From positions 345,349 to 409,348 of the forward strand of contig DASXUQ010000017.1 in the NCBI GenBank assembly GCA_036504735.1: 64,000 bases of DNA, given 5' to 3'. This DNA comes from a bacterium. Its GTDB lineage: Bacteria > Electryoneota > RPQS01. Of this stretch, positions 1-64,000 are shown one piece after another. Each line of letters begins with the position of its first letter. Position 1 is the first letter of the stretch. The translations under genes and the position numbers were made by a program. The notes beneath the pieces are model-generated. The model did not search any database, was not told where the DNA came from, and saw only the letters and a list, made by a program, of their open reading frames with translations.

Positions 1-1
1 C

Positions 2-379
2 GCGCAGGATGGTATGATGTATGCCTACCGCCTGATTTCTGAAGATATCAATGGCGGCACGCATGAACTGCAACTGATCACCGTGGCGCATGGCACGCCT
101 GCGGCCCAGGTCCCCGCCGGGTTCCGTCTGCTGGGCAACTATCCCAATCCCTTCAACCCCAGCACGCGCATTGCGTTTGACCTGTCCGAGCAGAGCCACA
201 TTACGCTGAACGTATTTGACGTCTCCGGACGGACCGTTGCCACGCTGGCTTCCGGCGTGTTCGATGCAGGCGCACACGAAGTGAACTTCGACGGCACCGG
301 CCTGCCTTCGGGAGTTTATTTTGCGCAGCTTGTCGGAGCCCAGCAGCCTCAATTGATTAAGATGGTGCTTCTGAAATAG
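2..379 (+). CDS. C-terminal part of a T9SS-sorted secreted protein (5' truncated by window edge)
   Basis: The reading frame is open from the left window edge (codons from base 2) to a TAG at 377-379, so only about 125 residues of a longer protein are visible. From about residue 40 they form a typical T9SS type A sorting domain: an NYPNPFNPSTRI turn, a VFDVSGRTV strand, GAHEVNFDG, LPSGVYFAQL and the terminal KMVLLK. In T9SS organisms this domain directs a periplasmic protein through the outer membrane and is removed or modified on export. The catalytic or binding part lies outside the window, so its activity cannot be stated. A strong hairpin terminator follows 43 bases after the stop. It is the only sorting-tail gene here on the plus strand, and it is convergent with the 1680-aa gene. 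Confidence 0.85.
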   Translation, partial: AQDGMMYAYRLISEDINGGTHELQLITVAHGTPAAQVPAGFRLLGNYPNPFNPSTRIAFDLSEQSHITLNVFDVSGRTVATLASGVFDAGAHEVNFDGTGLPSGVYFAQLVGAQQPQLIKMVLLK

Positions 380-421
380 CGCACGCCTCATTCAATATGG
401 AGGACCATTGACAGCTTGTCC

Positions 422-454
422 GAAGGGCGCACAACCGTGCGCCCTTCTCTTTTG
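422..454 (+). terminator. Intrinsic terminator after the first gene
   Basis: A perfect 11-bp stem (422-432 with 437-447) closes an AACC loop and is followed by TCTTTTG. It lies just downstream of the plus-strand stop at 379. Confidence 0.85.
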
Positions 455-511
455 CGACCCCGGAAGCCGTGGCGCTTTGGTCAACCTGTCGGATGAAATC
501 GCCCAAACACA

Positions 512-540
512 GCAGGGGCGGCCAACTTGGCCGCCCCTGC
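512..540 (-). terminator. Hairpin terminator for the 1680-aa gene
   Basis: The stem GCAGGGGCGGCC (512-523) pairs with 529-540 around a 5-nt loop. On the minus strand it is followed by TGTGTTT. It lies 70 bases beyond the stop of the minus-strand gene ending at 611. Confidence 0.65.
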
Positions 541-583
541 ATGCATTCATCGAGGTTTAAAGCGTCAGGATTCGGTTTGCCCC

Positions 584-612
584 TCATCCTTCCGCCTTCA
601 TCCTTCATCCTT
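584..612 (+). repeat. ATCCTTC-type dispersed repeat, copy A
   Basis: CATCCTTC units (CATCCTTCCGCC then TTCATCCTTCATCC) abut and overlap the stop codon of the minus-strand gene. A near-identical copy occupies the same position at 39181-39212, and a copy in the other orientation relative to its gene lies inside coding sequence at 59443-59468. Confidence 0.6.
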
Positions 613-3600
613 ACTTCAGCAGCATCATCTTGTTCATGGCCGTGTAGTTTCCGGCGGTCATCTTCACAAGGTAAAGACCCGAGGGAAGATTTTCGGCATT
701 GAACGTAGCCTGATAGCGGCCCGCGGCATACTTGCCGTTGACCAGCGTGACTACTTCCTGACCCATGACGTTGTAGACGACGATGTTCACCTGACTGTTC
801 TGCGGCACATCGAAGGGCAGCAGGGTGGTCGGGTTGAAGGGATTCGGATAGTTGGCATGCAAGGCAAATACCGTCGGCAGCAGGCCGGGGATTGCCTCAA
901 CGTTCAGAACGGTCATGTCAACGTTGATCAGGAACGGGCTGCCCGGTGCGCTGGCAACCACACGCATTGTGGTGTGGCGGTCGCCCGGTGCAATAGTGCC
1001 CGGAGCCGCCGTGACAGTGATCGTCACAGTCTGTCCCGGATCTACCGTGCCGGTTGCCGGATTGCTGCTGAGCCAGGTCACACTGTCGAGGACCTGGAAG
1101 GTCATCGGGCAAGCGCCTGTGCCGGCGTTCGTGATCGTGAAGGTCTGCGGAACGGTCTCATTCTGATGAGCCACGAAGGTCAACGAGGTGGCGCTGACAG
1201 AGCCAACGGCGGAACGCATCGACATGTTGAGGGTCGTATTGACGTTCTGCTCGACCACGATATTGGCGCGGGCAGTGTCACAATGTGTCGCGTGACGGAA
1301 GGACACGGTATAGGTGCCGGGGGCCACGGGCAGGTTGTAAGCGCCCTGACCATCGGTCTGTGTCGAGTCATTACCCGCACGCACCCATGCGCCGGCAAGC
1401 GCGGTGGGAGGAGTGCCGGCGTGACGAACGACACCCTGAATGGCCTGACGCGGACCGCCCCAGAACTGAACGGCGCCGCCATCGGTCGGGCAGATCGGAC
1501 CCGTGCCGTTGTAGCAGAGTTCGAAGCCAGCGGTATTGTCGCCGTTTTCCAGACCCACGGTCACGGAAGCATCACCGGCAGTCGTCTGCCACTGATACAT
1601 CACACCACCGCTGGGATCCAGCACGAGTTCAAAGGTCACGAGAGCGCCGCCGGAATACATGGGAACGCCCAGCCATGCGATAACAAAACGCTGGTTGCTG
1701 GCATCCGAGTAGTACAGGCACTGGCCGGCCGAGGACAGGTTGAGGTCGTCCCAGAACGGATACAGGCCCAGCGTCGGGTTGCCGGCTTGCGGAACATGCT
1801 GGTTGGTAAAGGTTGTCGACGTGCTGTTGAACGACGCGAAGCCGTTCGAGCAGACGTTGATCGTGTTGTAGGTCTGTCCGAAGTACGGGAAGTTGAAGCC
1901 CAGATCGAACGGGCCGGCACTTATGTCATCACCGGCAATGCCGGTGTTGGTGCCAACGGTCGAAATGTCGATCCAGTTGTATTCCACCGTACGGTACGGG
2001 GAGTTCACAAAACCGGCCGTATCTGCACCGGCGCTCTCGTTCGGCACTTCGTCAATGGCTTTCACCGACCACGTGTACATCTGGCGCGGATCCGGCGGAG
2101 TGTCCGTGTACGAATGCACGCCCGGGGCAACCGGAGTCGCCGTGATCAGCGTGCCGTCGCGATAAACGCGGATGCCGGCCAGGTCAACGCAAGGAGTGCC
2201 GTCCGCATTGGTCGTCGGATCGGCCCACGTAATGCTCATCTGCGTCTCACCAAGCACCGCCAGGCCAACATTGCCCGGGGTTGCCGGAGCCATGTTGCAG
2301 CGGGCGTTGGTCACCACGTTGGACTGAGCGGACAGAACGCCATCATCCCAACGGGCGGCGACGGCATAGCTGTACGGATGGTTCTCATTCGCCGAGCCAA
2401 CGATATCGTCGTACGTCAGAATCGTGCCTGCAACCGAGTCGCGGGCCGTGCCATCGCGGAAGATGACATAGCGAATCACGTCATCCAGCGAATGACCGTG
2501 ACGTCCGGCGGAGCCGGAAGCGTAGACGATCGGGCTGTGCGGGGCCACGCTGGCCAAACGGTGCTGCGCGATTGCCCAGGGGCTCATCGGGCGGGCACTG
2601 GTCGGCATGGCAGCGCGAACGTCAACCTTGCCACTCTTGTTGGCGGCCAAGGCTACGGAAGCGGTGCCCTTAAGGGCCTTTACCGTCTTGGATTCGAGAA
2701 CGGCTGAGAAAGCCGAGGTCGTCGGGGTCGTAACCGCCGGCGACGGGGAAAGTTCTGCCAGGCCGCCGAATGCGCCGGAAGCATAGCAACGGATCATCGG
2801 AATGTAAAGCAGCGGGATGCTTTCCCACGTATTCCACGCGGTACCGTCCGTCGTGTAATAGAAGGTGTTGTTGATATACGGCGTCGTATTGTCGCCGCCG
2901 ATCTCAACGCGGGTCGCTGTCATCTGACGAACGCCGACAAAGAACGAGCCGCTCGGTACCGTGACCGGCGACGCCAGCGTGTAACTGGTGAAAACGTCGA
3001 ACGGAGCGGTCTGAGTCGCATCCGTCAAGCCCAGCGGGGTCGTGGACGGCGTGCCGTTGCCGGCGTCCGCAAAGACGGCGAGCTGGATGGCGTTGCCATC
3101 AACGGCGATACCGGTGAAGAACGCGTCAATCCGCGAAATCGTCGCCGGGCCACTCGTGGTCTGGAAATGCGACACAAACCATGCGGCCGGGAAACCTTGG
3201 TTGAAACCAATACCGCCGCCTTCATCGGTGCCGTCGTCATACAGCAGTTCGGATTCCGGCGGGGAACCCGGAGCGCGCCACGCAAGCTGAATCTTGTTGT
3301 CGAAATTGCCATTGGCCGACAGCATGATCGGAGGAAGATGGCCAAATGGATTCGTCACCATGTTGGAATAGTCGGACTCGACCGGCGGATTGGTGACGCC
3401 GTTGTCAATGGCCGTGATCACGAACTGGTACACGCCGTCGGTTTCCAGCGTATCACGCACCCACTGAGTTGTGCGGCCGGTAACGGTCTGACGGAGGTTC
3501 CACGTCGTTTCGCCCTGCAGTCTGCGGTACACTTTGTACGCATCTACCAGAAGATCCGTCGAGACGTCCCAATGGAGGCTGTCCTTGCGGGCAACCGTCA

Positions 3601-5653
3601 GGACGCTGCTGGTCAAGTTGGTCGGAGCCGGCGGATTGGTGCGGCGCAGCGTCAGGTTGGCGCCGGTATGGCCGCTCTCGTCGAGGTTGAACACCGTCGA
3701 TCCGTCAATGTAACCGGCGAGGGTCGCCGTGACGCGGCGGTTGTTGCCGATCTGCACATTCGACAGCGTATAATCACCGTTCGCGGCCGGGTGAACGGAC
3801 GGGGTGCCCGCGCCGTTGGCACGAACCGCGACAGCCGTCACGTCGCCATTGCCGCCATCCAGCGTCACATGTCCCGTGACCGTCGCATATACCAGCGGGC
3901 CGCCCCAGAACTGAACGGCATTGTTGCCGCCGGGCGTGAACTCACCGGTGGTGCTGCACCACAGGCCAAAACCGTCGCTGCCGTCCAGATTCTCCAGACC
4001 CACGACGCCCGAGGTGTTGCCCATCGCGCCGTAGTTCATGGTGATGCTGCCGCTGCTCGTCAGGATGATCTGGAAATTGTAGAAGGGGCTGCCGCCGAAA
4101 GCCGGGCAATTGTCCCAGCTCACGATGAAGCGCTGATTGGCGGCATCTGCGTAATACTTGCACTGGCCTGCAGTGGGAAAGAGGTCTCTGGCAAAGCCGT
4201 AGACCACGCCGTTCGGCACACCGGCGTTTGGCGGGCAGGGCGGGCTAAGGGTAACGGTCGCATCACCGAAGGTGATGTAGCCGTTGGAGCAGACGCGGAT
4301 CTGCGTGAAAGGCGTATCGTAATAGTTGAAGGTGAAGCCGAGATCATAGGGGCCGGTGTTGATGTCGTCAGCCTGTGCGGCGATGGTGCCGACCGTGGTG
4401 ATGTCCACCCAGTCGTAACCGGTCTCACGCCACGGGGTCTCGCCCACCGCCACAGCAACGCTCGCCGGGGCGCTCATATAGGTGCCGGCCTTCGCGCGGA
4501 CAAAATAGGTGATATGGCCATCCGGCTGAGCGGTGGCCGTAAAGGTCTGAACGCCGGGGCCCACATGGCCGATCTGCTGCGCAGGCAGAACACCGTTGCG
4601 GAAAATCAGAATGCTGTCCGGAGTCAAGGGGTTGCCGTTGGTGTCATGGTTCGGATCAACCCACGTCAGCGTTACGTCGCTGCCGGCGACGGAACCCTGC
4701 AAATTGGTGACAGGATTCGGAACGCCTGTGGGCAGTGCAAACCAGATAACGCGACCGGCCGCAGGAACGAAGCCGAGGTCCGAATTGTCGACGTTATTGT
4801 GGAACCAGTAGCGCGCGCCGTCCGTGGCACCGAGGCCGTCCAAACCACAAGCCCAGTTGCGGCCGGCAAGGGTCGGCATGACCCAATCGGTCGCGTGATA
4901 CTGAACCTTGATCTTGCCACTGGGATAGAGAATCGCTTCAAAGCTGAACAGGTTAGCCGTGCCGTTATATTCCGGCATCCGGCGCCATTCCACCACAAAG
5001 TGCTGATCAGCACCCGTGCCCACAGTCTTCCAGCGGATCCAGGGAGCCGTGCCGTCGCTGTTGCAACCACCGCCCGTGCCCTGCGCGTCACCGGTATTCA
5101 TGTCTGCCCAGAACGGCGCTATATACGGATAGGTCGCTGTTGTCGTTGCCGGATCTGAAGCGGAGAAAGCGGTGTTGGTGCCACCGAACGTGATCAGACC
5201 GTTCGTGGTGACATTGCACGTCGTGTAGTTCGTTCCGTAAAACGAAAAGGTGAAACCAATGGTAGCGGGGGCCGTGGCGTCATCGCCCGTAGGACCGTCT
5301 GTGGCATTGGGGTCGCCGCACAGTTCGATCCAGTTGTACGTGGCGGTATCCGGTGCTACGTTGTCGTTAAAAGCGTAACCGAATCCATCCGGGCCGCCCT
5401 GATTGTCGAGCGGGTTGTGCATCAGACGCGAACTCGGGTTCAGCGCCTGTTCGAGATCAATGCGACTGTCGGTCGTCGCGTTGATTTGCTTGGCCAGGGC
5501 GATGTCCGCATTGGTGAACGTCTGTCCTGACACTGCCTTGGCTTTGATCCGTGCAATATCTGCTTCGCTTACGCCGCTGGCAAAAGCGGACGCCAAACAG
5601 ACCAGCAGCAGTATCGCCGCGACCCAAAGAAAAGACCGTTTTCTGACTCTCAT
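611..5653 (-). CDS. Large modular secreted protein with T9SS sorting domain (1680 aa)
   Basis: The start is supported by a signal peptide (about residues 1-25: MRVRKRSFLW, then a hydrophobic run ending ASAFASG) and by a promoter 46 bases upstream. Visible modules in order: an SNG...PFW beta module (about 85-310), Fn3 (about 311-405), a second SNG module (about 410-585), a carboxypeptidase-regulatory-like domain (about 588-665), Fn3 (about 668-770), a jellyroll-like region (about 790-940), Fn3, a third SNG/PFWDD module (about 1220-1385), another regulatory-like domain (about 1395-1470), an ASH/BACON-like Ig (about 1480-1575) and a T9SS tail (about 1590-1680: NYPNPFNPTTLL, LPSGLYLVKM, KMMLLK). 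I see no catalytic motif. A structural, adhesive or glycan-binding surface role is inference. The last ~90 codons are nearly identical to the gene at 39211-42657. Residues from about 590 onward are paralogous to the gene at 11993-14590. Confidence 0.9.
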   Translation of the reverse strand: MRVRKRSFLWVAAILLLVCLASAFASGVSEADIARIKAKAVSGQTFTNADIALAKQINATTDSRIDLEQALNPSSRLMHNPLDNQGGPDGFGYAFNDNVAPDTATYNWIELCGDPNATDGPTGDDATAPATIGFTFSFYGTNYTTCNVTTNGLITFGGTNTAFSASDPATTTATYPYIAPFWADMNTGDAQGTGGGCNSDGTAPWIRWKTVGTGADQHFVVEWRRMPEYNGTANLFSFEAILYPSGKIKVQYHATDWVMPTLAGRNWACGLDGLGATDGARYWFHNNVDNSDLGFVPAAGRVIWFALPTGVPNPVTNLQGSVAGSDVTLTWVDPNHDTNGNPLTPDSILIFRNGVLPAQQIGHVGPGVQTFTATAQPDGHITYFVRAKAGTYMSAPASVAVAVGETPWRETGYDWVDITTVGTIAAQADDINTGPYDLGFTFNYYDTPFTQIRVCSNGYITFGDATVTLSPPCPPNAGVPNGVVYGFARDLFPTAGQCKYYADAANQRFIVSWDNCPAFGGSPFYNFQIILTSSGSITMNYGAMGNTSGVVGLENLDGSDGFGLWCSTTGEFTPGGNNAVQFWGGPLVYATVTGHVTLDGGNGDVTAVAVRANGAGTPSVHPAANGDYTLSNVQIGNNRRVTATLAGYIDGSTVFNLDESGHTGANLTLRRTNPPAPTNLTSSVLTVARKDSLHWDVSTDLLVDAYKVYRRLQGETTWNLRQTVTGRTTQWVRDTLETDGVYQFVITAIDNGVTNPPVESDYSNMVTNPFGHLPPIMLSANGNFDNKIQLAWRAPGSPPESELLYDDGTDEGGGIGFNQGFPAAWFVSHFQTTSGPATISRIDAFFTGIAVDGNAIQLAVFADAGNGTPSTTPLGLTDATQTAPFDVFTSYTLASPVTVPSGSFFVGVRQMTATRVEIGGDNTTPYINNTFYYTTDGTAWNTWESIPLLYIPMIRCYASGAFGGLAELSPSPAVTTPTTSAFSAVLESKTVKALKGTASVALAANKSGKVDVRAAMPTSARPMSPWAIAQHRLASVAPHSPIVYASGSAGRHGHSLDDVIRYVIFRDGTARDSVAGTILTYDDIVGSANENHPYSYAVAARWDDGVLSAQSNVVTNARCNMAPATPGNVGLAVLGETQMSITWADPTTNADGTPCVDLAGIRVYRDGTLITATPVAPGVHSYTDTPPDPRQMYTWSVKAIDEVPNESAGADTAGFVNSPYRTVEYNWIDISTVGTNTGIAGDDISAGPFDLGFNFPYFGQTYNTINVCSNGFASFNSTSTTFTNQHVPQAGNPTLGLYPFWDDLNLSSAGQCLYYSDASNQRFVIAWLGVPMYSGGALVTFELVLDPSGGVMYQWQTTAGDASVTVGLENGDNTAGFELCYNGTGPICPTDGGAVQFWGGPRQAIQGVVRHAGTPPTALAGAWVRAGNDSTQTDGQGAYNLPVAPGTYTVSFRHATHCDTARANIVVEQNVNTTLNMSMRSAVGSVSATSLTFVAHQNETVPQTFTITNAGTGACPMTFQVLDSVTWLSSNPATGTVDPGQTVTITVTAAPGTIAPGDRHTTMRVVASAPGSPFLINVDMTVLNVEAIPGLLPTVFALHANYPNPFNPTTLLPFDVPQNSQVNIVVYNVMGQEVVTLVNGKYAAGRYQATFNAENLPSGLYLVKMTAGNYTAMNKMMLLK

Positions 5654-5698
5654 AGCTGTTTCCTATTGCTTGGTTTAGCATGGGGGTTGGTACGTTCG

Positions 5699-5727
5699 AA
5701 AGTAACGTTGTTTTAGGTAAAAGTCAA
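5699..5727 (-). promoter_or_regulatory. Sigma70-like promoter, TTGACT-17-TACTTT
   Basis: On the minus strand the -35 TTGACT (5722-5727) and -10 TACTTT (5699-5704) are separated by 17 nt. The site lies 46 bases upstream of the 1680-aa gene and belongs to a promoter set shared across the window. Confidence 0.65.
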
Positions 5728-6050
5728 GGAATGCTCGAACTATTAGGCAAAATCTGCCCGCCCTTTGCCACCTGCGGCACATACCGGTTAAGCCGGTTTT
5801 GGGACCGTAAACTGTGCGTATTCAAGGGGTGATTAACTTAGCTTCAGATCGGGCTGGCGGTAGCAGGAATTTGGACCAGCAAATCAAGATGCTGTGCTCA
5901 TGCGCAAACAAATGCTTATAGAGTATCGAGTTAAAAATCGCTCACCGGCGCAGAACGCCTGCTCCGCAGTCATTTCCAGTCTCTTGGATCTCTATGTGAT
6001 GAAAGACAACTCTTTACACTTGCCGGTTGGAAATGCAATCCCCTTGCCAA
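5728..6050. other. Intergenic stretch without a recognisable gene
   Basis: It lies between the promoter of the large secreted gene and the terminator of acetyl-CoA synthetase. It holds a short palindrome (ACCGGTTAAGCCGGT, about 5783-5797) and only short overlapping open frames with no ribosome-binding site or recognisable product. No conserved RNA element was identified. Confidence 0.5.
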
Positions 6051-6081
6051 AGAAAAAGGCCAGTGAAAACACACTGACCTT
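6051..6081 (-). terminator. Intrinsic terminator of acs
   Basis: The stem AAGGCCAGTG (6056-6065) pairs with CACTGACCTT (6072-6081) with one G-T pair. On the minus strand it runs into a TTTTTCTT tract. It lies 87 bases past the acs stop. Confidence 0.8.
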
Positions 6082-6167
6082 GTCCTATTATAAATTGATG
6101 AGGCATTTGCGCTATGAATGCCTCTCGCCGGGAGGTAAAACCCCTGCGGCAAGCAACGCGTTCCTCG

Positions 6168-8132
6168 TCACTTCGGCATCCGCTTGTGCTCGCTAATGAT
6201 CTGATCGACCACCGCCGGATCCTGCAATGTCGTGATGTTACCAAGATCCTTGTACTCACCGGCAGCAATCTTGCCAAGAATCCGCCGCATAATCTTCCCG
6301 GAACGGGTTTTGGGCAAGGCATTCACCGTCAATACCTGCTCCGGTACCGCAATCGGGCTGATATCGTTGCGCACCTGCTCTTTCAACGCGCCCGTGATTT
6401 CGTCGCGCTGCATGTCTTCGGCTTCCTTTTGAGTCACGACAAACGCAAAAATCGCCGTCCCCTTGATCTCATGCGGGATGCCGACCACCGCCGCTTCGGC
6501 GACCAGATGGTTTCCCACCAGCGAGTTCTCGATCTCCGCCGTGCCCAGACGGTGTCCGGCCACGTTGATCACGTCGTCGACGCGTCCGGTAATCCAGTAA
6601 TAGCCGTCTTCGTCGCGGCGGCAGCCGTCTCCCGTGAAATACTTTCCTTTATAGCTCACAAAATACGTGTCGCGGAAACGCTTGTGGTCATGGTTGATCG
6701 TGCGCGCCATACCCGGCCAGGGGCGGTCAATGCACAGGTGTCCGGTGACGCCGTTGCCTTCCATGCATTTGCCGTCTTCGTCCGCCACGCACAGCGAAAC
6801 TCCGAAGAAGGGCAGGGTGGCGCTGCCGGGTTTAAGCGCCGTCACTCCCGGCAGCGGCGTAATCATAATGCCGCCGGTTTCCGTCTGCCACCATGTATCG
6901 ACAATCGGGCATTTGCCCTCCCCCACTACCTCATAATACCACCGCCACGCTTCGGGATTGATCGGCTCGCCCACCGTGCCGAGAATCCGCAGGCTGGAGC
7001 GGTCGTACTTCTTCACCCAGTCTTTGCCTTCACGCACCAGTGAACGAATTGCCGTCGGCGAAGTATAGAAGCTGTTCACGCGATGCCGCTCTACAATATC
7101 CCAGTACCGGCCCGGATCGGGATACATCGGTGTCGACTCGAACATCACCGTGGTCGCACCATTGCACAGCGGACCGTAAATAATATAGCTGTGGCCCGTG
7201 ATCCAGCCCGCGTCCGCCACACAGCAGTAAATATCTCCGGGATGGTAATCGAAGACGATCTTGTGTGTCAGCGACGCATACAGCAGATAGCCCGCCTGTG
7301 TGTGCATCAAGCCTTTGGGTTTGCCTGTAGATCCCGACGTGTACAAAATGAACAGCGGATCTTCAGCAGACATCCATTCGCACGGACACGTGCCGCGCTC
7401 ACTCAGCATCGCCTCTTCCAGCCAAATATCGCGGCCCCACTGCATCGGCACGTCTTTCGGCGTACGCTTGGCTACCAGCACGCTCGACACCGCATCTACT
7501 CCCGCCACGGCATCATCCACGATGGACTTGAGAGGAATGCTCTTGCCGCCGCGCCGGCCTTCGTTGGCGGTAATCACCACGGACGTGCCCGAATCGAGAA
7601 TCCGGTCCCGCAGCGCCGTGGCCGAGAATCCGGCAAACACCACCGAATGCACCGCTCCGATTCTCGCGCACGCCAGCATTGCAAACGCCAGTTCGGGGAT
7701 CATCGGCAGGTAGATCACCACACGGTCGCCCTTGCGAACGCCCAGATTCTTCAGCACATTCCCCAGGCGCGCCGTTTCCCACTTCAGCTCCCGGTAGGTA
7801 ATACTCCGGCTTTCTCCCGGATCATCGGCTTCCCAGATAATCGCCGTGTCTTCCGCCTTCTCCGGCAGGTGGCGGTCCAGACAGTTAAAGGCCACATTCA
7901 GCATCGCGCCCTGAAACCACGTCACCTCGCCGTCGTGAAATTCCGCTTCGAGGACTTTCGTCCACGGATGATACCAGTACAAGGACTTGGCCTGTTCGGC
8001 CCAGAACTGCTCCGGCTCGCGGATCGAGCGCTCATAGAGCCGGCGGTATTCATCGAAATCACGAATGTGCGGCCGGACAGGCGCGCGATACGGGCTGGTA
8101 AACACCTCGCCATGTTCAGGATGGGGATTCAT
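6168..8132 (-). CDS. acs: Acetyl-CoA synthetase (AMP-forming)
   Basis: The product activates acetate with ATP and CoA to acetyl-CoA through an acetyl-AMP intermediate, in the cytoplasm (EC 6.2.1.1). The family assignment rests on the P-loop-like YTSGSTGKPKG (about residue 262), TGHSYIIYGP, the A5 core WWQTETGG (about 414), the hinge and A8 region DVINVAGHRLGTAEIE and the C-terminal TRSGKIMRRILG. In that last motif the Lys (about 612) is the residue acetylated in well-studied Acs enzymes. I chose the ATG at 8132 (654 aa, the usual family length) because AAGGA sits 8 bases upstream. A longer open frame to 8261 adds 43 residues that do not resemble the family. It is a single gene with its own terminator. 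The SGK motif suggests post-translational control by lysine acetylation. Confidence 0.96.
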   Translation of the reverse strand: MNPHPEHGEVFTSPYRAPVRPHIRDFDEYRRLYERSIREPEQFWAEQAKSLYWYHPWTKVLEAEFHDGEVTWFQGAMLNVAFNCLDRHLPEKAEDTAIIWEADDPGESRSITYRELKWETARLGNVLKNLGVRKGDRVVIYLPMIPELAFAMLACARIGAVHSVVFAGFSATALRDRILDSGTSVVITANEGRRGGKSIPLKSIVDDAVAGVDAVSSVLVAKRTPKDVPMQWGRDIWLEEAMLSERGTCPCEWMSAEDPLFILYTSGSTGKPKGLMHTQAGYLLYASLTHKIVFDYHPGDIYCCVADAGWITGHSYIIYGPLCNGATTVMFESTPMYPDPGRYWDIVERHRVNSFYTSPTAIRSLVREGKDWVKKYDRSSLRILGTVGEPINPEAWRWYYEVVGEGKCPIVDTWWQTETGGIMITPLPGVTALKPGSATLPFFGVSLCVADEDGKCMEGNGVTGHLCIDRPWPGMARTINHDHKRFRDTYFVSYKGKYFTGDGCRRDEDGYYWITGRVDDVINVAGHRLGTAEIENSLVGNHLVAEAAVVGIPHEIKGTAIFAFVVTQKEAEDMQRDEITGALKEQVRNDISPIAVPEQVLTVNALPKTRSGKIMRRILGKIAAGEYKDLGNITTLQDPAVVDQIISEHKRMPK

Positions 8133-8365
8133 AAGCGATCCTTGGCTTAACCATGTGGGAAAGGGATGAAATTGCGGCCAACAAGGTAGCAGACCTTTCT
8201 TAACACTCCTGTTTGTGCTATGAAGTTTCCATGTCTGTGGATAGCACATCATATTTGCCACGGGCTCGCGTCCCTAACCCCGACTCTTCATGATTGTGAA
8301 TGTGATGAAGAATTTGGTGATATTTAGATGGACAAGTCATTTCGGAAGATGTTTAGGTCCATAAG

Positions 8366-8395
8366 AAAGGAGGCGCATCACCATGCGCCTCCTTT
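8366..8395. terminator. Bidirectional terminator hairpin
   Basis: A perfect 13-bp stem (8366-8378 with 8383-8395) encloses a CACC loop with A-rich and T-rich ends. It lies 25 bases past the stop of the minus-strand HD-GYP gene. Confidence 0.85.
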
Positions 8396-8419
8396 AAAAG
8401 CATCTTCCTAAGAGATGAA

Positions 8420-9604
8420 TTACGACAAATCGATTTCCACACCGCGATGCACATTGAGATCGAGGACCCTCGGCGATGTCAGCTTGTTGCCCTTTTTGTC
8501 CCAGAGGACGAGGATTTCGGGCCGCTGCAACCGCTGTCCCGTGCTGCGCCGGACTACGCCGCGCATGCCCCGGTCGAACATCAGATTGCCCATAGTGATT
8601 TCTACAATCGCGCCCACCGGATAGACATTGATCAGCTCCAGCGCCTTCGACACCACCGCACGGTTGTAGAGCGATCCTGCTCCCCGCACCAGAGTTTCCA
8701 GCGCCCTCGCCGGAGACATGGCCTCGACAATTAAGTCACCGTTGATCAGGTTGTCGAAGGTATTGGCCACCGAGAGGATCTCGGCAAAGCGGAATATCTG
8801 GTCACCGCGCGCCATGCGCAGCCGCGTAGGCGGCTCATTGGTCCCGGAGAGTTTGAGCGGATAGCCGCGACCATCCTGCTGCTCGTGGTGCTGCCGAATC
8901 GTCGCCTGCTCCAACACCGTGTTGGTCGAACTGCGCTCGAGGATCTTTGCTCCTGCCGCCGGATGCAGTTTCAACAGCCGGGCCTCTTCGTGGGTCAGAT
9001 CCCGCACCGGCTTGTTCACCAAGTCCTGCATGACCAGCTTGCCCACATCATGCAGCATGGCCGCCGATCCCAGCACCAGCAGTTCTTCCTGCGCATATCC
9101 GAAGGCCCGTCCCAGCATGATTGACAGCACCGAGGTATTCAGAGCATGTTCGTAGGTGCGGTTCAGGTAGGTCTTCACCACCGGAGTCTCGAAAATCTCC
9201 ACGTGATGCGAGAACAGATCCTCGACTGTCCGATGCACGACTTCGTGAAATTCCGACACATTGACAGCGTTTGCATAGCGATCGTCATACTGTAGAATCG
9301 TGATCACGTCCTCGTTGGCGATCTCCCGCAGTTCGGCAAGGCCTACGATGTCATCGAAGGTCCGCTTGAGCAGCTTATGAGTACGCCGCCGGGTCTTGTC
9401 GGAGATCATTTCCGGTTCGGGTTCGATGTCCTCCGTACCGGCCTCTTCCACATAGACGTCTTCAACTTCCAGTTCCACAAGCCGGTCGATGACGCGTTCT
9501 GTCAGCAGGAAGCCCGAGGCAATGAGCAATTCGAGGCGCTCATCGCACACATCCCGCGCAATCTTCATTCCCGGTTCGAGTTCAGTCACACCGCATAGTC
9601 GCAT
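8420..9604 (-). CDS. HD-GYP domain protein, probable c-di-GMP phosphodiesterase
   Basis: The N-terminal ~60 residues resemble the small domain often placed before HD-GYP (DUF3391-like: LEPGMKIARDV, VYVEE). The catalytic HD-GYP domain follows: H153, the HD pair in AAMLHDVGK (H185, D186), LKLHPAAGAKIL (H214), RQHHEQQDGRGYP (H239, H240, then the GYP motif). These are the metal-binding and signature residues of cyclic-di-GMP phosphodiesterases, which hydrolyse c-di-GMP to pGpG or GMP. One deviation is that the usual AD-(V/T)-(F/Y)-D-A-L segment reads ANTFDNL (N281), so one Asp normally present is Asn. It may therefore be weakly active or act as a c-di-GMP sensor. There is no membrane segment or receiver domain. 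It is a single gene upstream of a bidirectional terminator. Confidence 0.9.
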   Translation of the reverse strand: MRLCGVTELEPGMKIARDVCDERLELLIASGFLLTERVIDRLVELEVEDVYVEEAGTEDIEPEPEMISDKTRRRTHKLLKRTFDDIVGLAELREIANEDVITILQYDDRYANAVNVSEFHEVVHRTVEDLFSHHVEIFETPVVKTYLNRTYEHALNTSVLSIMLGRAFGYAQEELLVLGSAAMLHDVGKLVMQDLVNKPVRDLTHEEARLLKLHPAAGAKILERSSTNTVLEQATIRQHHEQQDGRGYPLKLSGTNEPPTRLRMARGDQIFRFAEILSVANTFDNLINGDLIVEAMSPARALETLVRGAGSLYNRAVVSKALELINVYPVGAIVEITMGNLMFDRGMRGVVRRSTGQRLQRPEILVLWDKKGNKLTSPRVLDLNVHRGVEIDLS

Positions 9605-9660
9605 TCCGTCAACACCTCAAAGTTTACCTCCCAATCCGGTTGCAAATTCGATGCCGCCAC

Positions 9661-10003
9661 AAGAAAACGCTGAAACGCTGAAAATCTGAAAGGCTGAAAG
9701 GAAGATGGACCCGGCACACCTTGCCCCAAGCCTTCGCCGTGCCCCCACGCTTCGCCGCGGCATGCGTCTTAGGATTTCGCATGCCCGGCCATAGAAGGAT
9801 TGTGCCCGGCTTTTATTCCCTTCCCCTACGGTAGGTCCCCGATTTATCGAGGGACGGGAAGGGTTAGGGATGGGGGTTCTGCTCCCATTTCCCTATTTCA
9901 TGGGGAAAGGGGGCCGAGGGCCTGCCGACACAATCCAAGGGAAATAACGATGTTTTTGCCATTCTTTCAGCGTTTCAGATTTTCAGCGTTTCAGCGTTTT
10001 CTT
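9661..10003. mobile_element. Candidate MITE-like element with 40-bp terminal inverted repeats
   Basis: Bases 9661-9700 match the reverse complement of 9964-10003 at 39 of 40 positions. Each arm is itself a degenerate tandem array of an 8-9 base unit (AAAACGCTG, AAACGCTG, AAAATCTG, AAA(G/C)GCTG). The 263-base interior has no coding potential but several hairpins, the longest at 9818-9863. I saw no target-site duplication, so mobility is inferred from structure only. A large bidirectional RNA structure is the alternative. Confidence 0.5.
9818..9863. repeat. REP-like hairpin (CCCTTCCC...GGGAAGGG)
   Basis: CCCTTCCC (9818-9825) pairs with GGGAAGGG (9856-9863). Inside it GTCCC/GGGAC and CGAT/ATCG form a continuous inner stem. 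The following TTAGGGATGGGGG resembles the tail of the hairpin at 11953-11984, suggesting one repeat family. Confidence 0.55.
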
Positions 10004-10214
10004 TCCTGCCCCTTCTTGTCCTCACGTGGCCGATACAGCGTGATCTACAGATTAACTCTAACTTAATAAGAAACTTGCCCGACCCAACCGCGTATTATGA
10101 GAACGCACACGCGTATCCCTCGACAGGTCACCCGCTTACCTTCCGCACATCGAGTTACTCAACACTTCCAGTATCAAAACCTCCTGACTGAACTACCCGC
10201 AAGGAGAGCCATAC

Positions 10215-10395
10215 ATGAAGACCGTTATCTTTCACGGAAAAGGTGCTCACACAAGTGGCGCCCATCACCTCGGCCATTGACGCCTACTTGAACTTCGACG
10301 CCCGCAAGGTCGGATGGGTCAAGACGGAATTGCTGCCGGCGGAACAACGCGCAGACGGGCAGCGGGAGTCGGTTCCGGCGGAAATGGAACACTGA
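10215..10395 (+). pseudogene. Small protein gene with an apparent +1 frameshift
   Basis: A good ribosome site (AAGGAG at 10201-10206) precedes ATG at 10215, but that frame stops at 10278-10280 after 21 codons. From 10243 the next frame is open to TGA at 10393-10395, encoding VLTQVAPITSAIDAYLNF onward with a plausible, acidic, 50-residue composition. Dropping one G in the run GGAAAAGGTG (10237-10246) would join MKTVIFHGK to this sequence as a 59-residue protein. The gene lies 20 bases before the SRPBCC gene in the same direction, so the two were probably one operon. The function is not recognised. It could be a real pseudogene, a sequencing or assembly indel, or a programmed +1 shift. Confidence 0.45.
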
Positions 10396-10415
10396 AAAAC
10401 CAAGGAGACGCGACC

Positions 10416-10862
10416 ATGGCAGACCAGATTACTCAGACCATCATCGTCGAGCGCAACATCAACGACGTATTCCAACTGTGGGCCAATTTCGAAAATTTTC
10501 CGCAGTTCATGAAGAACATCAAATCGGTCCGGAAGATGGGCGACCGCAAGAGCCATTGGGTGATGGACGGCCCGCTGGGCAAGAACGTCGAATGGGATGC
10601 CGATACCACCGTGCTCGAGCCTAACAAGCGTATCGCGTGGCAAAGCTCAGGCGGAACCATCGATACGAAGGGCGAAGTGCTGTTCCGCAGCATCAATCCC
10701 GATGAAACCGAAGTCACCGCTACGATCCAGTACAAGGCGCCGACCGGCGCCGAGACCATTGCCAAGCTCTTCGACAATCCTGAGAAGAAGCTCAAGGAAG
10801 ACTTGGAGAACTTCAAGCAGTTCGCCGAGAGTACTGTCAGTTCCCACACCGATAGGTTGTGA
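10416..10862 (+). CDS. SRPBCC-family protein (polyketide cyclase/dehydrase-like)
   Basis: This 148-aa protein has the SRPBCC (START/Bet v1-like) helix-grip pattern. It starts with a strand (QTIIVERNINDVFQLWANFENFPQFM), which is the typical signature of the cyclase/dehydrase branch, followed by VLEPNKRIAWQSSGG, a strand with TEVTATIQYK and a long C-terminal helix (ETIAKLFDNPEKKLKEDLENFKQFAE). Such proteins bind hydrophobic ligands in a cavity. The ligand here is unknown. I chose the ATG at 10416 because AAGGAG lies 9 bases upstream (10402-10407). The upstream in-frame extension overlaps the small gene before it. A terminator follows at 10894. Confidence 0.88.
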   Translation: MADQITQTIIVERNINDVFQLWANFENFPQFMKNIKSVRKMGDRKSHWVMDGPLGKNVEWDADTTVLEPNKRIAWQSSGGTIDTKGEVLFRSINPDETEVTATIQYKAPTGAETIAKLFDNPEKKLKEDLENFKQFAESTVSSHTDRL

Positions 10863-10893
10863 GCGCATACTACTCTTCCGAGCGCTCGCAAAG

Positions 10894-10930
10894 AGACCGG
10901 AGCCTGTTCATTCAGACTCCGGTCTTCTCT
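10894..10930 (+). terminator. Intrinsic terminator after the SRPBCC gene
   Basis: The 9-bp stem AGACCGGAG (10894-10902) pairs with CTCCGGTCT (10917-10925) and is followed by TCTCT. It lies 32 bases past the stop. Confidence 0.7.
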
Positions 10931-10965
10931 ATACCAGCAAACACATTCAAAACCCCTTCTGCTTC

Positions 10966-11087
10966 CTCCTTTTTCAAAGGGGAAGGGCCAGAGCTTCGCG
11001 GCGGCAGGCCTCTTGAGACTTGGGCCTGCCCCGCTTGGCCCACCCGTCGCATCGGTCATCGGGTCTCCCCCCTTAGCATAAGGGGGG
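10966..11087. repeat. Cluster of REP-like palindromes
   Basis: Three palindromes sit close together: CTTCCTCC...GGGGAAGG (about 10966-10986), GGCAGGC...GCCTGCC (about 11002-11028) and a perfect 9-bp stem CCCCCCTTA-GCA-TAAGGGGGG (11067-11087). The last one overlaps the end of the sulfurtransferase gene and supplies its final codons. Confidence 0.55.
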
Positions 11088-11913
11088 TATCGGGACAATC
11101 CTTTGCAATCCATTCGCTCCACGATCCCGGATACAGTCTTGCCCCATGCAATCCTGCAATCTCGAGAGCCAGCAGATCATGGCACGCCGTCACACCTGAG
11201 CCGCAGGAACAAACCACTCTCCTGCCGTCGCGGACGCCAAGCGATTCAAAGTGCGAGCGCAGCATCGATGGAGTCTTGAAATGCGGAACGCCCTCGGCCT
11301 TCACGTTATCGGCCCACGGTGCATTGATCGCTCCCGGAATATGCCCCGCGCGGGTGTCAATTGTCTCGCCTTCGCCACGATACCGCTCCGCGGAACGGGC
11401 ATCCAGCAGGAGCATCTTGTCACCCTGCGTTTTGACCTCGGGATAATTGGCAACCATCGTCACGTTCGCATGAGCAGCGAGCGGCTGCGGGTGGGGGAGA
11501 GGGGATTTGCCGGGACCGGTTTCAACAGGCCGCTCTTCGGCAACCCACGCCGCGAAACCGCCGTCCAGCACCAGTGCTTCCGCTCCGCCCACCCAGCGCA
11601 TCATCCACCAGAGCCGCGCCGCCAGCGATCCCGCCTTGTCGTCATAAACCACCAGCGTCGTTCCTTCGCCGATACCTAACCGCGCCAGTGTGCGTACAAA
11701 CTGCTCCGGATCCGGCAGCGGATGCCGGCCTTTGCTCAAGTCCGAGCGGTCGGAAAGTTCGGTATCCACATCCACATAAATTGCCCCGGGAATATGCCCC
11801 GTGCGGAATGCGTCGCGTCCTGCATCGGGCTGGCTCGCATCCCAGCGCATATCGGCAATCACCAGCCCCGGCTCACCGAGCCTGCGGGCAAGTTCCTCAG
11901 TTGAAATCAGCAT
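11056..11913 (-). CDS. sseA: Thiosulfate/3-mercaptopyruvate sulfurtransferase (tandem rhodanese)
   Basis: Two rhodanese domains are present (about residues 1-133 and 146-275). The C-terminal one carries the active-site loop CGSGVT (Cys at about 237), the form seen in SseA-type 3-mercaptopyruvate sulfurtransferases. The N-terminal domain has Asp in place of Cys (VYDDKAGS) and is inactive, as in the family. It transfers sulfane sulfur to thiol acceptors or cyanide in the cytoplasm. Length is 285 aa from the ATG at 11913. A GTG at 11934 would add seven residues, and neither start has a strong ribosome site. The last residues (MLRGETR) are encoded by a REP-like palindrome, so the original C-terminus may have been replaced. 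The choice between thiosulfate and mercaptopyruvate as substrate is inference from the loop. Confidence 0.88.
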   Translation of the reverse strand: MLISTEELARRLGEPGLVIADMRWDASQPDAGRDAFRTGHIPGAIYVDVDTELSDRSDLSKGRHPLPDPEQFVRTLARLGIGEGTTLVVYDDKAGSLAARLWWMMRWVGGAEALVLDGGFAAWVAEERPVETGPGKSPLPHPQPLAAHANVTMVANYPEVKTQGDKMLLLDARSAERYRGEGETIDTRAGHIPGAINAPWADNVKAEGVPHFKTPSMLRSHFESLGVRDGRRVVCSCGSGVTACHDLLALEIAGLHGARLYPGSWSEWIAKDCPDTPLMLRGETR

Positions 11914-11952
11914 AATCCTCACGGTGTTCTTCACCTATGGCAGGCTCAAATC

Positions 11953-11984
11953 CTTCCCCCACTTCGTGGGGGAAGTTAGATGGG
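11953..11984. repeat. REP-like hairpin CTTCCCCCAC-TTC-GTGGGGGAAG
   Basis: A perfect 10-bp stem (11953-11962 with 11966-11975) is followed by TTAGATGGGGG. It lies between two minus-strand genes, directly past the stop of the amber-broken gene. It may double as a terminator, but there is no T-tract. Confidence 0.55.
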
Positions 11985-11992
11985 GGTAAACA

Positions 11993-14590
11993 TTACTTCA
12001 TCAGCAGCATCTTCTGCATCGCCACGAAACTCCCCGCCTGCATCCGGCAGAGATAGAGCCCGCTGGCCACGTCCTGTCCATTCCATGACACCGCGTAGCG
12101 TCCCGCCGGCTGCATCCCATTCACCAGCCTGCCAACTTCCTGCCCCAGCGCATTGTAGATTCTCAATTCAACATGCTCGGTCTTCGGCACGTCATAGCGA
12201 ATCTCTGTGGTCGGGTTGAAGGGATTCGGATAAGCCGCATGCAAGGCAAACACCGTGGGCAGATGGTCGTCCCGATCCGCTGCCCCGACATCACCAACAT
12301 CTACCTGAATTGGCAAAGGGCTACCGGATGCGTTGTGGTACACATACATTGTGGTGTGGTCAAGCGGATGAGTCAATGCAGGTACAATCGTAGACGTGAT
12401 CGTTATGCTGTTACCGGGTTCAACGATCCCGGCCGCCGGGCTGGAACTCAGCCAATCCACACTGTCCACAATACTGTATAGCAGCCGGCAACTACCACCT
12501 GTATTCGCTATCGTAAAGGTCTGCGGTGTGCTCTGCCCTTGGTGAATGTAGAAGGTCAAGGATGAGACGCTGGACGTAAAGGCCGGCGAGCGCAGAGCCA
12601 CGTTCAGCGTGGTATTCACGTTGGCCTCCACCACGACGTTCTGACGGGTAGAATCGCAATGAGCTGTGTAGGCAAAATGCACCGTATAGGTTCCGGGATT
12701 CAAAGGCAGCAGATAGTTGCCCAAAACGTCGGTCAGCACTGTGTCCGCACCGCCCGTAACCCACACCTGCGCTCCATTCAACGGCGGGTTAGCGCCTCCC
12801 AAATGCCGCACGGTTCCTTGAATGGCCTGCTGCGGTCCGCCCCAGAATTGAAGCGCGCTGCTATCTGTCGGACACCAATGTCCGCTGCCGTTGTAGCACA
12901 CCTCAAAGGCATCCGTGTTGGTGCAGTTGACCACTCCCACCGTTGCCGGAATGTCTGCGCCAACCGTTTGATACTGGTACGTCACACCGCCATTGGCGTC
13001 CAGAATCAACTCAAAAGCCGGGCCACCGACAACCACCCACGCAAGAACGAACCGTTGGTTCGCCGCATCGTGATAGTACTTTACCGTGCTCCCCGGAGTG
13101 AACGTTATGTCCTCCCACAGGGGCATCAACGCACACGCGGGGCCGGAAGGGCTGGGAAGGTGCTAATTGAGGGAGGCCGTGCTCGTGCTGTCCGTGAACG
13201 ACGCCCAGCCGTTGGAGCAGACAAAGATGCGATTGTGCGTGTTGCCGTAAAACGGAAATTGAATACCGAGCGCAAACGGTCCCAAGGTCTCATCGCCACC
13301 TGTCAGCCCCGTATTGGTCCCGATGGTGGAGATGTCTACCCAGTCATATTCCACAGGTTCACACATGCACACCAGTATGCGCCCCCGCACGCTGTCGCCC
13401 GGCCCGGCATTCGGCACTTCGTCAAATCCCTGCACCGTCCACGTATGCCAGATCGCCGGGTTCGCCGGTGTGTCCGTAAATTGCTGCACTCCCGGCAGAA
13501 TATGGGTCGCAATCACCTCGTTGTCGCGCAGCACCTGCACACCTGCAAGATCCACGCAGGTCGTTCCATCCGCGTTGAGGGCCGGATCAACCCACGTCAG
13601 GCGCATCTGTGTTTCGCTGATGGGTGTCGCCTGCACATTGGTCGGCGCTCCCGGTGCCATGTTGCAGCGGACGGTCACGGAGTTCGACAGGGGCGACGAC
13701 TCGTTGTCATCATAACGCGCCGCCACTTCATATGTATGGGGCACATTTTCCGGCAGACCATTATCATCCCATGTGGTCGATGCCGCCAGCACCGAATCCA
13801 GCAGAGTGCCGTCTCGGTATATCAGGTACCTCGGCTCATCGAGGGTGCTGTGCCCGTGGCCGCGTGGCGGACGCACGTAGTTCGGGCCGGGAATTCCCGG
13901 AGCATTCCACGCCAGATGAACGTGGCTGTCAAAATTCCCATCCGCCGTCAGGTTGGTCGGCGCCAGATGCAGGTAGATTTGCCGCGCCGTGTTGGAGTAT
14001 GCAGACTCCGCCCAAGGGCGCGACATGTTGGTGTCCACCGCGGTCACCGCATAGTCCCAATCGCCTTCCGCATCCAGATCATCCATAGTTGTATTGTTAT
14101 CGCGTCCCCAGATAGCCTGGCGGAGAATAAACACGTCGGCGCTGTGCTGCTTACGATAGAGCTTGTAGCCATCCACCAGCAGATCCGGCGAAACATCCCA
14201 GTGCAGGCTGTCCAGCCGGAAGGACCACAAAATGGTCCCCGTCAGGTTCAACGGCGCGGGCGGATTATCACGGCGCAGAGACATATCGGCTTCGCTGTAC
14301 CCGCCTTCGGTCAGAAAGACGTGCAGCGTATCGGTTACAAACCCCTCAAGGCTGGCCGTCAGCCTCCGTAAGCCAATTTCCACATTGGTCAGAGTGTAGT
14401 AGCCATTGGCGTTCGGATGGGTCGTGGGAGTCCCTTGACCATCCGCCTGAACCGTGGCTTGGGTAATGTCTCCTATGCCGCCATCGAGAGCCACCGTTCC
14501 ACTCACGGTTGTCTGTGCGGAAACCGATGCCGCACTCAAGATCAGCGCACTTACGGTCGCCAGCAAAATCAAGCATTTCCGAAGTTCCAT
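11993..14590 (-). pseudogene. Secreted Fn3/SNG-module protein with T9SS tail, interrupted by one in-frame amber codon
   Basis: The frame starts at ATG 14590 (GGGAGGAAGCG before it, signal peptide [20 protein letters not shown]) and reads 475 codons to a TAG at 13163-13165. It then continues in the same frame to a stop at 11993, 865 residues if the stop is read through. Modules in order: carboxypeptidase-regulatory-like (about 28-110), Fn3, a second Fn3 with a short linker, the SNG/PFWDD module split by the stop (about 420-590), a regulatory-like domain, an ASH/BACON-like Ig and a T9SS tail (YPNPFNPTTEIR, VASGLYLCRM, KMLLMK). The paralogue at 611-5653 has Gln at the stop position (TNQHVP against LN*HLP), so the simplest history is CAG to TAG. 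Without readthrough the 475-aa product has a signal peptide but no export tail. TAG ends other genes here, so a general recoding is unlikely. Confidence 0.85.
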
Positions 14591-14688
14591 CGCTTCCTCC
14601 CGTCGTGCCGAGTTGTCCGTTCCTTGCCAAGACTCCGGAGAGGCTGGTCGCCTATGCCAGAATCCCGCGAGCTTTCCTGTCCTGCTAA

Positions 14689-14717
14689 AAGATACGCTGC
14701 AAACCTTAGTAAGTCAA
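14689..14717 (-). promoter_or_regulatory. Promoter TTGACT-17-TATCTT
   Basis: On the minus strand the -35 is at 14712-14717 and the -10 at 14689-14694. It drives the amber-broken secreted gene and lies back to back with the plus-strand promoter at 14815. Confidence 0.7.
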
Positions 14718-14814
14718 GCCGTCCAAAGGAAATGTTGCAAAAGTCATGGCTCTCTGTTGGATGCCGCGTGCTCCCGCTGTCTTTGAAGATTCTTTTTGGC
14801 ATGGTCGCAAAGTC

Positions 14815-14843
14815 TTGCCAAACGAGAGCTAACGGCCTATATT
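14815..14843 (+). promoter_or_regulatory. Promoter TTGCCA-17-TATATT
   Basis: The -35 TTGCCA (14815-14820) and -10 TATATT (14838-14843) have a 17-nt spacer. The first possible ATG (14857) lies at the expected transcript start, which supports translation from 14890. Confidence 0.65.
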
Positions 14844-14889
14844 GATAAGTGATATGCCGTCACCGTGTCGCTATGGGAGATCGAGAAAC

Positions 14890-17800
14890 ATGATCTTGAA
14901 ACCGATTTTGTCCGCAGGCATTGGACTGTTTATGGCGGCTGCGTCTTTCGCGGCGTGGCTTCCGGTAGAATCCGGCAACCCTGTAACCGAACCTCAGCTC
15001 TCCATCCGCAGTCTGTCGTCGGACACCTGGCAGGTAGATATTCAGGTCCCCGGCGTGGAGACAGATTTGCAGCGCGTCATGCTGCCCGGAGAACCCGCGC
15101 TCGAAAGCGACGATGCGCCGCCCTTGCCGGTCTACTCGCGCTTCATTGCCCTGCGCTCGCAGGGTAACCCTTTGGTAGAGATCGTCTCGGAAGAGTGGAT
15201 TGATCTTCCCGGTTCGGAATCCCTGTCCTCCGAGCAATTCGATACCCATGCTCTCACCGCAGACATAAGCCCGCGCCAGATCATGGGCGGCGTCTCCCTC
15301 GCGCTGCTGCGCGTCTTTCCGGTCAAACAGGATCCGCAAGCTCACACGCTGCGGGTCCTGCGCCATGCGACTCTGCGCCTGACCGAATCCGGCGCATCCC
15401 TGCCACGGCCACGAGCCATTACCGAAACCGTTGCCAACACTCTAAGGCCGCTTGTTCCCAATTGGGACGACATGGCACTGGATAATCTGGTGGAGCGCGG
15501 TACCTATCTGTTCATTGTGGCGGACAACGGCATGGTGCAGAGCGGCATTCAGAACCTCGCCACATGGCGCACGCGGCGCGGCTACAAGGTAGAAATCGCC
15601 GGACCCAATGAGATTGCCAACTGGAGCACGTCAGGCATCAAAGCCTTCATCCAGAGCCGCTACAATGGGGCGAATCCTCCGCTGGAATTCGTCTGCATCG
15701 CGGGTGACGCTAACGGAACCTACACCGTTCCCTGTTACACCTATGGCGGCGGCGCGGGGGATTGGGATTACACCCGGCTCGACGGCACGGATCTGCTGCC
15801 GGATATTGCCATTGGCCGCCTCTGTTTCGCTTCCGGCGCAGAGCTGGCAGTTATTACCAACAAGGTGCTGAACTATGAACGTGATCCCGTGGCCATCGGC
15901 GGTGGCACTAAGCCCAATTGGTACGCGGGTGCAGGCCTGTTTGCTGGTGGGTCGGGCACCTCTGCGGTTCATACCATGCGCTGGGTGCGTGAGCGCCTGC
16001 TGGAGACAGGATACCCGTCCAGCAGCATCGACACGGTGTATTACACCAACGAATCCGTTGACGGCTCTAAGATAACCAACAGCATAAATTCGGGAGTTTC
16101 CATCTGGTGCTACCGCGGCTATCTCGGCATGAACGGCTTCGAAGGCAATGACTTGAGTGGCCTGAGTAACGGGCGGCGTCTGCCATTCCTGCTCGCGCTC
16201 ACCTGCGGCACCAATGACTTCAGCACCGATGATATTACCGAGCGCTTTGTCCGCGTGGGCAACGGTGGAGCCGTAGCGGCGGTCGGCATGTCCACCTCTT
16301 CGACGCATACGCGCTTCAATAACATTCTCATGACCGGCGCCATGCAGGGAATGCTGCGCGAAGGCAACCGGACGACCGGCGGCTCTCTTATGCGTGCCAA
16401 ACTGGAACTCTACCGAGGCTATCCGACAGACTCGAGCAACGTCGCCTTCTTCAGCGGCATTACGACACTCATCGGTGAGCCGGCCATTGATATTTTCACC
16501 GGCACGCCGGATACGCTGCATGTCAACAATCCCGCCACAGCTCCCGTGGGAACAAACCACTTCGATGTGAGCGTGACGAACCGTCTCGGTCAGCCGGTGG
16601 CCGATGCCTGGGTGAATCTGGTCAAAGGCACCGAGATTTTCGTGGCGGGACGCTCCGATGCTGCCGGATCTGTCAGCTTTAATTTCTCCACCACCACCGC
16701 CGAAACGCTATTCGTCACCGCCACCAAACACAACTGCCGCCCGGCGATTTCCTACACGCTGATCACAGCGGGGGATCCCTATGTTTCCTTAGCCTCGCAG
16801 GCGCTGATCTTCGATGATGACAACAATGGCAACAGTTCCGGCAATGGTGACGGCAAGCCCAATCCCGGCGAGACCATCGAACTCCCGCTGCGGTTGCGCA
16901 ACTGGGGACCTCTCACCGCCACCGGCATCACAGCCACGCTGACCGTCAACGATCCGTATGTCACCGCGCTCAATGTCAACACGGCAAGCTATGGCTCCAT
17001 CGCCGCCGGAGACTCGGTTGCGCCCGCTGCGCCGTTCGTGTTCAGCCTTGCAAGCTATTTCCCCAGCGGTCACGTGGTGCCGTTCTCCCTTACCGTCACC
17101 GATGACGCCTCACACGTCTGGACCACTGCTGTTTCCGTGACACTCTCGAACAGCAAGTACCAGTTCTCAAGCTCAGTGCTGACCGGAGCAGGCAACGGTA
17201 TTCTCGATCCCGGTGAAGGTGCAGGCCTCTATTTCTGGTTGCAGAATGTCGGCACGCGCACGTCGCCCGCCAACATGACCGGCTATCTGCGTTCGTCCGA
17301 TCCCGCAGTAGTCATTACGGACAGCATCGGAGTCTTCGGCTCCGCCGGACCCACCGCTCAGTGCCGGAACTCCAGCAATCTGTGGGGCATCAGCGCCACC
17401 CTCCAGGCTTATCCCGGTGAGCGCGTGCCCCTCACGGTAACGTTTCCGCTGGCCAACGGCTTCACGGATACGGTAAGGACCTTTCTCACTATCGGCAGCA
17501 TCGCGTCCAATGCGCCCACGCCTGCCGACCAGTACGGATATTGGGCCTTCGATAACACCGATGCGGCGTATCCGCGTCATCCGACTTACAACTGGGTGGA
17601 AATTGACCGGCGGCAAGGTGGATCCGGCACCGTGATCGGCCTGTTAGACAACGCCGATGAGCAGGACGCGACTACCGTCGTGGATCTGCCCTTCACGTTC
17701 CGCTATTACGGACAGGACTACACGCAAATTTCTGTCTGCTCCAATGGCTGGCTGGCGATGGGAGCTTCACAAGCCGCTTACACCGATTTCCGCAACTACA

Positions 17801-18978
17801 CGATCCCTTCGGCGATGGGGCCCAATGCCATGATTGCGCCGTTCTGGGATGATTTGCGCGTGGCCGGCCAATCATCGATGACGTCGCATCCGGAAGGCCG
17901 GAGTTCTCTGGATCAGGGAAGCCCCACCTGTCCGGGAACCATCATCACTTCTACACCCTATGCCGATTCCGGAACAACTGTCAATCAGGGCAATGACTAC
18001 TCCGGCTCAACCTGTGCGGTGTCCAACAGCGCCGATGTCTTTTACCAGCTCACGCCGGACGTCACCACCACCTACACCATCTCCCTCTGTGGCAGCAACT
18101 ACGACACCGGCCTGATGATTCGCAGCGGCGGCCCCTGTCCGGGCATCACCGAAGTTGCTTGCAACGATGATTACGGCCCCTGCGGCACTGGCTCACAGAT
18201 TGCCCGGACCCTCGGCGCCGGAACCACCTATTACATCATCGTGGATGGCTACGGTACCTCTCAGGGCAACTACGTTCTGAACGTGACGCGCCTCGGCAAC
18301 CCGGATGGCGTCTACGTCTACCATGATCAGGCCAACCACCGCTTCATCATCGAGTGGAGCGGACTCAGCGTGTCCAAGTGGACCGGATCGAATCTGGAAC
18401 CCGAATCCTTTGAATGCATTCTCTATGAGCCCGGCTATCCTCCGACCCAGAGCGGCGACGGCGAGATTCTCTTCCAGTATCAAATCTGCGCCAATACCAC
18501 CGACGTCACATCCTCCAACGATTACGCCACGGTCGGTATCGAGAATCTTGACCAGACAGACGGCGTGCTCTACAGCTACTACAATCGCGTCAGCCCCGCC
18601 ATCCCCGGCGCGGCGCCCATGATCAGTGGCCGCGCCATTCTCTTTACCACGCAGAAGCTTCCCATCGATACTCCCGCCACGCCCCGCAATGTAACCGCGC
18701 TGCGTGTCGGCGATGACGTCCGGCTGCTGTGGAATCGCGTGACCACTGACGTCCATGGTGACCCCGTTCCGCCGATGCAATACAACGTCTACCGCAGTTC
18801 CAGCGTCCAGTTCATACCGGACGGCAGCACCTTTGTAGCAACAGTCAGTGATACGTCCTATCTTGACGTCAATCCCTCAGCGGCGCGCGCCTTTTACGTC
18901 GTGCGCGCCTATGCTCCCAATGCTGCCGGCGCGATGGGCAACGCCTCTGCTGTCAAGCGCGCCCGCCGCAACGAATAG
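14890..18978 (+). CDS. Secreted C25 (gingipain-like) peptidase-domain protein with inserted PPC domain
   Basis: The ATG at 14890 begins a clear signal peptide (MILKPILSAGIGLFMAAASFA). An upstream frame only adds charged residues overlapping the promoter. The N-terminal ~190 residues resemble the gingipain propeptide. The C25 domain spans about 200-555 (TYLFIVADNG, GYKVEIAG, FVCIAGDANG, DLLPDIAIGRL). The Cys position is kept (LTCGTNDF, about 436), but where gingipains have the catalytic GHG this protein has YRGYLG (about 407), so the His is missing and activity is doubtful. Then come Ig/CARDB-like repeats with a DDDNNGNSSGNGDG calcium-like loop, and an SNG/PFWDD module (about 890-1240) carrying an inserted PPC-like domain (about 1010-1135). 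The last domain is an Fn3. It has no sorting tail and ends in RARRNE, unlike the C25 protein at 42995-48001. Its role could be non-proteolytic. Confidence 0.88.
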   Translation: MILKPILSAGIGLFMAAASFAAWLPVESGNPVTEPQLSIRSLSSDTWQVDIQVPGVETDLQRVMLPGEPALESDDAPPLPVYSRFIALRSQGNPLVEIVSEEWIDLPGSESLSSEQFDTHALTADISPRQIMGGVSLALLRVFPVKQDPQAHTLRVLRHATLRLTESGASLPRPRAITETVANTLRPLVPNWDDMALDNLVERGTYLFIVADNGMVQSGIQNLATWRTRRGYKVEIAGPNEIANWSTSGIKAFIQSRYNGANPPLEFVCIAGDANGTYTVPCYTYGGGAGDWDYTRLDGTDLLPDIAIGRLCFASGAELAVITNKVLNYERDPVAIGGGTKPNWYAGAGLFAGGSGTSAVHTMRWVRERLLETGYPSSSIDTVYYTNESVDGSKITNSINSGVSIWCYRGYLGMNGFEGNDLSGLSNGRRLPFLLALTCGTNDFSTDDITERFVRVGNGGAVAAVGMSTSSTHTRFNNILMTGAMQGMLREGNRTTGGSLMRAKLELYRGYPTDSSNVAFFSGITTLIGEPAIDIFTGTPDTLHVNNPATAPVGTNHFDVSVTNRLGQPVADAWVNLVKGTEIFVAGRSDAAGSVSFNFSTTTAETLFVTATKHNCRPAISYTLITAGDPYVSLASQALIFDDDNNGNSSGNGDGKPNPGETIELPLRLRNWGPLTATGITATLTVNDPYVTALNVNTASYGSIAAGDSVAPAAPFVFSLASYFPSGHVVPFSLTVTDDASHVWTTAVSVTLSNSKYQFSSSVLTGAGNGILDPGEGAGLYFWLQNVGTRTSPANMTGYLRSSDPAVVITDSIGVFGSAGPTAQCRNSSNLWGISATLQAYPGERVPLTVTFPLANGFTDTVRTFLTIGSIASNAPTPADQYGYWAFDNTDAAYPRHPTYNWVEIDRRQGGSGTVIGLLDNADEQDATTVVDLPFTFRYYGQDYTQISVCSNGWLAMGASQAAYTDFRNYTIPSAMGPNAMIAPFWDDLRVAGQSSMTSHPEGRSSLDQGSPTCPGTIITSTPYADSGTTVNQGNDYSGSTCAVSNSADVFYQLTPDVTTTYTISLCGSNYDTGLMIRSGGPCPGITEVACNDDYGPCGTGSQIARTLGAGTTYYIIVDGYGTSQGNYVLNVTRLGNPDGVYVYHDQANHRFIIEWSGLSVSKWTGSNLEPESFECILYEPGYPPTQSGDGEILFQYQICANTTDVTSSNDYATVGIENLDQTDGVLYSYYNRVSPAIPGAAPMISGRAILFTTQKLPIDTPATPRNVTALRVGDDVRLLWNRVTTDVHGDPVPPMQYNVYRSSSVQFIPDGSTFVATVSDTSYLDVNPSAARAFYVVRAYAPNAAGAMGNASAVKRARRNE

Positions 18979-19005
18979 CCCGGGGACGCCGGACACGGTC
19001 CTATG

Positions 19006-19046
19006 AGACGCCGCAGGCTCTCCGGTTTGGAGAGCCTGCGGCGTCT
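19006..19046. terminator. Long bidirectional terminator between convergent genes
   Basis: A perfect 18-bp stem (19006-19023 with 19029-19046) closes a GGTTT loop. It contains the AGGCTCTCC/GGAGAGCCT core of the shared terminator family and sits between the C25-like gene and the membrane-protein gene. Confidence 0.8.
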
Positions 19047-19061
19047 GGAGACCTCTTGTGC

Positions 19062-19766
19062 TTATCCGTATTGCCGGCGCAGCCGGTAATGCGCCAGCAC
19101 AAAGGGCAGTTCCAGCGCGACCCAGCCCCACACCAGGACATGCGCCGAAATCGTGTACTTGGCATCCCACCACGGCCCGGGCAGCAGCGGCTGGAGGTGA
19201 TCGGAAAGCGCAAGGATCAACGCCCAGCAGCCAATGGGCAGCACAAACCGCCGCTTGGGATTCGTCAGCAGATCTACCGGCCTCCCCCGCAACCGGGGAA
19301 GAGCCAGACTCTTCACGACCACCGAACAGACAATCACAGAAATGGAAACCATCCACACGTTGTAGATCCGCATGCTGGTGGCATCCCAAAACTGCCCGCC
19401 GCTCCCCACAGCCTGAAGCTGCGGCGCAATCCCGTTCAATACCGCAAAGACATCGGCCAAAAGTACGGCCACGTATGCCGAGCGGCCGGGCACTCCCGAT
19501 AAGGCCAGCACCCATACAAAGATCGCGAAACCGTAGGCCACGCTGAGCCAGCGCACATCCCATCCTGCCAGTAGTCCGCTATCCACCGCAACATTAAACC
19601 CCATGTCCAACGACATGGGGATCCAGAACAGACCACCGAGATTCCGGCAAAGGAAAATCGCCAGCGAAAAGCCAACGTAATAAACGATGGTTTCCCAGGG
19701 CACGGTGGGACCTACAGGTATGACTAAAGTGAGAAAATAAAAGTTACTTGTTGGGCGGCCAGCCAT
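19062..19766 (-). CDS. Multi-pass membrane protein of unknown function
   Basis: The product has 234 aa with about six hydrophobic segments (IVYYVGFSLAIFL, WLSVAYGFAIFVWVLAL, AYVAVLLADVFAVL, WMVSISVIVCSVVV, LPIGCWALILAL, VLVWGWVALELPFVLAHY), so it is an inner-membrane protein. A short charged loop (RLRGRPVDLLTNPKRR) probably faces the cytoplasm. I do not recognise the family. The ATG overlaps the last 23 bases of the preceding gene and has no clear ribosome site, which suggests translational coupling. The true start could also be a little downstream. It shares the promoter at 20290 and the terminator at 19006. Confidence 0.7.
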   Translation of the reverse strand: MAGRPTSNFYFLTLVIPVGPTVPWETIVYYVGFSLAIFLCRNLGGLFWIPMSLDMGFNVAVDSGLLAGWDVRWLSVAYGFAIFVWVLALSGVPGRSAYVAVLLADVFAVLNGIAPQLQAVGSGGQFWDATSMRIYNVWMVSISVIVCSVVVKSLALPRLRGRPVDLLTNPKRRFVLPIGCWALILALSDHLQPLLPGPWWDAKYTISAHVLVWGWVALELPFVLAHYRLRRQYG

Positions 19767-20136
19767 GCAGATTGGTCGTCCGTCCGCTCTGAACTTCGTA
19801 CATCAGAGAGCCGTTCGGAAAATCCGTGGCCCCTACAGTCCATTCCGCTTCGACAAAATCCCAGTCTCCGTCCATCGCGTCATCAAACACCATCCCGAGA
19901 TCATGCGGACTGAGTTCTACGGATGCGACTCCGCCTTCGATTTTCAACACGAATTCCTTGCGGGTTGTCTGACCATTCTTCTGCGTAATCAGGGTGACCT
20001 TGTTCGACTCGCCGGCAGAGACATTGGTCAGCCGCAGTTGCACCGCCGCGTTTCTTTCCCACAACGCCTTAACCGTGGTATCCCCGGTCTGCAAGCTGTC
20101 ACCGTTCAGGGGCATGGCAAAGTGCTTGGTTGCCAT
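19744..20136 (-). CDS. Conserved-looking hypothetical protein, soluble, beta-rich
   Basis: The product has 130 aa with no signal peptide or membrane segment and is predicted cytoplasmic. The pattern of alternating strands (AAVQLRLTNVSAG, NKVTLITQKNG, RKEFVLKIEGG, WDFVEAEWTV) suggests a small beta-sandwich. No motif was recognised. AAGGAC lies 9 bases before the ATG. It is the first gene of a two-gene operon with the overlapping membrane protein, so the two may work together. Confidence 0.7.
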   Translation of the reverse strand: MATKHFAMPLNGDSLQTGDTTVKALWERNAAVQLRLTNVSAGESNKVTLITQKNGQTTRKEFVLKIEGGVASVELSPHDLGMVFDDAMDGDWDFVEAEWTVGATDFPNGSLMYEVQSGRTTNLHGWPPNK

Positions 20137-20289
20137 TATCGGTTTGTCCTTCGCTGAAAGATTTGCGTGGGAAACACCTCACCCGGCTCCGTGCGGCTTA
20201 CCCGGAGCGCAACCGCGCGTGAATGCCGCTGTGTCGAATCGCTTCCAATCTCTGCACCGGATAGTGCTCAGACACGCCTATTTGCACCA

Positions 20290-20318
20290 AAGGTAGCAAA
20301 TTAATCCATAGATGGCAA
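20290..20318 (-). promoter_or_regulatory. Promoter TTGCCA-17-TACCTT
   Basis: On the minus strand the -35 is at 20313-20318 and the -10 at 20290-20295. It implies a leader of about 145 nt before the hypothetical gene at 20136. Confidence 0.55.
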
Positions 20319-20506
20319 TAGAAAGATCACACTACATTCACATTCTCTTTATAAGACTATCCTTAATCTAATATCGAGGAACAGTCACGGGACCTATTCA
20401 TATTACTTCAACACCTACAAAGGTTTGTCTTTATGGAGTGGATAAATGCGACATGCAATTTCGCAACGGAGCAGGTAGAATAAACTTATAGAATAACTGT
20501 AGTTAG

Positions 20507-20512
20507 TATAAT
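20507..20512 (+). promoter_or_regulatory. Possible -10 box TATAAT
   Basis: A consensus TATAAT lies in the AT-rich stretch about 135 bases before the CoA-binding gene. No good -35 box is visible at 16-18 nt, so the call is tentative. Confidence 0.35.
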
Positions 20513-20647
20513 AGACCCGCCTCGAATGTCAGGGGTAGGGCAGGTGAACACCAGAGTAGAGTTCTGAGCACACCTCTTGTCCGTGAACAAATTGGCGAGT
20601 GCTGCGTAAACAAAGTAGACCATTGAATCTATAAGGAGATCATTGTC

Positions 20648-21103
20648 ATGACTTCTTCATCGTCTCCAGAAACCGGAACTGCCGCCGCGCCCAGTCTCGA
20701 AGACATCCGCCGGATTTTAAAGGAGAACAAGACCATTGCCGTCGTTGGGCTGTCCACCAAGCCGGATCGCCCCAGCAATTCCATACCGGCTTACATGCAG
20801 GAGCAAGGCTACCATATTATTCCCGTGAACCCAACCTTGCAGCAAGCCCTGGGCGAGACGGCTTATGCCAGTCTGCGGGATGTGCCCGGTCCCATCGACA
20901 TTGTCAACATCTTTCGCAAGTCGGATGACGTGCCGCCGGTTGTAGATGATGCCATTGCCAAAGGCGCCAAGGTGATCTGGATGCAACTGGGAATCGCCAA
21001 CGAAGCCGCGGCTGCCAAAGCCCGTGCCGCGGGAATCACGGTAATCATGGACCTCTGCATCGGCGCCACTCACCGCAAACTGCGCAAAGAGGGACTGGTT
21101 TGA
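20648..21103 (+). CDS. CoA-binding protein, YccU family
   Basis: The product has 151 aa and is a single Rossmann-fold CoA_binding domain. It has the glycine motif IAVVGLSTKPDRPSN (about 31-45), VNPTLQQALGETAY, VDIVNIFRKS-type strand-helix and KVIWMQLGIANEAAA with a late Cys in DLCIGATH. Family members bind CoA or acyl-CoA and resemble the CoA-binding domain of succinyl-CoA synthetase alpha. Their physiological role is not well defined. An ideal AAGGAG lies 10 bases upstream of the ATG. It is a single gene with a strong terminator. Confidence 0.9.
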   Translation: MTSSSSPETGTAAAPSLEDIRRILKENKTIAVVGLSTKPDRPSNSIPAYMQEQGYHIIPVNPTLQQALGETAYASLRDVPGPIDIVNIFRKSDDVPPVVDDAIAKGAKVIWMQLGIANEAAAAKARAAGITVIMDLCIGATHRKLRKEGLV

Positions 21104-21132
21104 CGAGCGCGGTTACTATCGCCAGTCCTGAT

Positions 21133-21166
21133 ACAGAACAGGCTCCCGGATAGGAGCCTGTTCTGT
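21133..21166. terminator. Bidirectional terminator with AGGCTCC stem
   Basis: A perfect 14-bp stem ACAGAACAGGCTCC (21133-21146) pairs with 21153-21166 around CGGATA. It serves the convergent CoA-binding and SDR genes. Confidence 0.85.
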
Positions 21167-21186
21167 TGATACGTCTTTATGTGGCT

Positions 21187-21954
21187 TCAACGCCGCGCGA
21201 GGCTGGCTTCAAATCCTGCGATGTCTTCCGAGTAGCGGCGCACCATCTCCGGTGACGCCGGGTTGGTATAAACCTCAGGCCGGGGATTATCCATTACTTC
21301 GGCGATGACTGCCGCTACCTCCTCTGCGGTCTGCGCTCCCTGTGCCGTAGTGCCCTGCCAGTTGGGGGTTCCACCCAGCGCATTTTCGAAGAACTGTGTC
21401 CTGACCACTCCCGGAAGCACCAGCGACACATGGATCTGCGGATAGGCCGCAAGGCTCATACGCAGATTGGCGGTCAGAATGTTCAGACCCGCCTTGGCCG
21501 CGCTGTAGGCCGCACGCAAGGGCACAAACGGCACTTTAGAGAGCACCGTCGACACATTGATCAGATGCCCTGCGCCGCGTTCGACAAAGTGCGGAATGAT
21601 CGCCTGCATACCGTACAGATCGGACTTCAGATTGATCGCAACCATCTGGTCCACCTCATCATCGGTGAGTTCTAACACGGGCTTGCTGATCCCTCTCCCC
21701 GCATTGTTCACCCACACATCCACGTGACCGAACCTCTCCAGCGCCATCACCTTCAATCGCTCCACATCGGCTCGGCGGGTAACATCCGTCACCACCACCA
21801 GGGCATTGTCCCCCACCTCAGAGGCCACAGTGCGGAGTTTCGCTTCCGTCCGCGCCGCCAGCACCACCTTGTTTCCCTGACCTCCCGCAAGCTTCGCCAG
21901 TGCCGCGCCAATTCCTTCGCTGGCCCCGGTGATCACGATTACGCCGTTGTTCAT
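21187..21954 (-). CDS. Short-chain dehydrogenase/reductase (SDR)
   Basis: The product has 255 aa and is a classical SDR: the nucleotide-binding motif TGASEGIG (9-16), DV in VVTDVTRR (binding the adenine end), NNAG (83-86), a Ser/Thr pair (S135/T136) and YSAAK (Y150, K154). LAAR with Arg35 after the second strand fits NADP(H) better than NAD(H), which is inference. It oxidises or reduces an alcohol/carbonyl whose identity the sequence does not show. It is a single gene converging on the CoA-binding gene. Confidence 0.92.
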   Translation of the reverse strand: MNNGVIVITGASEGIGAALAKLAGGQGNKVVLAARTEAKLRTVASEVGDNALVVVTDVTRRADVERLKVMALERFGHVDVWVNNAGRGISKPVLELTDDEVDQMVAINLKSDLYGMQAIIPHFVERGAGHLINVSTVLSKVPFVPLRAAYSAAKAGLNILTANLRMSLAAYPQIHVSLVLPGVVRTQFFENALGGTPNWQGTTAQGAQTAEEVAAVIAEVMDNPRPEVYTNPASPEMVRRYSEDIAGFEASLARR

Positions 21955-22063
21955 CGGATACTTCCTCTATGTGCTTCATGCCTTGGTTACCGTTTCACTT
22001 TCCCCTGAAACTCCCCTGTGCCCCATTTTGTTCGCATCGTCACGCCGCCGACGGAAAACTCCC

Positions 22064-22096
22064 ATAAGAAAAGGCAGCCTCGCCGAGACTGCCTTT
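22064..22096 (-). terminator. Intrinsic terminator of the metallophosphoesterase gene
   Basis: AAAGGCAG (22070-22077) pairs with CTGCCTTT (22089-22096). On the minus strand the hairpin ends in TTTTCTTATG. It lies 24 bases past the stop. Confidence 0.75.
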
Positions 22097-22119
22097 GATA
22101 CCTTGTACATGCTCCAGCC

Positions 22120-23133
22120 TTAGGCCAGAGAACTCGGCTCCTCATGAGATGGCATGCCGGCGGTTCCGTCGCCCATCAGCCGGACGTCCATTTCGCGTGC
22201 CGACACTTCCAATCCAAAGAAGGCCGATCCCCCGTGCTCACCGCTGTTCAACACCGGCACTCCGCTCTCGAGATAATAGGCATGGAGCGTGTGATAGTGC
22301 CCGTGCAGGATCATTTCGATGCGGTGCGCCCGCAGCATATCCACCAGCGCCGAACGGTTGACGAGCTGCATCTCCTTGGCGCAGGACTCCGAATGGGTTT
22401 TCAGCAAAAAGCTGAAGGGATGCATACAGTGATGCAGCGAGAGGATCTTGCGCCGCCGCCGGATCTCCGGAATGTTGAGCAGCGATTCCAAAGCCCGTAA
22501 ATCCACCCAGCCCGTCGACCCGCTCAGATTTTCCCCCAGCAGTGTCACATCCTTCGTCCGCATCACCTGCATGCCGTGCCGCAGCAGATTCATCAGGCTG
22601 TAAACCTTGGGCAGATAGAAACAGGTGTCCACGCCGATGATCGCCAGATTATTCGGCAGCAATTTGGCAAAGGGAAAGCCGCTGCGGCTGCGATAGGTGG
22701 CAATGCAGCCGTCGAATGCCCGCTCATAGTAGGAGCGGAAGCGGCCCAGTTCCCGGTCATAATCCCGTTCCCGGTAAGACGACAGACGGCGATGCAAATC
22801 CCGCAAGCGCGCGACGGTATCCTTCACCGTGCGCAGGCTGCGCATTCCCGCCAGCAGGCCGTCTGCCTTGGAGAACGTGCGGTAGATGAAGCCGTACATG
22901 TCATGATTCCCCGGCACCACCGTCAGCCGTTCGCAAGAGTCAAACCCGTACTGTGTCAGCAGTGACCTGAGCCCCCGAGCATACACCGCCCGCCCGTCAT
23001 CGGTCAGATCCCCGCTGATGATCAGATGATCCGGCTCGGAGGCCGCCACGGCAGCCAGCATGCTGCGCGCCTTCTCCCGGCTCGCGGTGGAGTAGTGCAA
23101 ATCAGACAGGTGAACAATTCGATACATGGCCAT
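22120..23133 (-). CDS. Calcineurin-like metallophosphoesterase
   Basis: The product has 337 aa with the full metal-binding set: DLH (D11, H13), GDLTDDG (D42), GNHD (N76, H77), a later His in LSLHHCMHP (about 240) and GHYH (about 280). Such enzymes use two metal ions to cleave phosphomonoesters or diesters. The substrate is unknown. A basic segment (about 95-140, many Arg and Lys, DLHRRLSSYRERDYDREL) is inserted after GNHD and probably forms a helical cap. There is no signal peptide, so it should act in the cytoplasm. MYR two codons later is an equally good start. Confidence 0.9.
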   Translation of the reverse strand: MAMYRIVHLSDLHYSTASREKARSMLAAVAASEPDHLIISGDLTDDGRAVYARGLRSLLTQYGFDSCERLTVVPGNHDMYGFIYRTFSKADGLLAGMRSLRTVKDTVARLRDLHRRLSSYRERDYDRELGRFRSYYERAFDGCIATYRSRSGFPFAKLLPNNLAIIGVDTCFYLPKVYSLMNLLRHGMQVMRTKDVTLLGENLSGSTGWVDLRALESLLNIPEIRRRRKILSLHHCMHPFSFLLKTHSESCAKEMQLVNRSALVDMLRAHRIEMILHGHYHTLHAYYLESGVPVLNSGEHGGSAFFGLEVSAREMDVRLMGDGTAGMPSHEEPSSLA

Positions 23134-23273
23134 CCATCACTTCAACTTTAACATCTATTAGAATATAGCATCTATTCCTGATATTCGGGTATAGAAATCT
23201 CCACGAAAATACAAAATTGCAGCAAAAGGAGGCATGTCTGAAGCACTCCGATCCGCAAAGACTAATCTCCACA

Positions 23274-23308
23274 ACAAAAAGCAGGCTCCCCAAACGTGAG
23301 GAGCCTGC
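23274..23308 (-). terminator. Intrinsic terminator with AGGCTCC stem
   Basis: GCAGGCTCC (23281-23289) pairs with GGAGCCTGC (23300-23308). On the minus strand it runs into TTTTTGTTGT, 64 bases past the propeller-protein stop. Confidence 0.85.
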
Positions 23309-23371
23309 GTGTAAGTCTACCTTTCAGACGAATACCGCAACAGGTAGAAGCTTCTTTAGCCGCTTATCGTC

Positions 23372-25672
23372 CTATTTCAGCAAAAGCAATTTTTGAGTTC
23401 GCGTCAGTGCCGGACTTTCCAGCCGCGCAAAGTACAATCCCGAAGCCAAGCCCGAGCCATCAAAGACCAGAGAATGTGATCCCGGCTCCATCATTCCATG
23501 GACCAGAGTCCGCACCACCCGGCCTGTCACGTCGCAGACATAAAGGTTCACGGGCGTTGCGGTGGGAAGTTCAAGCTTCATCGTGGTCAGTGCATTGAAA
23601 GGATTGGGATACGGTGCGTCGAAGGAGAAGTCTCGGGGCAAAAGATCGGGATCGGCATCCAGCGCGTCCGTAATGGTGAAATCCGCGGCGCTCTCGCCAT
23701 ATGTTAAACGATCCCGGACCGCTATCACCCGGATGCGGCAGTGGGTGCTGTTGACATTGGGAATGGTCCACGCCACACGGCCATCGTTGGGCCGGTTAGG
23801 TCCCACCGTCATCCACGTTCCACTGGGGTAATTGCTGTTCAGCAGCACCGCCACGTTGCCGTCGAGACGCGGTGCGTCCCACATCACGACGCGATGCTGC
23901 CCCACATGGAATACCTCGCCGCCGCTCGGCGTGCTCACGGTGATCGGTGTGGGCATAATCACAAAGTCGCCGTTGGTTTCGGCCATAATCTCCGGGCGGG
24001 TTGCCGAGGTCAGTCGTATCCGGCAATGGTTGGAAGCCGGCTGTGTGACCGACCACGGAATCCAGTCCAGCGACGATGTGACAATCAGCGTATCCCACGG
24101 CCCAGTCGGGTAATCGTGATTCACCTCAATGTGCAGATCGTCGGGAATGAAATACCTGTCCACGAACACTGTATCCAGATTGCCGCTCCACACCGTATCG
24201 CCTGCCTGCGGTGAACGTATCGCCAGCCGTGGATGGGTAATGATTATGTCGGCAGTTACGGTATCCGCCTGCGTGGTATCCTGATCATGGCGGACCCGGA
24301 ACCGTCCGTGCTCTGTCTCGGGAACAGTCACGTTCCACGTGAACTCGCCATCATTTGCCGTCGCTGCCGCCACCGGTTCCCACGTGCCGGAAGGGAAGTC
24401 CCGGTCCAGTTCGATGGTCACCGTGCCGCCACGGGGCAGCGCGTCCCACTGGAGGGCATAGACGGAATCTACCAGCAGGACATCGTGGCCCGCTGGATGG
24501 CGCAGCATCAGTCGCTCGTGGGCCATCCGTGCCAGCCACATCCGGTTGCCGCCTGTACTCGGCCAAAACGTTCCGGCCAGAGCATAACTGCTGTCCGGCA
24601 TCACCGAAATCCCGTAAAACTGGGCAGTGCCAACACCCGCGGTATAGGTCTCCGCCAGCACCAGGTCGCCCTGCGCCGAGTAGCGCAGCAGAAGTCCACA
24701 GGGGTAGTCCGGGTACATGGATTCATAGTAACCGCTCACCACGCAGCCGCTGTCCGGAGTCAGGGCCACGGAATAGCCATACGATGTCTGAGGATGCGGG
24801 GCACGCCAGACACGCATCCACAAGAGTTCGCCGTGACTGTCCAACCGTGCAACCAGAGTGCCTTGCTGGGTGTAGTTCACGTCATTGGACGTGCCCGTCA
24901 CATAGAACCCGCCGTCCGCTGTCTGCACAATACCGTAGCCACCTTCCGGCCCTTCATACCCAATGGCGCGCGTCCACATCAGACGCCCGTCGCGCTCAAA
25001 CCGGATGACCAGCAACTGGGATTGCATACGATCCGCGTATGCCGCCGTGCCCACGATGGCATAACCGCCGTCGCGCGTCTGAATCACGGCAGCAAGACTC
25101 TGATAGTCCGCTTCGAAGTAGAGCTGACGCCATGTGATCGATCCGACGCTGTCCACCTTCATTAGGATGATGCCGGATGAATCCCAGTCCTCAGCGGTGC
25201 CCCCGAGAACCAGTCCGCCGTCGGCTGTGGCCGCGAGATCATGACTCGTGAGATCGCCGGCAGGATCTCGATATACCCGGGAATTCAGGATGGCACCCGT
25301 CGTGTCCACCTCGTCCACCCGGATTCCCCGTCCCGAGTCGGAGAACGCGCTGTTCCCGCAGAAATAGTAGCGGCCACTCTGCCCGGCGGCAAATCCGCTG
25401 AAGGACTGTGTGCCGTCGCCGTAGTCATGGGACCAGAGCAGAATGCCCTGCGCATCCAGCCGGGCCATGTACCCATACAATCTGTTGTCGCTTTCCCATT
25501 TCTTCCCGCCCATCAGAAAACCGCCATCCGCCCGCCCGTGCAGCGAAAAGAATTCAGCGCCGCCCGCGCCCGCGGTCCATGTCCGTGTCCAGAGGGTATC
25601 CGGATTATACTGGCCCCAACCAAGGGAAACCAGCATCGCCAATCCGCCGATGCAGCCCAGCAGGTTTTTCAT
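23372..25672 (-). CDS. Secreted seven-repeat beta-propeller protein with Ig-like repeats and T9SS tail
   Basis: The start at 25672 is chosen for GGAGGGATTGCT before the ATG and for the signal peptide MKNLLGCIGGLAMLVSLGWGQ. A longer frame adds 17 residues. About residues 25-385 hold seven repeats of ~50 aa with the pattern W...G....S...T.DGG(Y/F).(V/I).G, consistent with one seven-bladed propeller. Three Ig-like repeats follow (about 395-660), each with WD.....G.V.(I/L).....(Y/F)PSG.W and a C-terminal (C/F)RIR strand. The T9SS tail is at about 675-766 (YPNPFNALTTMK, LASGLYFARL, KLLLLK). I see no catalytic residues. Repeats of this type are common in uncharacterised surface proteins. It is a single gene. 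Confidence 0.88.
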   Translation of the reverse strand: MKNLLGCIGGLAMLVSLGWGQYNPDTLWTRTWTAGAGGAEFFSLHGRADGGFLMGGKKWESDNRLYGYMARLDAQGILLWSHDYGDGTQSFSGFAAGQSGRYYFCGNSAFSDSGRGIRVDEVDTTGAILNSRVYRDPAGDLTSHDLAATADGGLVLGGTAEDWDSSGIILMKVDSVGSITWRQLYFEADYQSLAAVIQTRDGGYAIVGTAAYADRMQSQLLVIRFERDGRLMWTRAIGYEGPEGGYGIVQTADGGFYVTGTSNDVNYTQQGTLVARLDSHGELLWMRVWRAPHPQTSYGYSVALTPDSGCVVSGYYESMYPDYPCGLLLRYSAQGDLVLAETYTAGVGTAQFYGISVMPDSSYALAGTFWPSTGGNRMWLARMAHERLMLRHPAGHDVLLVDSVYALQWDALPRGGTVTIELDRDFPSGTWEPVAAATANDGEFTWNVTVPETEHGRFRVRHDQDTTQADTVTADIIITHPRLAIRSPQAGDTVWSGNLDTVFVDRYFIPDDLHIEVNHDYPTGPWDTLIVTSSLDWIPWSVTQPASNHCRIRLTSATRPEIMAETNGDFVIMPTPITVSTPSGGEVFHVGQHRVVMWDAPRLDGNVAVLLNSNYPSGTWMTVGPNRPNDGRVAWTIPNVNSTHCRIRVIAVRDRLTYGESAADFTITDALDADPDLLPRDFSFDAPYPNPFNALTTMKLELPTATPVNLYVCDVTGRVVRTLVHGMMEPGSHSLVFDGSGLASGLYFARLESPALTRTQKLLLLK

Positions 25673-25893
25673 AGCAATCCCTCCCGGAAGATGTGGAAGA
25701 TCCACTGATGTTGTCATTGCCAATTCCGGCGCGGCCCATATGCCCCGGCGCGCAACGGATGCCGATTGAATCAGCTATAATGTGGGATATTGCCATGAAA
25801 TAATCAAGAGAAAAGCAAAATTTCTTAACATATTCTATCCGGATGTGTTCGTCCTGAATGTGATCTGCAAGAGCAAGACAGAATGGAAGTAAT

Positions 25894-25923
25894 AAGCAAC
25901 GGGTCAGGCTTTCGCCTGACCCG
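25894..25923 (-). terminator. Intrinsic terminator (CGGGTCAGGC stem)
   Basis: CGGGTCAGGC (25900-25909) pairs with GCCTGACCCG (25914-25923). The minus-strand tail is TTGCTTATT. The flank AGCAACGGGTCAG recurs at the weaker terminator at 32249-32280. Confidence 0.8.
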
Positions 25924-25953
25924 CACAGTAGATTCGGTTTGCTTTGCCGCTGC

Positions 25954-27360
25954 TTACGCCAGCATCTCGGCGTGGACCTTGGGTTTGATATTCTGGTTGA
26001 TGCAGAACAAATTGTCCGGATCCCAGCGGTTCTTTACCGTGATCAGCCGCTCCATCACCGCCGGAGTGTAAGCGATCTTCAACTCGCTCTCGCTTAAGTC
26101 GCTCTGGAAATTCACATAGGCTCCCTGAGCAAACTCGGCGGTGGCCGCGTGGAAATCCCGCGCCCACGCCTTGCAACGCTCGTCATCCTTCGGCTCGCGC
26201 CACCTCGTGTGGATGTTGAGATTGAACGGCACCTTGCGGTGCGCAAACGCCGTTTCCGTTTCTCCGACGCGGCTCATCGCGCCTTCAAGATGCGGAATAA
26301 AGGCCTCGCATTCGTCCGTCGGCATCTTCATCGCAAACTCGGCGATGCGATCGATAAACGCATCCGGCAGCTCTTTTACCTGATGGGACTTCCAGTAATT
26401 GCGCGCCCCGTGCGATACCAACGGATCGAACGCGCTCTGCCATCCGGTCCACGGATTCATCCCCACCGCTTCGCCAATGGTTTCGGTGGCGTCCCGGACC
26501 GGCTTAATCAGCTTTTCGCCTTCCGCCGGATCTCCGACATAGGCAAAAGGCACCACGATCACCAGCTTGCCATGGTATTCGGGAGGGATAAATGGCAGCG
26601 GCGGAGCGTGGCGCACCACCGTCCACACCGTCAGATTGTCCGGCATGCGCCGCACAAACTCGCGGTGAAACTGGTAGTACTTTTTCAAGTTCTCGAATTT
26701 TTTGATAATCAGACCGGAGTACACCTGCTTGCCCACCTCAGCACAGCGGAACACAAACGAGGTCACCACGCCGAAGTTGCCGCCTCCGCCGCGCAGCCCC
26801 CAAAACAGGTCTTCATTCTCCTTCGCGCTGGCCGTGACCACGTCGCCGTTTGCAGTGACCACTTCCGCCGAAAGCAGATTGTCAATCGACATTCCGAACT
26901 TGCGGGTGGTCCAGCCAAAGCCGCCGCCCAGCGTCAGCCCGCCTACACCGGTATGCGAGATAATGCCCGATGGAACAACCATTCCATAGAGCTGTGTCTC
27001 CGCATCCACATCGCCCAGCAGTGCGCCGCCGTCCACCCGCGCGGTCTTTGTGTGCCGGTCCACGTTCACGCGCCGCATTAGCGACAGGTCTATCATCATC
27101 CCCGCATCGCACGTCCCGGTGCCCGCCGAGTTGTGGCCGCCGCCGCGAATCGCCAGCGGCAGTTTGTGTTCCCGCGCAAACCGGATCGCGTTCACCACGT
27201 CCGGCGTACTCACGCAGCGCGCAATGACTTCGGGCTTACGGTCGAAAATTCCGTTCCAGATCTTGCGCACGTCGTTGTAGCTGGGGTTACTCTCGACCAC
27301 CACCTCGCCCCGCATCCCCTGCCGCAGGCTTTCCAGGTCATCTTGCCGCAGAAAGGCCAT
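25954..27360 (-). CDS. FAD-linked oxidoreductase, berberine-bridge-enzyme-like
   Basis: This 468-aa protein has a PCMH-type FAD-binding domain (about 40-210). RGGGHNSAG includes His76, the residue that carries covalent FAD in this family, and GVGGLTLGGGFGW follows. The substrate domain comes next, then a C-terminal BBE motif (KNRWDPDNLFCINQNI). Bicovalent members also have a Cys before the VGVGG motif. Here that segment is SGIISHTGVGG, so single covalent attachment is predicted. The family oxidises sugars, alcohols or alkaloids with O2 or another acceptor. The substrate here is unknown. I chose the ATG at 27360 because AGGAGG stands 6 bases upstream. A frame to 27453 adds 31 unrelated residues. 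No signal peptide is visible. It has its own promoter at 27564. Confidence 0.92.
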   Translation of the reverse strand: MAFLRQDDLESLRQGMRGEVVVESNPSYNDVRKIWNGIFDRKPEVIARCVSTPDVVNAIRFAREHKLPLAIRGGGHNSAGTGTCDAGMMIDLSLMRRVNVDRHTKTARVDGGALLGDVDAETQLYGMVVPSGIISHTGVGGLTLGGGFGWTTRKFGMSIDNLLSAEVVTANGDVVTASAKENEDLFWGLRGGGGNFGVVTSFVFRCAEVGKQVYSGLIIKKFENLKKYYQFHREFVRRMPDNLTVWTVVRHAPPLPFIPPEYHGKLVIVVPFAYVGDPAEGEKLIKPVRDATETIGEAVGMNPWTGWQSAFDPLVSHGARNYWKSHQVKELPDAFIDRIAEFAMKMPTDECEAFIPHLEGAMSRVGETETAFAHRKVPFNLNIHTRWREPKDDERCKAWARDFHAATAEFAQGAYVNFQSDLSESELKIAYTPAVMERLITVKNRWDPDNLFCINQNIKPKVHAEMLA

Positions 27361-27563
27361 AATCTCCTCCTGAATCCTTGATAAGGTCTTGAATGGGTAT
27401 CGCACACTAAGAGGTCTCGATCCGTCGGCAGGCAAGCCTTCGAGAGGCATCACCTGTTTGGATGTGCGCGCTACTCCCGCTCAAAAATCTATACTCTGAT
27501 TCACAGAGACAAGGAAGGCGTAACTTGGATGCCTTGCCCTTTTCATCGGGTCGTGCTTTGCAT

Positions 27564-27592
27564 AGTATACGGCCATTCCGAGGCGCTGTCAA
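27564..27592 (-). promoter_or_regulatory. Promoter TTGACA-17-TATACT
   Basis: On the minus strand the -35 TTGACA (27587-27592) and -10 TATACT (27564-27569) have a 17-nt spacer. It is near-consensus sigma70 and implies a long leader before the FAD oxidoreductase. Confidence 0.75.
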
Positions 27593-27613
27593 GCGCCGTC
27601 CGCTTCTCTGCAA

Positions 27614-27648
27614 ATAAAAAAGCGGGCCGCCGGAAGGCAGCCCGCTTT
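27614..27648 (-). terminator. Intrinsic terminator of the Cys-rich secreted gene
   Basis: AAAGCGGGC (27619-27627) pairs with GCCCGCTTT (27640-27648). Further inner pairs extend it, and the minus-strand tail is TTTTTTATTT. Confidence 0.85.
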
Positions 27649-27672
27649 CGAGGAACCCGCTGATCCCCAAGC

Positions 27673-30552
27673 TTACTGGCAGATATGCCGCACAACATAC
27701 CGCCGGAACGGCACCAGTGCGGAAGGATCACGCCAGGCGTTTGCTCCCGCGGGAACGGTTACCGTGGCGTCGAGGTTCCACGGCAGCCCCGGAGTGAACG
27801 CGCTGTTCTTGTCAATCGTACTCCAGATCTGGTACTGCCCGGCCAACGGCGCGGTGAAACGCACGTCCATGCAGGAATCGGCACGGGTGGCGTCCACACG
27901 GTACACGGTAACGTTGGTCGCCGAATCGCACGTCTCGATGCACCACGGGCCTTCGTCGTAAATTGTCAAGGCAAAGGGCCCGTAGCCTGTGGAGTAACGT
28001 CCGACGCGGATCAGGTACGTGCCCGTGGCAAACGAGTCGGCCAGCCATGAGGTCAGGGAGTAGGTCGCATGGTTGTGCGCCCACGTCAGGCCGGTCGAAT
28101 CGAAATGTCCCCAGTCATCATTGCAGAGCAGTGCCGGATGTGTGCAGCACTCGCCCGGAGCATACAGGGCAAGATGCATATCGCCGCTGGTCGCGCCCAC
28201 CGACTGTTCAAGTTTCATCTCGATCAGGCGGCATCCGGTGACATTCAGCGCATAGAAGACATCCCGGCTGTCGGACGTATAGTCACAGGTATCGCTGCAC
28301 GTGACGTCAGCCAGTGAGGTTGACCCCAGCACCAGCAGAGTGTCATTGTGCGCCACCGTTACAGGCGTCGGACTTGTACAGGCATCGTTTGCCGGCGGCA
28401 CGGGCGGACTGCACGGGAAGCAACTCAGCGCCATGCGATAGTCGCGCGGCACCGGAATTCCCGACGTCACCGAAGGTATGACGACCAGGGCATAGAACCC
28501 GGGCGTACGGCATTCGGGCGAACTGATGACGTGATGCGTGCAGGAGTCGGATGTTGTCAAACTGGTGATCCACAGCAGCGCCGAATCACAGGGAGCCGTC
28601 CGGCCATACTTCACGATGCCGAAGCGCACCGGCACTTCAGAGTACAGGTCCACCGAAAGACTTTCCGGTGTGGATTCGGTGATCGCGTACCAGTCCGAAT
28701 CCGCGCGGCTGACGCCCGTCGGTCCCATGTACGTAAACACACTGCCGCACACCGTCTGCCCGCAGGAGATCGTGCCAAACGCGGGCGGGGCACTGTTGCA
28801 GCCGCCGTCCGGATCGGTGCGGTAGAAGGTCGTATCCGCCGGGTTTTCCGTCAGCTCGTGAATGTCATTCGGATCACAGGTGATATTGCAGGGGACGCAC
28901 GGCGTAACATCCAACACCCACGCGCCCGTCGCGCTCGAATAGGGCTCGATGTCCACATAGTACGTTCCCGCCGTCAATTGCTGGCAGGTAATGCGGGAGA
29001 AGCTCACGCTGCCGCACCCATCATCATTGGTGGCGATGGTGGTGCCGCCGCAGCAGGACGACGTCAGGTACATATACGAGTCCCATGTCGGCGTTCCGGC
29101 GCACATCGAGAAGGTCCATCCGCCGTCGAAGGGAATATTCACCTGAATCACCTGATCCAGGCCCGGGCGAAGGCTGCAATCATCGCCGGCACCGGTTGTG
29201 TTGCCTGCGGTCTGTCCCGGCGCATTGATCGTAAAGTCCACGCAGTTGCGCACGTGCACCAGGACATGGCACGAGTCGTTGCTGCGATCCATGTCGGTGC
29301 CCAGATCAGTCCACACATCCAGCATATAGTCGCCGACAGTATTCGGCAGAGTGATTTGCGCGGCAAAGGTATGGACCTCCGAGCCGTACTGCAGCAAGGA
29401 TGCCGTCGTCTCCGTCACTACGCCGCCGCCGTTGAAGCGGTATTTCACCGGGCTGGCTTCCGTGGCAAATCCAAAATTCGTTGCCGTAAAGGTCACCGGA
29501 ACCGTCGAGCCGGGCTGGTAGTTGCCGGTGGTGGGGCTGGCGACTCCGCCGCAGGCGAAGTTGTGCTGCACGCCAGCCGGCGGATAGAACCAGATCGCCC
29601 GGCCATTCGCCGGCTGGATGCCCACGAGGTTGCAGACATAGGTCAAGGCCGCACTGCCGGCCGCGCCATTGGCCTGAATGCCGATGGTCTGCGTGCTGTC
29701 ATAAGCCGCCAACATGACCAGATTGTTGTACTGCATCTTGATCCGGCCATCGGCGAACGCGATCACTTCGAACTTCAGGCTGGCATTACCGGCCGTGCAG
29801 CAATGTCCGACCGAGTCATATTCAATGACCGTGTAGCTGCCGAAATTCTTGTAACCGACCACATTCGTTCCGCCCGTCACGCCGCCGTAATCCAGATGCA
29901 GGTCATCCCAATACGGGAAGATCGCCGGACCGGCTACGTTTGTGCTGGGCAGGCATACGTTGGACAGCGACGTCGATATCGTCGTGAACTGCATGACGCC
30001 ATTGGTCGAAACGCGGAAGGAATCGTACGATACGCCGTAGAACGGGAAACTGAAACCAAAGGGGTGCTTGGATGCCGAGTAGCTGTCGTCATGCGTCCCC
30101 GACCAGGTGTTGATGTAGGTTGTGCCCGGATCTCCCCGCAGTTCGATCCACTCATAGGTCGCCGTATCCGGCGCCATATTGTCCAGCCAACGGTAGCCGA
30201 AGGCATCCGGACCGCCTTGCGAATCCAGCGGACCAAAGCCGCCGTCTCTGCCTTGGCGCGAGAAGATGTACACGTCCATCAACTCCTTCTCGCTCGCGCT
30301 GACCTCTGCACCGGCCTGCCAGCGTTCATACACCTGCTGGGCCAGCCGCTCGTTGTCCGCCTTTTGTGCATCCCACCGTCCGGCATCCTGCACCGTCGCC
30401 GCAGGCGGCAGCGGCGCGTAGGGATTCGCCTGCTGCGCTTCCGGCGGCTTATCCGTAAACCGTTTTACCGCAGGCCGCGCCTGAACCATCACCGCAAATG
30501 CACCAAAACAAACCAACAACAGACAAACAAACACTTTTGATCGTGCTTTCAT
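27673..30552 (-). CDS. Cys-rich secreted protein with SNG/PYWDD module and PPC-like domains, no sorting tail
   Basis: The product has 959 aa. The signal peptide is MKARSKVFVCLLLVCFGAFA. The N-terminal linker and the GPLDSQGGPDAFGY start of the first module match the genes at 611 and 39211. The SNG/PYWDD module covers about 110-320, a CARDB-like domain about 330-440 and a series of PPC-like beta domains about 445-900 (YLTSSCCGGTTIATNDDGCG, AGTYYVDIEPYSS, FYALNVTGCRLIEM, GTYLIRVGRYSTGYGPF). Cys is frequent, often paired, which suggests disulphides and an extracytoplasmic location. It ends VPFRRYVVRHICQ without an NPFNP-type tail, so either export stops in the periplasm or another route is used. 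A well-formed promoter and terminator bracket it. The function is unknown. Confidence 0.88.
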   Translation of the reverse strand: MKARSKVFVCLLLVCFGAFAVMVQARPAVKRFTDKPPEAQQANPYAPLPPAATVQDAGRWDAQKADNERLAQQVYERWQAGAEVSASEKELMDVYIFSRQGRDGGFGPLDSQGGPDAFGYRWLDNMAPDTATYEWIELRGDPGTTYINTWSGTHDDSYSASKHPFGFSFPFYGVSYDSFRVSTNGVMQFTTISTSLSNVCLPSTNVAGPAIFPYWDDLHLDYGGVTGGTNVVGYKNFGSYTVIEYDSVGHCCTAGNASLKFEVIAFADGRIKMQYNNLVMLAAYDSTQTIGIQANGAAGSAALTYVCNLVGIQPANGRAIWFYPPAGVQHNFACGGVASPTTGNYQPGSTVPVTFTATNFGFATEASPVKYRFNGGGVVTETTASLLQYGSEVHTFAAQITLPNTVGDYMLDVWTDLGTDMDRSNDSCHVLVHVRNCVDFTINAPGQTAGNTTGAGDDCSLRPGLDQVIQVNIPFDGGWTFSMCAGTPTWDSYMYLTSSCCGGTTIATNDDGCGSVSFSRITCQQLTAGTYYVDIEPYSSATGAWVLDVTPCVPCNITCDPNDIHELTENPADTTFYRTDPDGGCNSAPPAFGTISCGQTVCGSVFTYMGPTGVSRADSDWYAITESTPESLSVDLYSEVPVRFGIVKYGRTAPCDSALLWITSLTTSDSCTHHVISSPECRTPGFYALVVIPSVTSGIPVPRDYRMALSCFPCSPPVPPANDACTSPTPVTVAHNDTLLVLGSTSLADVTCSDTCDYTSDSRDVFYALNVTGCRLIEMKLEQSVGATSGDMHLALYAPGECCTHPALLCNDDWGHFDSTGLTWAHNHATYSLTSWLADSFATGTYLIRVGRYSTGYGPFALTIYDEGPWCIETCDSATNVTVYRVDATRADSCMDVRFTAPLAGQYQIWSTIDKNSAFTPGLPWNLDATVTVPAGANAWRDPSALVPFRRYVVRHICQ

Positions 30553-30649
30553 GCTCTCTCCTTACATGATTGCGCTCAGTTTTCCCATGCTTCATGACTG
30601 GATCTCGAAACGGTTCGTGAGAATCGAGCCCCGTCCTATGTATGAGTAA

Positions 30650-30678
30650 ATAGTACAAACAACAGCCTCAGTTGTCAA
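30650..30678 (-). promoter_or_regulatory. Promoter TTGACA-17-TACTAT
   Basis: On the minus strand the -35 is at 30673-30678 and the -10 at 30650-30655. It lies about 98 bases before the Cys-rich secreted gene. Confidence 0.7.
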
Positions 30679-30936
30679 CAAGTGTTCCATCGGAAAAAAA
30701 ATTGTTTAAGCGGCCCGTTAACTTGGACTGCAAAAAGTTGAGAATTCTGGAACCGGCTGAACATGATCATTCCTTAATCCTAAAGTATTATCACGGTCAT
30801 GTTTAGGTTTAACTGCCGCCTCGGTACGGCCAGCGAATAGCGGAATTCCAAAATATTCAAACCCGGCTCGCGCTTCCCGGAAGGATATCTTTCCTCTTCG
30901 CGGCTCGCGCTCGCTTTGATGTGCGGATGGGCAACA

Positions 30937-30965
30937 GAAAGGGCCAGCCCCGTAAGGTCTGGCCC
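30937..30965 (-). terminator. Hairpin after the MBL-fold gene
   Basis: GGGCCAG (30941-30947) pairs with CTGGCCC (30959-30965). The minus-strand tail TTTCTGTT is modest. It lies 37 bases past the stop. Confidence 0.6.
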
Positions 30966-31001
30966 AGCAACCATAGCATATGCTATGCGATGAAATTGTG
31001 C

Positions 31002-32087
31002 TCAGGGAATCGTTGCGGCTTCCCCGTTTTCAAGCACTAAAAACCTTGGCTTCGGGTCCGGTGCCTCAGATAGAAGCTCCTTTATGCGGTTCGGCGGCTG
31101 ATCCTGCCCGTCATCGGCCAGTGAAAAGGTGCCGAAGTGGATCGCGATTGAGGTCTCAACGGACAGATCCTTGTGTATCAGCAAGGCCTCATCGGGTGAT
31201 TCATGGATAGGCTTCATGAACCACCGTGGCAAGTATGCCCCGATGGGCAGACAGGCCAGGCGGAACCCCCGGTAGTGCGCCTTGATCTGCTCGAGAAATG
31301 GCCCGTAGCCTGTGTCTCCGGCAAAATAGATATTGCCGTGCGGAGTTTCGATCACAAAGCCGCACCATAGCGTTTCGCTGCGATCCCCGAATCCGCGCCC
31401 GGAAAAATGCTGCCCGGGCACACAGGTCACCCATACCGAATCGGCGATCTGCTTCCGGTCCCACCAATCCATGTCTTCCGCGCCGCCCACGCCTTCCTTT
31501 TTCAGATAAGCTGCATTTCGCAGCCCGACAAAGATCGGCGGCTTCCACGCCTTCCGCAACCGCTTCAAGGTCGGCAGATCCATATGGTCGTAGTGGTTAT
31601 GCGAAACCAGAATCAGATCTATCGGCGGCAGATCATCAAACCGGATCCCCGGCGGACGATAGCGCTTTGGCCCGGCAAAGGATACCGGACTCACCCGCTC
31701 CGACCAGACCGGATCCGTCAGGATGTTCAGCCCTTCGGTTTGAATCAGCACCGTGGCATGGTTGACAAATGTCACCACCAGTTCTTTGCCGTAGACCCGT
31801 TCGTGCGGCTTGGCTTCGACAGGATTGTTCCGCCATTTCCACGGAGTCGCATGGCGTGTTAACATCCATTTCATCACGCCGAAAAAGCCGTTGCGGTGCG
31901 GACTGGAACTCCACGGCTCAAACCCGATGTTGTAGAACCGTGTGCCGTCAAAGTGGTCGGACTTCTTCGGCGTGCGGCGCTGACCTGCGGTCAGACTGTC
32001 CTGATGGTTGGAGGACGCCGCTACGCCCCCCGCCATCAGCAGCAAGGCCGCGCCCGCCACAATCCCCAATGTTCTCAGCTTGCTCAC
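31002..32087 (-). CDS. MBL-fold metal-dependent hydrolase, NAPE-PLD-like, exported or anchored
   Basis: The product has 361 aa. A hydrophobic N-terminus (LRTLGIVAGAALLLMAGGVAAS) looks like a signal peptide without an evident lipobox. Metallo-beta-lactamase motifs are complete: VSHNHYDHMD (H163, H165, D167, H168), a His in VPGQHFSGRG, FAGDTGY (Asp) and a final His in IAIHFGTFSL. Together with FVNHATVLIQT and DPVWSERVSPVSFAGPKRY they place it near the NAPE-phospholipase D/RomA-like branch, which hydrolyses phosphodiester bonds. A phospholipid substrate is inference. It is a single gene. No strong promoter was identified upstream. Confidence 0.88.
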   Translation of the reverse strand: MSKLRTLGIVAGAALLLMAGGVAASSNHQDSLTAGQRRTPKKSDHFDGTRFYNIGFEPWSSSPHRNGFFGVMKWMLTRHATPWKWRNNPVEAKPHERVYGKELVVTFVNHATVLIQTEGLNILTDPVWSERVSPVSFAGPKRYRPPGIRFDDLPPIDLILVSHNHYDHMDLPTLKRLRKAWKPPIFVGLRNAAYLKKEGVGGAEDMDWWDRKQIADSVWVTCVPGQHFSGRGFGDRSETLWCGFVIETPHGNIYFAGDTGYGPFLEQIKAHYRGFRLACLPIGAYLPRWFMKPIHESPDEALLIHKDLSVETSIAIHFGTFSLADDGQDQPPNRIKELLSEAPDPKPRFLVLENGEAATIP

Positions 32088-32248
32088 GTGTCCCTTATTT
32101 CTACCGTCTTTGAACCGCCCTCAGCAATCATTCAATGCGTATACCGCACTTAGGTTTCACCGCCGCTCCAAAGTGATGTCATGTGCTCCCGGTTGCAGTC
32201 CGGTCAACCTATCTAACCGGATGTTTTCTATCCACCTTGCCTGAAATA

Positions 32249-32280
32249 GCAACGGGTCAGCTCTTCGCCAACCCGCTTGC
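32249..32280 (-). terminator. Weak terminator hairpin after the MFS/spermidine-synthase gene
   Basis: GCAACGGGT (32249-32257) pairs with ACCCG-C-TTGC (32271-32280) with one bulge. It resembles the hairpin at 25900-25923 but is less regular. Confidence 0.45.
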
Positions 32281-32302
32281 ACGTTCTTATGCTGCCTCGG
32301 AA

Positions 32303-35300
32303 TCAGACCGCAGGCTTGTTGACTACTTTCACTAAGGCATCCCTGACGGTTGCCGCCCGGCGCATCGTGGGCTGCATGCTAAGCGCCTTCTCCGCCGCGT
32401 CCAGTGCTTCGCGGTACAGGCCCGCTTCAGTAGCCGTCTCGGCCAGATCCGCCCACGCTTCCGCCTCGCCGGGGACGATTCGCAGCGATTCATGCAGATA
32501 ATCCAACGCGCGTTCCGGCTCGTCGACTGACCTGTAATAGGCCGCCACATTCCGCAGCAAAACCGCTCGCTCCGGGCTGGGTCTCGTCTGGCCTGCCAAT
32601 CCGGACATGGCTCTCAAACGCGCCGCCTGCCTCGGAATAAAATCCATATCCGTGCGAACCTTGGCCGCCTGCTCCCACAACTCCGCGGCATGGTCGAGGT
32701 CGTTCAGAGCTTCGTAAATCGTCGCCGCATCAATGTAAGCATGCAAATCAGACGGCTTGATCCGGGCTGACCTCTCATACAATTCCGCCGCCTTCCGCAG
32801 CTTGGCAGGATCCGCCGATCCGTCCGGATCGGCGTCATTCCACATTGCCAAAGCCTGATCGCATGTCGGCGGATGTTCGCTGGCTTCCCGCTTGGACTCC
32901 TCCACGGCCTCGGAAATCTCAATCCGTCCGTTCTCCCACTTCCGAAGCTGGGAAGGATCATGACTGAGCAATGCAAACTGCGTGTTCTTCTCCGAGACCG
33001 GCTGATAGTCGGGTTTGATCGCTGCCAGCTTCTGATACAGCTCCGCCGCTTCGGACACCAGTTCGTGGTTCTCGCAGATCTGCGCAAGATTGTAGAGCAC
33101 TTCGGGCTTGTTGCCGCTGAGTTCCGCCGCTTTACGGTACGCCTTCACCGCATCGAGAATTTTGCCTTCGCTGTAGTAGGCAATGCCCAACTCGTGCATC
33201 AACTCGGCGGATTCCGGCTGATACTTCAGCTTCCGCAGAATCCTTACCTTGTTCAACTGTACATCCACCGACCGCAGAATCTGTTTGGTGGGACTCTGCT
33301 TGCTCACCGCCATGAATCCCGCTACCGCGCTGTCGAGATTGCCCGTCGCCAGATCCGTCATCGCCAGATTCATCCGTGCAAAGGCATGGTCCGGTTTCAG
33401 CTTCAGCGTCGTGTTGAATTCCTTCCTCGCCTGTTCGTACTTTCCTGAAAGCAGGAAGATATTCCCCAGCCAGTTGTGCGCCGTCACATCATCCGGATGG
33501 GTGAGCAGCCGCTGCTGAAAATGCCGCTGCTTTTCGGGGCAGTGATTGAGGAGATGATCCACATTGGCATCATCGAACCCCGCATCGTCCGCCACCACTG
33601 CCGCCTCTTCATACTTCAAATCGTTATTCGTCAGGAAACCGACGTTCAGCCGCCGCGCTATGTCCTCATAAGCGGTCATGTCTTTCGAGAAGGAGGGAGG
33701 CGGCGTGCTCTTTGGGCTCATATAGGACCGGATGGACTCCTGATAGCGCACGAGGTCCATGCACTGGTCCGCGCCCTCCACGTCCTGCTTGATGTGGAAC
33801 TGCGCGTACGGCAGATCGTCGGTGCTGATCTTGTCGAAGCCCTTCAGCATCTTTGCCACGCCGTCCTCGCCCAGCAAAAAGAAACTCAAAAATTTTTCCG
33901 GAGTGTTGATCCCGAACTCAGCCAGCCCCGCCTTGTCATACAGCGGCTCCAGCCGCTTCTGCAAATCGGCGTAATCAATCTCCAGCCGTTCGGGAGTGCC
34001 CAGCATCAGCACCTGTGATGATCCGTAAATCGCCCAGAAGCTCATGTGCGGGAACACGCTGCGAAAGGTATTCAGAATCACCTTGATCGCATCTCCCGGC
34101 AGCGGGATCACCACCCACTGGCAGAACACCCCGTCCGGCTTCAGCCGCTCTTTCACCAGCTTGTAAAATTCCTGAGAATACAGCGTCCATGAGTCGAACA
34201 TCTTCGGGTTCGTCGCATCGGAAATAATCAGCGAGTACTTGCGTGGACTCACCAGCAGCGCGTTGCGCCCGTCATTCACCACCTGATGGAAATTGGGTTG
34301 ATGAATGACGTCCAGATTCTCCCGCGTGTATGCCGCGGCAATTCCCTGAATATCCGGGTTAAGATCCACCACGTCCAGCGATTTCACATTGGTCGCACAT
34401 GCTCCCGCCGACATCCCCGCCCCGAACGCAATCATCAGCGCGTCATCGGGATTAGGATGCACCAGCGTCGGCAGCAGCCCCAGCAGTTTGAAAAGCTGCA
34501 CGTGCCACAACCGCGAGGAGGCCTCATTGACCGCGTTCAGATGAAAATCCTTGTACCCCAGCTTCTTGAAATCGTACACCAGAACATTGGCCACCTTGCC
34601 TTCCTTGTAGTGGATAATGTCCGCCGTCGGATTGGCTGCCTGAAACAGGCTGCGGAAGAGATCTGAAGGCGCCGCCAGCGCCATCGCGGCGACGATCAGC
34701 ACAAAGCCCACCGCCCATGCCGGTCGCAGCGCCGGGCGCAAGGTGGAAATCCACGGCAGAAATCCCGCCAGAATATTCAGCGCGGCTACAATAATCACCC
34801 CCCGGTGCAGGCCTACTCCCGGCAGCAGCACAAAGCCCGCCATAAACGCGCCCAGAATCGCCCCCACCGTGTTCACCGCATACACCGACCCCACACTGGT
34901 GCCTTCGTGCTGCGCTCCCCGGCGGCAAATCTGAATCGCCAGCGGCACCGCAATCCCCATCATCACCGTCGGGCCAATCATAATCACAGCCGTCTTGGCC
35001 AGCGTCAGCGTTTCACTGAAGTTGTTGAACAGCCCACTATGGAAAATCCGGAACAGAAACGGCGTGGCATAGGAGACAACACCGATGCCCAGTTGCAGCC
35101 ACACAAACAGCCGCACCGGGTTTTCCGATTTGGTCAGATACCGCGCATACAGCAGACTGCCGGTGGCAATTCCAATCAGAAAGGTCCCCAGAATCGCCGT
35201 AAACGAGTAGATATTGTTGTGCAGGAACAGATTCAGCATCCGTGTCCAGAACACCTCATACGCCAGTCCGCAGAATCCGGAAATGCCGATGCCGATGAGG

Positions 35301-36025
35301 ATCATTCGGATCGTCGCCCGGCTATAGCTTCCTTCTGCCTCATAGGTGTGCGCCTCTGCGGGCTCCTTAACCGGCGGCGCCACCGGAGCCTCTGCCGACT
35401 GTTTTCCCAGATACCATGCCGCCGCCGCAACGCTGAGGTTGATCGCCACACCCACCCACGTGGTCTTCTGCATGCCCAGCAGTCTCAGCAGAAAATAGCC
35501 GCAGGCAAAAGTCCCCACCACCGCGCCCACCGTGTTCAGACCGTACAGAAATCCCGTCTGATGCCCGATGGAATCCTCGTCTCCTGTAAACCGTTTGATC
35601 AGCACCGGCAGCGTGCCACCCATCAAAAAGGTGGGCAGCGCGATAATCGCAAAGCACACCGCAAACCGCACGAGGTTCAAGAGCACAATATTGGCCGCCA
35701 CCCCGTTGTACAGGCTGGCATACAATGGCGTCACCGCGTGAATCAAAAATGGAAAGATCAGCGCGAACAGCCCAATGCCCGCTTCCAGGCACGCATATAC
35801 CTGCAAGAGGGGCCTTGGCTTGCGGTCAATGTACCGCCCCAGGGTATAGCTGCCTGCGGCCAATCCGCCCATGAAGGCGCTGAGTACCGTGCTCGTCGCC
35901 AGCATCGTGTTGCCGAATACCACCACCAGCAGCCGCGTCCATACGATCTGGTAAATCAGACCGGAAATCCCGGACAGCAGGAAGAGCGAATAGATCAAAT
36001 AGCGGTAATTTCTTTGGTCATTCAA
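32303..36025 (-). CDS. Fused MFS-type membrane domain, spermidine-synthase-like domain and TPR repeats
   Basis: The product has 1240 aa. Residues 1-450 contain about 12-14 membrane segments with the start LFLLSGISGLIYQIVWTRLL typical of fused MFS/spermidine synthases, and the segment repeats internally (GISGFCGLAYEVFWTRMLNL, about 250). Residues about 460-700 form a Rossmann-like spermidine-synthase fold: FGAGMSAG replaces the glycine motif, VVDLNPDI follows, then NDGRNALL and SDATNP. The conserved pair of Asp in the SpeE active loop is here Asp and Asn, so aminopropyl transfer is doubtful. The C-terminal ~400 residues are TPR-like helices (KYEQARKEFNTTLKLKPDHAFARM, YSEGKILDAVKAYRKAAEL). The family is widespread and uncharacterised. 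A membrane-tethered scaffold or transferase is possible. Confidence 0.88.
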   Translation of the reverse strand: MNDQRNYRYLIYSLFLLSGISGLIYQIVWTRLLVVVFGNTMLATSTVLSAFMGGLAAGSYTLGRYIDRKPRPLLQVYACLEAGIGLFALIFPFLIHAVTPLYASLYNGVAANIVLLNLVRFAVCFAIIALPTFLMGGTLPVLIKRFTGDEDSIGHQTGFLYGLNTVGAVVGTFACGYFLLRLLGMQKTTWVGVAINLSVAAAAWYLGKQSAEAPVAPPVKEPAEAHTYEAEGSYSRATIRMILIGIGISGFCGLAYEVFWTRMLNLFLHNNIYSFTAILGTFLIGIATGSLLYARYLTKSENPVRLFVWLQLGIGVVSYATPFLFRIFHSGLFNNFSETLTLAKTAVIMIGPTVMMGIAVPLAIQICRRGAQHEGTSVGSVYAVNTVGAILGAFMAGFVLLPGVGLHRGVIIVAALNILAGFLPWISTLRPALRPAWAVGFVLIVAAMALAAPSDLFRSLFQAANPTADIIHYKEGKVANVLVYDFKKLGYKDFHLNAVNEASSRLWHVQLFKLLGLLPTLVHPNPDDALMIAFGAGMSAGACATNVKSLDVVDLNPDIQGIAAAYTRENLDVIHQPNFHQVVNDGRNALLVSPRKYSLIISDATNPKMFDSWTLYSQEFYKLVKERLKPDGVFCQWVVIPLPGDAIKVILNTFRSVFPHMSFWAIYGSSQVLMLGTPERLEIDYADLQKRLEPLYDKAGLAEFGINTPEKFLSFFLLGEDGVAKMLKGFDKISTDDLPYAQFHIKQDVEGADQCMDLVRYQESIRSYMSPKSTPPPSFSKDMTAYEDIARRLNVGFLTNNDLKYEEAAVVADDAGFDDANVDHLLNHCPEKQRHFQQRLLTHPDDVTAHNWLGNIFLLSGKYEQARKEFNTTLKLKPDHAFARMNLAMTDLATGNLDSAVAGFMAVSKQSPTKQILRSVDVQLNKVRILRKLKYQPESAELMHELGIAYYSEGKILDAVKAYRKAAELSGNKPEVLYNLAQICENHELVSEAAELYQKLAAIKPDYQPVSEKNTQFALLSHDPSQLRKWENGRIEISEAVEESKREASEHPPTCDQALAMWNDADPDGSADPAKLRKAAELYERSARIKPSDLHAYIDAATIYEALNDLDHAAELWEQAAKVRTDMDFIPRQAARLRAMSGLAGQTRPSPERAVLLRNVAAYYRSVDEPERALDYLHESLRIVPGEAEAWADLAETATEAGLYREALDAAEKALSMQPTMRRAATVRDALVKVVNKPAV

Positions 36026-36340
36026 AATCAGATCCTCGGATTTCTTGCCACAAACCGGCTTTCAGGCCTCAGTGGGCCGAATACAACACGAGCGAACCGT
36101 GCCATTCAGACCGTGGCGGATTCGCTCGCTAACCATTGCCCCGATGCGTCAATCTCAGCCCAACAGGTCTTGTGCATATATTAACAAAACAAGACCCCAG
36201 AATCAAGAAGTCCAGAAATATCTCCTAAATCTATGCAGAATCCTATCTTACCAATTAATCAAGCCCTTATCTTAACTGGACTCTCCAAGTCTACTCCGTT
36301 AGACAAGCCTCCGGGGAGGCAGCCTCGCCCCAAGACGGAG
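36026..36340. other. Intergenic region upstream of the MFS/spermidine-synthase gene
   Basis: It holds the promoter at 36178-36206 with a leader of about 145 nt, and a small GCCTCC/GGAGGC hairpin (36307-36320) that could weakly terminate the DUF5916 gene. Nothing else is seen. Confidence 0.5.
36178..36206 (-). promoter_or_regulatory. Promoter TTGATT-17-TAATAT
   Basis: On the minus strand the -35 is at 36201-36206 and the -10 at 36178-36183, with a 17-nt spacer. It serves the gene starting at 36025. Confidence 0.6.
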
Positions 36341-38980
36341 TCACCAACTCAGCCAGTAGGTTGCCTTTGCCAGCAGGATGTTGTCCGACCGGGCTTCGAA
36401 CAAGGCGTCTATCGAACGGCGGAAACTGAACTGCCCGCGGCTGTCGTCCTTGCTGCGCCCGTGAGTCCACACCAGATAGAAGGTGGACCCCGGCAGGTAT
36501 TCCCACCGCAGAATCAGGTTGCCTTGCAGCGACCGCACATCAAAGTCCGGCTGGCTGAAACTGAAGGCGTCAGCAGGTCCTCCGCCGTCCGGATCCACCG
36601 TGTAGTTGCCGTCGTCGAGGTGCACCTGACTCGCGTCATAGGTGCGGTAATCATTGCTCCCCGGACGCGATAACTCTTTAAACCTGAAATAGTCCCCCGC
36701 TGAAATCAACGGCTGTGCATAGAACTGCAAACTGAGCCGCGGATTGAAGGTCCAGCTCATGCGGATCGACGACGATAACTCCGTCTGGTTGAGCCGCGCA
36801 AACAGATACCGCGTCCCATAGGTGTTGGTCGCCGTAGGATCCGGGAACTGCCCCACATAAGCCAGAAAATTGTGGTTCCAGTTCAGTGTGGGCGAAACAC
36901 TGACACTGAAATTCGTCACGGGTTTCCACTCTGCGCTGCACCATATGTCGCGGTTCCAGTCCTGCGGCGAGGCGGTGTACCCGTCAGTTCCCAAGCCAAA
37001 CACCCACGGCTCGCGGCTATCCGTATAGCTCTGAAAATCGAGCTGCCAGCCCGCCTTGTTCACCGTGCGCGGTCCGCCGCGTGACCGGAAATCGCTCAGG
37101 GTGTTCGGATTCAACCCCGCTGTCAACTGCAGAGTATAGTAGTTCAGAAGCTGCACGTATCCGCGTCCCCAAACTCCCGCCGACGTGGTTGCCCCGCCGA
37201 AATCCAGGCTGCGAAAGCCTGCACCCAGCACCTGAGCATATCGCGTCCAGTGGGTGGTCTTGGTCCACCGGTAGCCGATACCGTAATGTGCGTTAATCAC
37301 ATCCGCCCGGTACAGAAAGCCGACGTCGTTGATGTCAAAGCCGGGACTGATCACTCCCACGGCGGTGTTCATAAACAAATTGCCCTGTTCCTTGTTCACG
37401 GTCACCCGGCCGGCATAGCCATCGAGGAACGTGGCGGCGCTGTCCACATGCGCATAGGAAATATCAGGCCGTTGATAGTAATGCCGGCTTGACCGCTGCA
37501 GATCGGTGATGCGCTGCGAAGAGCCAGTGATATAGGATCCCGCGCCCCAGGCGGTGAGCACGTAGGTTTTGTTCTTGTCAAGAAAGGTCCAGCCATCCGC
37601 TCCCGCCGTGTAAGCATTGCTGTTGATGTCCGCGCGCAGCGAGTCGGTTTTGAACATCCGGTTGACCGAGTTGAACATGAACCCCAATCCCTGCTGTCCG
37701 CCATTGAACTCCTTCTGTGCCCGGTTCACCGAGTAGTAGGTGGCGGGTTCGGACTCGAAATGTGTCCGCTGACCGAGGTAGGACACATCATCGTACTCCC
37801 GCTGCGTCAGCGCGTGCAGCGTGCCGATGTTCCAGTTGCCGCTGAGTTTGCCGGAAACTTTGGCCGCCCCCAGAATATGCGCGCCTTCCGGCACATAGGA
37901 ATAGTCATAATTGTCCGGTAAATTCCCCTGCGGAGCATGTCCAATGCGTCGGCTGTAGAACAGGCTCGGAGTCGACCAGTTGAATCCCCAGTAATCCGTC
38001 GCTCCTCCCGAGCCGAATTCAAAATTGCGCGAACCTTCCACGAAGAACGGCCGTCGCTCATCGAATGCCGTCTCCACGTCCGAGAGATTGACCACCGCCG
38101 GGTCCACTTCCACCTGTCCGAAATCCGGATTCACCGTAGCATTCAGTACGAGGTTGGAACCCAATCCGATTTTCACATCCGCGCCCCCCGTTTCCCTGTA
38201 TTCGGACGGTGGCACAAACGGGTTTCCCGGCTCGCGTAGACGGTAGCGGGCCCTCGTGCGTGCGTAGGGCAGCAACTCCACATAACGCGGCGCCGTGATC
38301 GACTCCAGCCCCACCAGATTCCAGAAGCGCGACACAAAGCCGCTGCCGTTCTTGGGGGTGAACACCAGATAGTCATCTTCGTGCCGGCGGCCAATGCTGC
38401 GATGGAAGTTGATCCCCCACACATACTGGTCCTGCGGCAAAAACCGAAGCTGCGAGAACGGGATGCGGAATTCCGCTGTCCATCCCTGAACATCGGCGCT
38501 GACGGCTCCTTCCCACACGCCATCCCAGGAGTCGTCCGACCAGGTATCATTGTACCGCACCGCATCGTAGCGCGACCCCGCCGCATTCAGGCCGAAATGA
38601 TAGCCGCTGCGGCGGTCATGAAACGGGTCAAGGTAGACCGTAAATAAGTCGGCTTCGGTCAGCACATCCCGCCGCACCAGCCGCCTCAAAATCGAATCCG
38701 GCGCCGAATCATACATCCGCGCGCCAATGTACAGCGCGTGGTCATCGTACAGCACCGTCACCTCGGTCTTCTCCGAGGGGAGTGAGTATTCTACCGGATC
38801 CTGCTGGGCAAAGCGGTTTACAGCTTCGCCGGCCCGCCACACCTCCTCATCCAGCCGCCCGTCAATCACCGGCGTCTTGGAGATACGTGTGGCCCTGACT
38901 GTGGTGGAATCTTGAGCCCAAGCGGCATCATCAAGGGCCATGCATAACAAAACTAAGAAACAGAGTAAGAATTGGCGCAT
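36341..38980 (-). CDS. DUF5916 protein with CBM9-like N-terminal domain, probable outer-membrane barrel
   Basis: The start at 38980 gives a signal peptide (MRQFLLCFLVLLCMALDDAAWAQ) and an 879-aa protein. A longer frame to 39556 runs through the upstream gene's terminator and end and must be artefactual. No good ribosome site is visible. Residues about 30-235 are a CBM9-like beta-sandwich (PVIDGRLDEEVW, DDHALYIGARMYD, FTVYLDPFHDRRSGYHFGLN, GWTAEFRIPFSQLRF). DUF5916 follows (about 250-879): TVNPDFGQVEVDPAVVNL, DERRPFFVEGSRNFEF, RRIGHAPQG. Its long series of amphipathic strands ends in an aromatic C-terminus (YWLSW), as in outer-membrane barrels. The family is often found with TonB-type uptake proteins. 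The substrate is unknown. Confidence 0.88.
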   Translation of the reverse strand: MRQFLLCFLVLLCMALDDAAWAQDSTTVRATRISKTPVIDGRLDEEVWRAGEAVNRFAQQDPVEYSLPSEKTEVTVLYDDHALYIGARMYDSAPDSILRRLVRRDVLTEADLFTVYLDPFHDRRSGYHFGLNAAGSRYDAVRYNDTWSDDSWDGVWEGAVSADVQGWTAEFRIPFSQLRFLPQDQYVWGINFHRSIGRRHEDDYLVFTPKNGSGFVSRFWNLVGLESITAPRYVELLPYARTRARYRLREPGNPFVPPSEYRETGGADVKIGLGSNLVLNATVNPDFGQVEVDPAVVNLSDVETAFDERRPFFVEGSRNFEFGSGGATDYWGFNWSTPSLFYSRRIGHAPQGNLPDNYDYSYVPEGAHILGAAKVSGKLSGNWNIGTLHALTQREYDDVSYLGQRTHFESEPATYYSVNRAQKEFNGGQQGLGFMFNSVNRMFKTDSLRADINSNAYTAGADGWTFLDKNKTYVLTAWGAGSYITGSSQRITDLQRSSRHYYQRPDISYAHVDSAATFLDGYAGRVTVNKEQGNLFMNTAVGVISPGFDINDVGFLYRADVINAHYGIGYRWTKTTHWTRYAQVLGAGFRSLDFGGATTSAGVWGRGYVQLLNYYTLQLTAGLNPNTLSDFRSRGGPRTVNKAGWQLDFQSYTDSREPWVFGLGTDGYTASPQDWNRDIWCSAEWKPVTNFSVSVSPTLNWNHNFLAYVGQFPDPTATNTYGTRYLFARLNQTELSSSIRMSWTFNPRLSLQFYAQPLISAGDYFRFKELSRPGSNDYRTYDASQVHLDDGNYTVDPDGGGPADAFSFSQPDFDVRSLQGNLILRWEYLPGSTFYLVWTHGRSKDDSRGQFSFRRSIDALFEARSDNILLAKATYWLSW

Positions 38981-39109
38981 AGGAGAGAGGTTATGGCGGT
39001 TTCTTTTGAAGACACTAATCCCCATAAGCATTAGATGGACTTCCCCCCAGGATGTTTCAGCCGATTGGAAAGGACGCCCCGTGTGCCCGATCACCCACCC
39101 GCACAAACA

Positions 39110-39141
39110 AAGCAGGCTCCCTTTTACAATGGAGCCTGCTT
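39110..39141 (-). terminator. Intrinsic terminator with AGGCTCC stem
   Basis: AAGCAGGCTCC (39110-39120) pairs with GGAGCCTGCTT (39131-39141). The minus-strand tail is TTTGTTTG. It ends the transcript of the 1148-aa gene. Confidence 0.85.
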
Positions 39142-39180
39142 GTCTAACCTTCAAGACTAAAGCGTCAGGATTCGGTTTTC

Positions 39181-39212
39181 CCTTCATCCTTCCGCCTTCA
39201 TCCTTCATCCTT
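39181..39212 (+). repeat. ATCCTTC-type dispersed repeat, copy B
   Basis: TTCATCCTTCCGCC followed by TTCATCCTTCATCC runs into the stop codon of the 1148-aa gene, exactly as in copy A at 584-612. Both copies are also followed by the shared AAAGCGTCAGGATTCGG flank. Confidence 0.6.
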
Positions 39213-42200
39213 ACTTCAAGAGCATCATCTTGTTCATGGCCGTGTAGTTTCCGGCCGTCATCTTCACAAGGTAAAGACCCGAGGGAAGGTTTCCAGCGTC
39301 GAAGCTGACCTGATACCGGCCCGCCGCATACTTGCCGTTGACCAGCATCGCCACTTCCTGGCCCATTACATTGTAGACGATAATGGCCACCTGACTGTTC
39401 TGCGGCACGTCGAAGGGCAGCAGCGTCGTCGGGTTGAAGGGGTTCGGATAGTTGGCGTGCAGGGCAAACTCCGTCGGCAGCAGGCCGGGAAGCTGGTCCA
39501 CCGACAGCACGTTCATATCCACCTGAAGGATGAACGGACTGCCCGGCGCGTTGCACAGCACTCGCATCGTGCTGTGGTACTCATTCGGCTGCATGGTACC
39601 GGGGGCTGCCGTTACGGTGATCGTCGCACTCTGGTTCGGATCCACCGTGCCGCTGGCCGGTTCGCTGCTGAGCCAGTTCACGCTGTCCAGCACCTGATAG
39701 CTCAACGGGCAGTTCCCGCCCGGGTTGGTGATCGTGAAGGTTTGCGGCACCGTCTGGAAGCGGCGCACCACAAAGGTCAGCGAACTGACCGACAGCGTGG
39801 CATTGGGCGAACGCAGCAGCACATTCTCCGTCACGTTCTGTCCCGCAGCGACGACGACACCGGTGAGCACCGAATCGCAATGCGTAGCGTGCCGGAAGTG
39901 AACCGCGTAGGTTCCCGGCTCTACCGACAGGCGGTAGTTTCCACCGGCATCCGTAACCGCCGTATCGATGCCGCCTGTGGCCCACACCTGCGCGCCGATC
40001 AGCGCCGGGTTGGTACCGCCCATATGCCGCAGTGTTCCCTGAATCGCCTGGCGCGGAGCCAGCCCCCAAATGGTCATGTCGTCAATGAAGAATCCCGGGT
40101 AACCGCTCAAATACGTCCCGAATGTGAAGCGGAACATCGGGGTCTGATTGAGAAAGTCTCCGAGAGGCAGCACTACGTTACGCCAGCCGCCACTGGTCAT
40201 GCTCCAGGCGCTGTCGGTAGGAATGCAGGTATTGAACGGATACATGAAACTGCCATAGCCGTCCCGCGGCAGCAGTGGCTGCCACGTCAGACCGCTGTCG
40301 ACGCTGACCTTGACATTGCATCCGTCATAAGAACCGAAGGGGTACATGGACCACCATGCCGCGAATTCCAGCGTGGCGCTGGTCGTGGAAACACGCTGCC
40401 CGGGGCTCAGGTCAAGATGGCCGCAAACGTTGCTCTGATAGTTGCCGTCAAGTCCTGTTCCCCAGACATTCGCGCCGCTGTGCGGCTGTGGAGCGGCGGC
40501 ATTGGTCGGAGCGCCCCATGTCCAGACTCCGTCTGCAATCCATCCGCCGTCGGTCGTGTCAAAACTGCAGGCATAGGATGGATTACCCACCACCACCGGC
40601 GCGTTGACCGGTGTGCTGAGCCGTGTGCCCGCTTTGGCGCGGACATAATAGCGCTGATTGCCCTGTGGCTCACCCGCCAGTGCGACCGTCTGTGCGCCGT
40701 GCGCCACATGCCCGATCTGCGACGCTGGCTGGGAGTTATTGCGGTAAATCAAAATGCTGTCGGATATCAGCGGGTTGCCGTTGGTATCCTGCGTCGGATC
40801 GGTCCAGTTCAGAGTCACCGTGGTTGTACCGTTGGCCGTGCCATGCAGTCCGGTTACCGGTCGCGGCGTGCCATCCGGGCGCGGCCCCATTCCCCAAATG
40901 GTCATGTCATCGAAGAAGAAGCCGGGGTACTGATTCCCGCTGAAGGGGCTCGATGAGAAGGAGATCCGGAAAATCGGAGTCTGATTGATGTACGCGCCAA
41001 TAGGCACGATCACATATCGCCAGCCGTTGCCGGCCATACTCCAGCCATTCTCGCCGGTCAGGCACGCGCTCGGCGACTGAATGACGTTGCCGTAGCCGGT
41101 CGACGGGGTCAGCAGGTCCCACGTGTCGCCGCCGTCGACGCTGACCTTGATATTGCATCCATCGTACGGAGACCAGATATACATGCTCCACCAGGCCCAG
41201 AATTCAATGGTCGCATTGGCGCTCGCCACCTGCATGCCGGGGTCCAAATCCACGTAGCTGCACACGCCCGCCGGATAGTTGGCGGCCAAGCCTGTTCCCC
41301 AGCAATTGGCTCCGCTGTGCGGTGCGGGAACGGCGGGGTTGCTCGGCGCTCCCCACGTCCAGATTCCATTCGACGTCCAGCCGCCATCGTTCACGTCGAA
41401 GAAGTTCACGTATGACGGCGTGCCTACGATAACTCCCACCCCGGTGGCGGCGCTGCGGTACGCCCCTGCCTTGGCGCGGACATAGTAGGCGATGTTTCCC
41501 TGGCGCTCATTGGCTATCGAAAACGTCTGTGTCCCATGCGCCACGTGACCGATTTGCGAATCGGGAACCGCGCCGCCGCGGTAAATCAGAATGCTGTCGG
41601 GCGTCAGCGGATTGCCGTTGGTATCCTCGGCCGGATCGGTCCAGTTCAGAGTCACCGTCGTTCCGTTCGCGGAACCCGTCAACGCAGTCGCCGGCTCCGG
41701 CACGCCGTCGGGCATCGCAAACCAGATCGCCCGCCCGTTGGCCGGTTCCTGATTCCCCGGAGTACCGTTGTTCACATATTGCAGGAAGCCTGAACCTGCC
41801 GTTCCGTTCTGCTGAATACCGATGGTGGAACTGTTGGTGCTGGCTCCGAAGACCAGATTATTATACTGCAGCTTGATATTGCCGCTGGCATAAAGGATCA
41901 CCTCAAACTTGAGAGAGGTGCCGTCACTGCAGCAGTGCCCTATCGAATCGTATTCGATCACCGTGTAGTCACCGAAATTCAGGCAGGCAATCGTGGCATC
42001 GCCGTTGGCACCGTTGCCGCCGAAATCGAGGTGCAAGTCATCCCAGTACAGGAAGATCGTCGGACCCATCTGGCCCGATCCCGCATTGGGCAGCGAATTG
42101 TTGGTGTAGTTGGGGTCAGAGGAGGCAAACTGCACCGTGCCGTTCGAACTCACGGTGACGCTTGTGTAATTTGTGCCATAAAACGGGAAGGTCAAGCCCA

Positions 42201-42657
42201 GCGGGACATTGGTGACCACCGCATCGTCATGGCTCCCCGTGAAGTTCACCCACGTGGCGTTATCGTCACCCCGCAGTTCCACCCAGTCATAGGCGGTGGT
42301 ATCGCCTCCCTGATTGTCCACGTAAATGTAGCCGAAGTCATCCGGACCGCCCTGATTGTCCAGCGGGTTGTGCGGATGCCGCGCGTCCCGAAGTGCCGTC
42401 CGCCACTCAATCTCCCGCTTCTCCTGCTCGGTCAAAAGGGCTCCGCTGCGTAGCTTTTGAAGAAGCGCCTCAAAGGACTCAGCCTCCTGCCGGGAAAAGA
42501 CCCGGTCCGCCACCGGCGTGAGCGTTTCCCCCGCTATCGGCTTCGCTGTCAGGCGACCGTTCCCCGTCTGATGGACCGCCGCCGCGAACACTACCGTCAA
42601 GCCGAAGAGCAGTACGAGGGCCGCCGCCGTCAGAAATAATTTCTTCCGAAGGTTCAT
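39211..42657 (-). CDS. Secreted protein with tandem Fn3/jellyroll units and T9SS tail (1148 aa)
   Basis: The signal peptide is MNLRKKLFLTAAALVLLFGLTVVFA. A propeptide-like helical linker follows (about 30-92), then an SNG/YWDD module (about 95-320). Two consecutive units come next, each an Fn3 (TVTLNWTDP.(E/Q)DTNGNPL) plus a choice-of-anchor-J/MAM-like jellyroll (GGW...G.WTWGAP...PHSGAN.WGTGL...DGCN(I/V)KVS(V)D.G..W...DDMTIWG), at about 322-610 and 615-897. A carboxypeptidase-regulatory-like domain, an ASH/BACON-like Ig (LSVSSLTFVVRRFQTVPQTF) and a T9SS tail (about 1060-1148) end the protein. The tandem units indicate an internal duplication of about 290 residues. MAM-like jellyrolls often bind glycans or mediate adhesion, so a surface role is likely but unproven. 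It has its own promoter and terminator. Confidence 0.9.
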   Translation of the reverse strand: MNLRKKLFLTAAALVLLFGLTVVFAAAVHQTGNGRLTAKPIAGETLTPVADRVFSRQEAESFEALLQKLRSGALLTEQEKREIEWRTALRDARHPHNPLDNQGGPDDFGYIYVDNQGGDTTAYDWVELRGDDNATWVNFTGSHDDAVVTNVPLGLTFPFYGTNYTSVTVSSNGTVQFASSDPNYTNNSLPNAGSGQMGPTIFLYWDDLHLDFGGNGANGDATIACLNFGDYTVIEYDSIGHCCSDGTSLKFEVILYASGNIKLQYNNLVFGASTNSSTIGIQQNGTAGSGFLQYVNNGTPGNQEPANGRAIWFAMPDGVPEPATALTGSANGTTVTLNWTDPAEDTNGNPLTPDSILIYRGGAVPDSQIGHVAHGTQTFSIANERQGNIAYYVRAKAGAYRSAATGVGVIVGTPSYVNFFDVNDGGWTSNGIWTWGAPSNPAVPAPHSGANCWGTGLAANYPAGVCSYVDLDPGMQVASANATIEFWAWWSMYIWSPYDGCNIKVSVDGGDTWDLLTPSTGYGNVIQSPSACLTGENGWSMAGNGWRYVIVPIGAYINQTPIFRISFSSSPFSGNQYPGFFFDDMTIWGMGPRPDGTPRPVTGLHGTANGTTTVTLNWTDPTQDTNGNPLISDSILIYRNNSQPASQIGHVAHGAQTVALAGEPQGNQRYYVRAKAGTRLSTPVNAPVVVGNPSYACSFDTTDGGWIADGVWTWGAPTNAAAPQPHSGANVWGTGLDGNYQSNVCGHLDLSPGQRVSTTSATLEFAAWWSMYPFGSYDGCNVKVSVDSGLTWQPLLPRDGYGSFMYPFNTCIPTDSAWSMTSGGWRNVVLPLGDFLNQTPMFRFTFGTYLSGYPGFFIDDMTIWGLAPRQAIQGTLRHMGGTNPALIGAQVWATGGIDTAVTDAGGNYRLSVEPGTYAVHFRHATHCDSVLTGVVVAAGQNVTENVLLRSPNATLSVSSLTFVVRRFQTVPQTFTITNPGGNCPLSYQVLDSVNWLSSEPASGTVDPNQSATITVTAAPGTMQPNEYHSTMRVLCNAPGSPFILQVDMNVLSVDQLPGLLPTEFALHANYPNPFNPTTLLPFDVPQNSQVAIIVYNVMGQEVAMLVNGKYAAGRYQVSFDAGNLPSGLYLVKMTAGNYTAMNKMMLLK

Positions 42658-42704
42658 GGTGAAGTCCTTAAGCTGAGTTTAGCACGCATTTACACGTTAG
42701 TAGA

Positions 42705-42732
42705 AGTATAGCACTTTTTCCGTATGAGTCAA
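42705..42732 (-). promoter_or_regulatory. Promoter TTGACT-16-TATACT
   Basis: On the minus strand the -35 is at 42727-42732 and the -10 at 42705-42710, 48 bases before the 1148-aa gene. Confidence 0.7.
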
Positions 42733-42935
42733 GAATGAGTCATGTTGCCCAGCAATTTTTCCGGTTTCGTAGCAATAATGCTCTTCCGTAGCTCTGTGAA
42801 CCCCGAATCTCCCGCAAACGCCCCAAAATGCAAAAATCAAGATATTGATTATCTTGTTGTTAGGCTATATGGCGAGGACGGGAAGCGGCACCCAATCCAT
42901 GCCCGCCGCGCCTCGGGCTCAAAAACTGTCCAAAC

Positions 42936-42969
42936 GCAGCAGGCTCCCCTTTGCCGGGGAGCCTGCTGC
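42936..42969 (-). terminator. Intrinsic terminator with AGGCTCC stem
   Basis: A perfect 14-bp stem GCAGCAGGCTCCCC (42936-42949) pairs with 42956-42969. It lies 26 bases past the stop of the 1668-aa gene. Confidence 0.85.
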
Positions 42970-42994
42970 ATTTTCCAATCACAACGTGTTTCCG

Positions 42995-45900
42995 CTACTT
43001 CATCAACAACATCTTCCGCGTCTGAACAAAGCTCCCGGACCGAATCTGATATAGGTAGACGCCTGTAGATGCCCCGTGGGCGTCCCATGTTACCGCATGC
43101 ACTCCGGCCTGTTGGGTTTCATCTAACAGGGTGGTGACAAGCTGCCCCAGAGTGTTGTAGATGCGCAGTTGAACGTGCGTAGCCTTGGGCAAACTGAAAC
43201 TGATCTGTGTTGTCGGGTTGAACGGATTCGGGAAATTCTGGTGCAGAGCAAACTCCACCGGGACCCCCGCCTCGCGATGCGATATGGCCGTTGGCGTGCG
43301 GTGGACATTGAAAGTGATCGGCAGCACCAGCGTGCTGTCGTAAACGGCGCTGGCAAAGTGGGCGTTCACGTGATAACTGTCCGTGCGCAAAATGGCGGGA
43401 TTGAGCGTCACCGTAATCTGTTGCGATTGGCCGCCCCCCACCGTCGCCGTGGCGGGACTGACGGTGATCCACGAACTGTTGAAGGACATTTCGAAAATTC
43501 CCATCCGGCTGCCGCTCTGCGGATTGTGCATCATCGCGGCGAACACCACCAAGGTGCTGTTCCACGACGGCGTGATAGTGCAGCCGTTCGCCACGTCGCC
43601 CGGAAGGCCGCTAAGATCCGTGACGGTCTCGCGGTTGTAAGGCGCCGAGGGTTGGAATCGTGTGACACGAATCCGCGTGGGGTTCTGGACGGGATCACGG
43701 CTGAAGACGTAGAGCTTGTAGCCGTTGGGATCATTGGCGCTCCAGGCCAGCCCGGAGATCTGCAATGCGCTGGCGCCGTCGTTTAATATCTGGCCGCGAA
43801 TCCCGCCCGCCCGGTCGATTTCGTAAATATCGGTGGTGTAGTCCGACACCCAGAAATGATCGGTCACCGGATCATAGGCAATCGCGCGGCTCGGATTGAA
43901 CGGACTGGGGATCGTGTCCTGAACGTGCCCCGCAGCATCGATTCCGTAGATCACATGGCTGTCCGATCCATAGAGATACTGGCCGTCCGTCGCCAGGTCG
44001 AACCAGCCTAACGGCGTGGTGCAGGGCTGTGGGATGTTGCCAAGCGGATTCCCCGCCAGATCGAACCGGTAGAGCATGGCCTGGCCGTCCATCGCCGCGG
44101 GGCCGGATACCCACCACTCATTGTTGAATAACTCGCAGCCCCACGCCTGCCGGTCGGTCGTCAACCCGGTGACGTCAATCGATCCGACCGAATCCCACGG
44201 CGCAGGATTGTTGTCTCCCGCAAAGAAGACCCGGCTGGAATAGTCCACAGGACCGTTGCCGTTGTTGACGATGTTGAAGGTCGCCTGCACGGTGCTGTCC
44301 TGTGCGCTGTCCACCAGCGAGGTGACCGACAGAACCATTTCCGGGTGGCGCACGTGGAAATCCAGCGTGTCCGTGCTGTCCAGCGCCACCATCACATTGA
44401 AAGCGGTATCGAGATTGAAGCGATGCTTGGAGGCGATGATGTTGTAGGTGCCGATCATCACGTTGGTCAGATGATAATGCCCCTGCGCATCCGTCGTGTC
44501 GTGGAAACCGTAACGGTCTGTGGAAACCACGGCGCCGGCCAGCGGCAGATTTGTGGCGGCGTCATACACATGGCCGTCCACCTGTCCGAACAGCACGCGC
44601 GCATCGGTCGTAAATAGAATCGCGCTTCCATTTTGAATCGTCGCCGCGCCCGGCGCGTACGACGTGATAAACGCGTACGGCAAACCCACCTGCCCGCTCC
44701 GCCCCTGAATTCCCACGGTGCAGCCGTTGGGCTCGTGATCCTGATTATTTCCCAGGTTCATCGTCACCGCGTTGTACTGTAGAACGATGTGGTTATTCCC
44801 GTCGAAGGACGGTCTCGACACGGAGTCGTAAAGAATCACCTCGAAGTCGAGGTTGGAGGCCGGCGCGCCGGTGTTTGTCGCCTTCCACTGAATGATGTAC
44901 CGCCCGCTGTCGGGTTGATGATACACCCAGACTCCAAGATTGCTGCCGGCTGTGACCAGATCGTCCCAGTAGGGCGCGATCATCGCGTCGGGAGCCTGCT
45001 GGGCCGGAATGGGGTAGTTGCGGGGATTGTCGAAATACGCCTGATTGCCGAAAGCGCACCAGCCGTTCGAACACACGGTCAGCGTGTCGTAGGTCCGGCC
45101 ATAGAAGGTGACCGGGAACGGCAGCAATCGCCAGGTGGACCAGATCTGCGAGACCGACGTCTTTTCCCCGACGTCCTCCAGATTCAGGTCCGTTCCCAGC
45201 CCGCCGGATATATCGATGTAATGGAATGCCGGATGAATATCGTAGGCGGTGTCCGTGTTGTCATAGGCATAATATCCGTAGCCATCGGGGCCGGTGGGAT
45301 CCGTGGAGGCCTTGATGCCTACGGCGACCGTAAATTGTGTGGTGTCCGTGAAACCGTTATCACCAGAGAGGATCAACTGCATCGGTGCCTGGTGACCACG
45401 GAAGGTCAGTGGGTTCGCCGCAATCACAAACGGGCTGGCAAGATTTGAATCCAATGCGCCCGCCGGGACCGCGCCGAAGACCGCGTCCGCCGTATTCACA
45501 GTGACAAACGGGCTGAGGGATCGCAGATGCCCGTTGACGCCGGTAAGCGACACAAGCCCCATGTTCTTGAAGGTCACGGAAAGGCTGCGCGTCAAACCCG
45601 GCCCAAAGGTTCCGTCGGTAAACTGCTGCCGCAAATAGAGCATATGGCCCGATACACAGGTCAGCGTGATGACGCCCGCGGTCTGGCCGCTGCTGCTGGT
45701 GATCGTCAGCGTCAATTGAACCGTCTCCTGATCCTGCATGGCCTGCGAGACCTGAATGCGGAACGCTTGCGCCCCCAGAGCCGAATCGCCCGGTGCGATG
45801 TCCGCATAACTGGCCGTGCCATTTACCACCGTTACCCGGGGATTGCTGCTGGTGAGCGTCGCACTCACGCCCGTGGCTGTAACCACAGTGCCGAAGTTCT

Positions 45901-48001
45901 TTACATAGATCGGCAGATCGATGGTCTCCCCCGGATTCATCGCGCCGTCCGTGTTGCCGTGCGTTCCGCCGCTGTTGTCGTCGTCGATCGTATAGGAACT
46001 GGACATCGGCATGCAGTCCACGGTGTTGCAGGGGATATCGATCAGGTAAGGCTTGTGGTTGCGCTTGGTGACGGTCAGCGACATCGTGCCGGGAGCATTT
46101 ACCGCCACCGGCAGCACCACGTGGCCGGTGGCGTCCGTCGTACCCACGGCCCACGTCGAATCGGAGCCGCGCTTCCACAGACAGACCGTCGCGTCGGCCA
46201 CGGGAGCGTCATCACCCGCCCGGTTTACCTGAACCTCAACCCGCCGCGCACCCACATTCAACGCCGTCGGGCAGGTGACGCTCAAAACCTTCGGCACGTC
46301 CGTCCAGATGGACAAGGCCGGATCCCCGAACAGATTGTTCCACTCCGTGAATCCCGCGGCGTCCAGTTGCGAGGACAAATACAGTTGCGCCTTGGCTCCG
46401 GCGCAGACGTCTCCAATATGCTCGACGCCGAGACTGGCGATGTTAAACAGCCATCCCCCGGCCACCGTAATATTCTGCGGGTAGTGCGTCTGAATTCCCA
46501 TCGTCCCGAAAGCTGTTACACATCCCTTCGGATTGGTGGGCGTTGAACTGTTGGGGCAAATGAGCGCCTGCGAACTGGTGGCCGCATCGCACGTAATGTT
46601 CATGCTGATCGGAAACCGCCAGTTGGGAACCGCCTGCCCCGCCTGCCCGATGTCTTCTTCCAGTGTGCCGCGCCAGGCAAAGATTCCGGTTCCCTGCTGG
46701 ATCCTGTTCACGCAGGTCGCGACGTCCGGACACCCGGAAAGCTGGTAAGCTTCCGGATTGGTGATGCCGGTGTTCTGCCGGAACTGGCTGGCGGCCCATT
46801 GCATCAGCGTGTAATTTGTCGCACTGCTGTTGATCGTACAGGCGGCCAGAAAAGCCTTGTGGAACCAGAGTGTGTCGGCCTGGCCCTGTCCGTCTACCAT
46901 GCGCGGATTGCGCTCATAGCTCATGATCTTCGCGTTGAGCTGGGCCATATCTACGCTGCTGTTGCCGGACAGACGCCCGACGCCGATGTCCTCAAGCTGG
47001 TCGTTGCCCGACAGGCAGGCATAGGCATGGTCGCTGTTGTAATCCCGGGTGTAAGGACCCGTCGGCACAACGCCCGCGTTCCAACTGCCGATCAACGCCA
47101 CGTACTCCAGTGGCGGATTGGAACTGCTCTGGTAGACAGATTGGATGGCGTTCATAACCTGCGTGGCCGTCCAGCTTGCCTGTGCCTGCAACGACACCTT
47201 GTAGCCGCAGCGGGTCTTCCACTCGGCCAGACTGTCCGCCCACGGGCGATAGGTGGCATTGTTGTTGGTGAAAATCATATAGGTGCCCGGTGCCGTCGTC
47301 ACGTCATCGAGCGCAGTCTCATCGAGATTGGAAATATAGGTCCGGTACATCGACGCCCATGCACCCGATGGCCGCCGTGGATTGGTCAATTCGTTGATCC
47401 CCGGCTGATCATTGGCTACAACATCCACGCTGATGTTCCGGTATATCCGCGCCTGACGCGTCACAGGGTTGACCTGCACGGGATAAATCGCCACGGTGAC
47501 CACGCGGAAATCGCGCATAATCATCGGCTCGCTCATCGTGGCCACATGGGCCGGATACCAGCCATCCTCCGTGTACAGCGCGCCATCCCGCACCAGATGC
47601 GTGGACGCTTCCGGATCCACCGCATAGGCGACGGGGTCGATGTTGTCCAGCACATCGAAATCCGCTTCGCTGATCACAAGGTCCGCGCCGCCGGTATTCG
47701 GAATGCGATAGAATCGGGAAATCTGCGGTACCGCCGGAGCCCCTTCCACCGGGAGATAGGTTTCTCCTTCAATGGAGAAGACTTGGTGATTGGCGCCGTT
47801 CACGGCAACCGTGGTGACCGCCACATTAGGCGAGCGCATCGAGATCGACGTGTGCGCCGGGGAGGTTCGGGAAATATCCAGGGCCACGCCCTGACCGGGC
47901 AGATGCGAGGCCTCAAATCGGACAGGAGTAGCCGGGCTGGCAAAGGCACGCAGAGAGATCATGCACAAGAGGCAGAACAAAGACCTCAAAAGCCGAACCA
48001 T
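42995..48001 (-). CDS. C25 (gingipain-like) multidomain secreted protein with T9SS tail (1668 aa)
   Basis: The signal peptide is MVRLLRSLFCLLCMISLRAFA. A gingipain-propeptide-like region spans to about 230. The C25 domain (about 235-560) has GTYMIFTNN, CGYKVSLQ, YVALIGSWN and DIGVGRLSG. The Cys-bearing strand is present (NITCDAAT, about 468), but the catalytic GHG is replaced by FAWRGTLEED (about 441), as in the C25-like protein at 14890. Then follow an Ig-like domain, CARDB-like domains with a DDDNSGGTHGNTDG loop, an SNG/PYWDD module (about 910-1120), a carboxypeptidase-regulatory-like domain (about 1137-1215), an NHL/SMP-30-like six-strand propeller region (about 1284-1455), an ASH-like Ig and a T9SS tail (about 1578-1668: NFPNPFNPTTQI, STGVYLYQI, KMLLMK). 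Whether it cleaves peptides is doubtful. It is monocistronic. Confidence 0.9.
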   Translation of the reverse strand: MVRLLRSLFCLLCMISLRAFASPATPVRFEASHLPGQGVALDISRTSPAHTSISMRSPNVAVTTVAVNGANHQVFSIEGETYLPVEGAPAVPQISRFYRIPNTGGADLVISEADFDVLDNIDPVAYAVDPEASTHLVRDGALYTEDGWYPAHVATMSEPMIMRDFRVVTVAIYPVQVNPVTRQARIYRNISVDVVANDQPGINELTNPRRPSGAWASMYRTYISNLDETALDDVTTAPGTYMIFTNNNATYRPWADSLAEWKTRCGYKVSLQAQASWTATQVMNAIQSVYQSSSNPPLEYVALIGSWNAGVVPTGPYTRDYNSDHAYACLSGNDQLEDIGVGRLSGNSSVDMAQLNAKIMSYERNPRMVDGQGQADTLWFHKAFLAACTINSSATNYTLMQWAASQFRQNTGITNPEAYQLSGCPDVATCVNRIQQGTGIFAWRGTLEEDIGQAGQAVPNWRFPISMNITCDAATSSQALICPNSSTPTNPKGCVTAFGTMGIQTHYPQNITVAGGWLFNIASLGVEHIGDVCAGAKAQLYLSSQLDAAGFTEWNNLFGDPALSIWTDVPKVLSVTCPTALNVGARRVEVQVNRAGDDAPVADATVCLWKRGSDSTWAVGTTDATGHVVLPVAVNAPGTMSLTVTKRNHKPYLIDIPCNTVDCMPMSSSYTIDDDNSGGTHGNTDGAMNPGETIDLPIYVKNFGTVVTATGVSATLTSSNPRVTVVNGTASYADIAPGDSALGAQAFRIQVSQAMQDQETVQLTLTITSSSGQTAGVITLTCVSGHMLYLRQQFTDGTFGPGLTRSLSVTFKNMGLVSLTGVNGHLRSLSPFVTVNTADAVFGAVPAGALDSNLASPFVIAANPLTFRGHQAPMQLILSGDNGFTDTTQFTVAVGIKASTDPTGPDGYGYYAYDNTDTAYDIHPAFHYIDISGGLGTDLNLEDVGEKTSVSQIWSTWRLLPFPVTFYGRTYDTLTVCSNGWCAFGNQAYFDNPRNYPIPAQQAPDAMIAPYWDDLVTAGSNLGVWVYHQPDSGRYIIQWKATNTGAPASNLDFEVILYDSVSRPSFDGNNHIVLQYNAVTMNLGNNQDHEPNGCTVGIQGRSGQVGLPYAFITSYAPGAATIQNGSAILFTTDARVLFGQVDGHVYDAATNLPLAGAVVSTDRYGFHDTTDAQGHYHLTNVMIGTYNIIASKHRFNLDTAFNVMVALDSTDTLDFHVRHPEMVLSVTSLVDSAQDSTVQATFNIVNNGNGPVDYSSRVFFAGDNNPAPWDSVGSIDVTGLTTDRQAWGCELFNNEWWVSGPAAMDGQAMLYRFDLAGNPLGNIPQPCTTPLGWFDLATDGQYLYGSDSHVIYGIDAAGHVQDTIPSPFNPSRAIAYDPVTDHFWVSDYTTDIYEIDRAGGIRGQILNDGASALQISGLAWSANDPNGYKLYVFSRDPVQNPTRIRVTRFQPSAPYNRETVTDLSGLPGDVANGCTITPSWNSTLVVFAAMMHNPQSGSRMGIFEMSFNSSWITVSPATATVGGGQSQQITVTLNPAILRTDSYHVNAHFASAVYDSTLVLPITFNVHRTPTAISHREAGVPVEFALHQNFPNPFNPTTQISFSLPKATHVQLRIYNTLGQLVTTLLDETQQAGVHAVTWDAHGASTGVYLYQIRSGSFVQTRKMLLMK

Positions 48002-48123
48002 GAGAATCCTCCTGAAGGATTTGGAGCGTTAACCCATCTGACTGCCAGCAATTCAGGCACGACCGTTTCTTAGCTGTTTGGCCGTGACTGCTGAGAACTC
48101 AACAAAAAGCTATCAAGCGGTCT

Positions 48124-48152
48124 AAGATAAGCTATCGTGCCGAGCAAGTCAA
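48124..48152 (-). promoter_or_regulatory. Promoter TTGACT-17-TATCTT
   Basis: On the minus strand the -35 is at 48147-48152 and the -10 at 48124-48129. Both boxes and the spacer length are identical to the promoters at 14689 and 54224. Confidence 0.75.
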
Positions 48153-48170
48153 GATGAAGAGCCATAGAAA

Positions 48171-48431
48171 CTAAATATTTCCGTCTAAATCGTACACCAG
48201 CATAATGCAATATACTACAGAATCATAAGTCGCGTAATTGTTCACGTACCGCACCCAAGGCACCTTCCCGAGTACTACCTGCGCCCTGACGTTTGCAAAC
48301 TCCGCTGACTGTCCTCGGCTACTCCAGCCGTTTCTAACCAGCCGCCCGCCTACGATCGCGTTTTGCTGGAGAGGCTTACGCTCCTTGAGACGCTTCGTGA
48401 CCATGACCGCAAAAGCTCCGGCAAATGACAC
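48171..48431 (-). CDS. Possible small protein of unknown function (86 aa)
   Basis: The open frame starts with GTG (48431), right after a terminator, and stops with TAG at 48171. There is no clear ribosome-binding site and no family match that I recognise. The N-terminus MSFAGAFAVMVTKRLKERK is hydrophobic then basic. The C-terminal half is strand-like (YDSVVYCIMLVYDLDGN). It sits in a gap long enough to hold a gene, but it could equally be chance. Confidence is low. Confidence 0.25.
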   Translation of the reverse strand: MSFAGAFAVMVTKRLKERKPLQQNAIVGGRLVRNGWSSRGQSAEFANVRAQVVLGKVPWVRYVNNYATYDSVVYCIMLVYDLDGNI

Positions 48432-48435
48432 AATG

Positions 48436-48464
48436 AAAAAGGTAAGCAGCCGATTCTGCTTACC
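48436..48464 (-). terminator. Intrinsic terminator of the beta-helix operon
   Basis: GGTAAGCAG (48441-48449) pairs with CTGCTTACC (48456-48464). The minus-strand tail is TTTTTCATTG. Confidence 0.8.
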
Positions 48465-48593
48465 CTTAGATATACCGCTTTGAGGTTTCGAATTCCGTTA
48501 TCGGTGTGTGGTGTTAATGAGTAATCCCATGTAAACTATGTGATTGCCACGGCGGAAGGTTCGGTCGCCATTCCCGTTGCTTGCCATGCGTCC

Positions 48594-51500
48594 TTACTTC
48601 AGCAACACCAGTTTGCGAGTCTGTGACCAGTCCCGAGCTTCAGCGCGCGCAAAGTAGACTCCGCTGGGCAAGCGCGCTCCATCGAAAAGAACCATGTGTC
48701 GCCCTGCTTCCATCGACTGGTCCGCCAGCACCGTGACCAGTCGCCCCTGCACGTCAAACACGGATAACCTGATCTTCGACAGACGGGGCAAGTCAAATTC
48801 AAGCCGGCATGCAGGATTGAAGGGATTGGGGAAAGCTTCGTGCAATGCGAACACGCGAGGCAGCAGGTCCGTGTCCGAAATGCCGCTTGGACCGGCCAGT
48901 CGAAAGCTCAATGTGTCGCTGAAAGTGCTTTCATGAGGAATCCGCGACTGCGCTTCAACCCACCACCTTGCTGCGTGCCCATCGGGGAAAGGAAGATCGG
49001 CGATCTCAATTGTCCACGAAGTATCCATCGTGATCGGGAACACAAGGGATGTGTCCGCTGAACTCATAAACAGGCGATAAGTCAGCGTGTCGCCGACGTC
49101 CGGGTCTGCGCTGCTGTGCCAGATGAAAACCACGGAACTGTCCCTCGTCATCGTGGAGTCGTTTTCCGGAGCGATGAGATAGAAGAGGGCCGGAGGATGA
49201 GTGGCGTGCGCGAAGGAGAAAGCTCCAATGTCGGCCAGCGTGCTGTCGGGGTCAGGCGGCAGACCCGCATCGCCCCCGTCGATGCAGCGTGACAGCTCCG
49301 TCAGATGATAATCGGCCGCCGCCGTATCTGCGAATAACGGATCGGTCGAAATATTGAAGAAACCGTCGCAGGAATCCCGCCGGAGGTTGACACCGCTGAG
49401 CACACCGAGACCGGAGGGCATGTCATCCATCGTGTAGGTCGAGGCAAAGCCGCCCAGCGTGTTGCCGTACACATCACAGTTCCGGATAATCGCATCCGGG
49501 CTGTGCTCGAACCGGATTCCGCTGCCAATACCGTAGCTCATGATGCAACTGGTGATCGTCGGCGACGAACGGACGCAGTGAATCTCCCCATTGCCATACA
49601 TGGATGTGTCCGCCACCAGGGTGCAGCGCACAATCCGCGCCTGACTGTTCTCCAAGCCGATGGCTCCGCCCCGGTACGAATTGTTGTGCGTGAACATACA
49701 GCGATCAAACAGCGGGTGAGTTCCCCTGCAGTAAACCGCGCCGCCATACTGAGCGCCGTTGTGAAGGAACACACAGTCCGTAAATGTCCCGGTAGACGTG
49801 TTCGTCATGCCGATGGCGCCGCCACCTCCACCGATATTTTCCTGGAAGGTGCACCGGCTCACCTCTGCCGAACTCGCCTGCAGGCATATGCCCGCTCCAT
49901 CATACGGAGTTGCGTTGCTGCGATTGCCGAAGAAAGTGCATTCCTCCGCGACAATATGTGACGACAAGGCATAGATGCCTCCACTGTACGTTCCGAAGTT
50001 ATGACGAAACAGGCATTGGCGGAATCGCGGCTGGGCGGAGGTGCAGAGCACGGCGCCCGCCGTACTCCTCCAGTCCGCCGATCCTTCGATCGTACAGTAC
50101 TCTATCACCGGATCACAATGGCTAATCCGCAGTCCTGTAGGAATCCCGTGGGTGAACCGGCAATACTCCAGGCTGCAGCCTGTCGCAGCGCTGCTGAGAA
50201 TGAGCCCGCCCCAACTGTAAGCATAATCGTGAGACGTGTCCGAGGCAAAGACGACGGAATCCTGCGCTGTCCCGATGGCGCGCAGCAGACCATTGATCGT
50301 GATGGTGCATTCGGTTATAAACATCAGCCGGGTCCCCGGCAGCAGCGTCAGCGTGTCTTGCGATGCAACTCGGATGTCCGCTCCGATGTAGAACACTCCT
50401 GGGCCGAAGGTCCCGCGGACGTTTCCGTTCAGCAAAACCACCGGGCTGTTACTGCGGCTTTCGTAGGCGCCGATGTCCGGCCGGGACGTCGCGGGCCATG
50501 GGCGCGAAAGGCTGTCCAGATCCTCATCCGTATTCACGTCATACCATGCCCCCGCTGCCGCCAGACAATGGCTGGAATCGCTTAAGCGGTAGTTGCCGTT
50601 CGCCATGTTCACAAACCGGGGATCTATCAGGAGATTGAAGTTTGCATCACAGGAGTCCCGCCAGATATTCACCCGGGTTAACCGTCCGATATCTGAAGGA
50701 ACATGCCCTGCAAAGTTGGCGGCCTCATTGCCGAAGAAATCACAGCCCCTGATCCCCACACTATAGGGACTCAAGAGTTGAATGCCGGCGCCCTCTTCGG
50801 TGAATGCCACGATGGACGTCGCGCAGTCCGTCGTGTCCGTATAGCCGAAAACGGCGGCGGTTTGCGAGCGGTTATGGGCCAGCGTACAATAATCCAGGCT
50901 GACCTGCCCTTCAACGTCGAACACCGCTCCCCCTGAATCCGCTTCATTGCTGTGCCAAAGACAATTCACTGCCACGGAGCGCGCTCGAGTTCCGTAGAGA
51001 CCGCCGCCCACATTGGCCGTGTTGGAATCTATCTGGCACCGGTCAAACCGAACGACTCCACTGGTGTCGAACACGCCTCCGCCGCGCTGCGCCGAATTGC
51101 CGCGAATCAGGGATCCTTGAACGGCAGTGGGGGCGCGGCGACCCTGCAGAAACAGGCCGCCGCCCGTTCCGGCGCTGTTGCTCTCGATCAGACAATGCGT
51201 CACCTTCACCGTATCGGGTGCAACGATGACACCTATGCCCCCACCGTTGTTCGGTGTGCGGTTGCCGCGGACGGTGCACTGCGTCAGGCGCGGGCTGGCC
51301 ATTCGGCTGAACAGTCCCCCACCATCTCCGAACCGGCTGTAACAGTCACTGATTTCGCAGCGGTCGAATATTGGTGCCCCTCCGTCGCGGCAGTAGACTC
51401 CTCCGCCATCCAGAATCGCGTTGCAACGCCGGATTGAACAATTCTCGAAATGTGGCGAACAGTTTTGACATTCGATTCCGCCACCGTAGCGGTCGTCGCC

Positions 51501-51914
51501 GGGAGCGGCGCCATACCCGTTCTCGACAACGCAGTATTGCATGAGACAGCCGTTCGGAGCCGCCAGAAATCTGATACCGCGCCAGCGCGCCGTATTGGTC
51601 AGCGTGTCCGTCGTGAAGCGGATGGAGTCTTCCTGTGTTCCCTGCGCGAGCAGCAGCCCGCGGATTTCAAACCGGTACGGGCCGCCGAAATACACTGTTA
51701 CTCCCGGTCCGATGATCAGCGTGTCGGCCGCTCGGACGCGTATCGTCCTTTGAGTAATCATATAGGGGCTGTGCCCCGCGGTCCAGCGGCCTGAGACCAG
51801 GGAGTCCGATACCCATGTAGTGTCGGCGAAAGCGGTGGAAGCAAAGATCAGCAACCACAGTGCCGCGGACCATCGAGAATGTGTCATGGCATGTTTCCGG
51901 ATTTGGAATTGCAT
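48594..51914 (-). CDS. Right-handed beta-helix secreted protein with T9SS tail (1106 aa)
   Basis: The start at 51914 lies 12 bases after the previous stop with GGGGGATGAG before it. MTHSRWSAALWLLIFASTAFA, nine residues later, is the hydrophobic core of the signal peptide. About residues 40-500 and 505-900 are two series of parallel-beta-helix coils rich in GGG(I/V/L) and CxI/CxF turns (GGGIECQNCSPHFENCSI, DGGGVYCRDGGAPIFDRCEI), each introduced by a VxxDTLIIGPGVxVYF/PGTRLMF-type cap. Each ends in a choice-of-anchor-Q-like DIGAYES/DIGAF segment. An Ig-like domain and the T9SS tail (about 1018-1106: FPNPFNPACRLE, LPSGVYFARA, KLVLLK) follow. Such helices bind or cleave polysaccharides, but I see no lyase Asp/Arg set I could trust. 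It is the second gene of an operon with the BNR propeller protein. Confidence 0.88.
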   Translation of the reverse strand: MQFQIRKHAMTHSRWSAALWLLIFASTAFADTTWVSDSLVSGRWTAGHSPYMITQRTIRVRAADTLIIGPGVTVYFGGPYRFEIRGLLLAQGTQEDSIRFTTDTLTNTARWRGIRFLAAPNGCLMQYCVVENGYGAAPGDDRYGGGIECQNCSPHFENCSIRRCNAILDGGGVYCRDGGAPIFDRCEISDCYSRFGDGGGLFSRMASPRLTQCTVRGNRTPNNGGGIGVIVAPDTVKVTHCLIESNSAGTGGGLFLQGRRAPTAVQGSLIRGNSAQRGGGVFDTSGVVRFDRCQIDSNTANVGGGLYGTRARSVAVNCLWHSNEADSGGAVFDVEGQVSLDYCTLAHNRSQTAAVFGYTDTTDCATSIVAFTEEGAGIQLLSPYSVGIRGCDFFGNEAANFAGHVPSDIGRLTRVNIWRDSCDANFNLLIDPRFVNMANGNYRLSDSSHCLAAAGAWYDVNTDEDLDSLSRPWPATSRPDIGAYESRSNSPVVLLNGNVRGTFGPGVFYIGADIRVASQDTLTLLPGTRLMFITECTITINGLLRAIGTAQDSVVFASDTSHDYAYSWGGLILSSAATGCSLEYCRFTHGIPTGLRISHCDPVIEYCTIEGSADWRSTAGAVLCTSAQPRFRQCLFRHNFGTYSGGIYALSSHIVAEECTFFGNRSNATPYDGAGICLQASSAEVSRCTFQENIGGGGGAIGMTNTSTGTFTDCVFLHNGAQYGGAVYCRGTHPLFDRCMFTHNNSYRGGAIGLENSQARIVRCTLVADTSMYGNGEIHCVRSSPTITSCIMSYGIGSGIRFEHSPDAIIRNCDVYGNTLGGFASTYTMDDMPSGLGVLSGVNLRRDSCDGFFNISTDPLFADTAAADYHLTELSRCIDGGDAGLPPDPDSTLADIGAFSFAHATHPPALFYLIAPENDSTMTRDSSVVFIWHSSADPDVGDTLTYRLFMSSADTSLVFPITMDTSWTIEIADLPFPDGHAARWWVEAQSRIPHESTFSDTLSFRLAGPSGISDTDLLPRVFALHEAFPNPFNPACRLEFDLPRLSKIRLSVFDVQGRLVTVLADQSMEAGRHMVLFDGARLPSGVYFARAEARDWSQTRKLVLLK

Positions 51915-51926
51915 CTCATCCCCCAG

Positions 51927-54098
51927 TTACTTCAGCAGCATCAGTTTCTGCACACGCTGCTCTCCGCCTGCGCGCAACACGGCCCAGTAGATACCGGATG
52001 ACTTGCCGCCTGCGTCCCACGGAATTGTGTGGGTGCCGCTTTGCATGGCGGTGTTCACCAGTGTGGCCGCTTCCCGCCCTAACAGGTCGTACACCGTCAA
52101 CGTCACCTGACCGTGACGGACCAGGCTGTAGTGCAGTGTTGTTGTAGAATTGAAGGGATTCGGAAATGCGGACAGTGAGTAATCCGCCGGTAGACGGGAT
52201 GGACCGCTTGCCGGCGCCGCCAGCGTATTATCCGTGTACCGCAACAGAGTACCATCGTATCCGGCTGCCCAGGCATGGCGGGCATCCGGAGAGGATAGAC
52301 TGTACACGGCATTGGCGACACGCAGACTGTCTGCTCTCCATGTCCATCCTCCATCCGTAGTGTGCAGCATTCGGCCGCTGCCTGTCATCCAGCCGTTCAG
52401 AGAATCACCAAAGGCCAATCGGCCCGCATCTCCCTGATACGGATTCCTCCATGTGGTTCCGCCGTCGGTGGTCAGCATCAGGCCGTCATAATCGGTGGCA
52501 ACCCAAATTCGCAGGCTGTCCATCGCCGCCAGATCAAAGATATCCAGAACGGGAAGATTGAATGTTTGCCAGTTCGTTCCGCCATTCGTCGTATAAAGGA
52601 GCGTGCCGTCGTGGGACCCGAGCGCCCAGCCCATTCGCGCATTAATGAATACGAATTCGGAGAATGTCCAGCCATAACTGCCCGTTGTCGTGTACTGCTC
52701 CGTCCAGTTTGCACCACCGTCCTGTGTGTGGTATATGCTGATGTACGTGTCGTAGTGCCCCTCACTGTAGCGACTGGTCCAACCGTGAGTGGCATCCGCA
52801 AACAGGAACCCTCCGATTCCCTCCCCGAAGACGTGGCCCGCTTCCGACCAGATCGTGCCGCCATTCGTGGTGCGGAATACTTGGCCTGTGGAACTCATCG
52901 CCCAGCCGTGCACGCTGTCCGGAAAAGAGACTTTCGAAATCGGCAGCGTATCGCTCACGAATTCCCTGCTCCACGTCGTGCCGCCGTCAGTCGTATGTAA
53001 AAGATGCGAATACGAGCCCAAATTGTCCCAGCCGGACTGGATCATCCACCCGTTCCGCGGGTTCGCAAACTGAACATCATCATAGTGCACATTGCTCGCG
53101 CCCGCGATCTGGATCCACTGTGTTCCACCATCCGTCGAATGGAGCACAACACCGCCCCTTCCCACGGCAAAGGTGCTCAACGCGTCTCGTGCCCACAGGC
53201 CTTCGATGCCAAGGTTGAGTGGATTGGGCCACACCGTCCACGTAAAGCCACCGTCCGTAGTATGCTGAATCCCCCCACCGAAACTCCACCCGTTCAATGA
53301 ATCCACGAATCGCAGCGGAGAGTGGGCGCGGATGGCCTCTGGCATCCGCTGCCACGTTATGCCCCCATTGTCAGTGTTCAACAATCTGCCGTAGGTCGTG
53401 CATGCCCATCCGTGAAGGGTATCCGCGAAAGTCACATCGTCCGTGTATTCCATATCGCGCAGATTCAAGGTGTCCAGACTCCAACTTACTCCGCCGTCAG
53501 CTGTGTGCAGAATCCCGTTCGTGACCATCACCGCCCCGTGCAGGCTATCGGCAAAACTGATGGTATTCCCCCCATTGCGGGCCGTGTCCAGTATCAGTGG
53601 CTCCCAAGTGACGCCGCCGTCCGCTGTCTTCAGGACGATCAGTTCATGCGCGCCGCCCCAGTTATTTCCTGCGGCGAATCCATGCCTCGGATCCGGGAAT
53701 GTCATCCCCCAGATGTAATCAAACAGCGGTGACGGCATTCTCCGCCAGCTCTGGCCGCCATCCTCGGTCCGCAGTACCACGGATTGCGTAAGCGAGTTTG
53801 ACCAATCGTATCCCTGAATCCATCCATGCTCTGCATCCGGGAAAAGCACATGGCGTAAGTCATAGCTTCCCGCATCAGGAATCGAACAAATCTCCCATGT
53901 CGTCCCGCCATCCGTTGTGCGGATAACCGTACCACCGGCACCCACCGCCCAGCCGGTTTGCGCATCGGAGAACGTCGCGTCGTACAACGTGTTGCCCTGT
54001 GGCAATGGACTGAGCCATTCCCAGCCTTGCGCCTTCACCTGTTGACTTCCTGTCCCGATGAGTGCGATCACTACAAGCCAGTGGAGGATTCGATTCAC
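51927..54098 (-). CDS. Secreted BNR/YCF48-like propeller protein with T9SS tail (723 aa)
   Basis: I chose the GTG at 54098 (AGAGG 7 bases upstream). It yields a signal peptide (NRILHWLVVIALIGTGSQQVKAQ). The longer frame adds 36 unrelated residues and reaches almost to the promoter. Thirteen repeats of about 45 residues each end in TT(D/N)GG.(T/S)W, alternating with FxDxxHGWxxG, the signature of YCF48/BNR-type propellers. That is enough for two six- or seven-bladed propellers. The T9SS tail is at about 640-723 (FPNPFNSTTTLH, SSGIYWAVLR, KLMLLK). In bacteria these propellers are mostly binding proteins. The ligand is unknown. It is the first gene of a two-gene operon (12-base gap to the beta-helix gene). 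Confidence 0.9.
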   Translation of the reverse strand: MNRILHWLVVIALIGTGSQQVKAQGWEWLSPLPQGNTLYDATFSDAQTGWAVGAGGTVIRTTDGGTTWEICSIPDAGSYDLRHVLFPDAEHGWIQGYDWSNSLTQSVVLRTEDGGQSWRRMPSPLFDYIWGMTFPDPRHGFAAGNNWGGAHELIVLKTADGGVTWEPLILDTARNGGNTISFADSLHGAVMVTNGILHTADGGVSWSLDTLNLRDMEYTDDVTFADTLHGWACTTYGRLLNTDNGGITWQRMPEAIRAHSPLRFVDSLNGWSFGGGIQHTTDGGFTWTVWPNPLNLGIEGLWARDALSTFAVGRGGVVLHSTDGGTQWIQIAGASNVHYDDVQFANPRNGWMIQSGWDNLGSYSHLLHTTDGGTTWSREFVSDTLPISKVSFPDSVHGWAMSSTGQVFRTTNGGTIWSEAGHVFGEGIGGFLFADATHGWTSRYSEGHYDTYISIYHTQDGGANWTEQYTTTGSYGWTFSEFVFINARMGWALGSHDGTLLYTTNGGTNWQTFNLPVLDIFDLAAMDSLRIWVATDYDGLMLTTDGGTTWRNPYQGDAGRLAFGDSLNGWMTGSGRMLHTTDGGWTWRADSLRVANAVYSLSSPDARHAWAAGYDGTLLRYTDNTLAAPASGPSRLPADYSLSAFPNPFNSTTTLHYSLVRHGQVTLTVYDLLGREAATLVNTAMQSGTHTIPWDAGGKSSGIYWAVLRAGGEQRVQKLMLLK

Positions 54099-54223
54099 AG
54101 TGCACCTCTTTCGGACGAGCGCCTGCCATAAAGTCTCGCCGCACAATGGAGTTTCTCGATTTCGTTCCGACAAACCGCTATGTTCAACAGGGCTGCGCCT
54201 GCGCACAAGTCCTGTTCATCTAC

Positions 54224-54252
54224 AAGATAGCAGAAAAATCCTGAATAGTCAA
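54224..54252 (-). promoter_or_regulatory. Promoter TTGACT-17-TATCTT
   Basis: On the minus strand the -35 is at 54247-54252 and the -10 at 54224-54229. It drives the propeller/beta-helix operon. Confidence 0.75.
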
Positions 54253-54568
54253 TCGCTGGCATGGGATGGCTCGATTCTAATGTGGACCCACTTCTTAAGC
54301 TTTTGCGGTTGCAACTGAGTGCGCCATGTCCGATTCGGTGGAGAATACCATCTCTGCCTCAATGTCCTTCCGCATTCGCCCGATCATTTTCGGTGAAACA
54401 AGCGGGCGTAGAGGTAATTGAACGGATAGTTGCCGCTCTGCGGCGTTTGAGTCGCTTTGCAAATGCGAAAAAAGGCCCCCGATCACGAGGAACCTTAAAC
54501 CTGCTGTGGCCACTCAGCAGCGTATGTGAAATTATGGTGTATTTTGTCGACGCTGCAACCTGCAACAA

Positions 54569-54601
54569 ACAGTGGTTCAGTCAGAATGACTGAACCACTG
54601 T
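54569..54601 (-). terminator. tRNA-type terminator hairpin
   Basis: A perfect 15-bp stem (54569-54583 with 54587-54601) has a 3-nt loop. On the minus strand it directly follows the tRNA-Glu fragment and ends in TTGTTG. Confidence 0.75.
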
Positions 54602-54603
54602 TG

Positions 54604-54650
54604 TGTACCGCCTAGGGGATTCGAACCCCTGTTACCGGCGTGAGAGATCG
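54604..54650 (-). tRNA. tRNA-Glu(CUC) 3' fragment, 5' half missing
   Basis: Read on the minus strand: anticodon loop CTCTCAC, 3' anticodon strand GCCGG, TAACA, T-arm AGGGG-TTCGAAT-CCCCT and acceptor 3' strand AGGCGGTA. This is the 3' half of a glutamate tRNA. No matching 5' acceptor (ACCGCCT) or D-arm precedes it. The bases before the loop (CCGAT) pair only partly with GCCGG. The break at the anticodon loop is typical of tyrosine-recombinase attachment sites, and the following terminator looks like the gene's original one. It cannot be a functional tRNA. Confidence 0.7.
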
Positions 54651-54880
54651 GTAAGTAAAAGGCTGTAAACCCTTGTGTTAGCTTGTCTCCAGTTTCATCT
54701 GCCAGCAAGTGCCACCGTCCCATCCGCGTGCATGTGACCCCGACTTCATGCAAGCGACAGCCAACATCGTGACCTATGTTACTGGCCTTCAAATCCCGAG
54801 AAGGGCAGGAGGGAGGGGAACGGCCCGGCCGTACCATCCAGCAGAAAGCCTGAGCACTCGCTCAAGCTTTCCTTTAGCTA

Positions 54881-54918
54881 AAGAAACAGGCTCCCCGTCG
54901 CCGAAGAGCCTACTTCTT
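54881..54918 (-). terminator. Terminator hairpin with AGGCTC stem
   Basis: AAGAA-AC-AGGCTC (54881-54893) pairs with GAGCCT-AC-TTCTT (54906-54918) with a two-base internal loop. The minus-strand tail is TAGCTAAAGG, without a T-run. It lies 19 bases past the stop of the 1398-aa gene. Confidence 0.6.
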
Positions 54919-54936
54919 CTGTCGTGTGCGTTGATG

Positions 54937-57900
54937 CTATTTGAGCAGCAGCATCTTCTGTGTAACGGTGTGGCTTGCGGCTTCCAAGCGGTAGATGTAT
55001 ACGCCCGATGCCATGCATGTTCCGTTCCAACTGATGGAATGGTAGCCCGCCGCCTGCGGGGCATCGACTAAGGTCGCCACCTGTTGTCCCATCACATTAT
55101 AAAGCGTCAGGCGGACTTGGCCTGATGCAGGCACGGCGTAACGGATCGTCGTCGTGGCATTGAAGGGATTCGGATAGTTCTGCTCGAGGATGCAGGTTTC
55201 CGGAGCCTTCAGGTAGTTCTCGTGATGCGCCTCCGGAGCCGCAGGAATTACCCGCTCCACGGCACGCCGCAGCGATTGAATGGTCTGGGCGGAGACGACG
55301 GGGGCTTCTGAATCCAGGCCGCTACGCAGGCTGTCATATTGCAGGCGCAGCACTGTGATGGCATAGTCAAGAGCCGCACAGGCCGAATCCACGTCGCTGG
55401 GCGGATTAGCCATAATTTGCTGGTAGATGTTCATCGCGGACGCGTACTGATGATCCTCCACCAGTGCGCGCGTCGCCAGATCCTGCGCGGTTTCCACGAG
55501 ACAGGTGTCGCTTGCATGCGTCGTCACTACGGTGCCGTAGTAGGTCAGCAAATCGCTGTAGCCGCTGTTCACCTGCATTTGATTGTTCAGCAGGCGCGAA
55601 GCGGCGACCTGGGCCCAACTGCTGTCCGGATACTGGCTGATAGTCTGTGTATAGGCGGTAGAGGCATCGGCCGTATTCCCCGCCATCTCAGCGGCGTAAC
55701 CCTGTTCAAACGAGGTCTGTGCCGCATTGGTGCTGAGGCTCTTGGGGGCCTCGCAGCCGCCAAAGGAGGCGGTCGGGGAGTAGCTCCACAACGTCAGGTC
55801 CGACGGCCAAAAGGCCCCGGCCGTGGGCGGGGTGGGATACCAAGAATTGCCATGGACGTCGTGCTTAGGAGCGGATTTGGAGACGTCCTCCATAAAGAAG
55901 CCCTTGGTGCCGTAGATGGTGAACTGATTGGCGCCTCCGGCGCAGACCGGGTAGCTGTCCTCCATCGTGATCAAGGTCAGATCGGTGGCAGTGAAGCTAT
56001 TGGAGCCACCGTCCACACCGTTAGTGTTCCAGAGCACCGGGTAGCTGCCGTTGGCCAAGAGCATTTCGCCGGACTTGTCATCCTCGAACGTATTGCAGTA
56101 AAGTGTGGGGGAACTCGCGTAGCCGTTCAGGCCGAAGTCCGCGTTAGCGTACACATGGCAGCGGCTGATTTTCGGCGAGGAGCTGGTCAGCAAAATACCG
56201 TCGTCGAAATTGTCGTGGATCTGGCAGGTGCTGATCGTGGCCAGCGGGGTAGACATCATCGAAATGCCCTCGGCGCTGTTTACCGAAATCTCGCAGTTGC
56301 TGATCGTCGGTGCGCCCGAACCTGCAGGACTGTAGATGTGGATGCCCTGGCCGTTATTCTGAATCGTGCAGTGATCTGCCAAAAGTGCCGTCGCCGCGGT
56401 CGTACTCAGGCCGACGCTCGCGCCCGTGATTGTGCAGTAAGACAGATTAGCCGTGCCGCGAACGTCGATCCCGTTCCATGGTGACGTCTGATCGTCGCCG
56501 ACGCGGCTGAAGGTAATTTCCTGTCCGCTGGCACCTGCGGCAAGCAACGTGCCCTTGACGGTCAGCTTGGCATCCGGGGCAAACATCAGGTGCGCGCCTG
56601 CCGATACCGTGACTGTTGCACCAATCGGAAGCGTGACATCGCCGACCACGATCCAATCGCCGCTGACCGTCGTGGGCAACGGATGTAATGCATCCGCCAC
56701 GTTGAACTCCCAGCGCTTGATCACGGTGTGATCGACATTGTCGTCGTTGGAATCGGGAGTGCGCAGCGTCATCGTCAATACGCGGTGCTGGAGATCAGTG
56801 GCCTCGATCTGCACATCCACAATACCATATTCGGACGCATGAGAATAGTCAGATGCTTCCCACCATGTCTGCGCGTGGAACGAGTAGGGGGGCATAGTTC
56901 CGCCGTAAGTGACCATGAACAGCGCGGCGGGGCTGTTAGCACTGTCCGTGGCGACCCAGCAGACTTGGGAGACGAGAGGATCAGCCACAACCTTAACGAT
57001 GCCATTGTTTGCAACCTCTCCGGCTGTCCATGATCCTGTGTTGGGATCATAGCGCAGCAGGCGGCCATGATGGTTGGACTGGATGTCCCCACCGATGTAA
57101 GCGGGCATGCCGTCGTATTGGCCAACTGACACTGAACGATAATGCACGCCAAAATCAGGATAGGTGTTGCCGTTGATCAGAGTGAAGTTCTGCCCACGGT
57201 CTCCTGACATCCAGATGGAAGAGACAAAGGCGCTGGCATCACACAAATAGTACAACTGATTGTTGGCCGGAGCAATGTACCCCCAGCTTGCTTGGGTGGG
57301 TAATCCCACACAGCTTGCAGGGTGCCATCCCTGATCGTCAAGCCATAGGCGGGGTTGACCGTCAGTTGTCCGACCGTCAAATGATATGTAATTTCCTGAC
57401 GGCGAGGATGCAACATCATAAACGTTGGCTCGTGTGTTACCGGACTCTGTGAATAGAGTGACCGAATCCCATGTCATGTAGTCAGGCTCGATCAGCGTTT
57501 TGACCGTTGGGCCAGTTTCGCCTATTGGGTTGTAGACGATCCATGGGGCACCTGCTCCTCCTTCCGGACGCATAAAAGGCTTTGTTCCCTCTTCTTGCGT
57601 TCCCAACGAAATTGTATGAGCGATCCCAGTTGATGACTTTACTTGAATAATCAGCGACTTGTCGTCTGGATAAATGGGATCAGCGGCATGATTGATCAGG
57701 GCAACATCCGTGTACGGTCCGAACGAGGCGTGACTCAAACCGCTCCAGGCATGATCCCAGTGCTGAAAGAGACTCGGAGTGTAGGTAATCTCGTGCCATG
57801 TAATGCTGGGATGTGTCAAGTCCGCGAATGTAATTTGGCCCACATAGGATGCGTCCCAGCCCATAACCGCGATTTTGTCGTGAAGCCAGCCATTGCGATC

Positions 57901-59133
57901 GCTCACGATTTTGTGCACATCCAGTGCGCGAATGGCATCACCGCCATTGACTGCTGCGTTGGCCGATTGCCAATGTGCTCCCTGATCACCGGAAATGAAT
58001 ACGCCGTGGTTTGTCGCTGTTGCCAATACAAGCGCTTCCGCACCGTTTACGTTGCAGCGAATTGCTTTTACATCGTATGGCACTGTGTTGACCGGGAACG
58101 GTGGATTCTGTTCAGGATCAACTCGTTGCCAGTTTTGAATACCTTCACCATTTGGATGAATAGGCAAGTCGCCAACAAACGTCTCAAATTCCCCTTCATT
58201 TCCCATTGCGACACCATAAATCTTCTTGAGCACCGGATACGTGTCCACCGAGATTTGCAAATTCACGAGCGGACGCATGTTTGCAGGTACGGCCAGTGCG
58301 GGGTCAACTTCATTCCACACAGGCAATAAGCGCTCGTTAGAGGTCCAGTACATCCGGTCGGTCGTTACCGGATCATGTTGAAGTGAAGGATCGCCTTGGG
58401 GAAGTGTGGTTGTGGTTACGATAATCGGCTCGACTTGGAGGCTGTGGGCAGAGTTCTCCTGCTCAATTCCGTCCAGATCATATACCCAGCGCCCTGCCGG
58501 AACATTGCCGTCGTTCACCGCAGGAGTCCAGGGAGTGTCGTAATATGTGTATGTGCCCGTTGACCACCAATGGTAATCATAGCATGCGTCAGTCGTCGTC
58601 AGACCGCCTGCCATGCAATTCCGGTCAGGAATATCGTCCGCATAGTGGCACTCGCCGAGGCTGGTAATCGTAGTGATCGGGATACTCCGGACCAACCAAC
58701 TTGTCTGGTCACACACGGCATGACAATAGCTGTATCCATCAGGGCTGGCCATGACAATGGTTGAACCCACACCCTGCTGAAACGACATGTCCGCCACGCC
58801 CGACTCGCAAAACGCCGGATAGGCGCCGACCGCATTGGTCCAATTCGAACCATAAATGAGGTGATCGAGTGTTCCGGCGGCATTGCCATTTGGGAATCGC
58901 AAAAAACCCCATTGTGGATTAGCGTTTGCATCGAATCCTGGTAGAGGTTGATGGCGGGAATCAAGCACATAGAGGTCACTGCTGGCATCACACTCCTGAT
59001 GCTCGTATGCACCGCCAGTACCCGTATGTGAAACAGGGATAGCCAAGGGAGTCGGCGCTGGTTGCGCCCAGCAGACAGACAACGAAATCACGATCCAAAC
59101 GAACACGCCAGCGCGTGCGAGTCGGCAAAACAT
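54937..59133 (-). CDS. Secreted BNR-like/beta-helix protein with helical segment and T9SS tail (1398 aa)
   Basis: AGGAGAG precedes the ATG. The signal peptide is MFCRLARAGVFVWIVISLSVCWA. Residues about 25-780 are mostly beta with scattered BNR-like boxes (SGDQGAHW, SGDRGQNF), suggesting a propeller. A cap strand (GDVTLPIGATVTVSAGAHLMF, about 840) introduces a short right-handed beta-helix (about 850-1040: LSYCTITGAS, ISNCEISVNS, ISTCQIHDN, ISRCHVYAN). About 1110-1290 is helical and TPR-like (SFEQGYAAEMAGNTADASTAYTQTISQYPDSSWAQVAASRLL). The T9SS tail spans about 1305-1398 (NYPNPFNATTTI, MASGVYIYRL, KMLLLK). The same order beta-helix, Cys-containing linker, helices, tail is found in the gene at the right edge. 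No catalytic site was recognised. It follows the sialidase-like gene after 57 bases, probably in one transcript. Confidence 0.88.
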   Translation of the reverse strand: MFCRLARAGVFVWIVISLSVCWAQPAPTPLAIPVSHTGTGGAYEHQECDASSDLYVLDSRHQPLPGFDANANPQWGFLRFPNGNAAGTLDHLIYGSNWTNAVGAYPAFCESGVADMSFQQGVGSTIVMASPDGYSYCHAVCDQTSWLVRSIPITTITSLGECHYADDIPDRNCMAGGLTTTDACYDYHWWSTGTYTYYDTPWTPAVNDGNVPAGRWVYDLDGIEQENSAHSLQVEPIIVTTTTLPQGDPSLQHDPVTTDRMYWTSNERLLPVWNEVDPALAVPANMRPLVNLQISVDTYPVLKKIYGVAMGNEGEFETFVGDLPIHPNGEGIQNWQRVDPEQNPPFPVNTVPYDVKAIRCNVNGAEALVLATATNHGVFISGDQGAHWQSANAAVNGGDAIRALDVHKIVSDRNGWLHDKIAVMGWDASYVGQITFADLTHPSITWHEITYTPSLFQHWDHAWSGLSHASFGPYTDVALINHAADPIYPDDKSLIIQVKSSTGIAHTISLGTQEEGTKPFMRPEGGAGAPWIVYNPIGETGPTVKTLIEPDYMTWDSVTLFTESGNTRANVYDVASSPSGNYISFDGRTTDGQPRLWLDDQGWHPASCVGLPTQASWGYIAPANNQLYYLCDASAFVSSIWMSGDRGQNFTLINGNTYPDFGVHYRSVSVGQYDGMPAYIGGDIQSNHHGRLLRYDPNTGSWTAGEVANNGIVKVVADPLVSQVCWVATDSANSPAALFMVTYGGTMPPYSFHAQTWWEASDYSHASEYGIVDVQIEATDLQHRVLTMTLRTPDSNDDNVDHTVIKRWEFNVADALHPLPTTVSGDWIVVGDVTLPIGATVTVSAGAHLMFAPDAKLTVKGTLLAAGASGQEITFSRVGDDQTSPWNGIDVRGTANLSYCTITGASVGLSTTAATALLADHCTIQNNGQGIHIYSPAGSGAPTISNCEISVNSAEGISMMSTPLATISTCQIHDNFDDGILLTSSSPKISRCHVYANADFGLNGYASSPTLYCNTFEDDKSGEMLLANGSYPVLWNTNGVDGGSNSFTATDLTLITMEDSYPVCAGGANQFTIYGTKGFFMEDVSKSAPKHDVHGNSWYPTPPTAGAFWPSDLTLWSYSPTASFGGCEAPKSLSTNAAQTSFEQGYAAEMAGNTADASTAYTQTISQYPDSSWAQVAASRLLNNQMQVNSGYSDLLTYYGTVVTTHASDTCLVETAQDLATRALVEDHQYASAMNIYQQIMANPPSDVDSACAALDYAITVLRLQYDSLRSGLDSEAPVVSAQTIQSLRRAVERVIPAAPEAHHENYLKAPETCILEQNYPNPFNATTTIRYAVPASGQVRLTLYNVMGQQVATLVDAPQAAGYHSISWNGTCMASGVYIYRLEAASHTVTQKMLLLK

Positions 59134-59190
59134 GATGCTCTCCTAAGAAAATACGTTGAGTACATTACTCACCGCCCAAAGGGGCAGGAC

Positions 59191-60984
59191 TTATTTCAGG
59201 ATCAAGAGTTTCTGTCTGGCGGTTCTGCTGCCGCTGGCGACCTCCAGCACGAAAAGTCCTGAGGCAGACGGGGCATCGGGAGCAAGGGATGTGCGACTGT
59301 TGGCAAGCCGCCGTTGCAGCAGTCGTTGTCCCAGCAGATTGTAGACGCTGACGGTGACCGGCCCCTGCGCAAACCACTCCGGTGCAAGCTGAAGCGATGG
59401 CCAGCCGTTGCTTGGGTTGGGAAACACCGACACCGCGAAGGAGGACGGCGGAAGGATGAAGGATGAAGTTGCGGACGGCCCCTGAGCCACGAAGGAGAGC
59501 CAACCGGTGTCGGGGACGCTGGTAATGTTCTCCCAGAAGTCCTCGGCTTGGCCCCGATAATCGAACCGGCCTTCATGCGGCACCACAAACGTGGTACTGT
59601 AGCGCGAGCCCGATGTCCGTTCCATGCTCACGGTGCTGACCTGACCGCTGTCGGAAATCAGCACGCGCACTTCCGAGAGTGTGTCGTTGTCGGCGGCGGT
59701 CGCTTCCAAACGCAGGGTGTCGCCTTGCCGGATCGTATCCTGTCCCCATAGATCCAGTGTCAGCGCCGGCGGCAGCGTGTCCGGGGTAAGGGTTCCATTG
59801 ACGGTGCGGTAGTCCTCGGTCGTCCAGCTGTCATGGAATCCCTGCCAGTAGAGCCGCACCTCGTTGCCGACAAACTGGCCGGTGCCGTACCAGCTGTAAA
59901 ATGCCACGCCATCCACATACTGCTGCGGGTACCAGTCCTTGCCGTGGTTAGCCGACAACCGAAAATAGATACCCCAGCGGGTCGAATCGGCGCTGCCGTA
60001 GTCCTGCCAGGCCACGCCCCACAGTTTGCCGTGGCAAAAGGCTTCCGGTTCGGCCATGTAGGACGAGAGCGTCGCCCCTTGGGAGAGCGTGCGCGGCAGA
60101 CTCCAGCTCACACCGGCATCGGTGGTGCGCTGGTAGTACAAGGTTTCCATCACGAAGCCGTCGGTGTGGGTACAGACGCTGAGTTGGATTGCGGTCTCGG
60201 AGGAACTATCGGCCGTCAGCAGGCTGTTGATAATGTAGGCGGCCATCGGTTGGCCGGGCAAATCCTGATACGGACTCCAACTCTGGCTGCTGCGGTCGCC
60301 GACCGACACACCCACACGCGAGGAACGTCCAACATGTCGGGCCTCATCGAGCAAGATGTTCGTCCGCGTCAGCCCCGCTCCGATGACGAAAGTCGAATCG
60401 CCCGCGAGGGGTATCAGGAGCCGCCAGTGATCCCCACCATCATCGCTGATCGAAATGCGCTTGTCAAAATGGCCTTGGGTGTCTATATTGACGACAACCA
60501 CTTGCCTGCCGACAGCCGTTCCCGCAGAAAGCCATCGATTACTTATAGGCGGCAAACAGGTAGCCCATGTAGCTCCGCCGTCCAGCGACCGCATGGTTTG
60601 GCTGGTCACGTGGAAGGTGGAATCTTCAGTATCGTAAAACGCAAAGATGCGTCCGTCTGCCCCGCTGAGGATGAGCCGGACATTATCATAGAAGTTGCTA
60701 TCCAGCCGTTGCCAAGCGCTCCAGGTTTGCCCGTTGTCGAAGGAATGGGCCACGACCGGCGTGTAGTTGGGGTTCTGGCTGCCATCGGACAACGTTCCAC
60801 CGGCCAGTAGCGTGTCCCCCATCATGATGAAGCTATGGTAGCTTTCCAGACTGCACCCGCTGTTCAGCCACCTCGCTTGTCCCCAAGTCACCGGCACCTG
60901 TGGCTGGGCGAAAAGGCTGGTATGCATGATGAGCAACATCAGCAGGCTCAAACTTATGTGCCATAGGGGGTGGTGTCTCTTCAT
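59191..60984 (-). CDS. Secreted sialidase-like (BNR) propeller protein with short T9SS-type tail (597 aa)
   Basis: The signal peptide is MKRHHPLWHISLSLLMLLIMHTSLFAQ. About residues 30-395 carry BNR/Asp-box repeats (SFDNGQTWSAW, SLDGGATWATC, SDDGGDHWRLL, TTDAGVSWSLP, SANHGKDWYP), as in exo-sialidases. The Arg triad of active sialidases could not be assigned. An Ig-like domain spans about 400-500 (PPALTLDLWGQDTIRQGDTLRLEA). The C-terminal ~80 residues are a divergent sorting tail (VFPNPSNGWPSLQL, ASGLFVLEVA, KLLILK). Just before it is SSFILPPSSFA, encoded by the dispersed ATCCTTC repeat (59443-59468), which appears to have entered the coding sequence without breaking the frame. It is the first gene of a two-gene operon with the 1398-aa gene. 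Confidence 0.87.
   Translation of the reverse strand: MKRHHPLWHISLSLLMLLIMHTSLFAQPQVPVTWGQARWLNSGCSLESYHSFIMMGDTLLAGGTLSDGSQNPNYTPVVAHSFDNGQTWSAWQRLDSNFYDNVRLILSGADGRIFAFYDTEDSTFHVTSQTMRSLDGGATWATCLPPISNRWLSAGTAVGRQVVVVNIDTQGHFDKRISISDDGGDHWRLLIPLAGDSTFVIGAGLTRTNILLDEARHVGRSSRVGVSVGDRSSQSWSPYQDLPGQPMAAYIINSLLTADSSSETAIQLSVCTHTDGFVMETLYYQRTTDAGVSWSLPRTLSQGATLSSYMAEPEAFCHGKLWGVAWQDYGSADSTRWGIYFRLSANHGKDWYPQQYVDGVAFYSWYGTGQFVGNEVRLYWQGFHDSWTTEDYRTVNGTLTPDTLPPALTLDLWGQDTIRQGDTLRLEATAADNDTLSEVRVLISDSGQVSTVSMERTSGSRYSTTFVVPHEGRFDYRGQAEDFWENITSVPDTGWLSFVAQGPSATSSFILPPSSFAVSVFPNPSNGWPSLQLAPEWFAQGPVTVSVYNLLGQRLLQRRLANSRTSLAPDAPSASGLFVLEVASGSRTARQKLLILK
59443..59468 (-). repeat. ATCCTTC-type dispersed repeat, copy C, within a coding region
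   Basis: On the minus strand the repeat reads CTTCATCCTTCATCC then TTCCGCCGTCC. It encodes SSFILPPSSF at the junction between the Ig domain and the sorting tail. It is in sense orientation to the gene, opposite to copies A and B relative to theirs. Confidence 0.6.
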
Positions 60985-61052
60985 CTTGGTCTCTGCTTTT
61001 TTGCGTGGATCATCCGCTCGGGTCGCGCACCGCTACGTTTTTGTTGGTCAGC

Positions 61053-61081
61053 AATATGAAGAACCGCTCGCAGAATGTCAA
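61053..61081 (-). promoter_or_regulatory. Promoter TTGACA-17-CATATT
   Basis: On the minus strand the -35 is at 61076-61081 and the -10 at 61053-61058, about 69 bases before the sialidase-like gene. Confidence 0.6.
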
Positions 61082-61511
61082 GTGCGATAGGGCATTGTGT
61101 ATAAAATGGTTTGCATTACCGTGAATATGACCAAGAAAGGAAAGAGTGCAAGAAATTGCGCACACCGCATTCTATTGGCTATAGTAGGCTTCCAGCAAAC
61201 GTCTCGAACGTTCACAACCTGATTTCGGATTTACAAATCGCCAAATCTGCATCAGCAACGAAATCTTCTGCTGGTAGTGACGGCTACGATTGAAGACCTC
61301 AACGATGACGGCCGGGGGGGGCTGGTGCATCTGGTGCTGTGAACTCGCAGATGCGGTAACCCGACGCCGTAGAACAACTTGCCCAGTAGGTGCGTCTTTC
61401 TTTGTGCTCTGTATCGAAGGCTGGCACAAGCAATTTCGCGGATTACCGTTTCAGTCAGCCAAGGCTCCGCCAGGAAATCATAACCCGATAGTCATTCCTG
61501 TTGCACACCCC

Positions 61512-61553
61512 AAAGGAAACAGGCTCCCCATCGCGGAGGAGCCTGTTTCCTTT
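61512..61553 (-). terminator. Long intrinsic terminator with AGGCTCC stem
   Basis: A perfect 16-bp stem AAAGGAAACAGGCTCC (61512-61527) pairs with 61538-61553. It lies 19 bases past the stop of the right-edge gene. Confidence 0.85.
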
Positions 61554-61571
61554 GGTCAAGCCGTAACACCT

Positions 61572-64000
61572 CTACCGGACGAGCATCATCTTCTTCGCGT
61601 CTACGAAGTTTCCGGCCTTGATACGATAGATATACAGACCGGAGGCAACGGATGCTCCGGATGTGGTCCTGCTGTCCCACGTCAGACGGTAGGCACCGGC
61701 GGGCCGGACTTCATCGATCAGCTTAGCCACTTCCTGTCCGAGGATGTTGAACACCTTCATTTCCACTCGCACCGCCTCCGGCACATCGAACCGGATTTCC
61801 GTATTGGGGTTAAAGGGATTCGGGTAGTTCTGGTAAAGAGCATACTGCGTGGGGATCATCGGACCGTGGCCCTTGGCACTCATTGCAGGGTTATCCAACA
61901 GGCGCGCACATTCGATGACCCGGCGTTGCAGTTCTTTGACATTCGCACAGCGAATCTGCGGACTACGCGGGTGAACGCTCTTGTTGTGCCGGTTGAAGAA
62001 ACCGATACCCATTGCGTCCACCAAGGCTTCAAGAGAGTCCTTGAGCGTCGGAGCCGTCTCCATCATCTCCTCCAATCCCGCCAAGGCCTCGGAGGGGTTC
62101 CCTTCCCGTGCTTTGGCAACATAGGAGAATCGCTTGGCCTGAATGCGCTGCGCCGGATCCGTCAGGGTGTTGGACTGTTCGGCAAGGAACTTGCTTACCG
62201 TCCCGTTCAAATCACCCTTCTGGGCCAAGCCTGCCAGGTTCGCCAACGCGGCAGGCACCAGCTTCGATCCCGGATGATCGGCCAGGAACGTCATTGTGCG
62301 CTGGAGCGACGCCTGCTTGTCACCGGCATTGCGGAGCGCCTTGGCCGTGCGCCACTGGGACAGCTCCTCGCGATAGTGATTCAGCATCATCGCCTGGTTA
62401 GAGCGCTTCTCGTTGACGGCCGATAGTCCCTTCTGTGCTGATCGCACTGGCCCCTTCGCTAACGCACCGCCCGCCACTGTCGTAGTCGCGGTCAAACCGA
62501 TGGTCGGTTGGAGGGCACTGATGGTCGTTGCCGGGTTGCCTGAGCCGGGCGTCCATGTATCCGTCTGGTGTTTGTCCGAGGTGCCGGGAAGCATACCGGA
62601 CAGGCCGTCGCCGATGGACTGCGTGCTCGCCTCGCACGATGCGAAGGTTGCAAGAGACGTGTCAACGGACCAGAAAGACGGCGAAGCCGGGCACAGGTGA
62701 GCATAGAAGGCCGTATCGCCCGGCGTGTAGGGAGCCCACGTATTCATCCCGATGCTCCAGCTTCCGCTGGTCGCGCCGGACGCCAAGTAGCGCCCGTTGC
62801 CCGTCCAGAGGTCAAAGGAGTTTTCGCCGTCCCCGACGTCCACATAAGACGGATCGGAGCTGTAGATCAGCGTTCCGGAACTGTCGGCAAGCTGCGTATG
62901 CGCACCTACCAGATCCACGGTCCCGCCGTTGACCCAGATTTCCGCCAGGGTATCGCCGTTGTCTGTAACCTGGCTGCACTCCAAGGTCAGATTGCCGCCT
63001 TCCCAATTCAATATGCCGTTTCCGTCACTGCCGGTAATCGTCGTGCCGATGACGTTCAGATCGGCGTTGCTGTAGTAGTTCAGCAAACCGGCTTCCCGGC
63101 TGCCTTCAATGTGGCAGTTTTCAATGCGCAGATGAGCATCGCCGAACAGCGCCAGGGCGCTGCTGCTCCCGGCGCCAAACATGTCCACGCCACCCATCCT
63201 CTGTAAAGTAGAATTAGTTAGGTAGCTGCTGCTGTCCGTGCCGTAGCAGATGATCCCGTCGGCGAATATTTTAAAGGTGCAGGAATCCGCCTGGAAAATC
63301 GGCATCCGGGTTGTGGTTTCCAAGGGGTTTTCGTTGCTGTTGACCCAGCCACTTCCTTGAAGCACCGCATGTTTCATCTCCACGTAACCGCATGTAGACG
63401 CGATATTCGGGCCTCCGGTGCTGACCGTGTCCCAGTTCATGATCACCTGGCTTTGTGCTGTGCCGAGCACGTAGAGCTTACCGCGTGGCTGGGACTCACT
63501 GAAACCGTCCACGGTAATTGAACCATGCGGTCCGAAGTTCACTACCGCTTCTTCCGTTCCCGGATGGGGCAGGATGACCAGCGTTCCACCCTGGGCAATC
63601 TCGATCATCGTATCCACCTGGCAGGGGGCATACATGATCACGCTGTCGGTGATCACGGTCTGCGTCCAGAGATTCATGCGCTCCATAAACATCCGCGCCG
63701 AATCCGTATGCTGTATGACCGACAGGGCCGTGAAGCCTGCCGTATCCGAAGACAACTTGTGCACCGCCACCATCTGCTTCTGGGCGCTGGCACTGGCCCG
63801 ATCCAGCCGGGTCGCTCCGTAAGTTGCCAGCGAGTCATACAGGCTGTTGGCCTTGGCGATGCTGTCCTTTTCGGCCCAGCACCAACCAATCGTATTTTTC
63901 AGCCAACGCTTAAGCGCCGCATTGGTGGTGGTATCGGCGATGGAAGACAGATACAGCCGCGTGCTGTCCACCGAGTAGTGGGCTGCCCGGTCTACATCCA
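61572..64000 (-). CDS. Secreted beta-helix protein with helical segment and T9SS tail (5' truncated by window edge)
   Basis: The frame is open to the right edge (codons DVDRAAHYSVDSTRLYL before the first GTG at 63971), so the start lies beyond the window and about 809 residues are visible. The visible N-terminal part is helical (AALKRWLKNTIGWCWAEKDSIAKANSLYDSL). A cap strand (IEIAQGGTLVILPHPGTEEAVVNF) introduces right-handed beta-helix coils (LRIENCHIEGSREAGLLNY, LNVIGTTITGSDGNGILNW, LTLECSQVTDNGDTL). A Cys-containing linker (FASCEAST), a TPR-like helical stretch (SLQRTMTFLADHPGSKLVPAALANLAGLAQ) and a T9SS tail (NYPNPFNPNTEIR, ASGLYIYRI, KMMLVR) follow. It is an architectural sibling of the 1398-aa protein upstream. 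No catalytic residues were identified. Confidence 0.88.
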   Translation of the reverse strand, partial: DVDRAAHYSVDSTRLYLSSIADTTTNAALKRWLKNTIGWCWAEKDSIAKANSLYDSLATYGATRLDRASASAQKQMVAVHKLSSDTAGFTALSVIQHTDSARMFMERMNLWTQTVITDSVIMYAPCQVDTMIEIAQGGTLVILPHPGTEEAVVNFGPHGSITVDGFSESQPRGKLYVLGTAQSQVIMNWDTVSTGGPNIASTCGYVEMKHAVLQGSGWVNSNENPLETTTRMPIFQADSCTFKIFADGIICYGTDSSSYLTNSTLQRMGGVDMFGAGSSSALALFGDAHLRIENCHIEGSREAGLLNYYSNADLNVIGTTITGSDGNGILNWEGGNLTLECSQVTDNGDTLAEIWVNGGTVDLVGAHTQLADSSGTLIYSSDPSYVDVGDGENSFDLWTGNGRYLASGATSGSWSIGMNTWAPYTPGDTAFYAHLCPASPSFWSVDTSLATFASCEASTQSIGDGLSGMLPGTSDKHQTDTWTPGSGNPATTISALQPTIGLTATTTVAGGALAKGPVRSAQKGLSAVNEKRSNQAMMLNHYREELSQWRTAKALRNAGDKQASLQRTMTFLADHPGSKLVPAALANLAGLAQKGDLNGTVSKFLAEQSNTLTDPAQRIQAKRFSYVAKAREGNPSEALAGLEEMMETAPTLKDSLEALVDAMGIGFFNRHNKSVHPRSPQIRCANVKELQRRVIECARLLDNPAMSAKGHGPMIPTQYALYQNYPNPFNPNTEIRFDVPEAVRVEMKVFNILGQEVAKLIDEVRPAGAYRLTWDSRTTSGASVASGLYIYRIKAGNFVDAKKMMLVR

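Follow-up and report, generated by a model that had tools for sequence, protein, structure and literature searches.

Belinky et al. (2021, PMC7918605) report that many bacterial genes carry in-frame stop codons, that most of these do not last long, and that one example is of the TAG/CAG kind. The stop described here is like these in being a single TAG with CAG as the likely sense state and flanks that are still coding. The gene that carries it resembles T9SS type A cargo (TIGR04183 / PF18962), with a signal-peptide-like N-terminus, repeated Ig, Fn3, and CarboxypepD_reg modules, a C-terminal tail scoring above the curated cut-off, and SprA encoded in the genome. It differs from its cargo siblings in having a TAG ahead of the tail and in being shorter and more diverged. 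Our literature search found no paper joining T9SS, the C-terminal domain, pseudogene, and premature stop.

The reading that we favour, with a probability of about 0.6, is that one gene in a large family of T9SS cargo has recently undergone a nonsense mutation. This single substitution, probably from CAG to TAG, would lie in the gene of a T9SS-exported multidomain surface protein and would be real in the sequenced population. Translation would then end at codon 476, giving a product without half of the nidogen-like module, the second CarboxypepD_reg domain, and the T9SS sorting tail. Such a product would be exported by Sec but, having lost the sorting tail, would not be sorted to the surface, and the gene would in effect be either a pseudogene of recent origin or a null allele that is polymorphic. 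The features concerned are collected in Table 1.

Table 1. The interrupted gene, its parts, and its intact paralogue. Positions are those of the window, the whole stretch of 64,000 nt that was analysed; the interrupted gene is read on the minus strand.
Feature	Position	Strand	Content or evidence
ATG start of interrupted gene	14588..14590	-	Strong SD GGGAGGAAG just upstream, about 14593-14601
Upstream half, 475 codons	13166..14590	-	Signal peptide (by eye), CarboxypepD_reg, Fn3-like domains, first part of nidogen-like module
In-frame TAG, codon 476	13163..13165	-	Sequence and homologue alignment column
First possible restart codons after TAG (TTG, ATG)	13124..13129	-	Sequence
Downstream half, 389 codons and TAA	11993..13162	-	Rest of nidogen-like module, CarboxypepD_reg, weak BACON/Ig match, T9SS type A sorting tail
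Intact paralogue, 1680 aa	611..5653	-	CAG at position matching TAG

The initial annotation had claimed that a lone TAG interrupts one reading frame and that the two halves belong to one gene, and both claims hold. From 14590 to 11993 (-) the locus forms a single frame of 865 codons, closed by a TAA at 11995-11993, in which the TAG is the sole in-frame interruption. When the stop is read as sense, the frame matches its paralogues contiguously, with E values of about 1e-180 to 1e-200, far beyond chance. Residues 245-865 of the interrupted protein align in one piece with residues 1052-1680 of the paralogue at 611-5653 (52% identity), and residues 28-234 align with its residues 591-798 (49% identity). 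All 16 aligned homologues, of which five come from the same genome and the others from related genomes, are continuous across the stop region. Because all of these are uninterrupted at the site, both halves are parts of one gene; none of the 16 has the halves as separate genes, the arrangement that would have spoken against this.

A genuine fission, with the halves as two separate functional genes, could make use of the TTG and ATG that lie 34-37 nt past the stop. These restart codons lack an SD, however, and the downstream half of a T9SS cargo protein would be without a signal peptide, which makes an independent gene unconvincing. The break would also fall midway through the nidogen-like module, across which the aligned homologues are continuous, and we regard fission as hardly credible.

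No congeneric genome was among the relatives; a search of genome contigs with the single protein returned no relative, and an alignment-based search of genome contigs returned distant relatives only (Zixiibacteriota, Cloacimonadota, Calditrichota, Ignavibacteria, and similar groups). The disabling TAG is absent from the 16 aligned homologues, and no in-frame stop was found among the relatives' matches listed. Viral contigs do not contain the exact 20-mer around this codon.

The domain content places the protein among T9SS cargo. Its N-terminus is signal-peptide-like over 26 residues, as judged by eye, and Pfam matches comprise two CarboxypepD_reg domains (one at aa 28-105 of the upstream half), Fn3, and, past the TAG, Por_Secre_tail. 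The TAG lies inside the nidogen-like module, and the sorting tail is encoded solely downstream of it, scoring 36.9 bits against TIGR04183, the NCBIfam T9SS type A sorting domain (cut-off 23), and 30.3 bits against PF18962 Por_Secre_tail (cut-off 27). The T9SS translocon SprA is encoded in the same genome (TIGR04189, 586.5 bits; 753.5 bits with neighbours; cut-off 200), and a protein deprived of its sorting tail should therefore be affected. The window also encodes two Peptidase C25 (gingipain-family) proteins, one at 14842-18978 (+), divergent to the interrupted gene, and one at 42995-48001 (-) with a C25 propeptide and a T9SS sorting tail.

The codon before the change had been called very likely CAG. 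In the nearest paralogue, Gln (CAG) does stand opposite the TAG (TNQHVP versus LN*HLP), and CAA occupies the column in two distant homologues. The column is variable, however, with Q, T, A, P, V, M, S, G, E, or C across the homologues, and the CAG itself comes from that single paralogue. Since the column varies in this way, Gln is unproven at the site; judged from the alignment, CAG to TAG is the likeliest history, and Gln is likely rather than certain.

The downstream half had further been described as free of decay. This is correct for stops and frameshifts, with none further in the 389 downstream codons, but the interrupted copy deviates from family-conserved residues beyond all other family members, and it does so on both sides of the TAG. 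It departs at 11 of 57 conserved columns upstream and 18 of 85 downstream, compared with at most 13% upstream and 10% downstream in other members of the same taxonomic family. Its maximum-likelihood terminal branch is equal on the two sides (0.53 upstream, 0.56 downstream), longer than those of most same-genome siblings and inside the range of the related-genome homologues. As the copy is equally diverged on both sides, its divergence is older than the TAG, and the equal branch lengths speak against the downstream half having decayed on its own for long; the TAG itself has left no mark yet on this copy. The intact downstream frame caps the neutral age of the stop at roughly 1-8% divergence. 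At the 95% level, the absence of further stops alone limits neutral divergence since the TAG arose to 8%, and the limit falls to about 1.4-2.3% with indels counted, assuming that indels are 10-20% of substitutions and that about 80% of indels are frameshifting.

The sibling paralogues (L002-L006) show a separate pattern at their C-termini, where the sorting tails in the last 90 or so residues are near-identical (branch lengths 0-0.1) and the rest of the proteins are diverged. The sorting tail of the interrupted copy is far from those of its siblings, with a branch of 0.56. This suggests that the sibling tails were homogenised by gene conversion and that the interrupted copy was excluded.

The main rival to a recent mutation is that the real gene is intact and that the TAG stems from one wrongly sequenced or assembled base, or from a minority variant that became fixed in the consensus. 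One wrong base would look identical to a mutation in this assembly. The TAG is the sole lesion in 2.6 kb of otherwise clean frame, a sense codon lies one base away in the nearest paralogue, and among 153 own-genome matches to the protein, the interrupted copy alone has an in-frame stop. Against an error, long genes elsewhere are intact, including the closest family members (1680-2477 aa, stop-free), and the window's one suspicious gene overlap is a start-codon artefact. The intact long frames suggest a clean assembly, though one wrong base may still occur in it, and we hold an error to be possible rather than probable. A recent change and a sequencing error, two of the three options offered by the initial annotation, both stay in contention.

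The overlap just mentioned, between 36341-39556 and 39211-42657, was considered as a frameshift and rejected, as 36341-39556 scores non-coding over roughly its first 500 bases. This gene, on the minus strand, encodes a DUF5916/CBM9 protein, and its listed start gives it a 346-base overlap with the previous gene. Given the non-coding scores, this start was called about 500 bases too early.

A different possibility is readthrough at a useful level, through amber suppression or a programmed signal, so that a truncated protein in the periplasm would exist beside a full-length one at the surface. The intact downstream frame, without acceleration past the stop, would fit this, as would the coding-like codon score kept in the downstream half, which is also expected under low-level readthrough. 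In general, near-cognate tRNA-Gln allows low-level readthrough of UAG. The translation machinery of the genome points the other way. The Gln amber-suppressor tRNA that might have been expected was not seen: none of the 46 tRNA genes above the Rfam cut-off, all inspected, has a CUA anticodon, in a genome that is 97.95% complete and in which a tRNA could be missed. These 46 genes serve all amino acids, and no CUA tRNA appeared in the five of six weaker matches that were inspected, the sixth, a 20-base fragment, being left out. RF1 (prfA) is present at 512 bits. TAG is a common terminator, ending 129 of 597 called genes (814 kb of the genome) and 6 of the 26 genes within the window, which agrees with the earlier view that the genetic code has not changed globally.

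The surroundings of the stop likewise argue against readthrough. The stop is conserved in no homologue, and the RNA past it shows no folding advantage over shuffled sequences (z 0.23 and -0.64), giving no stimulatory structure. Its 10-base context CAATTAGCAC has one further genomic occurrence, no more than a reversed control, and is thus not a recurrent element. A survey for split genes by codon score was too noisy alone; a refined version gave 79 same-frame neighbour pairs, among which the intervening stops were TAA in 29, TGA in 29, and TAG in 21, with no excess of TAG over TAA or TGA. Ten other same-frame junctions were tested for a split domain, and none was convincing: nine had no domain spanning the stop, and the tenth had a sub-cut-off glycosyltransferase match alone, its edge overrunning the stop. 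With amber recoding (pyrrolysine, TAG reassignment of the code 15/16 type, or suppressor tRNAs) the locus therefore shares an in-frame TAG and nothing else, since no CUA tRNA was found, RF1 is kept, TAG is a frequent terminator, and inside TAGs are not recurrent. Dedicated readthrough, the third option of the initial annotation, is poorly supported and can be largely set aside, and useful-level readthrough is very unlikely. We also consider it highly improbable that the stop in this T9SS surface protein is leaky, so that the cell would make a truncated protein for the periplasm and a little full-length protein for the surface.

A recent nonsense mutation, our preferred reading, would add another in-frame stop, probably a short-lived one, to those on record, here among redundant paralogues of which the cell can probably spare one. 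With no machinery found in the genome for TAG as an amino acid, the case is ordinary, and it would be so even if the stop is real, given that in-frame stops are reported to be widespread in bacteria (PMC7918605). Its importance beyond annotation is small. Gene callers will list two proteins in place of one, and the downstream one will enter annotations as a T9SS protein that lacks a signal peptide.

Two tRNA-like elements were encountered along the way. One, an odd tRNA-like gene at C15:18117-18187 of the genome (G000; L073:218-288), was considered as a suppressor and rejected, its 8-base anticodon loop TTTAGAGG ('taga') being without CUA. It has an encoded CCA, lies directly after tRNA-Gly(CCC), is unnamed by ARAGORN, and has a partial tmRNA-domain match in Rfam of 29 bits, below the cut-off. 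The other, at 54606-54666 (-) in the window, is a tRNA-like fragment with an intact T-arm, matching RF00005 at 27 bits (below the cut-off) and receiving no call from ARAGORN. It adjoins a long inverted repeat, ACAGTGGTTCAGTCA / TGACTGAACCACTGT, and is possibly a tRNA remnant or an integration scar.
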